A stretch of DNA of 36,908 nt from a virus. Both the position numbers and the translations under genes were made by a program. The stretch lies in the IMG/VR virus record IMGVR_UViG_3300027974_000077, positions 1 through 36,908 of that record; one strand, written 5' to 3'. Under the pieces are notes generated by a model. That model was not told the origin of the DNA. It made no database searches and saw only the letters and a program-made list of their open reading frames with translations. Below, piece by piece: positions 1-36,908 of this stretch (positions are counted from its first letter, which is position 1; every line of letters begins with the position of its first letter).

Positions 1-627
1 AACATAGTCAACTATTCATACGGATTTGTTGAAGGATCCGTTGCTGCAAAAACAGAGTTTTTAAATAATCTTGGATCTGCTGTTGCAGAGCAGGCTTCCC
101 TATTTATTGACTCAAATGCAAGGGTAGATGAACAATCACTTCATCACGTATATGAATGGTATAACGCAGGTAGCCCAACAGCAAGACTATTTGATATTAA
201 GTACTCTATCAACAATCGTGGTTTATCATTCACATCTGATTTTAAACAATCTGTTACAGTTCAAAGAGGATCTAATACTCCATTTTATGATAAGGCAAGA
301 ATTATGGAAAATGGAATAGAAGTTACAATCGCACCAAAAAATGCTCAGGCTTTAAGGTTTGAAGTTGGTGGAGATGTTGTTTATACCAAGAAGCCAGTAA
401 CTGTACAAAACCCTGGAGGAAATGTACATGGCAAGTTTGAAAATACATTTGATACATTTTTTAAAGTTTATTTTACTCAAGCATTTTTAAGATCTAGTGG
501 TCTATCGCAATACTTTAATAATCCAACGGTATATAAAGCAAACTTGCGTAGAGGTAAAACTGGTGGTAAGAGTGTTGGTAAAGCAGTAGGATATCGTTGG
601 GTAGCAAATGCTAAGGTGGTGGCATAA
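1..627 (+). CDS. Head-tail connector / neck protein (partial, 5' end missing)
   Basis: The reading frame is open from base 1 and ends at TAA 625-627, leaving 208 residues; the true start lies upstream of the window. It sits directly before a tail terminator-like gene and the major tail protein, the usual place of HK97 gp10-like neck or tail-completion proteins. The C-terminal part is basic and Gly-rich (around RRGKTGGKSVGKAVG), and there is no signal peptide or membrane segment. The next ATG overlaps its stop by one base, so the two genes are probably translationally coupled. I assign the role from position and size, not from a motif; another head-tail joining protein is equally possible. Confidence 0.5.
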   Translation, partial: NIVNYSYGFVEGSVAAKTEFLNNLGSAVAEQASLFIDSNARVDEQSLHHVYEWYNAGSPTARLFDIKYSINNRGLSFTSDFKQSVTVQRGSNTPFYDKARIMENGIEVTIAPKNAQALRFEVGGDVVYTKKPVTVQNPGGNVHGKFENTFDTFFKVYFTQAFLRSSGLSQYFNNPTVYKANLRRGKTGGKSVGKAVGYRWVANAKVVA

Positions 628-1214
628 TGGCAGAATCTGGTTCAGTGTTTAATACTCCACAGTTATGGGTTAATGCATATTTGCAAGAAAAATTAGCAGA
701 GATTATAGTAGACAACCCAGATACACCACAAGATGAAACTGCTGGAATAGGTGTTCCCTTTTTCCCATCAAAACCAGTATCACTTGATGAACTAACAGAA
801 AAGTGGGTTGTTGTTAATGATCAAAGACTTCAGTACTCTGGCGTAATGGCTGTATGGGATAGGCTAGTTCGCATGCGTAGATCTCCATTCCCACATATAA
901 AGCAAGAACAACTTTTATATTATTTTTATGCTACAGAGGATTATGTAACAGAGGTTATGGTTCAGGTTCAAGAGGCTGTTTTAAGATTAATGGATCGTGA
1001 AGATGAGACAGCAGAAGAGATTAATGAATGGGCAAAAAACCATGCCCCAATTGCTGGAATGAACTGTCAGTTTTATTTTCATAAATTTAAGGTATATCAA
1101 CTGGAAGAAGTCAGAGATATCATTGATTTTGGTACAGCCAGAACTTACGGCGGTAACAAGATAATTATTGATTTTGAATACCATCAATCAGACCTAGCCA
1201 AAAACTCAATATAA
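627..1214 (+). CDS. Tail terminator / tail completion-like protein
   Basis: This 195-residue soluble protein starts at an ATG sharing its first base with the preceding stop codon. It lies between a neck-type gene and the major tail protein, where long-tailed phages encode the protein that caps the tail tube and joins it to the head. The centre is rich in aromatic residues (QLLYYFYATEDYV) followed by a predicted helix (VQEAVLRLMDRE) and a C-terminal beta-rich section, which suits the alpha/beta fold of tail terminators. There is no diagnostic motif, so the call rests on gene order. After its stop there is a 79-base gap holding a promoter for the next gene. Confidence 0.5.
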   Translation: MAESGSVFNTPQLWVNAYLQEKLAEIIVDNPDTPQDETAGIGVPFFPSKPVSLDELTEKWVVVNDQRLQYSGVMAVWDRLVRMRRSPFPHIKQEQLLYYFYATEDYVTEVMVQVQEAVLRLMDREDETAEEINEWAKNHAPIAGMNCQFYFHKFKVYQLEEVRDIIDFGTARTYGGNKIIIDFEYHQSDLAKNSI

Positions 1215-1231
1215 TAAATAATTAAAAAGGC

Positions 1232-1240
1232 TGTTATACT
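1232..1240 (+). promoter_or_regulatory. Extended -10 promoter for the major tail protein
   Basis: TGTTATACT matches an extended -10 box (TGnTATAAT with one mismatch) in the gap before the major tail gene. No good -35 box is placed 16-18 bases upstream. Transcription would begin near 1247, giving a leader of about 47 bases ending in AGAGG before the ATG at 1294. A terminator after the gene makes this look like a single-gene transcript. Confidence 0.5.
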
Positions 1241-1293
1241 TAATACTGAGGAAACAAGCCCTTTATTCTATAAGAAAAAAAGAGGTGAAAACT

Positions 1294-1947
1294 ATGGCAT
1301 ATACAAGAGGTAACAGTTCACAAATCATCGTGGGTGCAGCAGCACTTTTCACATATGAAGGTGGACAACTTCAAGACTCAGACCTTCCAGCATACGCAAA
1401 TGGAGTATCATTTAAAGATACACTGTCTTTGACAGCAAATGAAGATGACTTCCGCAATGTTGGTTACACAATGAATGGTTTGGAACTACAGTTCCAGCCA
1501 GATTTTGGTGAGGTTGCAGTGGATCAGGTGCTTGACGTTGCTAAACTATACAAGCAAGGCATGCAAGTAAACTTGAACACAACATTCGCAGAGGCAACTC
1601 TCGAAAATCTTCTTGTTGCATTAGCAGCAAAAGATACAGACAAGTCTGACCTAACAGGTACAGGACTTGCAACAGGTTCTATGGAACTTAACCTTTCTGC
1701 AGGCGAACTAGGCGAATGCCCAGTTGAGCGTGGTTTGGTAGCAGTTGGTCCAGGTACAGGTGACTGTGCAGCAGGATCTTCAATCGAACGTATTTATGTT
1801 GCATACCGTGCACTTTCAATCGAAAATGTAACAGTATCAGCAAAGCGTGACGAAGCGACAATGTTTGAAGTATCTTTCCGCCTTCTTCCAAATGATGATG
1901 CATCATACGGTAAGATCGTAGATCGTACAATTCCAGCAGCAGTCTAA
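1294..1947 (+). CDS. Major tail (tube) protein
   Basis: A 217-residue protein with the composition expected of a siphovirus tail tube subunit: rich in Thr, Ala, Gly and beta-prone stretches, no membrane segment, starting MAYTRGNSSQIIVGAAA. It lies before the tail assembly chaperones and tape measure gene, the standard position of the tube protein. I choose ATG 1294 because AGAGG (1281-1285) sits 8 bases upstream; a GTG at 1285 is in frame but lies inside that binding site. Codons are more uniform and C-ending (AAC, TTC, GAC) than in nearby genes, typical of a highly expressed structural gene, and it has its own promoter and a strong terminator. Confidence 0.75.
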   Translation: MAYTRGNSSQIIVGAAALFTYEGGQLQDSDLPAYANGVSFKDTLSLTANEDDFRNVGYTMNGLELQFQPDFGEVAVDQVLDVAKLYKQGMQVNLNTTFAEATLENLLVALAAKDTDKSDLTGTGLATGSMELNLSAGELGECPVERGLVAVGPGTGDCAAGSSIERIYVAYRALSIENVTVSAKRDEATMFEVSFRLLPNDDASYGKIVDRTIPAAV

Positions 1948-1964
1948 TACAACTTAATAACATT

Positions 1965-2005
1965 ATTGCCCTTCTCATTAATTTGAGCGGGGCAATTTTG
2001 TTTTT
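1965..2005 (+). terminator. Rho-independent terminator after the major tail gene
   Basis: ATTGCCC (1965-1971) pairs with GGGCAAT (1990-1996), and an inner CTC/GAG pair closes an AT-rich loop. The stem is followed by TTTGTTTTT (1997-2005). It starts 17 bases after the tail gene stop. Its T-run runs straight into the next promoter (TGGTATACT, 2005-2013). Confidence 0.85.
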
Positions 2006-2013
2006 GGTATACT
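2005..2013 (+). promoter_or_regulatory. Extended -10 promoter, leaderless start of the long tail chaperone
   Basis: TGGTATACT is an extended -10 box. Its hexamer ends at 2013 and the ATG begins at 2020, so the expected start of transcription falls on or next to the ATG and no ribosome binding site fits. TTGAGC (1983-1988) could be a poor -35 box at 19-base spacing. The first base of the box is the last T of the preceding terminator. Confidence 0.65.
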
Positions 2014-2019
2014 ATATAG

Positions 2020-2700
2020 ATGGCTACTGAAATTTATAAAATAAACTATATATATTTAATAGATGGTGAAGAGTTAGAAATATCACCATTAAAAATAAAA
2101 TATCTAAGACGTTTTATGGAAAAATTTGAAGATGTTAAAAAGGCCAAAAATGATTATGAAACTATCACGGCATTATCTATTTGTGCTATGGAATGCATGA
2201 AACAGTTTAAGCCAGATATAGCAACAAGCATTGATCGTTTTGAGGAGTTTGTAGATTTAAAGACAATCTATAAACTACTTGATTTTTCGGCTGGTATAAA
2301 AATAGACAAAGACTCAGAAGAACCAGTAAAGAAACAAGCAGTAGAGAGTGGATCTTCTTGGGATGATTTGGATTTAGCACAACTAGAATCAGAGGTGTTT
2401 CTTCTTGGCATATGGAAAGATTATAACGAGTTGGAAAAATCTCTCTCTATGCCAGAACTTACTGCAGTCTTGAATGTTAAAAGAGAAGAAGACTACACGC
2501 ATAAAAAATTTCTAGCAGCCATGCAGGGAGTTGATTTAGATAAAAACAATAAATCAAACGAATGGGAAGAAATGAAGGCTAGAGTGTTTAGCAAAGGCAA
2601 AGCAGCCAATGCAAATGATATAGTTGCCCTTCAAGGACAAAATGCAGCAAATGCAGGATTTGGCATTGGAATGGGCCTGACATATGAAAGAATTGATTAA
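2020..2700 (+). CDS. Tail assembly chaperone, long form (GT-like)
   Basis: A 226-residue protein. Residues ~1-110 are clearly homologous to the next gene product (PLKIKYLRRFMEKF against PLKISLLRPFMKKF; DLKTIYKLLDFSAG against DLPTVYKIIDAASG). Residues ~115-226 form an extra domain (SWDDLDLAQLESEVFLLG onward) resembling the T-part of actinophage chaperones. Such proteins keep the tape measure soluble and recruit tube subunits. In most siphophages the short (G) and long (GT) forms come from one gene by programmed frameshift; here the long form is its own gene before the short one. It has no ribosome binding site and appears to be translated from a leaderless message, which may keep its level low. 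Confidence 0.75.
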   Translation: MATEIYKINYIYLIDGEELEISPLKIKYLRRFMEKFEDVKKAKNDYETITALSICAMECMKQFKPDIATSIDRFEEFVDLKTIYKLLDFSAGIKIDKDSEEPVKKQAVESGSSWDDLDLAQLESEVFLLGIWKDYNELEKSLSMPELTAVLNVKREEDYTHKKFLAAMQGVDLDKNNKSNEWEEMKARVFSKGKAANANDIVALQGQNAANAGFGIGMGLTYERID

Positions 2701-2716
2701 AAAATAATACCTGCTA

Positions 2717-2725
2717 TGGTATAAT
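2717..2725 (+). promoter_or_regulatory. Extended -10 promoter for the short tail chaperone
   Basis: TGGTATAAT is a perfect extended -10 box in the 50-base gap between the two chaperone genes. TTAAAA (2697-2702) is a weak -35 candidate at 17-base spacing. Transcription would start near 2732, giving a leader of about 19 bases that contains GGAGG (2742-2746) just before ATG 2751. Confidence 0.65.
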
Positions 2726-2750
2726 TAACTATCAACCTAACGGAGGAAAA

Positions 2751-3080
2751 ATGACTGACAATGTAGAAAATACTGTTCAAAAGTTAAGACTTGTTGACGG
2801 TACAGAGTTTGAAGTAAAACCGCTAAAGATTTCACTATTGCGACCATTCATGAAGAAGTTTACTGGTCTAACAGAAGTAGCGGATGATAATGACAAGTCA
2901 ATGGATCTACTGCTCGACTGCGTTCAAATTGCATTTAAGCAATTCTATCCAGATCTTGCAGAAGATAGAGAAAAACTTGAAGAAAGCCTAGACCTTCCAA
3001 CGGTCTACAAGATCATCGATGCAGCATCTGGATTCTCACTTTCAGATACAACAGCACTCGTTGGTCAAATGTCAAAATAA
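2751..3080 (+). CDS. Tail assembly chaperone, short form (G-like)
   Basis: A 109-residue protein that is a paralogue of the N-terminal half of the preceding gene product, with shared blocks around residues 22-36 and 79-96. It lacks the C-terminal extension, so it matches the short (G) chaperone that is normally made in excess over the long form. It has a perfect extended -10 promoter and a strong GGAGG binding site, and uses more C-ending codons than the long paralogue, consistent with higher expression. It lies 17 bases upstream of the tape measure gene. I looked for a slippery heptamer leading into a downstream frame near its end and found none that would extend it usefully. Confidence 0.75.
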   Translation: MTDNVENTVQKLRLVDGTEFEVKPLKISLLRPFMKKFTGLTEVADDNDKSMDLLLDCVQIAFKQFYPDLAEDREKLEESLDLPTVYKIIDAASGFSLSDTTALVGQMSK

Positions 3081-3097
3081 AAAAGAGGGTGTAATGA

Positions 3098-6000
3098 TTG
3101 TCTGATGTAAACGCTAATATTGGCATTGTCTTTGATACTACAGAGGCACTTGCTAGTTTACGTCAATTACAGGCTGGTCTGAGTCGATTCAATCAGTCAC
3201 TAACTCAGGGCAATGTTGCAGCAGCAAATGCTCAAAAAGGTCTTAATGATCAATTAGTTCAGGCAATCAACTCTACTGGTAAATTTGTTGCATCACAAAA
3301 AACAGTAGCAACAAGCACAAGTGCATTCACAACAGCACTTGAAAAAAATCAACTCAGCATGCGTGAGTACTTTAGGTACACCGCTGCAGCAGCAACTGCA
3401 AATACAAAGGTTTTGGGTCGTGCTTTTACTGCTGAAAGAGACATAATTAACCGTGCTCGTAGAGATAGAGTAAAGGCACTTCAGTCTCAATATATACAAC
3501 TAACAAGTGCTAACGGTGAACTTGTAAAAGTTTTGAAGGTAGTTCCAAAACATCTTGAAATGACCAATGGACGATATGCAGACTATGCAACTAGAGTCCA
3601 GATGGCTGCACAAAGACAACAACTTCTTAATCAGTTAATTAAACAAGGCTCTACCCAACTTTTAAATTTTGGTAAAAATACACAGTGGGCAGGTCGCCAG
3701 TTAATGGTTGGTTTGACAATTCCACTTACAATGCTTGGTTCTGTTGCAATGAAGACATTCCGTGATATGGAAGAGGCGGTTGTTAAGTTTACAAGAGTCT
3801 ATGGTGATATGACGACAACATCTGATGCAACCAATAAGGCTGTTCAAGATATTCAAAGACTTGGCAAAGAATTTACAAAATACGGAATAGCAGTAAAAGA
3901 CACAGTTGAAATGGCAGCCAAAGCAGCAGCAATGGGTCTTACAGGAAATGATCTAAATCAGCAGGTGATTGCAGCAACAAAACTTTCTGTACTTGGTCAA
4001 GTTGAACAACAGCAAGCACTTGAGACAACAATTTCTTTGCAAAATGCTTTTGGTATTGCTGCAACAGATCTTGCACAAAAAATTAACTTTCTTAACGCAG
4101 TAGAAAACCAAACAGTACTTTCTATTGAAGACTTAACTATTGCAGTTCCAAAGGCTGGACCAGTTATTAAACAACTTGGTGGAAGTGTAGAAGATCTTGC
4201 ATTCTTTATGACTGCAATGAAAGAGGGCGGAATTAATGCATCAGAAGGTGCTAATGCTCTCAAGTCTGGTCTTGCTTCTATGATCAATCCTTCAAAAAAG
4301 GCTAGTGAATTTCTTGCGGGACTTGGAATAAATATTAAAGGACTTGTTGAAGCAAACAAGGGAGATCTAAAAGGAACTGTTGTAGGATTTGCTAGAGCAC
4401 TTGATACATTAGATCCACTTAACCGTGCAAGAGCAATTGAGCAACTATTTGGTAAGTTCCAGTTTGCTCGTTTGTCAACACTCTTTCAAAATGTTACAAA
4501 AGATTCTTCACAAGCAGCAAGAGCACTTGGATTAGCAGGGGCATCAGTTGAAGAACTAGCAATTCTATCTGAGCGAGAATTAGGCAAAGTAGAAAATGCA
4601 GTTGGAGTCAAATTTCAAAAATCAATTGAACAATTAAAGCAAGAGTTAGTTCCAGTTGGTAAGGCATTCCTAGAAGCATTAACTCCAATTGTTAATTTCT
4701 TTGGAAAAATTTTAGAAAGATTTAATAACTTTAGTGATGGCACTAAAAAAGCCATTGCGGTTGTTATTGGAGTTGTTGGTGGTTTAGCACCAGTTGCACT
4801 GATGACATTTGGTTTGCTTGCAAACGGTCTTGCAAACTTAATTAAATTCTTTGCAATGCTTCGTGGTGGCATGGCAAAACTTAATGGACAAAATGCAGTT
4901 CTTGGTGGAGGATTTGATTATTTAACACAACAGGAAATTGAAAATCTTACAGAAACAAATGCTTTGCATATGTCTCACAAAACACTTATTGATACATTTA
5001 ATGTTGAGGCAGGATCTGTTAATGCACTAGCAGCAGCATATGCAAATGCAGGATCACAGGCTAGAGCACTTGCTGCCTCAAGTCCAGGACTATTTAATGC
5101 AGCCCCAGGTGCTAAGGGAGCGGTATCTGGAATTAGAATGTCATCAGGTGGAGTAGTACCAGGTACTGGAAATAAGGATACAGTTCCAGCAGTACTAACT
5201 CCTGGTGAAGTTGTTTTAACAAAGCAAACAGTTAAAGATAACCCAGAGACTGTTGCAGCATTGCAAAATGGAAGTGTTAGAAAGTACATGGCTGGCACTG
5301 CAGATAATTCAAGAAGTGGTGCAAGTTATCGTGGAACACATAATCTCATTATGGGAAGATCTGGATTTGATAATGGACAACTATCACAAACTCAGTCCAT
5401 AACACCTTCTAAAGATCTGCCAGGATTTTTACAAAAAGAATATGACAGAATTGCAAAATTAAATGAAGCAAACCTTAAGCGTTATGCAGAACTTACTGGT
5501 ATGGGCACAGAAAAAACAATGGAAGAAATTCGTGCTGCAGTCCTTAAAAACTTTGAAGAATTACTTGCAGAAGTTAAAGCAAAAACTGGAAAACTTACAC
5601 AAGAAGGATTAAATGAAATAGGAAAGGCTCCAGGTGCTGATGGTGGACCAAGCATCATGGGGAGATGGTTTAAGAAGTTTGATGAAGGTCAAGGCGGATC
5701 TTTTGCACACGTAGGAGATACACATAAAGTTGACATTGGAACAGCAAGTGGTTTAAAAGTTTCTCCAAAGATCCAAAAGCAGATGGATATTGTTAAAGCC
5801 TATTATGCAGAAACTGGAAGACAAGCACCAGATGTAAGAGTTGCAGATGCATTTGGATTTGACATGAAGCAGTCTGTCAATAGAGGAATGGCAAGCCCAA
5901 ATCAAAAGAATTTTGAAAAGAAAAATGGAAAAACTGTAGGCTCTGCATTTGAAGAAGAGTTTGCAAAGACTGGTGCTGAAAAATGGAAGACCATGACAGA

Positions 6001-9000
6001 ACTTGTCGGTGCAGATTTTGACAAGATTCATGCCCAGGCAGAAATTTATGACAAGGCATTGCTTCAAAAAATTCAGGCATGGAATCAAGAAAATGCAGGG
6101 AAAAAGATTCCAGAGCCTTTCACAGATGATGTATTCTTAAAGTTAGAGTCAGAAGTTAGAAAAGACATAGACTCCCTTATTCCTGATTTTAAGGCTGTAA
6201 TTGAAACAGCAAAAAGAACTATCACTGCACTTAGAACATCTATTAAGCAAGAAGATCTTGGACCAATTAATGATCGCCTTGCAAAAGCAGGTGCTGGAAC
6301 TCTTGGTCCAAAAGCAAGTAATGCAAAATATGGAAATGTTGAAGCAAGAACTGCATCAGAGGTTCTTGGAACTATAGATGATCTTCCAGAAAGTGTTGAA
6401 AAGAGTTTAACCAAAGCAGAACAGATAGCACAAACTGCTTCACCTTCAAAGAGAACTAGAAAACTTGGACAAGATATTGGAGATGGACTTATTGAAGGCA
6501 TGAAGTCTAGAGAAGCAGGTGTGGCTTCACAATCAGATAGACTTGCAAACGCTGCATCAAATATTGATACTGCAAATCTTGAAAAATACAGGATTATGAA
6601 AGAAGATCCTGAAATGCGTCAAAGACAAAAGTCTATAGACAGACACTATAGAAAATTAACTGGAAAGTTAGTAACTACTACAAAATTAAATGATGCAATT
6701 GCAAGACAAACAAAAACTACGAGTGTAAATGTTGCTGAGTCTGCTGCACAAGAGCAAAGACTAAATGATTTAAGACAACAAGAGATTATTGCAAAAGAGC
6801 AAGCAGTTAGAAATGCACAGGATGCAGCAGCAGCAGGGAACTACCCAGGAACATCTCAGTCAGATCTTGTTGCTGGAGATATAGGGTTTATTGGACCACT
6901 TACACCAGAACAACAAAAAACAAATGCTGCAAACCTTAAAGCACAAAGAAAATTAGAAGTTCAGCAGGCAAGGGGAATGCGTAGAGAAGCAGTTGGGCAA
7001 TATTCTGGTAAGGTTGCAGGAGCACTTGGTACTGCTGCAATGGTTTCTGGTATGGCTGGAGCACCAACACAAGTCACAGCAGCACTTGGAACTGGATCTA
7101 TGGTTGCATCATTTGCACCAATGCTTGCTGGTCTTAGCGGTCCACAGGGTCTTGCACTTGGAGTGGCAGCAGCAGCGGGATCTGTATGGCTAATGAAGAA
7201 ACACTTTGATGCTACAGTTAAGAAGCAAGTTGATTATATTAATTCTATATCTGCAACAACAGATAAGATGAAGAAAATTGGTGAAATAACAGGTAAGGTT
7301 GGAGCCTCAGAACTTTATTCAAGAAAGAGACAAGAAGGCAGTGCTGATAGATATACAAAGATATTTGAAAGAGGAAAGAGTCAATTTGGAACAGATTTCT
7401 TCCAATCAGATGTTGGAAAGTCTATAAAAGAATCTTTTGTAAAAGATCTTGCAGCAGGTGGAGATCAAGCATCTAAAAAACTAGCATTGCAACTTTCTGC
7501 TTATATTTCTGATGGAATATTAACTGCTGAACAAGCATATAGCGTAGCAAGACAAATTGGCTTAGATCTTGGCAACATGACAATTGGAACAAAGATTCAA
7601 GGTGAAATAACAAATCTCGTTGGACCAGATGGCCAAAACTTACTTGTTGATCCGCTTACAATTAGAATTAAAATAATTAATACGCAAAATGAAATTACAG
7701 ATGCAATGACAACGGCTGCAACAAATGCTCAAAGAACTGGTAGTGCATCTTCTGCCTCTACAGATTCTTTTGCTGCAGCACAGGCACTTCAGTCTCAAAA
7801 TCTAACCATTATACAGGCTCAAAGAGATGCACAAAAGAAAATGTATGATGATGAAATACGCAAACTTGAAGCACAAAAACTAGCAACTGCAGATAAAGCA
7901 AAACAATTAGTAATAGATGGAAAGATAGAAGATGTTAAAAAACGACAAGCAAAAGATGATGCAAAATTAAACTCATTTACAGCAAAAAGTTTAAAACAAA
8001 CTTCAGACTTATTTGATAAATCATTAAAGGGTAAACTTCCTGGTCAGATAGGTATGAATAAGAATGCAGTTATTTCTGCATCAAGAAATGCTGTTTCTGC
8101 AAAATATACTGGAGATGCAGCCCCACTTGCCAAAGCGTTGCTTTCACAAACCAAGGGACTTAAATCAGAAAAGATAGAAGTTTTAATTAACACATTGGTT
8201 TCTGGCGGTCAACTAGATACTGTTTCTGCAACAAACTTATTAAATATATTTGGCAAAGATGAAAATGGCATGTATACACAAATTACAGCAGCACTTAAAA
8301 TGCAAGATCCTGGCAAGGTTCAGCAACTGCTTACAATACTTTCTAATTTTGATGAAGAAACTGCAAAAGATATTTTTGTAAAGATGACATCAAAAGAAGG
8401 TGCAGCAACATTTGAAAATAATATGAATACCTTAAGTTCTTTAATGCAACTTGATGGTAAAGAGTTAGACTTAGAAGTATTCTTAAAAACAAAGGGAAAC
8501 CTAGAAAAACTAAGTGCACTATTAGATAGCGTAGATAGTAAAATTGGAACTGAGCCTGTAACTCTTACTGTAATAGAAGACATAGTTAAGGCAAATCCAG
8601 ATATGCCAGACATGACGGCTTTAATAAGTGATTGGGATAAGTGGAAAGATAAAGATCCAAAAATTCAAAAGAGTGTTGTTCTTACATATATAGAACTTTA
8701 TAAAACAATCGGAAAATCAGAAATTGCACAGTACAGAAAAAATAAATCTATACCATCAGTAGTAACCGACTCTGCCGTTACTGGAATGATTGCAAATGAT
8801 CTATTGCCAAACAAAGTTCCAACATCAATTCCAAGCAACAAGCCAGGACCTGCTTCAAATACAAATTCAACAGGAGCAAATCCACTAGACTTCCTTGACT
8901 CACTTGCAATGAGAATTAAAAATGTTCGTGACGGAGCCTTCGATGCAACAACCCCACTTAAATCTATGATTGCAGCATTTAGTGGAAAGCAGGCTCAAAA

Positions 9001-11503
9001 AGATGTTTCAAAGATGTTTACACTATTTGATGGTTTGCAACAAAGAATGATTAAACTTGGTGTTCCAAAAGAATTTAGAGATATGATTTCTGGAATGAGT
9101 GCAGATGACTTTAAAAAGTTTGCATCATTGCCAAAGGGAAAGAATATGTTTACCTATGAAAAGGGTAAAGAAAAAACAAAGGCAAACATTACTGGATTAA
9201 CAAAAGAAGGTCAAGCGGTAATGCAAACATACCGTGAAGCCGTAATCGGTGAATTTAATGTTGCACAAAAAGAAGTTTTAGAAACAACAAAAAATCAAGA
9301 TGCAGCATTTAAAATTCTTATTGCTTCTGGAATGAGCACATCCGATGCATTAAAAACTGTAGAAGATTCTGCAATAGCAGCAGGTATTGCATCAGGTGCG
9401 GTTGGTAAAAAGGGTTCTGAAGAAATGAAGAAATTCATTGCAGACGCTCAGGCAGCATCTGATGCAACTTCAAGACTTAATGCACTAACAAAAGCAAGAC
9501 AGGCAAACTCAGACTTTGCTATTTCAAAGAATGCCCCAGGACTAGCAAAATCTATGAAAGAGGCAGGATACAGTGCTGATCAAATTAATGAGGCTTTGTC
9601 AGATCCTGATATTGCAAAGTACTTAATTGAAGACCTTAAAGATGGAAAGATTGAAGCAGGAGACATAAAAGATTATATTGATTCAATCGCAGAAAAGAAA
9701 TCGATTGATATTCGTGTAAAACTTGCAATGGGAGATTTTGCAGGTGCTGCAGAAGAAGGAAGACAACTAGTAAATGAAATGTTCTCTGTACAAGAGGCAT
9801 TGATTAAGAATGGACCACTTGGACAACAACTAGATTCAAATAATCAAAAAATTGCAGATTATCAAGCACAACTTCTTCCATTCCAAAAACAAGTTGCTGA
9901 CATTAATCAATCAATAGCAGATGCACAAAGAAGCATTGAGATTGCATATACAAGACCAATAGAGGCCCTTAATACTCAAGTAGAATCATTAGATAGACAA
10001 CTTGAAACAAGTCCAATATTTGGCAACCGTGCAATGCAGGCAATTCAAGATCAAAACACAATTTATGGAAATGATCTTGCTATTATTTCTCATCAAGCAG
10101 ATGCTGTTAATAAATCTTATGATGAACAAGTTAAAAACCTTAATGAGGTCAAGGCTGTTAATGATCAGATAATTGCTCAACAGGGAAGACAACTTGGTCT
10201 TGCTGATGCATTGACTCAGGGTGATATTGCTGCAGCAGCACAGGCTGCACAAGAAATGAGACAGGCCAATGCTGATCAATATGCTACATCACAAATGGAT
10301 GCCCTTGAACAATCACGACAAAATGCTTTAGGAAGACTAAAGGGTCCACAGTCTGGCTTGACAGAAATACAAATTCAAGAACAACAATATCAAAATGCTC
10401 AAAAACTTTATGCAATGGAAAATAATCCAGCAAGACTTAAAATTGTTGCAGACATTAAGGCAAAGCAAGATGAAATTTATAACTTGCAACAACTTCAAAA
10501 TGCAGAACTTGCTAAAATTAAAACAAAAGAAGATGAAATTTATAATATTGAAAATACAAAGATTCGTCCAATTCAAACAAACATAGATGCACTGACATAT
10601 GAAAATATTGTTCTGCAAAATCAAATAGATAAGCAGGTTGCTTCATTAAAGGTAATGGGACAAACTCGTGGAGAATGGGATTTGACATTTGCAAAGATTG
10701 ATGCATCTGCACTTGCATCAAAGAATCTAGATACAGCATTTGGTGCACTATTAACATCTGCAACAGCAATTAATAATATGTGGGCTTCAATTCTATCAAA
10801 GATTCAGCAGTATGCTGCAGGAGTTCCAGGAAGTGTTACAACACAGCAAAATAATTTTACTCCGCCTCCTGTAACTAAACCTAAAACTACAACAACACCA
10901 GAGGCAGATGCAGCAGCAAATCAAGCAAACGCAATGGTTGCCTTTGCTCTTGCAAAAACTACAGATGATGTTAATACTGCTGTTTCAGATGCAGTAAAAG
11001 CAGGTTTAACTCCATCAGTTGTTGCTAACGCAATGGCATCTTCTTTAGTTGGAACTGGAATGTCTGCTGCAGATGCAGCCATGACTGCTAGATGGACTGG
11101 ACAAGGATTGGCATATCAAGCACAGGTTGCTGCTCAAGAAAAAGCACAGGCTGCAAGGGTTGCTGCAGATGCTGCAATGTTTCCTGGTGGAAGAAGAGGT
11201 GGATATTCTTCTGGTGGATTTGTTCCTAAATATTTTGCTATAGGTGGATTTGCTAAGGGTACAGATACAGTACCAGCAATGCTTACACCAGGGGAATTTG
11301 TTATGAGTAAATATGCTGTTGATAATTATGGCACGGGAACCATGAAAGCCATTAATAACGGTTCACAACAACTTGGATCAGTGTATAATTATGAGTTGAC
11401 AGTAAATGTTAAGTCTGATGCTAATGCAAATGATATTGCAAATACAGTAATGACTAAGATTAAACAAGTAGATTCTATGAGATTAAGAGGTAATAAACTA
11501 TAA
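3098..11503 (+). CDS. Tail tape measure protein
   Basis: At 2801 residues this is by far the longest gene and sets tail length. It starts at TTG 3098 behind AAGAGGGTG; the nearby ATG (3094) meets a stop at once. Residues ~200-560 carry the TP901-type core (LGSVAMKTFRDMEEAVVKF, and GGINASEGANALKSGLAS). Hydrophobic stretches lie at ~550-590 (VVIGVVGGLAPVALMTFG) and ~1305-1365. Long coiled-coil-like Gln/Ala/Lys segments fill residues ~1550-1720 and ~2220-2520. A motif of the form SGG-VP-GT-DTVPA-LTPGE occurs twice, near 681 and 2703. No clear peptidase or lysozyme motif is visible. At about 0.15 nm per residue the tail would be roughly 420 nm. Confidence 0.93.
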   Translation: MSDVNANIGIVFDTTEALASLRQLQAGLSRFNQSLTQGNVAAANAQKGLNDQLVQAINSTGKFVASQKTVATSTSAFTTALEKNQLSMREYFRYTAAAATANTKVLGRAFTAERDIINRARRDRVKALQSQYIQLTSANGELVKVLKVVPKHLEMTNGRYADYATRVQMAAQRQQLLNQLIKQGSTQLLNFGKNTQWAGRQLMVGLTIPLTMLGSVAMKTFRDMEEAVVKFTRVYGDMTTTSDATNKAVQDIQRLGKEFTKYGIAVKDTVEMAAKAAAMGLTGNDLNQQVIAATKLSVLGQVEQQQALETTISLQNAFGIAATDLAQKINFLNAVENQTVLSIEDLTIAVPKAGPVIKQLGGSVEDLAFFMTAMKEGGINASEGANALKSGLASMINPSKKASEFLAGLGINIKGLVEANKGDLKGTVVGFARALDTLDPLNRARAIEQLFGKFQFARLSTLFQNVTKDSSQAARALGLAGASVEELAILSERELGKVENAVGVKFQKSIEQLKQELVPVGKAFLEALTPIVNFFGKILERFNNFSDGTKKAIAVVIGVVGGLAPVALMTFGLLANGLANLIKFFAMLRGGMAKLNGQNAVLGGGFDYLTQQEIENLTETNALHMSHKTLIDTFNVEAGSVNALAAAYANAGSQARALAASSPGLFNAAPGAKGAVSGIRMSSGGVVPGTGNKDTVPAVLTPGEVVLTKQTVKDNPETVAALQNGSVRKYMAGTADNSRSGASYRGTHNLIMGRSGFDNGQLSQTQSITPSKDLPGFLQKEYDRIAKLNEANLKRYAELTGMGTEKTMEEIRAAVLKNFEELLAEVKAKTGKLTQEGLNEIGKAPGADGGPSIMGRWFKKFDEGQGGSFAHVGDTHKVDIGTASGLKVSPKIQKQMDIVKAYYAETGRQAPDVRVADAFGFDMKQSVNRGMASPNQKNFEKKNGKTVGSAFEEEFAKTGAEKWKTMTELVGADFDKIHAQAEIYDKALLQKIQAWNQENAGKKIPEPFTDDVFLKLESEVRKDIDSLIPDFKAVIETAKRTITALRTSIKQEDLGPINDRLAKAGAGTLGPKASNAKYGNVEARTASEVLGTIDDLPESVEKSLTKAEQIAQTASPSKRTRKLGQDIGDGLIEGMKSREAGVASQSDRLANAASNIDTANLEKYRIMKEDPEMRQRQKSIDRHYRKLTGKLVTTTKLNDAIARQTKTTSVNVAESAAQEQRLNDLRQQEIIAKEQAVRNAQDAAAAGNYPGTSQSDLVAGDIGFIGPLTPEQQKTNAANLKAQRKLEVQQARGMRREAVGQYSGKVAGALGTAAMVSGMAGAPTQVTAALGTGSMVASFAPMLAGLSGPQGLALGVAAAAGSVWLMKKHFDATVKKQVDYINSISATTDKMKKIGEITGKVGASELYSRKRQEGSADRYTKIFERGKSQFGTDFFQSDVGKSIKESFVKDLAAGGDQASKKLALQLSAYISDGILTAEQAYSVARQIGLDLGNMTIGTKIQGEITNLVGPDGQNLLVDPLTIRIKIINTQNEITDAMTTAATNAQRTGSASSASTDSFAAAQALQSQNLTIIQAQRDAQKKMYDDEIRKLEAQKLATADKAKQLVIDGKIEDVKKRQAKDDAKLNSFTAKSLKQTSDLFDKSLKGKLPGQIGMNKNAVISASRNAVSAKYTGDAAPLAKALLSQTKGLKSEKIEVLINTLVSGGQLDTVSATNLLNIFGKDENGMYTQITAALKMQDPGKVQQLLTILSNFDEETAKDIFVKMTSKEGAATFENNMNTLSSLMQLDGKELDLEVFLKTKGNLEKLSALLDSVDSKIGTEPVTLTVIEDIVKANPDMPDMTALISDWDKWKDKDPKIQKSVVLTYIELYKTIGKSEIAQYRKNKSIPSVVTDSAVTGMIANDLLPNKVPTSIPSNKPGPASNTNSTGANPLDFLDSLAMRIKNVRDGAFDATTPLKSMIAAFSGKQAQKDVSKMFTLFDGLQQRMIKLGVPKEFRDMISGMSADDFKKFASLPKGKNMFTYEKGKEKTKANITGLTKEGQAVMQTYREAVIGEFNVAQKEVLETTKNQDAAFKILIASGMSTSDALKTVEDSAIAAGIASGAVGKKGSEEMKKFIADAQAASDATSRLNALTKARQANSDFAISKNAPGLAKSMKEAGYSADQINEALSDPDIAKYLIEDLKDGKIEAGDIKDYIDSIAEKKSIDIRVKLAMGDFAGAAEEGRQLVNEMFSVQEALIKNGPLGQQLDSNNQKIADYQAQLLPFQKQVADINQSIADAQRSIEIAYTRPIEALNTQVESLDRQLETSPIFGNRAMQAIQDQNTIYGNDLAIISHQADAVNKSYDEQVKNLNEVKAVNDQIIAQQGRQLGLADALTQGDIAAAAQAAQEMRQANADQYATSQMDALEQSRQNALGRLKGPQSGLTEIQIQEQQYQNAQKLYAMENNPARLKIVADIKAKQDEIYNLQQLQNAELAKIKTKEDEIYNIENTKIRPIQTNIDALTYENIVLQNQIDKQVASLKVMGQTRGEWDLTFAKIDASALASKNLDTAFGALLTSATAINNMWASILSKIQQYAAGVPGSVTTQQNNFTPPPVTKPKTTTTPEADAAANQANAMVAFALAKTTDDVNTAVSDAVKAGLTPSVVANAMASSLVGTGMSAADAAMTARWTGQGLAYQAQVAAQEKAQAARVAADAAMFPGGRRGGYSSGGFVPKYFAIGGFAKGTDTVPAMLTPGEFVMSKYAVDNYGTGTMKAINNGSQQLGSVYNYELTVNVKSDANANDIANTVMTKIKQVDSMRLRGNKL

Positions 11504-12156
11504 TGGCTACTAACCCAAATGCTGCTGCCTATATGTCTGGTAGAAGAAAGTATCAAAGACCACAAGCAATGTTATGGTCAGAAAACTCTGGCACACTAGT
11601 TAATGGTGTTTATGTTCCAAATGGCTATGAGGTTGGATCAACAACTGGATCAGAAACAGACGAATCCACATTTAATCAATTTTTAATTCTTTCAGATGAT
11701 AATAGACAGCCGATTGATTTTAAACCAACCAGAATTGAAAAGCGTGAAAGAATGATTAATGGCAGAATGCGTTCTTATCATGTTGCAGACAAGTTGACAA
11801 TTTCTACTAGTTGGAGTATGCTTCCTTCTAGATCTTTTGCACTTGCTCCAGAGTTTAATCCATCAAATGGAAAGCCATTAGTAAAAGAAAAGAACTCTTT
11901 AGAATATACTTCTGATGGTGGTGCTGGTGGAGTTGAACTACTTGATTGGTATGAAAACCATCAGGGATCTTTTTGGGTATATCTAGCATATGATAAATAT
12001 TCAAATTTTGGAAAAGATGATGCAGACTATGGACATCTTGGACAATATAATCAATTGGTTGAAATGTTTTTTAGTGATTTTTCTTATAGCGTACAAAAGC
12101 GTGGCGGAAGTAATCATGATTTTTGGAATATCTCAGTAACCCTGGAAGAGGCATAG
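11503..12156 (+). CDS. Distal tail (Dit-like) / minor tail protein
   Basis: A 217-residue protein whose ATG overlaps the tape measure stop by one base. Genes directly after the tape measure usually encode the distal tail protein, which forms the ring joining tube to baseplate hub. The sequence is beta-rich and polar: a basic N-terminus (MSGRRKYQRPQ), a central LTISTSWSMLPSRSF strand region, and LLDWYENHQGSFWVYLAYDK near residue 150. There is no membrane segment or enzymatic motif. The product is assigned from position; a general minor tail protein is the alternative. The hub gene starts one base after its stop. Confidence 0.5.
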   Translation: MATNPNAAAYMSGRRKYQRPQAMLWSENSGTLVNGVYVPNGYEVGSTTGSETDESTFNQFLILSDDNRQPIDFKPTRIEKRERMINGRMRSYHVADKLTISTSWSMLPSRSFALAPEFNPSNGKPLVKEKNSLEYTSDGGAGGVELLDWYENHQGSFWVYLAYDKYSNFGKDDADYGHLGQYNQLVEMFFSDFSYSVQKRGGSNHDFWNISVTLEEA

Positions 12157-12157
12157 A

Positions 12158-15100
12158 ATGTTTCAAAATGATGAATTAAAAAATCATCTTCAAACATCTT
12201 CAGTTATTAGAACTAACTCTGCTGTAATTGCTGAGTGGAATATGAACATACCAGAAAATATTCAAAAGATTGGCAATTATAGATATAGACCAACACAAGA
12301 TAGTTCTGTATATAAAAATATTATTTCTAGTTTTAATGATGGAGAAGACAAAAATACACAGGTCCCGTTTTACTATGGAGCAACCGATGCTGATGTAACA
12401 ATTGATGGCGGAATGGACGATATAAATCAGCCAACACTACTTACTTCTAGAAAAGAATACATTAAATTACTTTATTCGCTAGAAAACTGTTTTTATAAAT
12501 TTAGACCAAGATCAGGTATTAATAAGTCTTCTTATTTTTCAAACTCATATATTCATAATGCTAATTCAGATATGGCAAAAAGACCAAGATATTATATGCC
12601 AGATAAAGGCGATTACTTTAAATACTGGACATCTTATAGAACTGAAAATGGTTCTGAGTACGGTGTTGCAAATAAAACCTTAAATGGCCAATACTTCATT
12701 GAGGATACAGCACCATTTGTTGTTTATAAAAATAAAATTCCAGTAAATAGAGTTGTAGTAAAAATGCAAACACATATTGGCTCTGTTGACCTTGGTCCAT
12801 TTTCAACATCTTCTAAATCATTCTCAGACCCATTCTATGGTGATGCAAATAAAAAGACACCAGTTAAATGGAAGATTCAAGCACTTAAAAATAATAACTG
12901 GGTTGACATAAAGAAATTTGATGCAAGCACAAGAAGAAAAAATGGTACATCAATAATTGGTTCAGATGGATACGTAGAACTAGCATATGGATTAATCGTT
13001 CCAGATAAATATCAAGATACATTTATTAGAGCAGAAGAACATGCTACAACATCAACTTTACCAGAAACATCAATAAATGGTTATGCATATTTAGTTAAAG
13101 AAAATGAAGATTCTTTAGGCACGTATCATATTTGGGTATCAGATAAGTATGAGACCTTTGTTCCAACATATGGCTGGTATGTAAGTGAAGAAACAGTAGA
13201 TAGATTAACTAACTTTGTTACAGATACAACATCTCCAATTCAGTACTCAAATGCATCTGATGGTTTGCCAATGTATAGAGAGTTTGATTATATTAATGGC
13301 TTAAGAATTGTTGTTGATACAATGACAAGGGCTGACTCAACTTTTGATCTAATTGAACTATCACCAAGATTAGTTGTAGATTTATCAGGAAAGACAGTTG
13401 ATTTTTCAATAACAAAAACGGCATCTGATTTAGGATCTTCTGGCCTTCCAGTTGGTCAATTGCTTGCATCAAATGGAACCCTAAAACTATTTGACTACGA
13501 TCAAGCATTTAATCCAAATAATAACAACAGTATTATTAAAAACTATATAACTAAAAATATACAAGTTAAGTTTTATGAAATAATTATGAATGTAAATGGG
13601 TATGATTATTTTGTTCCAATTAAGACAATGTATACAGAAGGTTTTCCAGAGTCAAACAATGAAACAAGACAAGTTTCTTTAAAATTAAGAGATCTATTCT
13701 TTTACCTAGAATCAATCAATGCCCCACAACTGCTAGTTACAAATGTATCTCTTAGTTATGCAGTCTCAACACTTTTAGATTCAATTGGTTTTACCAACTA
13801 TTCATTTAAAAGAGTAGATGGTGAAGTTGATCAGATTATTCCATACTTCTTTATTCCGCCAGACACTAGCGTTGCTGAACTATTAAATCAATTAGCGATA
13901 TCAACACAGACAGCAATGTTCTTTGATGAATATAATAATTTTGTAATGATGAGTAAAAATTACATTCTTCCAAAAGAGTCAGAAAGAGAAACTGATTTTG
14001 AATTTTATGGTACCAAAGATTTTATTGAAGAAGGTGCAATTAATAACAAAACTACCAATGAAAAACTTGCAAACATAATTTCTATTAACTCTCAAAATAA
14101 TGAAATTTTTAATGATGGAAGTATTAACTATAAGACAAGATATATTCAAAAAACATATGGATCAATTAGGCAAGCAAGCATTATTGATCAGGAAAAAACA
14201 TGGATATACAAACCAGTATTATTGTGGGAAGTTGCTGGGGACGATAATACAAAGTCTATTAATGATCAAGCAAATAAGCAGTCTAGTTATGTTTTGGGTG
14301 CTATACCACTTAACTCTGATTTATCCGATACAGTTCCAAGCGTTTCTAATAATATAATGATTAATAATACAATGGATTTAGGAGAGGGCATTTATTGGCT
14401 TTCAAGATACAATGGATATTTTTATGCAAATGGAGAAATCATAAAATATGATGCAGTTCAGTATAGTGTCAGCGGTATTGGCAATGTATGGATTACAAGT
14501 GTAACTGATTATCAAAACTATTTTTCCAAACTAAGTCATAATGGAAAGATCTATCCAACAGGATTGGTGAGAATTTATTCATATCCAAATTATCAAACTA
14601 TAAATGGAATCACTAAATTAAAAAATGGAGAAGTAGCAAAGCACGGTAGAGGTCAGTTTGGCACAAGTGTTCTAAAGCACAATGCTGGCTTAAATTCATA
14701 CTGGTCCGATAATGCAAATGTTCGTGGCTGCTCAATGAAGTCTGATTATTTGTTTAGTCTTGCAAGTAAAACTGAAGCAGATGCAAAGATTGCACTTTTA
14801 ACATTAGACAATCTTGCAGCAGGAGTTAGCAATGATTTGGCAACTCAATCCACTAGATCAGGAATTATGAAAAATTTCTTGTCTCAATATTATGGCACAG
14901 AAAAAGATTTTAATAAACTTAAAACAACCCAAACTGGAACAATCCAGTCGTCTGCATTTATTTTAAATGGTCCATCTTTTACAACTACTCAAAAAGGCAT
15001 TGACTTTATTTCGTATGTACATAAACCATTGACAGACTCATTTAAACATTTTGGTACAAGAATGAGAATTGTTGGTAAAATTGAAAATAACCAGAACCGT

Positions 15101-16477
15101 GGTCAGACTCCAATTGGTAGTGATACATACTTTGTGGTAACTGGTAATTCTCCAGATCAAAATATTAATATTAGTGCTGGTTCTGGCGGATTAGCCGTTA
15201 TGCTAAATCCAACAACAAATGTTGGATACTATTTTGAAATTTTAGCACTAACAGAAAATAACATCAGTAGTTATAATAAATCTGCTGAAAATCTTCACAA
15301 TGTAATCTTTTATAAGATAAAGCGTGACTCTGCCACATCCGATGCTATACCAGTTAAACTTTGGGGTGGTCTTGCAAGCATAACAGTTGACGATGGAAAG
15401 TTTACTGGTCAATACAGAATGGTTGGCGAGCAAAATCCAACGGTATATGATTTAGCAGTTGAGTATAGAAATATTGGAAACAGTAGAAGGTTCTACTTAT
15501 ACATAAACAACAAACTTGTTGCAACTGTTGACGATACTTCTCCTTTGCCAGTATATAACAATATGGCTATGTTTGTAAGAGGATCTGCAAGATGTATGTT
15601 TGAAAATATCTACGCATTAACAAATAATTATAGTCAAAATACAACCTTTGCTCTTGATACACCAGTTATGTCAGCGATTAATGATTCTGAGATAGATGCA
15701 AATGAATCATTCAGAAAATATGCAATGAGTGGTATTGTTCAATCAACCTATTTATCTGGTATTAATCCGTCTCAGCCACCACAATATAATATGTACTTTG
15801 AAGAATTTGGTACCATTATGAGAGAAGCAGCATACTTTAATATTCGTTATGACAAAGCCTATCCAGCATTATATGCAAAACTGTCTCCAACATTTAATAA
15901 GATTAAGGGGTATACAGTATCTGGATTTAGAGCAGGATCTTATGGAGCAGAATTTTTAATATTCAATGCAACAGATACCGCACTAAGCCTAGATGAGACA
16001 ACTGGCAATTACTTAAGAATTCAAGGTATAACTTTTACACAAGAGTCACAACACCAATTGACAATGGATGAGTATTTTAATAAAAATAGTGATTTTTCAA
16101 ATCCTCAACTAAGCGGATCAACACTATTAAAATCTCCTATAAAGTATGATAATGATTATCAAGATATTAAAGTAAGCAGAATTACCTATGGTAAAAAAGA
16201 TTTTTCATTAGAAACACCATACATACAAACACAAGATGACGCAAACAGGCTAATGGAGTGGATTGTCAATAAAGTTGTTAAGCCAAGAAAATCTGTTAGT
16301 CTTAAGGTTTTTGCAACACCAACAGTTCAACTAGGAGATGTTGTCACTATTGACTATAAGGATAAAGACTCAGTAAATCAAATATCATCATCTAACTCTA
16401 GGTTTGTAGTATATAATATAGAGTATGCTAAAAGTTCTGGAGGGCCAGATATGACTGTTTATCTGAGCGAAATTTAA
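12158..16477 (+). CDS. Tail hub / baseplate protein with carbohydrate-binding-like domains
   Basis: A 1439-residue protein behind GGAAGAGG. Four parts can be seen. Residues ~150-290 resemble a galactose-binding beta-sandwich (NRVVVKMQTHIG, then WKIQALKNNNWVDI). Residues ~380-620 look like a gp27/Tal-type hub (DTSVAELLNQLAISTQTAMF). Residues ~930-1155 look like a concanavalin/LamG-type jelly roll (FYLYINNKLVATVDD, MFENIYALTN). The C-terminus returns to a hub-type segment (VQLGDVVTIDYKDKD, residues ~1390-1402). The protein probably forms the tail tip and may bind host surface sugars. Its place after the Dit-like gene supports a baseplate role. Domain names are from sequence pattern and should be taken as provisional. 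Confidence 0.65.
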   Translation: MFQNDELKNHLQTSSVIRTNSAVIAEWNMNIPENIQKIGNYRYRPTQDSSVYKNIISSFNDGEDKNTQVPFYYGATDADVTIDGGMDDINQPTLLTSRKEYIKLLYSLENCFYKFRPRSGINKSSYFSNSYIHNANSDMAKRPRYYMPDKGDYFKYWTSYRTENGSEYGVANKTLNGQYFIEDTAPFVVYKNKIPVNRVVVKMQTHIGSVDLGPFSTSSKSFSDPFYGDANKKTPVKWKIQALKNNNWVDIKKFDASTRRKNGTSIIGSDGYVELAYGLIVPDKYQDTFIRAEEHATTSTLPETSINGYAYLVKENEDSLGTYHIWVSDKYETFVPTYGWYVSEETVDRLTNFVTDTTSPIQYSNASDGLPMYREFDYINGLRIVVDTMTRADSTFDLIELSPRLVVDLSGKTVDFSITKTASDLGSSGLPVGQLLASNGTLKLFDYDQAFNPNNNNSIIKNYITKNIQVKFYEIIMNVNGYDYFVPIKTMYTEGFPESNNETRQVSLKLRDLFFYLESINAPQLLVTNVSLSYAVSTLLDSIGFTNYSFKRVDGEVDQIIPYFFIPPDTSVAELLNQLAISTQTAMFFDEYNNFVMMSKNYILPKESERETDFEFYGTKDFIEEGAINNKTTNEKLANIISINSQNNEIFNDGSINYKTRYIQKTYGSIRQASIIDQEKTWIYKPVLLWEVAGDDNTKSINDQANKQSSYVLGAIPLNSDLSDTVPSVSNNIMINNTMDLGEGIYWLSRYNGYFYANGEIIKYDAVQYSVSGIGNVWITSVTDYQNYFSKLSHNGKIYPTGLVRIYSYPNYQTINGITKLKNGEVAKHGRGQFGTSVLKHNAGLNSYWSDNANVRGCSMKSDYLFSLASKTEADAKIALLTLDNLAAGVSNDLATQSTRSGIMKNFLSQYYGTEKDFNKLKTTQTGTIQSSAFILNGPSFTTTQKGIDFISYVHKPLTDSFKHFGTRMRIVGKIENNQNRGQTPIGSDTYFVVTGNSPDQNINISAGSGGLAVMLNPTTNVGYYFEILALTENNISSYNKSAENLHNVIFYKIKRDSATSDAIPVKLWGGLASITVDDGKFTGQYRMVGEQNPTVYDLAVEYRNIGNSRRFYLYINNKLVATVDDTSPLPVYNNMAMFVRGSARCMFENIYALTNNYSQNTTFALDTPVMSAINDSEIDANESFRKYAMSGIVQSTYLSGINPSQPPQYNMYFEEFGTIMREAAYFNIRYDKAYPALYAKLSPTFNKIKGYTVSGFRAGSYGAEFLIFNATDTALSLDETTGNYLRIQGITFTQESQHQLTMDEYFNKNSDFSNPQLSGSTLLKSPIKYDNDYQDIKVSRITYGKKDFSLETPYIQTQDDANRLMEWIVNKVVKPRKSVSLKVFATPTVQLGDVVTIDYKDKDSVNQISSSNSRFVVYNIEYAKSSGGPDMTVYLSEI

Positions 16478-16478
16478 T

Positions 16479-16967
16479 ATGGCAAGTGCAATACCACTTA
16501 CACCAGATACTACTGCATCTAACGCAGATACAGGGGTACTTGCTGCAACCACCAACCTTATAATTACAAGTTATGATGAAACACCTTTAGAGGTAATGAC
16601 TGATCTTATATTTGAAGATATAGGTGGTCAAGAAATTATTAATATATCCAGAACTGACATTGTTAATGGTCAGGATATTATTTATCAACCAATTAAAAAT
16701 TTGGCAAGCATTAACTATCAGTATAATCCGCAAAATATTTTGGCCCTACAAGATACATCTGAGAACTATTTTAAAAAATTTCCAATTAATGCAGCAAACA
16801 AAGTTCCAACCACTGGAACAGGAGAAAATGGATCAACAGTTTACATCGATGAGGCTACGGGAAATCTAGTTATTGAACTAGTAAATGTAGAGGATGATGA
16901 GCAAGTAGAAGTTCAAATACTAAGAAATGGAAAATTTTTTAATGATACAATATATGAGGTGCAATAA
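16479..16967 (+). CDS. Baseplate or fibre-associated protein, unknown
   Basis: A 162-residue acidic protein starting one base after the hub stop and overlapping the next ATG by one base. It is polar, without signal peptide or membrane helix. Residues ~28-70 (IITSYDETPLEVMTDLIFED) and a C-terminal beta strand pair (GNLVIELVNVEDDEQVEVQI) are its main recognisable parts. The position between the hub and a fibre-like gene suggests a small tail-tip subunit. I do not recognise a family. Confidence 0.55.
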   Translation: MASAIPLTPDTTASNADTGVLAATTNLIITSYDETPLEVMTDLIFEDIGGQEIINISRTDIVNGQDIIYQPIKNLASINYQYNPQNILALQDTSENYFKKFPINAANKVPTTGTGENGSTVYIDEATGNLVIELVNVEDDEQVEVQILRNGKFFNDTIYEVQ

Positions 16968-18124
16968 TGATTACTAATACTGGAAAAAATATTTTAGCCA
17001 AATATCTACTTGGTCAGGCTTCTGCCTATGCCTCGTATATTGCTATTGGCTGCGGTTCAAGGCCTTTAAACTCTGACGCAGTTCTTGGCGATTATTCAAC
17101 TAAAGAAAGACTTGATTTTGAGATGTTCCGTGTACCGATTACTTCAAGAGGTTATGTGAGCGAAGATGGAATTACAAAAATTGTTTTAACTGCAGAATTG
17201 CCAAGTGAAGAAAGATATGAGATTAGCGAAGTTGGTATTTTTTCTGCGGGATCTAATACTGCTGCAGGTGCCTATGATAGTAAATCTATTTATGCTTTTA
17301 CACAAGATGAAAATTGGGAACACCACGATGCCCAGGGTGCATATCAAATTCCAGTAAAGTATACACCACTAGACAATGATTCAAATAATATAATTAGTGA
17401 TGTTATGGCTACAAGAGAAGGATCTCAAGTTGTTGCAAAAGTTTTTCAAACAAACGCAGATAACAGAATTTTTACAGATCAAGGAAGAGTTTTAAGATAT
17501 GAAAGATGTAGATTTTTAAATAATACAATTATGCTTAAGGGAAATTCTTCCACGCTAACTATTGATGGATCTGGAAATTTAGTAATAGGAGATAACTCAG
17601 AGCATATACATTTGACTGGTGCAATACTAGACTTTAATAAAAACTCACCTACTGATGAAATTAAACTATCTTTTGCGGTAGTTAATAAAGATGGAGAATC
17701 AACAAGTGTTCCAGACAATGTTAGAATAATGGTAGAGTTTTCTTCTTCTGATTCGCTTGTCGGTCAATTTGCAAGATTTCAGGTAAATATTAATAATGGA
17801 ACTAGAATAGATCAGCATAATTTTGCTGCAAATAGATATGTTGTAGCAACAAAACAACTACAAGAATTATATAAGAGTGCTGGCTTTACATGGAGTCAGG
17901 TTGATGTTGTTAAGATTTATGCATGTGTCACAGACAATGGCAGCCCAACAGATAACTTTTATATTGCCTTAGATGCTTTAAAACTTGAAAATACAAGTTC
18001 GTCAAACCCACTTTATGGAATGACTGGATATTCTGTTATTAAAAATAAAGATGCAGCAACTATTGTAAAATCTGCAAACACAACAAACTATATTGAATTT
18101 AGGTTTGCCTTGGATGTTCAATAA
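16967..18124 (+). CDS. Tail fibre / collar-like protein
   Basis: A 385-residue protein with GAGGTG upstream of its ATG. The N-terminus (MITNTGKNILAKYLLGQAS) followed near residue 85 by YEISEVGIFSAG resembles the attachment part of tail-collar and fibre proteins that dock to the baseplate. The C-terminal half, from about residue 210, is beta-rich (LTGAILDFNKNSPTDEIKLS) and could be a sandwich domain exposed for receptor binding. The next gene begins with a one-base overlap. The role as fibre is inferred from the N-terminal pattern and gene order. Confidence 0.55.
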   Translation: MITNTGKNILAKYLLGQASAYASYIAIGCGSRPLNSDAVLGDYSTKERLDFEMFRVPITSRGYVSEDGITKIVLTAELPSEERYEISEVGIFSAGSNTAAGAYDSKSIYAFTQDENWEHHDAQGAYQIPVKYTPLDNDSNNIISDVMATREGSQVVAKVFQTNADNRIFTDQGRVLRYERCRFLNNTIMLKGNSSTLTIDGSGNLVIGDNSEHIHLTGAILDFNKNSPTDEIKLSFAVVNKDGESTSVPDNVRIMVEFSSSDSLVGQFARFQVNINNGTRIDQHNFAANRYVVATKQLQELYKSAGFTWSQVDVVKIYACVTDNGSPTDNFYIALDALKLENTSSSNPLYGMTGYSVIKNKDAATIVKSANTTNYIEFRFALDVQ

Positions 18125-18564
18125 TGGCACAAGAAAACTCTAGAGTAAAAAAGGTTATTATATCAAAATCTTCATTACCAGAAATATCTGGTGTTGGACA
18201 AGACTATGTGGTTAGATACAGAATTGTCAGTGATGATAAAAATAGATATTCTTATTGGTCACAAAAATATAGAGTCGCTATACCAAATACAACTACTGTA
18301 CCTTTTTCTGTGACTAAATCTGGTTCAACTATAACAGCAGTTTGGACACCAGATAATACTATAAAGTCTGAGTTTGATATTTATATTAAGTGGGATAATG
18401 AAGAGTGGAAATATGTTACAACTGTATATTCAACAATCTATGCTAGTGTAATTAAGAATGGTGCCACAAAGGTAAAAGTTGCAGCACAAATACCAACTTT
18501 TCCAAAAGAAAGATTTAGTTCTGCTACACTTTTTGAATCCAACCAGATTGACTTAGTGGTATAA
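18124..18564 (+). CDS. Fibronectin-III-like small tail protein
   Basis: A 146-residue protein in the tail-tip gene series, starting with a one-base overlap of the fibre-like gene. The pattern YVVRYRIVSDDKNRYSYWS, then ITAVWTPDNTIKSEFDIYIK, resembles a fibronectin type III or similar Ig-like beta sandwich often added to phage tail proteins. No catalytic motif is present. Its stop codon TAA (18562-18564) lies inside the -10 box of the next promoter. Confidence 0.5.
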   Translation: MAQENSRVKKVIISKSSLPEISGVGQDYVVRYRIVSDDKNRYSYWSQKYRVAIPNTTTVPFSVTKSGSTITAVWTPDNTIKSEFDIYIKWDNEEWKYVTTVYSTIYASVIKNGATKVKVAAQIPTFPKERFSSATLFESNQIDLVV

Positions 18565-18565
18565 T
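18557..18565 (+). promoter_or_regulatory. Extended -10 promoter overlapping a stop codon
   Basis: TGGTATAAT is a perfect extended -10 box whose TAA is also the stop codon of the preceding gene. The hexamer ends 9 bases before ATG 18575, so the message would have a leader of at most a few bases. No ribosome binding site precedes the ATG (TATATAACC). No usable -35 box is seen. Confidence 0.55.
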
Positions 18566-18574
18566 TATATAACC

Positions 18575-19018
18575 ATGGCAAAATTACCTTTACCTGAAAG
18601 AGGGCAACCACTAGATGTTGCTTATATTTATCAATTAGCAAATACTGTTAATGATTTATCATCACAAATATCTCCAGCAACATATAAATATGTAACAGTA
18701 GATACCCCTGGTGTTGGAAAGCAAAGCGTTAAGGCTTCCGAGGCTAGAATTATTGGCGGGTATGTAAATGTAGTAAATAGTTCAACACGACAAGCAGGAA
18801 CAGAAGTAGCATTTTCATATGACTTCCCAACAGACTTTAAGTATGCACCCATTGCAACTGCAACCCCAGTTAACACTGGTGGAACAGATGCTGGTAAGAA
18901 TGTATCAGTAGTTTTAAAAAATATAACAACCTCTAAGGTTGATGGAATTGTAAGGTTTGGTACAACTGGTGATATGTCAGTTGATGTCAATATTATAATT
19001 ATTGGAATACCTAACTAA
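18575..19018 (+). CDS. Small tail-tip / fibre protein, unknown
   Basis: A 147-residue protein, last of the tail series. The first 35 residues look helical (DVAYIYQLANTVNDLSSQI), a possible trimerising stem, followed by a beta-rich domain (YVNVVNSSTRQAGTEVAFS) ending in VDVNIIIIGIPN. A helical stem plus beta tip is the layout of short fibre or spike tips, which is the best guess. It is probably read from a leaderless or near-leaderless message from the promoter at 18557-18565. Confidence 0.5.
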   Translation: MAKLPLPERGQPLDVAYIYQLANTVNDLSSQISPATYKYVTVDTPGVGKQSVKASEARIIGGYVNVVNSSTRQAGTEVAFSYDFPTDFKYAPIATATPVNTGGTDAGKNVSVVLKNITTSKVDGIVRFGTTGDMSVDVNIIIIGIPN

Positions 19019-19021
19019 ATA

Positions 19022-19213
19022 ATGATTAAATGTGATAGATGTAATAAAAGAATGTTTGTTGATAGACAGTATACTTCAGTTTCTCATTTAGAAACATACT
19101 GTATGTACTGTGGATCTAGAAAATTTTTTAATCCACCTGAGCAATCAAAAGAGGGGCGATGGCTACTAGAAAAGGAAAAATTGAGAGCGAAAACTACAAT
19201 CTCTCCCCTGTAA
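19022..19213 (+). CDS. Small zinc-ribbon protein
   Basis: A 63-residue protein with two cysteine pairs, C4-x2-C7 and C27-x2-C30 (MIKCDRCNKRMFV, ETYCMYCGSR), a typical zinc ribbon. Such small phage proteins often bind nucleic acid or act as transcription cofactors, but nothing here fixes the role. It starts 3 bases after the previous stop. Its last 55 bases overlap the next gene in another frame, so its C-terminus (KLRAKTTISPL) is the less certain part. Confidence 0.5.
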   Translation: MIKCDRCNKRMFVDRQYTSVSHLETYCMYCGSRKFFNPPEQSKEGRWLLEKEKLRAKTTISPL

Positions 19214-19701
19214 TTCCTGGTAACAAAAAGGTTTGGTTTTTGAATGGTGATCTAGTTAGAGTACATCACCTCAACAGGTCTAATGGCATTATGTCTGTTT
19301 ATAATATTACAAAAGATCAAATCGAAAGTTGTTTAATTAATGATTTTAAAAAAAATCGTGAACGAGCATATACTGTAGGTCAGACTGCTGATTTAGTTAA
19401 TCGTCATAAAAAATATATGCCATCACTAATGAAACGAGGAATCATTCCTTTCCCTACTGGATCACAAAAAGGCGGAGCAAGGGGGTTTCAGGTTAGATCA
19501 TATTACTCAGAATCGCAGGTACGGGAGATACGTGATATACTTGCTACGTACCATATTGGTAGACCAAGAAAAGACAATTTAATAACAAATGATATTACAC
19601 CATCCACACAAGAGTTGACAAGACGGATGGGGGACGGTATAATTACATATACAAGAACTGAAGATGGAAGGTTTATCCCTATTTGGGGAGAATCTATTTA
19701 A
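19159..19701 (+). CDS. MerR/excisionase-like DNA-binding protein
   Basis: A 180-residue basic protein with a strong binding site (AAGAGGGG) before ATG 19159. Residues ~70-130 show a MerR-type winged helix pattern: YTVGQTADLVNRHKKYMPSL, a turn with Gly residues (GIIPFPTGSQKGGARG), then RSYYSESQVREIRDIL. This suggests sequence-specific DNA binding, perhaps control of the neighbouring replication genes or of late genes, since it lies at the junction of the two modules. The N-terminal 65 residues are of unknown fold. Family membership is a pattern-based inference. Confidence 0.55.
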   Translation: MATRKGKIESENYNLSPVIPGNKKVWFLNGDLVRVHHLNRSNGIMSVYNITKDQIESCLINDFKKNRERAYTVGQTADLVNRHKKYMPSLMKRGIIPFPTGSQKGGARGFQVRSYYSESQVREIRDILATYHIGRPRKDNLITNDITPSTQELTRRMGDGIITYTRTEDGRFIPIWGESI

Positions 19702-19718
19702 TAATAAAGGGGTATGAA

Positions 19719-19925
19719 ATGCAAAACGAAGACACTAAAGTTGGAGTTACTTTGGGGTATACACTTAACCTTGGTAACTTTCAGTCACTAAGGATTGATC
19801 TTAATGTGATTGATTCTAAGCGTGAAGGTGAAAATACAAACGATGCTTTTGAGCGTGTTTACAAGTTTGTAGAAGATAAGTTAACTGAAAAGATTAACGA
19901 AGCAAAGTCTGAAATCGCAGAATAA
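19719..19925 (+). CDS. Hypothetical small acidic protein
   Basis: A 68-residue protein. I start it at ATG 19719 because AAAGGGG (19707-19712) lies 6 bases upstream; an in-frame ATG at 19683 is inside the previous gene and has no binding site. It has a beta-like N-half (VGVTLGYTLNLGNFQSLRID) and a charged helical C-half (FVEDKLTEKINEAKSEIAE). The next ATG overlaps its stop by one base, so it is likely coupled to the gene before the helicase. No family recognised. Confidence 0.6.
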   Translation: MQNEDTKVGVTLGYTLNLGNFQSLRIDLNVIDSKREGENTNDAFERVYKFVEDKLTEKINEAKSEIAE

Positions 19926-20233
19926 TGGCAGAACGCAAAGACCGAATGGCTTTGCTTTCACGCTACAGCAAGTTCCATACTGCAAAGTATGAGCAAAAGC
20001 CATCGTTAAATTTAAATGTAGAGCAATGGGCTTCAGATGCCCTTATTGAGTCATACGGAATAGGACAGTGCTACGATCTTCTTGAGTACTACTTTGGTGT
20101 CGCTCAGTCTCCTTCTTGGAATTACTTTGCGTACAATGCAGAAAAAATATTACAAGCAAGATTAGATAAGCAGCAGGATGATAAAGAAAGAGCGGAAAGA
20201 AGAAGAATGGCTAAGGAGTGGTTAAGTGAATAA
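19925..20233 (+). CDS. Hypothetical protein before helicase, possible loader-like factor
   Basis: A 102-residue protein whose C-terminal half (ALIESYGIGQCYDLLEYYFG, then SWNYFAYNAEKILQ) resembles the helical C-terminal segment of DnaD-like or helicase-loader proteins found beside phage replicative helicases. A very basic tail (ERAERRRMAKEW) follows. It overlaps the helicase start by 8 bases, and the AAGGAG serving the helicase lies inside it. The loader role is a suggestion from context and weak similarity, not a firm assignment. Confidence 0.5.
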   Translation: MAERKDRMALLSRYSKFHTAKYEQKPSLNLNVEQWASDALIESYGIGQCYDLLEYYFGVAQSPSWNYFAYNAEKILQARLDKQQDDKERAERRRMAKEWLSE

Positions 20234-21446
20234 TACAGAAGCAAAATTGATCACTGCAGTTCTTGAAGATAAGCAAGTTCATGTTTTGCTTCAAGCAAAT
20301 ATAGACAACCTTCTTAGAACCCATAACGATGTTTGGAATTTTGTAAGAAATTATTTTGAGCACAACTCTGCAGTTCCTCCAGTTTCTTTGGTTGTTGAAA
20401 AATTTAGAGATTTTGAGCCTATCCAAGGTGTTGGAGCAACAAAGCACCACTTGGAAGAACTTCAAACAGAATACTTAAACGATAGCCTAAAGGACATTCT
20501 TCGTTCTGCTGCTACAGATGTTCAGCAGGGTGAAGGAGTAAAGGCTTTAGACTCACTCATTACACAAACATCAGAATTAAAAAAGAATACTTCCGCAATT
20601 CGTGATATTGATGTAACAGATCTTGAATCCGCAATCGCATACTTTGAAAATATGAAAGAGCAGCAGGCACTTGGCAAGGTTGGAATTAAAACTAATCTTC
20701 CAGGATTTGACAACTATCTTCCAGCAGGAATTATGCCAGGTCAACTAGGAGTCTTTTTAGCATACCCAGGTATAGGAAAGTCATGGATGGCTCTATACTT
20801 TGCTGTACAGGCCTGGAAACAGGGTAAGACACCCCTTGTAATCTCACTTGAGATGTCAGAAACAGAAGTGCGTAACCGTGTATTCACAATCATGGGTGAA
20901 GGTCTTTGGTCACATAGAAAGATTTCAAATGGTGAGATTGAGTTAGACATGCTGAAATCGTGGCATGCAAAGAACCTTCAGGGCAAGCCTGAGTTCCATA
21001 TTATTTCTAATGATCAAGGTGGCGAGATTAATCCTTCGGTTCTTCGTGGAAAGATTGACCAGTATAAGCCAGATTTTGTAATCGTTGACTACCTTCAGTT
21101 GATGGCTCCTAATCAGAAGTCAGACAATGAAACAGTACGAATGAAGAATCTTTCACGAGAACTAAAACTAATGGCTATTGGTGAAGAGGTTCCTATTATT
21201 GCTATCTCATCTGCTACACCAGATGATGTCAATGACCTTTCTACGGTCCCTACACTAGGTCAAACAGCATGGTCTAGACAGATTGCATACGATGCAGACT
21301 GGGTTATTGCCCTTGGTCGTGCTGCAAATAGTGATGTTATTGAATGTGCCTTTAGAAAGAACCGTCATGGATTTATGGGGGATTTCCTTGTGCAGGTAGA
21401 TTTTGATAAGGGATACTATAGATATAAAGATTTTGAAGATAAGTAG
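20226..21446 (+). CDS. DnaB-type replicative DNA helicase
   Basis: A 406-residue helicase that unwinds DNA ahead of the polymerase. It starts at GTG 20226, 8 bases after AAGGAG. Residues 1-130 form the helical N-terminal domain. The RecA-type core shows Walker A at 179-186 (AYPGIGKS), VISLEMSETEVRNR after it (DnaB motif 1a), Walker B VIVDYLQLM with D288, and a C-terminal CAFRKNRHG resembling the arginine-finger region. The length is slightly below cellular DnaB (~470). Primase follows after one small gene, so helicase, primase, SSB and polymerase sit in one block. Confidence 0.9.
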   Translation: MNNTEAKLITAVLEDKQVHVLLQANIDNLLRTHNDVWNFVRNYFEHNSAVPPVSLVVEKFRDFEPIQGVGATKHHLEELQTEYLNDSLKDILRSAATDVQQGEGVKALDSLITQTSELKKNTSAIRDIDVTDLESAIAYFENMKEQQALGKVGIKTNLPGFDNYLPAGIMPGQLGVFLAYPGIGKSWMALYFAVQAWKQGKTPLVISLEMSETEVRNRVFTIMGEGLWSHRKISNGEIELDMLKSWHAKNLQGKPEFHIISNDQGGEINPSVLRGKIDQYKPDFVIVDYLQLMAPNQKSDNETVRMKNLSRELKLMAIGEEVPIIAISSATPDDVNDLSTVPTLGQTAWSRQIAYDADWVIALGRAANSDVIECAFRKNRHGFMGDFLVQVDFDKGYYRYKDFEDK

Positions 21447-21447
21447 T

Positions 21448-21453
21448 TATAAT
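21448..21453 (+). promoter_or_regulatory. -10 promoter, leaderless start before the primase pair
   Basis: TATAAT lies 2 bases after the helicase stop, 5 bases before ATG 21459. There is no ribosome binding site before this ATG and no room for a leader, so the message is probably leaderless. No TG extension and no convincing -35 box are seen. Confidence 0.5.
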
Positions 21454-21458
21454 ATGGT

Positions 21459-21785
21459 ATGTCAAATTTTCACCACAAGACAATTAAAAGATTTAGTTTG
21501 GATGGCATCATCCATGATGAATCTGCCCTTGGTAGGTTAAAGGGTGAATATACAAGGTTGCTTGTTTCAGAGATGCGTCTCTGTGGCTATGTGCCAAGAA
21601 TTGACATTGATCCAGATTTTACTATAGACTATAATGAAAAAAAACAATATTTTGAATTTGAAATATCAGTACACGGAGTATACGCAGGGAAAAGGAAAAG
21701 CGAATGGATAGCAGGGATAGACGTAAACAAGCCAATATATATACAAAAGAACAAATCAAAAGAGTTCTCGCAGGAACAGGTATAA
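21459..21785 (+). CDS. Hypothetical protein overlapping primase
   Basis: A 108-residue protein with a helical N-half (ALGRLKGEYTRLLVSEMRLC) and a beta-rich C-half (QYFEFEISVHGVYAGKRK). It has no ribosome binding site and fits a leaderless start from TATAAT 21448-21453. Its 3' end overlaps the primase gene by 82 bases in another frame, and the primase binding site (AAAGGAAAAG) lies inside it, so the two are likely co-expressed. No family is recognised; context points to a replication accessory protein. Confidence 0.6.
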   Translation: MSNFHHKTIKRFSLDGIIHDESALGRLKGEYTRLLVSEMRLCGYVPRIDIDPDFTIDYNEKKQYFEFEISVHGVYAGKRKSEWIAGIDVNKPIYIQKNKSKEFSQEQV

Positions 21786-22648
21786 CCGTAGAGTCTGAGG
21801 TTGATTCAGACTATATTATTTTTTGTCCTTACCATAATAACAATAGGACCCCTGCTGGAGAAATTGATAAGAATAATGGAACCTTCTTTTGTTTTTCCTG
21901 TCATCATGTTGCAGACCTTGTAGAATTTGTAATGCACACCTCTGGAAGATCTTATTTTGAGTCTATTAGATTTATTAAAACAAAAGAAACTCAGCAAGAT
22001 CTAGAGCGTGACATCAGTCAGAAACTTGTTACAAAGCCAGACTTTGTTCCATTTGATGAATTAATTATTAAGCGTTTGTATAACGGATTGCTTGCATCAG
22101 ATAGAGCAAAAGACTATTTTAAATATCGTAAAATTTCTACATCTTCATGGTCTAAGTTTTCTCTTGGCTATTCAGAAAAACAGGACATGGTGACAGTTCC
22201 AGTGCATAGTCCAGATGGAATGTCAGTCGGTTTTGTTGGTAGATCAATAGAAGGAAAAGAATTTAAGAATACTCCAGGACTGCCAAAAGCAAAAACATTG
22301 TTTAATTTAAATCGTGTAAAAACTGCAGATAAAGTTTATGTCGTTGAATCTTCGTTTGATGCTATTCGTTTAGACCAAGTAGGGTTTCCAGCAGTTGCCA
22401 CACTTGGATCTAATGTATCAAACCTACAAATAGAATTGCTTCAAAAGTATTTCAATAACATTATTGTTATTGCGGATAATGATGAGGCGGGAGGAAATAT
22501 GAAAACTAAGATAATTGAAAAACTTGGATCTCGTGTTTCCATTATACAATTAAATAAAGAATATAAGGATATTGGTGATATGTCAGATGAAGATATCAAG
22601 AAATTGGAAGTTTCATTTGACAAAGACATCATCTCTATGCTAAACTAA
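21704..22648 (+). CDS. DnaG-type DNA primase (CHC2 zinc finger plus TOPRIM)
   Basis: A 314-residue primase that makes RNA primers for lagging-strand synthesis. The CHC2 zinc finger is complete: C41-x2-H44 and C63-x2-C66 (CPYH, CFSCH). A middle region leads to the TOPRIM domain, with E215 in VYVVESSFDA and the metal-binding D258-x-D260 in VIADNDEAGG. It is about half the length of bacterial DnaG because the C-terminal helicase-binding domain is absent, as in many phage primases. It starts inside the preceding gene behind AAAGGAAAAG. Confidence 0.88.
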   Translation: MDSRDRRKQANIYTKEQIKRVLAGTGITVESEVDSDYIIFCPYHNNNRTPAGEIDKNNGTFFCFSCHHVADLVEFVMHTSGRSYFESIRFIKTKETQQDLERDISQKLVTKPDFVPFDELIIKRLYNGLLASDRAKDYFKYRKISTSSWSKFSLGYSEKQDMVTVPVHSPDGMSVGFVGRSIEGKEFKNTPGLPKAKTLFNLNRVKTADKVYVVESSFDAIRLDQVGFPAVATLGSNVSNLQIELLQKYFNNIIVIADNDEAGGNMKTKIIEKLGSRVSIIQLNKEYKDIGDMSDEDIKKLEVSFDKDIISMLN

Positions 22649-22671
22649 TATAACAAACAAAGGAGAAATAT

Positions 22672-23325
22672 ATGAGCGTAATTAAGGGATTAAAAGACAT
22701 CAACGCCCTGCTCGAAAAACCAAAGTATGAAGGAACAGGACAAAAGGTTCGTTGGGTTAAGTTGGCTGACGGACAATCAGGAAAGGTTCGTTTTGTTGAA
22801 GAACTAGACCAAGACTCAGCAAACTATTCAGAAGCCCGTGGCCTTTCTGTAGTAGTTTCAGAACACACAAATCCAAAGGATTACAAGCGTAAGGCTGCTT
22901 GTACACAAGAATCAGAAGGTCGTTGTTTCGGTTGCGAAATGGCACGTAAAGAACCAAAGTCAGGCTGGAGAGCACGACTTCGTTTTTACTGCAATGTGCT
23001 AATCAACGATGGACTTGAAGATCCATATATTGCTGTTTGGTCACAAGGAATTTCAAAGCAATCAGCATTCAACAACATTCGTGAGTATGCTCTTGATACA
23101 GGTAGCATCTCTAATCTTGAGTGGAAGTTGAAGCGTAATGGTCAGGGAACTGAAACCAATTACACACTTCTACCATCAAAACCAGATGCAGAACCATTTG
23201 CATGGGATGGCTATGAATTCTTCAACCTAGAAAAGGTTGTTCGTGAGGTTCCATATCCAGAGCAGGAAGCGTTCTACTTTGGATTTGACACACCTTCTGT
23301 TACCAGCACAAATATTGACTGGTAA
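22672..23325 (+). CDS. gp32-like single-stranded DNA-binding protein
   Basis: A 217-residue protein with AAAGGAGA before its ATG. It carries H65, C77, C85 and C88 (YKRKAACTQ, GRCFGCEM), closely matching the His-Cys-Cys-Cys zinc site of T4 gp32 (H64, C77, C87, C90). Basic and aromatic residues around it (WRARLRFYCNV) suit an OB-fold that binds ssDNA. It would coat ssDNA at the fork and in recombination. It lies just before the DNA polymerase. C-ending codons and a strong binding site suggest high expression. Unlike T4 gp32, the C-terminal tail is short and only weakly acidic. Confidence 0.75.
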   Translation: MSVIKGLKDINALLEKPKYEGTGQKVRWVKLADGQSGKVRFVEELDQDSANYSEARGLSVVVSEHTNPKDYKRKAACTQESEGRCFGCEMARKEPKSGWRARLRFYCNVLINDGLEDPYIAVWSQGISKQSAFNNIREYALDTGSISNLEWKLKRNGQGTETNYTLLPSKPDAEPFAWDGYEFFNLEKVVREVPYPEQEAFYFGFDTPSVTSTNIDW

Positions 23326-23328
23326 TAG

Positions 23329-26300
23329 ATGTCTTACGTAGGCTTACACGTACATACCCACTACTCGTTATTTGACGGGATTGCTACTCCAGAAGAATAC
23401 ATTGACCGTGCAGTTGAGTTGGGGATGCCAGCAATTGCCATCACTGACCACGGTACTTTATCTGGGCATAGGGAACTGCACCGCATTGCAAAAGCAAAGG
23501 GTATTAAGCCTATACTTGGCGTAGAAGGCTATATGTGTAAAGATAGATTTGATACTAGAGATAAGTCTGAAAGAGACGGAGATCTAGATCTAGTTTATAA
23601 CCATATAGTACTTCTCGCCAAGAACCAAATTGGTTTAGAGAATTTAAATAAGATTAGTGAGATATCCTGGACAGAGGGATATTTTAAGAAGCCAAGGTTT
23701 GACTTTGAGATTCTTGAAAAGTATTCAGAAGGAATTATTGTCACATCTGCATGTCCAAGTAGTGTGCTTGTAAAGGCACTTGAGAATAATGAGTTTGCTA
23801 TAGCAAAAGATTATATTCAATGGTTTAAGCGTGTATTTAATGATGATTACTATATTGAGGTCATGCCACATAATGAGGCAGAAATAAATAAACAATTAAT
23901 TCAATTGGCAGATGAGTTTAGTGTAAAGGTTGTTGTAACCCCAGACTGTCATCACAGTTCAACAGATCAAAAAGAAATTCAAGAGTTTAAGTTGCTACTT
24001 AATACACATGTTAAGATTGATAAAGAACACACTTTTGAAAAGTCAAAGAAAAAAGAGAATATGATGGAACGCCTTGACTATCTTTATGGTGAAGACCGTC
24101 AAATCACATTTAACAAGTTTGACATTCATTTGCTTTCTTATGAAGAAATGAAGTCTGCTATGGAAGCACAGGGTATTGATCGTCCAGATATTTATACAAA
24201 TACTTTAGAGGTTGCTGAAAAAGTTGGTGACTATGGAATTCAAGAAGGACTAGACCTACTTCCAGTCCAATATAAAAATCCAGATAAAGAATTAAAAGAA
24301 CTAGCCCTTGCTGGATTAACTGAGCGTGGTGTAGATGGTCAGGAATATTTGGATAGACTTGATGAAGAGTTGCAAGTAATTAAAGATAAAAAGTTTGCTC
24401 CTTACTTTTTGGTTGTACGCAATATGATTGCATGGGCAAAAAAAGAAGAGATTATGGTGGGTCCTGGTCGTGGATCTGCAGCAGGATCACTGTTATGCTA
24501 TGCACTAAGAATTACTGACATTGATCCAATTAAGCATGGACTATTGTTCTTTCGCTTTATTAATCCAGATCGAAATGACTTTCCAGATATTGATACAGAT
24601 ATTCAAGACTCTCGTCGTGAAGAAGTAAAAGATTATCTTGTTAGACAATATCGACATGTTGCATCTATTGCGACATTCCTTTCGTTTAAAGACAAGGGTG
24701 TTGTACGAGATGTTGCACGAGTTTTAAATATTCCACTTACTGATGTGAATAAAGTTCTTAAACTTGTTGATACTTGGGATGAATATTGCACATCAAAAAC
24801 AACACGGGAATTCCGTGAGAAATATCCAGAGGTAGAAATTTATGGAGAACAACTTCGTGGTCGTATTAGAGGTACTGGCATCCACGCTGCTGGTGTTGTC
24901 ACTAGTAAAGATCCTATTTTTAGGTACGCACCAATGGAGACACGCTCTTCTACTGGTAGCGATGAGCGTATTCCTGTTGTTGCAGTTGACATGGAAGAGG
25001 CTGAAAAGATTGGTTTAATCAAGATTGATGCACTGGGACTAAAAACTCTTTCAGTTCTTAAGGATACACTTGATATTATTGAGGAGAGAGACAACAAGAA
25101 AATTGACCTTCTTAAGATAGATATGGATGATAAAAATGTATATCAAATGCTTTCAGATGGATACACAAAGGGTGTGTTTCAGTGTGAAGCAGCACCATAC
25201 ACAAACTTGCTAATTAAAATGGGTGTAAAAAACCTATCAGAACTTGCAGCATCAAATGCTTTGGTTCGTCCAGGTGCAATGAATACAATTGGTAAGGATT
25301 ATATTGACCGTAAGCATGGTCGTCAAAATATTGGTTATACACACCAAGTACTTAAAGAATTTACGGAGGAAACATATGGTTGTATTCTTTACCAGGAACA
25401 GGTTATGCAAGCATGCGTATCGCTTGGCGGTATGTCCATGTCGGAAGCAGACAAAGTTAGAAAAATCATTGGAAAGAAAAAGGATGCTAAAGAGTTTGAT
25501 CAGTTTAAAGAAAAGTTTGTAGAGGGTGCATCTAAGTTTGTTTCACCAAACATGGCTAGAGATCTTTGGCATGACTTTGAGGCTCACGCAGGGTATTCAT
25601 TTAATAAGTCTCACGCAGTAGCATACTCAACGCTATCATACTGGACAGCATGGCTTAAGTATCACTATCCAATAGAGTTTATGTACTCACTACTAAAGAA
25701 TGAAAAGGACAAAGATGCAAGAACTGAATACCTTATTGAGGCAAAAAGAATGGGCATTAGCATTAAACTACCTCACATTAATGACTCAGATATTGATTTT
25801 AAAATTGAAGGCAAGGGTATTAGATTTGGTCTTACTGCTATTAAGTATATTTCCGATAAAATTGCAGAGCGTTACATTTCTGCAAGACCTTTCTCTTCGT
25901 ATGCTCAACTTGAAGAGTTTACTTTTACTAAAGGAAATGGAGTTAACTCTCGTGCTCTTCAAGCATTACGAGTTATCGGCGCAGCGACATTTAATGATAA
26001 TCCAAGAAATGACGAAGAGATTAAACAAAATCTCTACGAATATTTAAACCTACCAGAATTTAATATTACGGTTCCATCTCATTATTACGGCTTTATAACA
26101 GAGGCTCAGGATTATGAAGAAAAGGGTTCTTTGATTGTAATGGGTATGGTAAAATCTATTAAAAGAGCAAAAGGTTGGTCAAGAGTAGAACTATTAGATA
26201 AAACAGGAAGTGTAGGAATTTTTGATGAAGAGCAAACAACTATTGAAGCAGGCGTATCGTATCTCATTCTTGTTAATGATAATCGGATTCTTTCTGCTAT

Positions 26301-26601
26301 CCCTATCGATCAAATAAAAGGTTCAACATCTGGTCTTGTTAAATTTTTAAATTACAAACAATTACCATATAAAGATAACGAGATGTTTGTTTTGTCATTT
26401 AAACCAAGAGTTACAAAGGCTGGAAAAAAGATGGCATCTTTAACAGTTGCAGATACAGCAAGAGATCTTCACTCAATAACTGTATTCCCAACATCTTTTG
26501 CAAAGGCATATATGAAAATTGAAGAAGGAAATGCATATAATTTTAGTTTAGGAAAAACTAAAGATGGAACAGTCATATTGGAGGATGTAAATGTCAGTTA
26601 G
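23329..26601 (+). CDS. dnaE: DNA polymerase III alpha subunit (DnaE-type)
   Basis: A 1090-residue family C replicative DNA polymerase. The N-terminal PHP domain keeps metal ligands (H7-x-H9, D40-H41, E66, and PDCHHS), so it may still proofread or hydrolyse phosphate. The palm shows PGRGSAAGS, then catalytic D420 and D422 in DFPDIDTD and D567 in KIDALGLKTL. GTGIHAAGVV and the helix-hairpin region follow. An OB fold lies near residues 935-970 (IVMGMVKSIKRAKGWSRVEL). The size is close to bacterial DnaE. It starts 3 bases after the SSB stop and overlaps the recombinase by 11 bases. Confidence 0.93.
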   Translation: MSYVGLHVHTHYSLFDGIATPEEYIDRAVELGMPAIAITDHGTLSGHRELHRIAKAKGIKPILGVEGYMCKDRFDTRDKSERDGDLDLVYNHIVLLAKNQIGLENLNKISEISWTEGYFKKPRFDFEILEKYSEGIIVTSACPSSVLVKALENNEFAIAKDYIQWFKRVFNDDYYIEVMPHNEAEINKQLIQLADEFSVKVVVTPDCHHSSTDQKEIQEFKLLLNTHVKIDKEHTFEKSKKKENMMERLDYLYGEDRQITFNKFDIHLLSYEEMKSAMEAQGIDRPDIYTNTLEVAEKVGDYGIQEGLDLLPVQYKNPDKELKELALAGLTERGVDGQEYLDRLDEELQVIKDKKFAPYFLVVRNMIAWAKKEEIMVGPGRGSAAGSLLCYALRITDIDPIKHGLLFFRFINPDRNDFPDIDTDIQDSRREEVKDYLVRQYRHVASIATFLSFKDKGVVRDVARVLNIPLTDVNKVLKLVDTWDEYCTSKTTREFREKYPEVEIYGEQLRGRIRGTGIHAAGVVTSKDPIFRYAPMETRSSTGSDERIPVVAVDMEEAEKIGLIKIDALGLKTLSVLKDTLDIIEERDNKKIDLLKIDMDDKNVYQMLSDGYTKGVFQCEAAPYTNLLIKMGVKNLSELAASNALVRPGAMNTIGKDYIDRKHGRQNIGYTHQVLKEFTEETYGCILYQEQVMQACVSLGGMSMSEADKVRKIIGKKKDAKEFDQFKEKFVEGASKFVSPNMARDLWHDFEAHAGYSFNKSHAVAYSTLSYWTAWLKYHYPIEFMYSLLKNEKDKDARTEYLIEAKRMGISIKLPHINDSDIDFKIEGKGIRFGLTAIKYISDKIAERYISARPFSSYAQLEEFTFTKGNGVNSRALQALRVIGAATFNDNPRNDEEIKQNLYEYLNLPEFNITVPSHYYGFITEAQDYEEKGSLIVMGMVKSIKRAKGWSRVELLDKTGSVGIFDEEQTTIEAGVSYLILVNDNRILSAIPIDQIKGSTSGLVKFLNYKQLPYKDNEMFVLSFKPRVTKAGKKMASLTVADTARDLHSITVFPTSFAKAYMKIEEGNAYNFSLGKTKDGTVILEDVNVS

Positions 26602-27601
26602 TGTAGAAGAGGCGATGGCCCAACTTGATCCAAAGTTAAGAAAAAAATTAGGAACAGGAGTAGGGGTAAACTATGAATACCAGCCTACCCCAAGTTATGG
26701 TTTAAACCGTGCTCTAGGAGGTGGACTTCCTTATGGTAGACAAGTTCTTATCTGGGGTTCAAAGTCATCTGCAAAGTCCTCTATGTGCCTTCAAATGATC
26801 GCTCTAGCACAAGCAGAGGGTAAACTCTGTGCATGGATTGACTCAGAAATGTCATACTCAGAAGACTGGGCTAGAAGTCTTGGTGTAGATCCAGAAAAAC
26901 TAATCTACTCACAAGCAAGAACTATAAGTGACATGGTAGATGTAGGCGTTGGACTAATGAACGCTGGAGTTGATTTAATTGTGGTAGACTCTATTACATC
27001 AATGCTTCCTGCAATTTATTTTGAGAAGGACACAGACGAAATGAAGGCTTTGGAAAATACAAAGCAGATTGGAGCAGAGTCTCGTGACTTTAGTAACGCA
27101 TGGAAAATGCTTAACTATGCTAATAATAAAGTTAAGCCTACTCTTCTTGTTCTCATTTCTCAGTCTCGCAATAATATTAATGCTATGTATACTAGCCAGC
27201 AGCCTTCTGGTGGTCAGGCTACTAAGTTTTATTCTTCTTGCATTGTTAAATTATTTAGTTCCGAATCAGATAATCAAGCAATTAAAGGAAAAATTAAAGT
27301 AGGAGATAAGTTAATTGAAGAAAAAATTGGAAGAACCATTCGTTGGGAACTTCAGTTTTCTAAAACTTCTCCAGGTTTTCAGTCTGGTGAATATGATTTT
27401 TATTTTAGAGGTGATGATATTGGTCTTGATACCATTGGTGACTTGGTTACTACAGCAGAACTAAACGGTATTGTAGAACGCACAGGAGCATGGTATATTC
27501 TTCCTGATGGCTCAAAGGTGCAAGGTAAAGAGGCATTTGTCAATCGTGTAAGAGAGGATCTTGATTTGCAAGAATCAATCAAGGCAAAACTAAATGCCTA
27601 G
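26591..27601 (+). CDS. RecA/UvsX-like recombinase
   Basis: A 336-residue strand-exchange ATPase. The N-terminus has LNRALGGGLPYGR as in RecA (ALG-GG-P-GR). Walker A at residues 56-63 is GSKSSAKS, with Ala in place of the usual last Gly. Walker B is LIVVDSITSM. The segment ISQSRNNINAMYTSQ followed by PSGGQATKFYSS corresponds to loops and the C-terminal part of the core. The protein probably pairs ssDNA with homologous duplex for repair and recombination-dependent replication, working with the gp32-like SSB and the nearby resolvases. Its ATG overlaps the polymerase stop by 11 bases behind GGAGG. Confidence 0.85.
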   Translation: MSVSVEEAMAQLDPKLRKKLGTGVGVNYEYQPTPSYGLNRALGGGLPYGRQVLIWGSKSSAKSSMCLQMIALAQAEGKLCAWIDSEMSYSEDWARSLGVDPEKLIYSQARTISDMVDVGVGLMNAGVDLIVVDSITSMLPAIYFEKDTDEMKALENTKQIGAESRDFSNAWKMLNYANNKVKPTLLVLISQSRNNINAMYTSQQPSGGQATKFYSSCIVKLFSSESDNQAIKGKIKVGDKLIEEKIGRTIRWELQFSKTSPGFQSGEYDFYFRGDDIGLDTIGDLVTTAELNGIVERTGAWYILPDGSKVQGKEAFVNRVREDLDLQESIKAKLNA

Positions 27602-27764
27602 TTATACAGTTTATAGTGGTTTATTTTTATGTCATACCTGTAAAATGGAAGTTAGATCGCTAAGATTATATGCAGAAACAAAAACTGCCACCTGGATGTG
27701 CAAAGAAAAACATATTAGCACGGTTGGCTTTGGTAAAAAAACTAAAAAAGATTTTGAGGTATAA
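27594..27764 (+). CDS. Small zinc-binding-like protein (56 aa)
   Basis: A 56-residue frame starting at an ATG that overlaps the recombinase stop by 8 bases. It has C13-x2-C16 (LCHTCKMEV) and C36 with H40 (TWMCKEKHIS), so a CCCH zinc site is possible. It is basic towards the C-terminus (GKKTKKDFEV). The stop codon TAA (27762-27764) lies within the TATAAT of the next promoter. Function unknown; the overlap with the recombinase gene argues that it is translated with it. Confidence 0.5.
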   Translation: MPSYTVYSGLFLCHTCKMEVRSLRLYAETKTATWMCKEKHISTVGFGKKTKKDFEV

Positions 27765-27765
27765 T
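27760..27765 (+). promoter_or_regulatory. -10 promoter containing a stop codon, leaderless oxygenase gene
   Basis: TATAAT ends exactly 6 bases before ATG 27772, the same spacing as at 2008-2020, with no ribosome binding site between. The TAA within it ends the 56-residue gene. The message for the first oxygenase-like gene is thus probably leaderless. Confidence 0.6.
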
Positions 27766-27771
27766 AGTATT

Positions 27772-28419
27772 ATGAATAATTTTCCTATGTATACAAAAAC
27801 AAAAGCAGAAGACTTTATTGACAATCAAGATTTTCCTGTTGTGCAAATTGAAAACATTTTATCTGACGAGCATATTGCAGAAATATATTATAAGGTTGCT
27901 CAGACAGATGACTCCCAAACAATAACTCAGCCTTGGGCTGGGCACAAAGCATATCATACTAAATTTTCAAATGATGTTATTAGTCAAATAGAAAAAAGAG
28001 TATCAGAAATAGTTGGTGAAGAAATGATTATGGCTGAATATTCTTTTGCCAGATACTCAGAAGAGTATGGTTATAAGTGCAAACTATTCCCACACTATGA
28101 TACAAAAAAGTCACAAAGGGTAACATGTGATATTCAACTAGAATCAAATGAGGATTGGGGAATTATAGTAGAGGGTGAACAGTACAATCTAAACTACAAT
28201 GATGCCTTGATCTTTGCGGGAAGCCAACAGATGCACTGGAGAGAAGATAAGCGGATAGGACAAGATACAAAAATTGATATGATGTTTTGTCATCTTGTAT
28301 ATAAAAATGATAGACCTCTTCAGGAAAATCATGTAGCCATATTAGAAAAAAGAACTCGTGCCTTAATGATGGACACGGGGATTGATAGTCAGATAGAAAC
28401 AAATGACAGAAAAGAGTGA
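27772..28419 (+). CDS. 2-oxoglutarate/Fe(II) oxygenase-like protein, copy A
   Basis: A 215-residue protein with the Fe(II) triad of 2OG oxygenases: H108-x-D110 in LFPHYD and H155 in QQMHWRED, with R157 directly after. The HWRE context resembles prolyl-hydroxylase-like oxygenases of cyanophages. I start at ATG 27772: an in-frame ATG at 27670 would add a basic stretch lying inside another gene, and the TATAAT fits 27772. Two further homologues follow (28707, 29369); shared landmarks are EYSFARY, FPHYD, a DWG/SWG strand and the HWR. The substrate is unknown: protein side chains, nucleotides or DNA bases are all possible. Confidence 0.7.
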   Translation: MNNFPMYTKTKAEDFIDNQDFPVVQIENILSDEHIAEIYYKVAQTDDSQTITQPWAGHKAYHTKFSNDVISQIEKRVSEIVGEEMIMAEYSFARYSEEYGYKCKLFPHYDTKKSQRVTCDIQLESNEDWGIIVEGEQYNLNYNDALIFAGSQQMHWREDKRIGQDTKIDMMFCHLVYKNDRPLQENHVAILEKRTRALMMDTGIDSQIETNDRKE

Positions 28420-28687
28420 GTCAAAAAGAATTGGTGCAAAACAGCACAAGAATTCTGGTAGAAACACACATAAAGGTGATGCAACATGGCAAAACTTTAC
28501 TGTAGATTTTAAAGAGGCTTCAAAGTCTTTCACATTAAATAAAGATGTATGGGCAAAGGCCACAACAGATGCAATTAAAAATAATAGCGATCCGTTAATA
28601 ATAGTTGTTCTTGGCTCTGGAAATACAAAAGTTAGACTTGCTATACTGGAATTTGATTTATTAGATCAAATTCTAGATGGTGTATAA
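28403..28687 (+). CDS. PD-(D/E)XK Holliday junction resolvase-like nuclease
   Basis: A 94-residue protein between oxygenase copies A and B, overlapping A by 17 bases. HKGDATWQNFTVDFKEASKS gives the phage resolvase signature: D26 after KG, then D35-x-K37 as the catalytic D/E-x-K, followed by SFTLNKDVWAKA and a strand LIIVVLG. The size matches small Hjc-like phage nucleases (~90-110 residues). It probably cuts branched DNA in recombination or packaging. A RuvC-like enzyme of unrelated fold is encoded 3 kb downstream. Its stop TAA lies in a TATAAT box. Confidence 0.65.
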   Translation: MTEKSESKRIGAKQHKNSGRNTHKGDATWQNFTVDFKEASKSFTLNKDVWAKATTDAIKNNSDPLIIVVLGSGNTKVRLAILEFDLLDQILDGV

Positions 28688-28693
28688 TATAAT
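28683..28693 (+). promoter_or_regulatory. Tandem TATAAT promoter before oxygenase copy B
   Basis: Two overlapping TATAAT hexamers (28683-28688 and 28688-28693) follow each other. The first contains the stop codon TAA of the resolvase gene. Unlike the leaderless cases, an AAAGGAG (28695-28701) precedes ATG 28707, so a short leader with a ribosome binding site is likely. Confidence 0.45.
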
Positions 28694-28706
28694 AAAAGGA
28701 GATACT

Positions 28707-29366
28707 ATGAAAAAAGATTTACCAAACGTATTAATCGACAATGCTTTAACACAAGAAGATGTATCAGAAATATATAAGATTGTTTCTTCAACTACCAGCC
28801 AAACCTTTGTTGAAGATCTTGGATATAACAGTTGGCATATTCAATTACCACAACATATTATTGATAAGTTTACAAAATATGCTGAGGGTATTGCTGGAGA
28901 ATCATTAGTTCTAAAGGAATATAATTTTTCTAGATATCAAAAAACAGTTTCAAATTGTGGAAAGTATACTTTTTATCCATTACTCTTTCCACATACTGAC
29001 GAGGTATTTAATGAGTCAAGACTCACTTTAGACTATCAGATAGGTTCAAATGTATCTTGGGGAATTACAGTAGATAACTGGGAGTCTGAAGCAACATATA
29101 CACTCAAAGACAATCAACTACTTTCTTTTTCTGGTTCTCATCAGGTTCACTGGAGACCAAAAAGAGAATTTGTAGATGGTGAATTTTTAGAAGCAATATT
29201 TTTGCACTTCTCACCAACTACATCAGAAACCCTCACTGCTGATCATGTAAACATTATGAGAGAAAGAGCAAAAGAAAAATATATAGTTTGGAATGATGAA
29301 ACGGGTGCTTCATCTAACAAGTCAGAAGACGGCTTGCTAAAGTACAATCCGAAAGAGTCAAATTAA
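28707..29366 (+). CDS. 2-oxoglutarate/Fe(II) oxygenase-like protein, copy B
   Basis: A 219-residue homologue of the genes on either side, with H96-x-D98 in LFPHTD and H148 in SHQVHWRPK as likely Fe(II) ligands; R150 or the following Lys/Arg could bind 2-oxoglutarate. I start at ATG 28707 because AAAGGAG lies 5 bases before it; ATG 28677 overlaps the resolvase end and lacks a binding site. Landmarks EYNFSRY, a SWGI strand and QVHWRPKREF align with copies A and C, and B is closest to C around HWRPKR. All triad residues are present, so it is probably active. Substrate unknown. Confidence 0.7.
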   Translation: MKKDLPNVLIDNALTQEDVSEIYKIVSSTTSQTFVEDLGYNSWHIQLPQHIIDKFTKYAEGIAGESLVLKEYNFSRYQKTVSNCGKYTFYPLLFPHTDEVFNESRLTLDYQIGSNVSWGITVDNWESEATYTLKDNQLLSFSGSHQVHWRPKREFVDGEFLEAIFLHFSPTTSETLTADHVNIMRERAKEKYIVWNDETGASSNKSEDGLLKYNPKESN

Positions 29367-29368
29367 TT

Positions 29369-30145
29369 ATGGCTGAAATTCACAAGTACCTAACTGATTT
29401 TAATAAATATAAAACAAAAGTTCCATTTTATGTAGATAATTTATTTACTGATGCTGAATCAAAACAGTTAATGGATATTATTTATCAAAATAAAAATATG
29501 CTAGATCCAGTTGTGCATAAACCAAATGAGCAGACTAGTGAAAAAAATTGGGATAGGTTTAGACCAAAAACAATTGAATATATGTCAAGAGTGCTTGTTG
29601 AGTTTCAGATGCCCAAAAACTTAGAAGAAAAACTAGACAATATTGCAAAACCAATTTATGATGGAGATGTCGCTCTATGTCATTATAACTATATTGAATA
29701 TAATAAAAAGTATGGCAATGGAAATAATAGTCCAAAGTTGCCTCCACATATAGACGCAGATGAAAATCTAATAACTATTAATCACTGTGTTGATGGAAAC
29801 ATTGAGTGGGATCTTTATATTGGAAACCAAGAAGACGGGACCACCTTTACAAGATATACACTAGAGCCTGGGCAAACAATAGTTTTCAGTGCAGTCAATC
29901 AGGTTCACTGGAGACCAAAGCGCAAATTTAAAGATGGCGAGTTTCTTGAGATTGTTAGCATGGACTATTGTCCAATAACTAACTATAGGTTTACTGGAGA
30001 AATGAATCCACTAGATGCATACACATATCCAGAAAAAAGAAGCGCTTACACAAATTCTTTAAACTATTTGCCAGAATTTAAAGCAGCGTGGAATCTTTAT
30101 CATCAGGATGGTATGAAAGACGGAGTAATTGGAGATGATTTTTAA
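29369..30145 (+). CDS. 2-oxoglutarate/Fe(II) oxygenase-like protein, copy C
   Basis: A 258-residue third homologue starting 3 bases after copy B. Fe(II) ligands are H127-x-D129 in LPPHIDAD and H180 in NQVHWRPKRKF, with R182 following. It differs from A and B by an insertion of about 25 residues before the core (KPNEQTSEKNWDRFRPK) and an extra C-terminal segment of about 45 residues rich in Tyr (DAYTYPEKRSAYTNSLNY). These additions suggest a different substrate or partner. The ribosome binding site is weak (GAAAGAG, 12 bases upstream), so translation may depend on coupling to copy B. Confidence 0.7.
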   Translation: MAEIHKYLTDFNKYKTKVPFYVDNLFTDAESKQLMDIIYQNKNMLDPVVHKPNEQTSEKNWDRFRPKTIEYMSRVLVEFQMPKNLEEKLDNIAKPIYDGDVALCHYNYIEYNKKYGNGNNSPKLPPHIDADENLITINHCVDGNIEWDLYIGNQEDGTTFTRYTLEPGQTIVFSAVNQVHWRPKRKFKDGEFLEIVSMDYCPITNYRFTGEMNPLDAYTYPEKRSAYTNSLNYLPEFKAAWNLYHQDGMKDGVIGDDF

Positions 30146-30447
30146 TGGAAGAAAAAACAACTATTGATATGGTAAATGGTCTTGTAGAAATTGCAGACTA
30201 TATGGAAGATGAAGAACTGACAACTGCATTAACAATGATTGCTAAACTAATTATAAAGCCAGATATCCCAATCAATGTTGCTCATGTAGAGATTGTAAGG
30301 CTTCAGGCAATCGCAGCAAAGATGGCATTTAAAGCAACATGGATGGCAAATGTAGATAAATCTGATAGAGGCAAAAAAAATCTTTACTACACTGCTGCTG
30401 AATCAATTAACAATTTAGTGTCTGCACTGAAATACATCACACGCTGA
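30145..30447 (+). CDS. Hypothetical helical protein
   Basis: A 100-residue protein that appears all-helical (VNGLVEIADYMEDEELTTAL, then VEIVRLQAIAAKMAFKATWM). The ATG overlaps the copy C stop by one base with GGAG 10 bases upstream. No membrane helix or metal motif is seen. The helical repeat could be a dimerising or adaptor protein. It closes the oxygenase transcription block, as a new promoter follows it. Confidence 0.6.
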   Translation: MEEKTTIDMVNGLVEIADYMEDEELTTALTMIAKLIIKPDIPINVAHVEIVRLQAIAAKMAFKATWMANVDKSDRGKKNLYYTAAESINNLVSALKYITR

Positions 30448-30451
30448 TATC

Positions 30452-30460
30452 TGCTATACT
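30452..30460 (+). promoter_or_regulatory. Extended -10 promoter for the Cas4-like exonuclease block
   Basis: TGCTATACT is an extended -10 box 4 bases after the preceding stop. Transcription would start near 30467, giving a leader of about 22 bases with only a weak AAGAG before ATG 30489. No clear -35 box is seen. Confidence 0.5.
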
Positions 30461-30488
30461 TATAAGAATAGAAAAGAGTTTTAATATA

Positions 30489-31340
30489 ATGACAAAAAAT
30501 TTACTAAAGCAAGTTATGATTAGACCAGAAACAAGCAATAAATTGGAAGAGCCAACTTTTACTGATGGACTTATTGAGGCAATTAGGAATGGCTATACAG
30601 TTAACCTAAAACCACGCTTTCAAAAGAAGACAACCTTTGCTCCTTCATCTTTGACATACGGAGCAGGTGAGTGTGCTAGATATTGGTACCTTGCATTTGA
30701 GGGTGGTATTTTTCACGATGATGCAGATGCTTTTGGTGTAGCAAACAGAACCAGCGGAACACTGAGCCATGATAGAATCCAAGATGCTGTTATGAATGCT
30801 GGGCTTTTGGCAGAAGATATGGAGTTTGATCCAGAACCAAGCAAGTACAAGAAGCAAATTCATCCAGCATTAGAGTTTAGAATCAAGCATGATGACCCAC
30901 CAATTTCAGGGTATGGCGATGTAATGCTTAATTATAATGGTCAAACTATTCTTGGTGAAATTAAAACCATGATGAATGAAGGCTTTGAGTATAGAAAAGC
31001 AAGCAGGAAGCCAAAGACTGGCCACCTAATGCAATTAATTATGTATATGAAGATTCTCAAGAAAGATAAGGGTGCATTGATTTATGAAAATAAAAATAAC
31101 CATGATCTACTTATTATTCCTGTAGAAGTAAACGATCATTACCGTCGGTGGGTAGACCAGGCATTTGATTGGATGCGAACAGTTCGCAAGGCATGGGAAG
31201 ATAAAACTTTGCCTCAAAAAACATATAGATCAAATTCAAAGATCTGTAAGGTTTGTCCATTACAAAAAACATGTGCCGAAGCAGAGACAGGGGTAATTAA
31301 AATTAAACCTCTGGAGTTGCTAGAAGATGAAGCATTGTAG
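30489..31340 (+). CDS. Cas4/RecB-like PD-(D/E)XK exonuclease
   Basis: A 283-residue nuclease. The catalytic set is H94 (LSHDR), D144 in GYGDVML, E157-x-K159 in GEIKTM, and Q182 with Y186 in the QLIMYM motif. Four cysteines, C62 (GECARYW) and C253, C256, C262 (CKVCPLQKTC), are placed as in Cas4 and AddB-type enzymes, which hold a 4Fe-4S cluster. No CRISPR array or other cas genes are near, so a role in end resection for recombination with the RecA-like protein and SSB is more likely. It overlaps the next gene by 14 bases. Confidence 0.82.
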   Translation: MTKNLLKQVMIRPETSNKLEEPTFTDGLIEAIRNGYTVNLKPRFQKKTTFAPSSLTYGAGECARYWYLAFEGGIFHDDADAFGVANRTSGTLSHDRIQDAVMNAGLLAEDMEFDPEPSKYKKQIHPALEFRIKHDDPPISGYGDVMLNYNGQTILGEIKTMMNEGFEYRKASRKPKTGHLMQLIMYMKILKKDKGALIYENKNNHDLLIIPVEVNDHYRRWVDQAFDWMRTVRKAWEDKTLPQKTYRSNSKICKVCPLQKTCAEAETGVIKIKPLELLEDEAL

Positions 31341-31611
31341 TTGGTGCGACAAAGAATTTAAAACAGATATCTCATATCAGATATACTGTTCTGTAGAGTG
31401 TAGAAATCATTCTACAAAAGAAAAGATTGCACAAAGATATTTGCTTACAAGAAGACAAAAAAGAAAAGGCAAGATGCGAACTTGTAAATCTTGTAAAAGA
31501 CAGTTGTCAATATACAATGATGATTCTTTGTGCTCTGGTTGTTTAATAAATCCTTCAGATGTTAGTCAAGCATTAAAAGAAATAAAAGGAAAAATAAATG
31601 GTACAAAATAA
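31327..31611 (+). CDS. Double zinc-finger protein
   Basis: A 94-residue basic protein with two Cys4 sites: C4, C7, C21, C25 (HCSWCDKEF, YCSVECRNH) and C53, C56, C69, C72 (TCKSCKRQL, LCSGCLI). A Lys/Arg-rich linker (TRRQKRKGKM) connects them, as in nucleic-acid-binding proteins. It overlaps the exonuclease by 14 bases and the RuvC-like gene by 14 bases, so the three are probably translated together. The role is unknown; DNA binding within the recombination set is plausible. Confidence 0.6.
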   Translation: MKHCSWCDKEFKTDISYQIYCSVECRNHSTKEKIAQRYLLTRRQKRKGKMRTCKSCKRQLSIYNDDSLCSGCLINPSDVSQALKEIKGKINGTK

Positions 31612-32188
31612 GTGGGGTGTAGAAATAAAACCAGAACAAATTTGTGCTATTGATGCTAGTACTAACAGTCTTGCCTATGCAACATTTCATGGTGAATACT
31701 TAAAAGAAGTTGGAAAGATTAATTTTGAAGGCAAAGATATATATGAAAAAGTAATTGACGCTGGCAGAAAGTCTAAAGGTTTATTTGAACATATTATAAA
31801 TGTAGATGCGATTGTAATTGAACATACAGTATTTATGAACAGCCCTAAGACTGCTGCTGATCTTGCGTTAGTCCAAGGTGCTTTATTAGGTGCAGCAGGT
31901 CAATCTGGCATTAGAACTATTGGCAAGGTGTCACCAATCACATGGCAAAACTTTATTGGAAATAAAAAGATTTCTAAAGATGAAAAATTATATATTAGGT
32001 CTCAAAGTCCAGGAAAATCTGAGTCATGGTATAAATCTTTTGAAAGGGATCTTCGCAAACAAAGAACTATCAACTTTATCAATATTCAGTATGATAAGAC
32101 TATTACTGATAATGATGTGGCAGATGCGTGTGGTATTGGTCATTGGGCTATAAAAAACTGGGACAAAGCAATAGGGGTTGACAAATAA
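31598..32188 (+). CDS. RuvC-like Holliday junction resolvase
   Basis: A 196-residue RNase H-fold nuclease. The first strand with D19 (CAIDASTNSLAYATF), E75 after the strand AIVIEH, and D173/D176 in DNDVADA form the four acidic residues of RuvC. The length is close to RuvC (~170). It has AAAAGGAAA upstream and overlaps the zinc-finger gene. It would resolve four-way junctions made by the recombinase or trim branched DNA before packaging by the terminase downstream. Confidence 0.75.
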   Translation: MVQNKWGVEIKPEQICAIDASTNSLAYATFHGEYLKEVGKINFEGKDIYEKVIDAGRKSKGLFEHIINVDAIVIEHTVFMNSPKTAADLALVQGALLGAAGQSGIRTIGKVSPITWQNFIGNKKISKDEKLYIRSQSPGKSESWYKSFERDLRKQRTINFINIQYDKTITDNDVADACGIGHWAIKNWDKAIGVDK

Positions 32189-32206
32189 CATTATGGCTGC
32201 TAAACT
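32178..32206 (+). promoter_or_regulatory. Possible promoter at the start of the microprotein gene
   Basis: TTGACA (32178-32183), a perfect -35 box, is followed after 17 bases by TAAACT (32201-32206), a weak -10 box. Transcription would start within the 51-residue gene and serve the membrane microprotein and terminase genes. TTGACA occurs by chance inside coding sequence elsewhere, so this is a candidate only. Confidence 0.25.
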
Positions 32207-32348
32207 ATATACTAGTGAAACTTGGCTTAGAAAAAGATTTCTTATGGATAAAAAAACACCACAAGAAATTGCTTCAGAGTGTGGGACAAGCGTAGAAACA
32301 ATATATGTTTATTTGGCAAAATACGGATTAAGGAAATCTAAACGATGA
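32193..32348 (+). CDS. Helix-turn-helix microprotein (51 aa)
   Basis: A 51-residue protein: WLRKRFLMDKKTPQEIASEC then GTSVETIYVYLAKYGLRKSK. The pattern PQEIASECGTSVETIYVYL is a typical helix-turn-helix as in resolvase and sigma-type domains, with a basic C-terminus for DNA contact. Its stop overlaps the next ATG (ATGA), which supports it being a real gene. It may bind DNA as a small regulator or assist the terminase genes downstream. Confidence 0.6.
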   Translation: MAAKLYTSETWLRKRFLMDKKTPQEIASECGTSVETIYVYLAKYGLRKSKR

Positions 32349-32464
32349 ATAAATTACAAAAGGCTGTTGCAGTTTTAACTATTGCTGGTGCAGTTGGAAT
32401 TAGTTATGCACTCTATACATTAAAGGGTTTGCCAGAAACATTTGATTGGGAGGATGACGAATGA
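32345..32464 (+). CDS. Single-pass membrane microprotein (39 aa)
   Basis: A 39-residue protein with AAGGAAA before its ATG. After a short basic start (MNKLQK) comes a hydrophobic helix, residues ~7-25 (AVAVLTIAGAVGISYALYT), then a soluble acidic tail ending FDWEDDE. It is too short to be a typical holin with two helices, though a single-helix pinholin-type or an inner-membrane regulator is possible. ATGA overlaps join it to genes on both sides, which makes chance unlikely. Function not known. Confidence 0.6.
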   Translation: MNKLQKAVAVLTIAGAVGISYALYTLKGLPETFDWEDDE

Positions 32465-32733
32465 GCGTTCAAACACAATATGTTATTTCAAATATTTGTG
32501 ATGAAATAAAAGATATGCTTATTAAGAAGAACCAATCATACGGTGATTCTGCCATTGATCCAATTAGAATTTTTTCAAAGGCAAACACAGATGAGCAGAT
32601 TAAGATTAGAATAGATGATAAACTTTCTAGAATATCTAGAGGCTCTGAGTTTTATGGGGACAATGACATAGACGATCTAATTGGATATCTAATCTTGTTT
32701 AAGGTTTCAAAGGTGCTATCAGATGTCAACTGA
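32461..32733 (+). CDS. DUF1599/MazG-like nucleotide-associated protein
   Basis: A 90-residue helical protein with GGGAGGA before its ATG. CDEIKDMLIKKNQSYGDSA followed by IKIRIDDKLSRISRG and DIDDLIGYLILFK resembles the DUF1599 family (also named nucleotide modification associated domain 1), and more distantly all-alpha MazG-type pyrophosphohydrolases, where KN-YG and charged helices occur. If so it acts on nucleotides, perhaps in pool cleaning or base modification. The link with the oxygenase genes upstream is interesting but unproven. Confidence 0.5.
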   Translation: MSVQTQYVISNICDEIKDMLIKKNQSYGDSAIDPIRIFSKANTDEQIKIRIDDKLSRISRGSEFYGDNDIDDLIGYLILFKVSKVLSDVN

Positions 32734-33256
32734 AGAAGACCTAGTAAAGCATTTAGATCAGGTAAATAATGTAGTTGAAGAATACCTAAAGGGTAATGAC
32801 CCAACTGTCATTTCAAAGCAATTAGACATTCCAAGACAAAGAGTAGTTGCCTATATTGATGAATGGAAGACTATGGCTTCCGATAATGCTGCAATTCGTG
32901 CTCGTGCAAAAGAAGCACTTGTGGCAGCAGACACACACTATAGCAAACTTATCTCAAAATCTTATGAAGTTATTGATGAGGCATCAATGACAAATAATCT
33001 TACTGCAAAAACAACAGCGATTAAACTTGTTATGGACATTGAGTCTAAAAGAATTGACATGCTACAAAAGGCTGGACTGCTTGAGAACAAAGAACTTGCA
33101 GAAGAGATGGTTGAGATTGAAAAACGACAAGAGGTCTTAATGTCAATCCTAAAGGATATTGCTTCTGAGTATCCAGAAATTCGTGATGAAATTATGAGAC
33201 GACTCTCCTCTATTGCCAAGCAAGATGAGGTTATTACGGTAATACATAATGGCTGA
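32723..33256 (+). CDS. Terminase small subunit
   Basis: A 177-residue protein directly before the large terminase and overlapping it by 8 bases. The N-terminus carries a helix-turn-helix (NDPTVISKQLDIPRQRVVAY) for recognising the packaging site, followed by long charged helices (RIDMLQKAGLLENKELAEEM, IEKRQEVLMSIL) that can form an oligomerising coiled coil. This is the layout of TerS, which binds phage DNA and regulates the motor. AAAGGTG lies upstream of its ATG. The call depends on position plus this layout. Confidence 0.72.
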   Translation: MSTEEDLVKHLDQVNNVVEEYLKGNDPTVISKQLDIPRQRVVAYIDEWKTMASDNAAIRARAKEALVAADTHYSKLISKSYEVIDEASMTNNLTAKTTAIKLVMDIESKRIDMLQKAGLLENKELAEEMVEIEKRQEVLMSILKDIASEYPEIRDEIMRRLSSIAKQDEVITVIHNG

Positions 33257-35030
33257 TTTTGGTGATTTTCTTGAGGCTTTAAAAAATAATAATTTTGAAG
33301 AAACTCCAGTAGATGCTAAAACATTTGTTGAGGGTGAAGACTATCTTGGTCAGCCTCCGCTATCTCAAGTGCAATATGACATTGTTGAGGCCATGAGCCA
33401 AATATATAAACAGGAGGACTTGATTGATCTTCTTGGTAATGAAGAAGGAAGACGCTATTATAAAAAATATACAAAGAACGAAGTTATTCTGCAACTTGGC
33501 AAGGGATCTGGAAAAGACTTTGTATCAACAGTAGCATGTGCATATATAGTATATAAACTATTATGTCTAAAAGACCCTGCTCGTTATTTTGGAAAGCCTT
33601 CTGGAGATGCTATTGACTTAATCAATGTTGCTATTAACGCACAACAAGCAAAAAATGTTTTCTTTAAAGGATTTAAAACAAAAATCGAAAAGTCTCCATG
33701 GTTTGCTGGTAAGTATAACCCTAAAGCAGAAAGCATTGAATTTGATAAAGCAATTACTGTTTACTCTGGTCACTCAGAGCGTGAGTCTCATGAGGGTTTG
33801 AACCTTATCCTTGCTGTACTTGATGAGATTTCTGGTTTTGCAAATGAAGTTGGTACAGGAAATGATCAAGGAAAAACTGCTGACAACATCTATAAAGCAT
33901 TTCGTGCCTCTGTAGATTCTCGTTTTCCAGATCTTGGAAAGGTTGCACTCCTTTCATTCCCTCGTTATCCAGGCGACTTTATTTCACAAAGATATGATGC
34001 TGTAATTATGGAAAAAGATGTTGTATCAAAAGATCATACATTTGTTATGAATGAGGACTTACCTGAAGATGCTGAGGGAAATACATTAAAAATTACTTGG
34101 GATGAAGACAACATAGTTTCTTACAAGTATCCAGGAGTGTTTGCACTAAAGCGTCCTACTTGGGTTGTTAATCCTACTAGAAAAATTGATGACTTCAAGT
34201 TGGCATTTTATACAGACCTTGGAGATGCAATGCAAAGATTTGCATGTGTTCCAACATATTCAACTGATGCGTTTTTTAAACAGGTAGAAAAAGTAAGATC
34301 ATGTATGACCATAAGAAACCCAATTGATTCATATAAAAGATTTGATGAAACATTTAAGCCAGATCCAAATAAAAAATATTATGTGCATGCTGACCTTGCA
34401 CAAAAACATGACAAATGTGCTGTAGCAATTGCACATGTAGAAAAATGGGTAAATATTCAGGTAATTAAAGATTATCAACAGGTAGCCCCAGTAGTTGTAG
34501 TAGATGCTGTGGTTTATTGGGAACCAAAAGTTGAAGGACCAGTAAATCTGTCAGAGGTGAAATTATGGATTCAAAATCTTAGAAGACAGGGTTTTGATAT
34601 CGGAATGGTTTCATTTGACCGTTGGCAATCATTTGATATTCAAAATGAATTAAAACAGGTAGGAATGAGAACTGAAACTGTTTCTGTTGCTAAAAAACAT
34701 TATGAGGATATGGCCATGCTAGTTTACGAAGAAAGACTTGTTATGCCTGCAATCGAACTTTTGTTTGAAGAACTAACAGAATTAAAAATCATGAAAAATA
34801 ATAGAGTTGACCACCCAAGAAAATCTTCTAAGGACTTAGCAGATGCTGTGTGTGGAGCAATATTTGGAGCAATATCACACACTCCAAAAAATATAGATCA
34901 GGAAGTTGAGATTCATACATTTAGGGAAAGATCCAAAGATGTATTTGACTCAAGTAACTCAAATGTGATAGAATATAAGCCTATGCCAAAAGATGTAAAA
35001 GACTATTTGGATAGATTCAATCTACTATAA
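33249..35030 (+). CDS. terL: Terminase large subunit
   Basis: A 593-residue packaging motor that pumps DNA into the capsid and cuts it. The ATPase shows Walker A at residues ~84-90 (GKGSGKD) and Walker B with D192-E193 (LILAVLDEISGF). The C-terminal RNase H-like nuclease has Asp in YVHADLAQKHD (~381), in VSFDRWQS (~455) and in SKDLADAV (~529). There is no ribosome binding site within 15 bases of the ATG, so it may depend on coupling to TerS. A consensus-like promoter for the next gene lies within its last 90 bases. Confidence 0.9.
   Translation: MADFGDFLEALKNNNFEETPVDAKTFVEGEDYLGQPPLSQVQYDIVEAMSQIYKQEDLIDLLGNEEGRRYYKKYTKNEVILQLGKGSGKDFVSTVACAYIVYKLLCLKDPARYFGKPSGDAIDLINVAINAQQAKNVFFKGFKTKIEKSPWFAGKYNPKAESIEFDKAITVYSGHSERESHEGLNLILAVLDEISGFANEVGTGNDQGKTADNIYKAFRASVDSRFPDLGKVALLSFPRYPGDFISQRYDAVIMEKDVVSKDHTFVMNEDLPEDAEGNTLKITWDEDNIVSYKYPGVFALKRPTWVVNPTRKIDDFKLAFYTDLGDAMQRFACVPTYSTDAFFKQVEKVRSCMTIRNPIDSYKRFDETFKPDPNKKYYVHADLAQKHDKCAVAIAHVEKWVNIQVIKDYQQVAPVVVVDAVVYWEPKVEGPVNLSEVKLWIQNLRRQGFDIGMVSFDRWQSFDIQNELKQVGMRTETVSVAKKHYEDMAMLVYEERLVMPAIELLFEELTELKIMKNNRVDHPRKSSKDLADAVCGAIFGAISHTPKNIDQEVEIHTFRERSKDVFDSSNSNVIEYKPMPKDVKDYLDRFNLL
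34945..34974 (+). promoter_or_regulatory. Sigma-70-type promoter inside the end of terL
   Basis: TTGACT (34945-34950) and TAGAAT (34969-34974) are spaced by 18 bases, with a TG extension (34966-34967). This is the best two-box promoter found in the window. Transcription would begin near 34981 and give the exported-protein gene a leader of about 70 bases, independent of terL expression. Confidence 0.55.
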
Positions 35031-35049
35031 AGAAAAGGAAATAAATTAA

Positions 35050-36156
35050 ATGAACTCATTTAAGAAAATCGCACTAGCCATGGTTGCAGCCATGACTTTG
35101 GGCACAATCGTAGCAACACCTGCAAGTGCTGCTGTAATGACAGTCGCTGTATCGCTTGACTCTGTAGCAAACACTACAGCATCAGCAATCGCTACACCTG
35201 CATCATTGCCAGTCCCTGCAGACAACTCTGTTGATGCTGCTGACGCACTAAAGTTCGTCGCAACAGTTGATACAGGTTCTAGCGTAACTGTTTCAGCAAC
35301 AAACGCAACAATCGTGTCTGCACTACACACATCTGCTGCACCAGTAGGAGCAACATCAGGATCATCATCTTTAACAGTTGCAACTGGTACAGGAACAACA
35401 GCAACATTTTATGTCTACACAAAGACAACAGCAATTGGTACAGTTGTAATCAACAACCAGGGAACAACTCTTACATACTATGTACAGGGAACTGCTGGTA
35501 AGATTAACTCTCTTACAGTGTCTGCACCTACATCAGGTGCTGCTGGAACAAAGCAGGACATCACAGTAACTGCAACAGATACATTTGGTAACAAGGTATC
35601 AGGTAAGTCAATTACTGCAACAGTGTTTGCTTCTACAGCAACACTAGACACAGCAACAGCAACAACTGGTGCTACACTTTCAGATTTTGGAGTTGCTACA
35701 TTTAAGGCAACACTTCCAACAACTGGAACACGCTCACTAATCACATTCTCACCAACAACATCTTCTGATGCAACATCTGCTGATGTAACAGGTCTTCCTG
35801 CTCGTGCACTAGCACCATTTGCAGAAATCGCAGTTCGTGATCTAGTATCAGAACTTGCTGCACAGGTTGCTGCTAAGGATGCAGCCCTTGCTGCAAAGGC
35901 TGCTTCAGACGCTGCACTTGTTAAGGCAACAGCAGAGCACACTGCTCTAATTGCTGCTGAGAAGGCTGCTTCTGCAAAGGCACTTGCTGATGCAAAGGTT
36001 GTTTCAGATGCAGCAATCCTTGCTAAGGATGCACAGATTGCAAAGTTGACTGCAGATAATGCAGCAGCAGTTAAGTCAATCAAGGATGCTTTCAATGCAC
36101 TTGCAAAGAAGTGGAATGCAAAGAATCCAAAGGCAAAGGTTACTCTAGTTAAGTAA
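35050..36156 (+). CDS. Exported protein with Ig-like domain and coiled coil
   Basis: A 368-residue protein with a clear Sec signal peptide (MNSFKKIALAMVAAMTLGTI, cleavage likely after ASA at ~27). Thr/Ser/Ala-rich beta regions follow; residues ~152-240 resemble a bacterial Ig-like (Big/invasin) domain (KQDITVTATDTFGNKVSGKS). Residues ~255-350 form an Ala/Lys-rich helix likely to be a coiled coil (LAAQVAAKDAALAAKAASDA). It lacks a membrane anchor or LPXTG. Codons are C-rich and uniform, unlike the AT-rich neighbours. It has its own promoter, AAGGA binding site and terminator. It may coat the infected cell surface, block receptors or be released; the role is unknown. Confidence 0.75.
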   Translation: MNSFKKIALAMVAAMTLGTIVATPASAAVMTVAVSLDSVANTTASAIATPASLPVPADNSVDAADALKFVATVDTGSSVTVSATNATIVSALHTSAAPVGATSGSSSLTVATGTGTTATFYVYTKTTAIGTVVINNQGTTLTYYVQGTAGKINSLTVSAPTSGAAGTKQDITVTATDTFGNKVSGKSITATVFASTATLDTATATTGATLSDFGVATFKATLPTTGTRSLITFSPTTSSDATSADVTGLPARALAPFAEIAVRDLVSELAAQVAAKDAALAAKAASDAALVKATAEHTALIAAEKAASAKALADAKVVSDAAILAKDAQIAKLTADNAAAVKSIKDAFNALAKKWNAKNPKAKVTLVK

Positions 36157-36169
36157 TTAGTCCAACACT

Positions 36170-36202
36170 AAGGGGGTTGCCAATTACGGTAGCCCCCTTT
36201 TT
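36170..36202 (+). terminator. Rho-independent terminator after the exported-protein gene
   Basis: AAGGGGGTTGCC (36170-36181) pairs with GGTAGCCCCCTT (36188-36199), 12 pairs including two G-T wobbles, around the loop AATTAC, followed by a T-run ending at 36202. It lies 14 bases after the stop codon. This is the strongest terminator in the window. Confidence 0.92.
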
Positions 36203-36213
36203 GTGCAATAAAA

Positions 36214-36222
36214 TGGTATAAT
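36214..36222 (+). promoter_or_regulatory. Extended -10 promoter for the second exported-protein gene
   Basis: TGGTATAAT is a perfect extended -10 box 12 bases after the terminator. Transcription would begin near 36229, with a leader of about 33 bases that includes AAGGGGG (36247-36253). No -35 box at proper spacing, since that position is within the terminator stem. Confidence 0.65.
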
Positions 36223-36261
36223 CATCCTAACAGACATCTTGTCTGCAAGGGGGAAAGGTCA

Positions 36262-36908
36262 ATTAAAAGATTATTACGCATAACAGTGGCATCAGTATTG
36301 GCCTTTGGTTGGCTCCTCATATCCCCGCAAGACGCTCATTCTGATGATCCCCTCACAGTTGCAGCCAAGCAGATCGAGAACCTTAATAGCGCAGTAGATA
36401 AATTAGACTACAAAGATGGTCTAATTAATATGATTGACATAGCAGAAAATAAGTTTATGTATGCCAAAAATCTGCGGGATGTCAGGGATGAGGCAATTGC
36501 AGACTATGATGATGCAGTAGAGGCAGAAGAGTTAGCCCTAGATGCAGTAGAACTTGCCCAGTCAAATGTAGATGGCCAGACAGTAACAGTAGAACTTTCT
36601 TTTAATTATAAAGAGGATGCCCTACAAGATAAGAACGATGCACAGGATGCTCTCAACATAGCCAACATCAACCTTCAAACGGCGCAATCAAATATGCAGA
36701 GTGCTGGAGGAGAAGGTTTGGCATATACTGTTTATACTCTTGTTAGACAGGGTAATGTTGCTACCCCAGGATATGTGCTTTGTTCTGGTACTTGGAACTC
36801 AAACTATATGAGCCTTCCAGTTTGTGGTAATAGATATGAAAACTTTATAGTTAAATTTACTGGACAGATAACAGTTCCAGAATGGTTCACATCAACAAAA
36901 TTTGCAGG
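36262..36908 (+). CDS. Exported coiled-coil protein with PA14-like domain (partial, 3' end missing)
   Basis: The frame is open to the window end (215 codons). The best start is ATT at 36262: AAGGGGG lies 8 bases upstream and the product then begins with a proper signal peptide, basic KRLLR, hydrophobic VASVLAFGWLLI, and a likely cleavage site near DAHS. No ATG, GTG or TTG fits as well; GTG 36286 would remove the basic residues and has no binding site. Helical coiled-coil-like residues follow to ~150 (DEAIADYDDAVEAEELALDA). The end (GLAYTVYTLVRQGN, then FIVKFTGQITVPEWF) resembles the start of a PA14 domain, which binds sugars. The layout parallels the preceding gene. Confidence 0.6.
   Translation, partial: MKRLLRITVASVLAFGWLLISPQDAHSDDPLTVAAKQIENLNSAVDKLDYKDGLINMIDIAENKFMYAKNLRDVRDEAIADYDDAVEAEELALDAVELAQSNVDGQTVTVELSFNYKEDALQDKNDAQDALNIANINLQTAQSNMQSAGGEGLAYTVYTLVRQGNVATPGYVLCSGTWNSNYMSLPVCGNRYENFIVKFTGQITVPEWFTSTKFA

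Follow-up and report, generated by a model that had tools for sequence, protein, structure and literature searches.

A Family of Predicted Fe(II)/2-Oxoglutarate-Type Oxygenases in an Exchangeable Cassette of a Phage Recombination Gene Block

Three oxygenase-like genes between recombination genes

The window analyzed here comprises an entire virus record (36,908 bases) and corresponds closely to part of a 116,566-base IMG/VR record (G001), which it matches over 18,194 bases at 99.995% and 18,468 bases at 99.2% identity. Its best cultured matches, among the matches listed, are Streptomyces phages (53 to 55% identity for the DNA polymerase, 54 to 56% for the terminase, and 46 to 48% for the recombinase), and we infer that the host of this phage is an actinobacterium. 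The locus under study lies on the plus strand, downstream of genes for a DNA polymerase III alpha subunit (DnaE; 23329..26601; 55% identity to Streptomyces phage BillNye) and a UvsX/RecA-like recombinase (26591..27601). Three co-oriented open frames follow, which we call copies A (27772..28419; 215 amino acids), B (28707..29366; 219 amino acids), and C (29369..30145; 258 amino acids) and which define ortholog groups of the same letters; the open frames of A and B start farther upstream, at 27670 and 28677, respectively. A relative of Holliday junction resolvases (28403..28687; phrog_2002, 1e-20) sits between A and B, and the stop codon of C overlaps the start of the next gene (TAATG), which belongs to phrog_9818 and is of unknown function (30145..30447). 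A Cas4-like nuclease (30489..31340) and a RuvC-like resolvase (31598..32188) come next and are, like DnaE, conserved flanks of the locus. Profile matches thus bear out the gene order given in a first-pass annotation of this DNA, with the resolvase between A and B, the RecA-like gene upstream, and the Cas4-like nuclease downstream.

Each copy carries an H-x-D motif and a distal histidine (H108/D110/H155 in A, H96/D98/H148 in B, and H127/D129/H180 in C), and in each the distal histidine is directly followed by W-R, placing an arginine two residues after it (H+2). By BLASTP, A aligns with B at 104 bits (2e-32), B with C at 87 bits (2e-25), and A with C at 35.8 bits (3e-7), scores that put the relatedness of the three well beyond chance. 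The open frames, the positions of the triads, and these alignments agree with the earlier description of three intact homologous genes; the landmarks that it listed as shared are less uniform, since the SWG strand is exact in B only (DWG in A and EWD in C) and the EYSFARY-type strand is replaced by HYNYIEY in C.

Predicted fold and active site

Structure prediction and fold search, which had been proposed as a check, were run on B and C, with AlphaFold models built from alignments of 85 family members. Both models (pLDDT 95.0 and pTM 0.91 for B; pLDDT 92.0 and pTM 0.90 for C) have a double-stranded beta-helix fold, and the best PDB matches listed are 2-oxoglutarate (2OG) oxygenases. The best VIA matches of model B include SnoN at 15.2 (rmsd 3.4, 172 residues aligned) and 6n1f at 14.3, with PHD2 (13.1), the Pseudomonas putida prolyl-4-hydroxylase (P4H; 13.0), and AlkB (12.6) further down; those of model C include SnoN at 15.6 (3.5, 182 aligned), 6n1f at 15.4, P4H at 14.8, and PHD2 at 14.7. 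Score differences of less than 1 count as ties, so the models say that the fold is that of a 2OG oxygenase and do not choose a substrate. The nearest viral models are uncharacterized proteins of uncultured phages.

Both histidines, the aspartate, and one tryptophan are invariant in 152 distinct family sequences, an alignment from which sequences shorter than 150 amino acids or contained in longer ones had been dropped. The H+2 arginine is kept in 151 of the 152, the exception being a marginal sequence (G003:60888) that matches PF13640; this sequence, together with those of more than 300 or fewer than 165 amino acids, was left out of the 85-row alignment. In the partly overlapping set from the recombinase survey described below, 65 of 66 distinct sequences keep both histidines, the aspartate, and the arginine, and the remaining one (L164) has an arginine in place of the first histidine.

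PHD2 and the bacterial prolyl-4-hydroxylase, which are among the nearest solved folds and resemble B and C in their double-stranded beta-helix and in size, have a basic, 2OG-binding residue about 10 positions after the distal histidine, where strand VIII begins, whereas the family instead has its nearly invariant H+2 arginine. At the strand VIII position (alignment columns 453 to 463) lysine or arginine reaches at most 11% in the 152 sequences, and only two loop positions, H+4 (47%) and H+5 (71%), carry these residues often. Four PF13640-type phage proteins have an invariant arginine about 10 residues after the distal histidine, and the usual arginine is also present in mimivirus L230 (H877 and R887; PMC9614988). 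The H+2 arginine may take over the 2OG-binding role in this family; since the usual strand VIII arginine is not conserved, we only infer the use of 2OG. With this qualification, the conserved triad and arginine and the modeled fold of B and C predict that A, B, and C are catalytically competent Fe(II)/2OG-type oxygenases, as the first-pass annotation had proposed.

Sequence relatives and selection

None of the three proteins matches a Pfam or NCBIfam model above the cutoff, and PF13640 (2OG-FeII_Oxy_3) gives no match in A, B, or C at E values up to 1. Among the 25 families listed for the 85 diverse members, none with more than 3 matching members, PF13640 does not appear either, and a PDB sequence-profile search of the family gave no match. 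PHROG 2954, annotated as "ferrochelatase," is matched by 59 of the 85 diverse members and by copy A at 8.6e-12. A tblastn search of A, B, and C against 50,697 phage records, a set that may leave out records near the window, matched only the cyanophages S-SM1 (two records) and S-SCSM2R. The matching genes of these cyanophages (the S-SM1 "ferrochelatases" SSM1_060 and SSM1_061 and a 2OG oxygenase of S-SCSM2R) resemble the family in their H-x-D...HWR motif, and the S-SM1 pair stands in tandem like the array here, whereas the number of matches per genome (two and one, respectively) and the genomic surroundings differ. The ferrochelatase Pfam model matches neither A, B, and C nor the three cyanophage proteins scanned; given this and the H-x-D...HWR motif of the S-SM1 proteins, their ferrochelatase label looks wrong.

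Copy B also has a weak match to the NCBIfam model FlmC (3.8e-4; 20.6 bits versus a cutoff of 240), and we found no report in the openly licensed literature of FlmC together with an oxygenase. A search of genome contigs for cellular relatives with one family profile (A3) returned none, and a cyanophage-type query returned 19 bacterial loci. The neighbors in the 7 bacterial loci inspected show no common theme, a weak result since the frame choice was wrong for at least two of them (loci L230 and L234).

Compared with the related contig L011, dN/dS is 0.043 for A, 0.065 for B, and 0.064 for C, next to 0.030 for UvsX, 0.062 for the resolvase, and 0.068 for the phrog_9818 gene. Against L008, A differs by 5 synonymous changes and no others, and the ratios of B and C are 0.086 and 0.028; against L009, A has a ratio of 0.054, C differs by 3 synonymous changes and no others, and B has a ratio of 0.26 that depends on just 2 and 2 changes. 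The ratios of the three genes against L065 and L054, both distant, are 0.14 to 0.41, with dS saturated. Judged by these ratios, A, B, and C are under purifying selection. The low values against near relatives, the modeled fold of B and C, and the conservation of the triad and arginine all agree with the earlier statement that none of the copies is decayed.

Copy number and turnover at a fixed site

When A, B, or C served as the query, 55 contigs were recovered, in which the gene order is UvsX-resolvase-[D-A2-A-B-C-E]-phrog_9818-Cas4-RuvC, with various members of the bracketed array missing. The array usually follows the resolvase unbroken; its left border is the resolvase in most relatives, and its right border the phrog_9818 gene. 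The window shares the A-resolvase-B order with 8 of the 55 contigs, and in one contig (L057) A-type copies flank the resolvase on either side.

Because searching with A, B, and C biases the copy count, the search was repeated with UvsX, a query neutral toward the oxygenases. We took the best 80 loci of at least 600 matched stretches, which at 91 to 100% identity are near relatives only and include 4 contigs from the window's own clade that were part of the analysis before this search. The block is spanned in 75 of the 80, and of these 40 have no copy, 19 have one, 14 have three, one has four, and one has five; none has two, and in one locus (L118) the three copies include one behind RuvC. The empty loci are precisely closed: the flanking genes through RuvC are present in 38 of the 40, and the end of the resolvase overlaps the start of the phrog_9818 gene by 1 base in 38 and by 14 bases in 2. 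In the 35 filled gaps, every plus-strand frame of at least 60 amino acids that was kept is a family gene, frames overlapped by a longer frame having been dropped before the count. Stop codons occur inside 11 matched stretches, and these stretches run past gene ends, since an open family frame was called at each place; breakage of the copies in related phages, which the first-pass annotation had named as evidence that would count against its reading, was therefore not found. Scattering, named alongside it, was found in part, with some phages having one to four additional copies elsewhere than in the block.

The ortholog groups separate cleanly and are stable, and 14 of 17 distinct single copies group beside C and 3 elsewhere in a tree built by a quick method that carries a long-branch warning. 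Mapped onto a UvsX tree, which need not equal the genome tree, presence and absence of the cassette require 14 changes, compared with a mean of 25.3 and a minimum of 19 in 200 shuffles; the cassette is thus inherited in part, with frequent gain, loss, or exchange. The cultured phages BillNye and Samisti12 (Stanwilliamsviridae) share the gene order SSB-DnaE-UvsX-resolvase-Cas4-RuvC-terminase and have neither a family member nor a collagen hit.

Zero to five copies at one site, with only family genes in the gap, suggest an optional, exchangeable oxygenase set and not a component of recombination. The earlier suggestion of a triplet functionally embedded in DNA metabolism does not fit the 40 of 75 spanning loci without a copy, or the same block without the family in BillNye and Samisti12, and a stepwise oxidation series is not favored, as membership of the array varies. 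That A, B, and C belong to an undescribed phage oxygenase family carried in an exchangeable cassette is well supported, and we found no description of such a cassette in titles or abstracts of the openly licensed literature.

Copies among tail genes

A search of 13 whole cassette-bearing records gave 3 to 9 family matches each, and several records have extra copies outside the block; in all four records inspected, the non-block copies lie among tail genes. Collagen-like genes (PF01391 over the cutoff) are present in 9 of 13 array-bearing records and 8 of 18 further records. Eight records combine a non-block copy with a collagen hit, and in these the copies entered lie 1.5 to 5.6 kb from a collagen-like gene. 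Two copies farther than 20 kb from the collagen gene, the marginal G003:60888 and the weakly matching G021:63532 (2.4e-4), are omitted from this list, as are those in three records without a collagen hit (G009, G022, and G028). This proximity to tail genes may be inherited synteny. Among the G records, 17 exceed the cutoff for collagen, and 9 of these lack a non-block copy. The glycosyltransferase family PF11397 was found in 5 of 17 records of one set and in 8 of 18 of another, and in G003 one non-block copy lies directly upstream of a PF11397 gene.

Seven zero-copy contigs (41 to 105 kb) have no family match anywhere, yet two of them, G014 (105 kb) and G015, carry a collagen-like gene and four of them a PF11397 gene. 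Since both occur in zero-copy contigs, neither depends on the family, and we rejected both as strict partners. Separately, a few genes with no Pfam match, among them two gene families of G001 (14786-15445 and 16188-16853), were seen only with the oxygenase family; in this comparison of gene content, which covered five contigs with the cassette, one with a single copy, and six with none, only G014 among the zero-copy contigs is near genome size, and so no inference is drawn from it.

Candidate substrates

The location between a recombinase and a Cas4-like nuclease would suit enzymes that oxidize DNA bases in the manner of TET/JBP or AlkB and so protect or repair phage DNA, and base hydroxylation had been among the functions first suggested. 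AlkB ties with PHD2 on fold for B (12.6 versus 13.1), and AlkB chains are among the Foldseek matches of C; it is not among the best 50 VIA matches listed for C, an absence that proves nothing. The records themselves argue against this function. The cytosine methyltransferase family PF00145, present in BillNye, is absent from all 13 array-bearing records (which may be fragments), and the thymidylate-synthase-type family PF00303 is absent from all 13 records searched for it (G001 to G008, G014, G021, G022, G027, and G028; the block has a single copy in G021 and G022, no copy in G014, and at least three in the other 10), so that a TET-type DNA pathway lacks a partner gene in the records searched. 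JBP-kind thymine oxidation, which is not known to need a methyltransferase, keeps some probability. The TET/JBP family PF12851 has no match in A, B, or C and none over the cutoff in 15 records, and its sub-cutoff hits in 9 of the 15 fall on no family gene except the marginal G003:60888. The family proteins are acidic (pI below 7 in 98.7% of 152, median 5.30; A 4.92, B 5.08, C 5.21) compared with the resolvase, Cas4, and RuvC (8.2 to 9.0), a weak argument since UvsX, SSB, and DnaE are acidic too (5.3 to 5.8). The absence of the genes from the block in 40 of 75 loci points the same way. Lacking a cytosine methyltransferase or thymidylate-synthase-type gene in the searched records and a TET/JBP match, DNA oxidation is the less likely function, and we regard it as improbable.

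Takeover of the cell could be aided if the enzymes hydroxylated proteins of the infected host, such as translation factors or ribosomal proteins, and a block of replication and recombination genes with no structural genes would be a reasonable place for such enzymes. The P. putida P4H in complex with EF-Tu (4iw3) matches both B (Z 12.7) and C (Z 14.2), and OGFOD1, which acts on a ribosomal protein, is among the fold matches of B (Z 12.8). We nevertheless consider this explanation unlikely: nothing links the enzymes directly to any host target, some copies lie among tail genes, and frequent gain and loss among phages with recombinases at least 91% identical is less expected for a conserved target. 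We would give a similarly low weight to the oxidation of small molecules, whether amino acids, glycan sugars, nucleotides, or natural products. Both models have SnoN, an epimerase from the nogalamycin pathway, as their top fold match; lysine halogenase/hydroxylase structures (HalA, HalB, and BesD type) are among the other matches, and related phages carry a carbamoyltransferase, glycosyltransferases, and methyltransferases, but no pathway gene turned up in the cassette itself and the filled gap showed only family genes.

We favor a reading in which A, B, and C are accessory protein hydroxylases in an optional cassette, with virion or tail proteins as the first suspect substrate; this is a tentative preference, to which we assign a probability of about 0.4. 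Each paralog would hydroxylate its own residue or segment in a target protein, most plausibly one of the phage's virion or tail proteins, and the hydroxyls would either alter a fiber directly or serve as attachment points for phage glycosyltransferases. Eukaryotic PF11397 enzymes act on the hydroxyproline of Skp1. Host-driven selection would act on such decoration, so that the gene set would be quickly gained, lost, and swapped, and its recombination-gene neighbors would be only its address. A more specific version, in which the phage combinatorially hydroxylates its own tail or collagen-like fibers with separate sites for every paralog, PF11397 enzymes of the phage glycosylate the resulting hydroxyls, exchange of cassettes alters the virion surface, and the H+2 arginine binds 2OG in an unusual way, strikes us as quite doubtful.

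What could happen here is modeled by the mimivirus lysyl hydroxylase/glucosyltransferase L230, a 2OG hydroxylase whose substrate is a collagen-like protein of the virus itself; it differs in being a single bifunctional protein with the usual arginine and an activity shown by experiment (PMC9614988). In the available portion of a report on isolated Nanopelagicales phages, collagen-like proteins are placed in a variable tail island and the word oxygenase does not occur (PMC10202952), and one on pelagimyophages describes collagen repeats in structural proteins and a 2OGFeDO protein said to modify nucleic acids (PMC7029224).

Many phage 2OG oxygenases have no known role. The locus described here illustrates that a position within a recombination block does not by itself make a gene part of recombination, and its fixed site, precisely empty or filled with up to five paralogs, provides natural with/without pairs among close relatives for tests of function.

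The 3' end of the resolvase gene varies with the cassette, the variable set of oxygenase-family genes lying between it and the phrog_9818 gene. Among the loci listed in the comparison of the resolvase/phrog_9818 junction (L109 versus L104, for example), alleles with an empty cassette end the resolvase gene in GGAGGAATAATG, whereas in filled alleles it closes with a different codon run, such as GATGGTGTATAA. In the empty alleles, GGAGGAATAATG could serve as a ribosome-binding site for phrog_9818, the next gene.

Two genes of cyanophage S-SM1 annotated as ferrochelatase (SSM1_060/061; L102 3160-4276) carry the H-x-D...HWR motif of the cassette oxygenase family, and neither matched the ferrochelatase Pfam models. 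The "ferrochelatase" label of PHROG 2954, a protein group matched by many family members, is thus probably wrong on these sequence features.

Immediately behind the terminase, the window holds an open frame (35050-36156) with a signal-peptide-like start, judged by eye, in a stretch where GC content is elevated (0.44) and GC skew is negative; a similar gene is present in five compared relatives. Among related phages, a PF11397 (GlcNAc) glycosyltransferase gene (2.2e-33) directly follows a family member at L084 11046-12528. At L074 11233-13376, a PF13640 oxygenase adjoins a carbamoyltransferase (PF02543/PF16861), with a TP_methylase (PF00590) gene about 3.5 kb from this pair.

In the zero-copy contig G014, which is without the cassette family, a gene run at 78.9-85.6 kb (L188, about 940-7580) includes several genes resembling other 2OG oxygenases by eye; the one gene tested matches PF13640 (2.4e-10). 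Because this run occurs in a family-free phage, richness in oxygenases may be wider than the cassette family.
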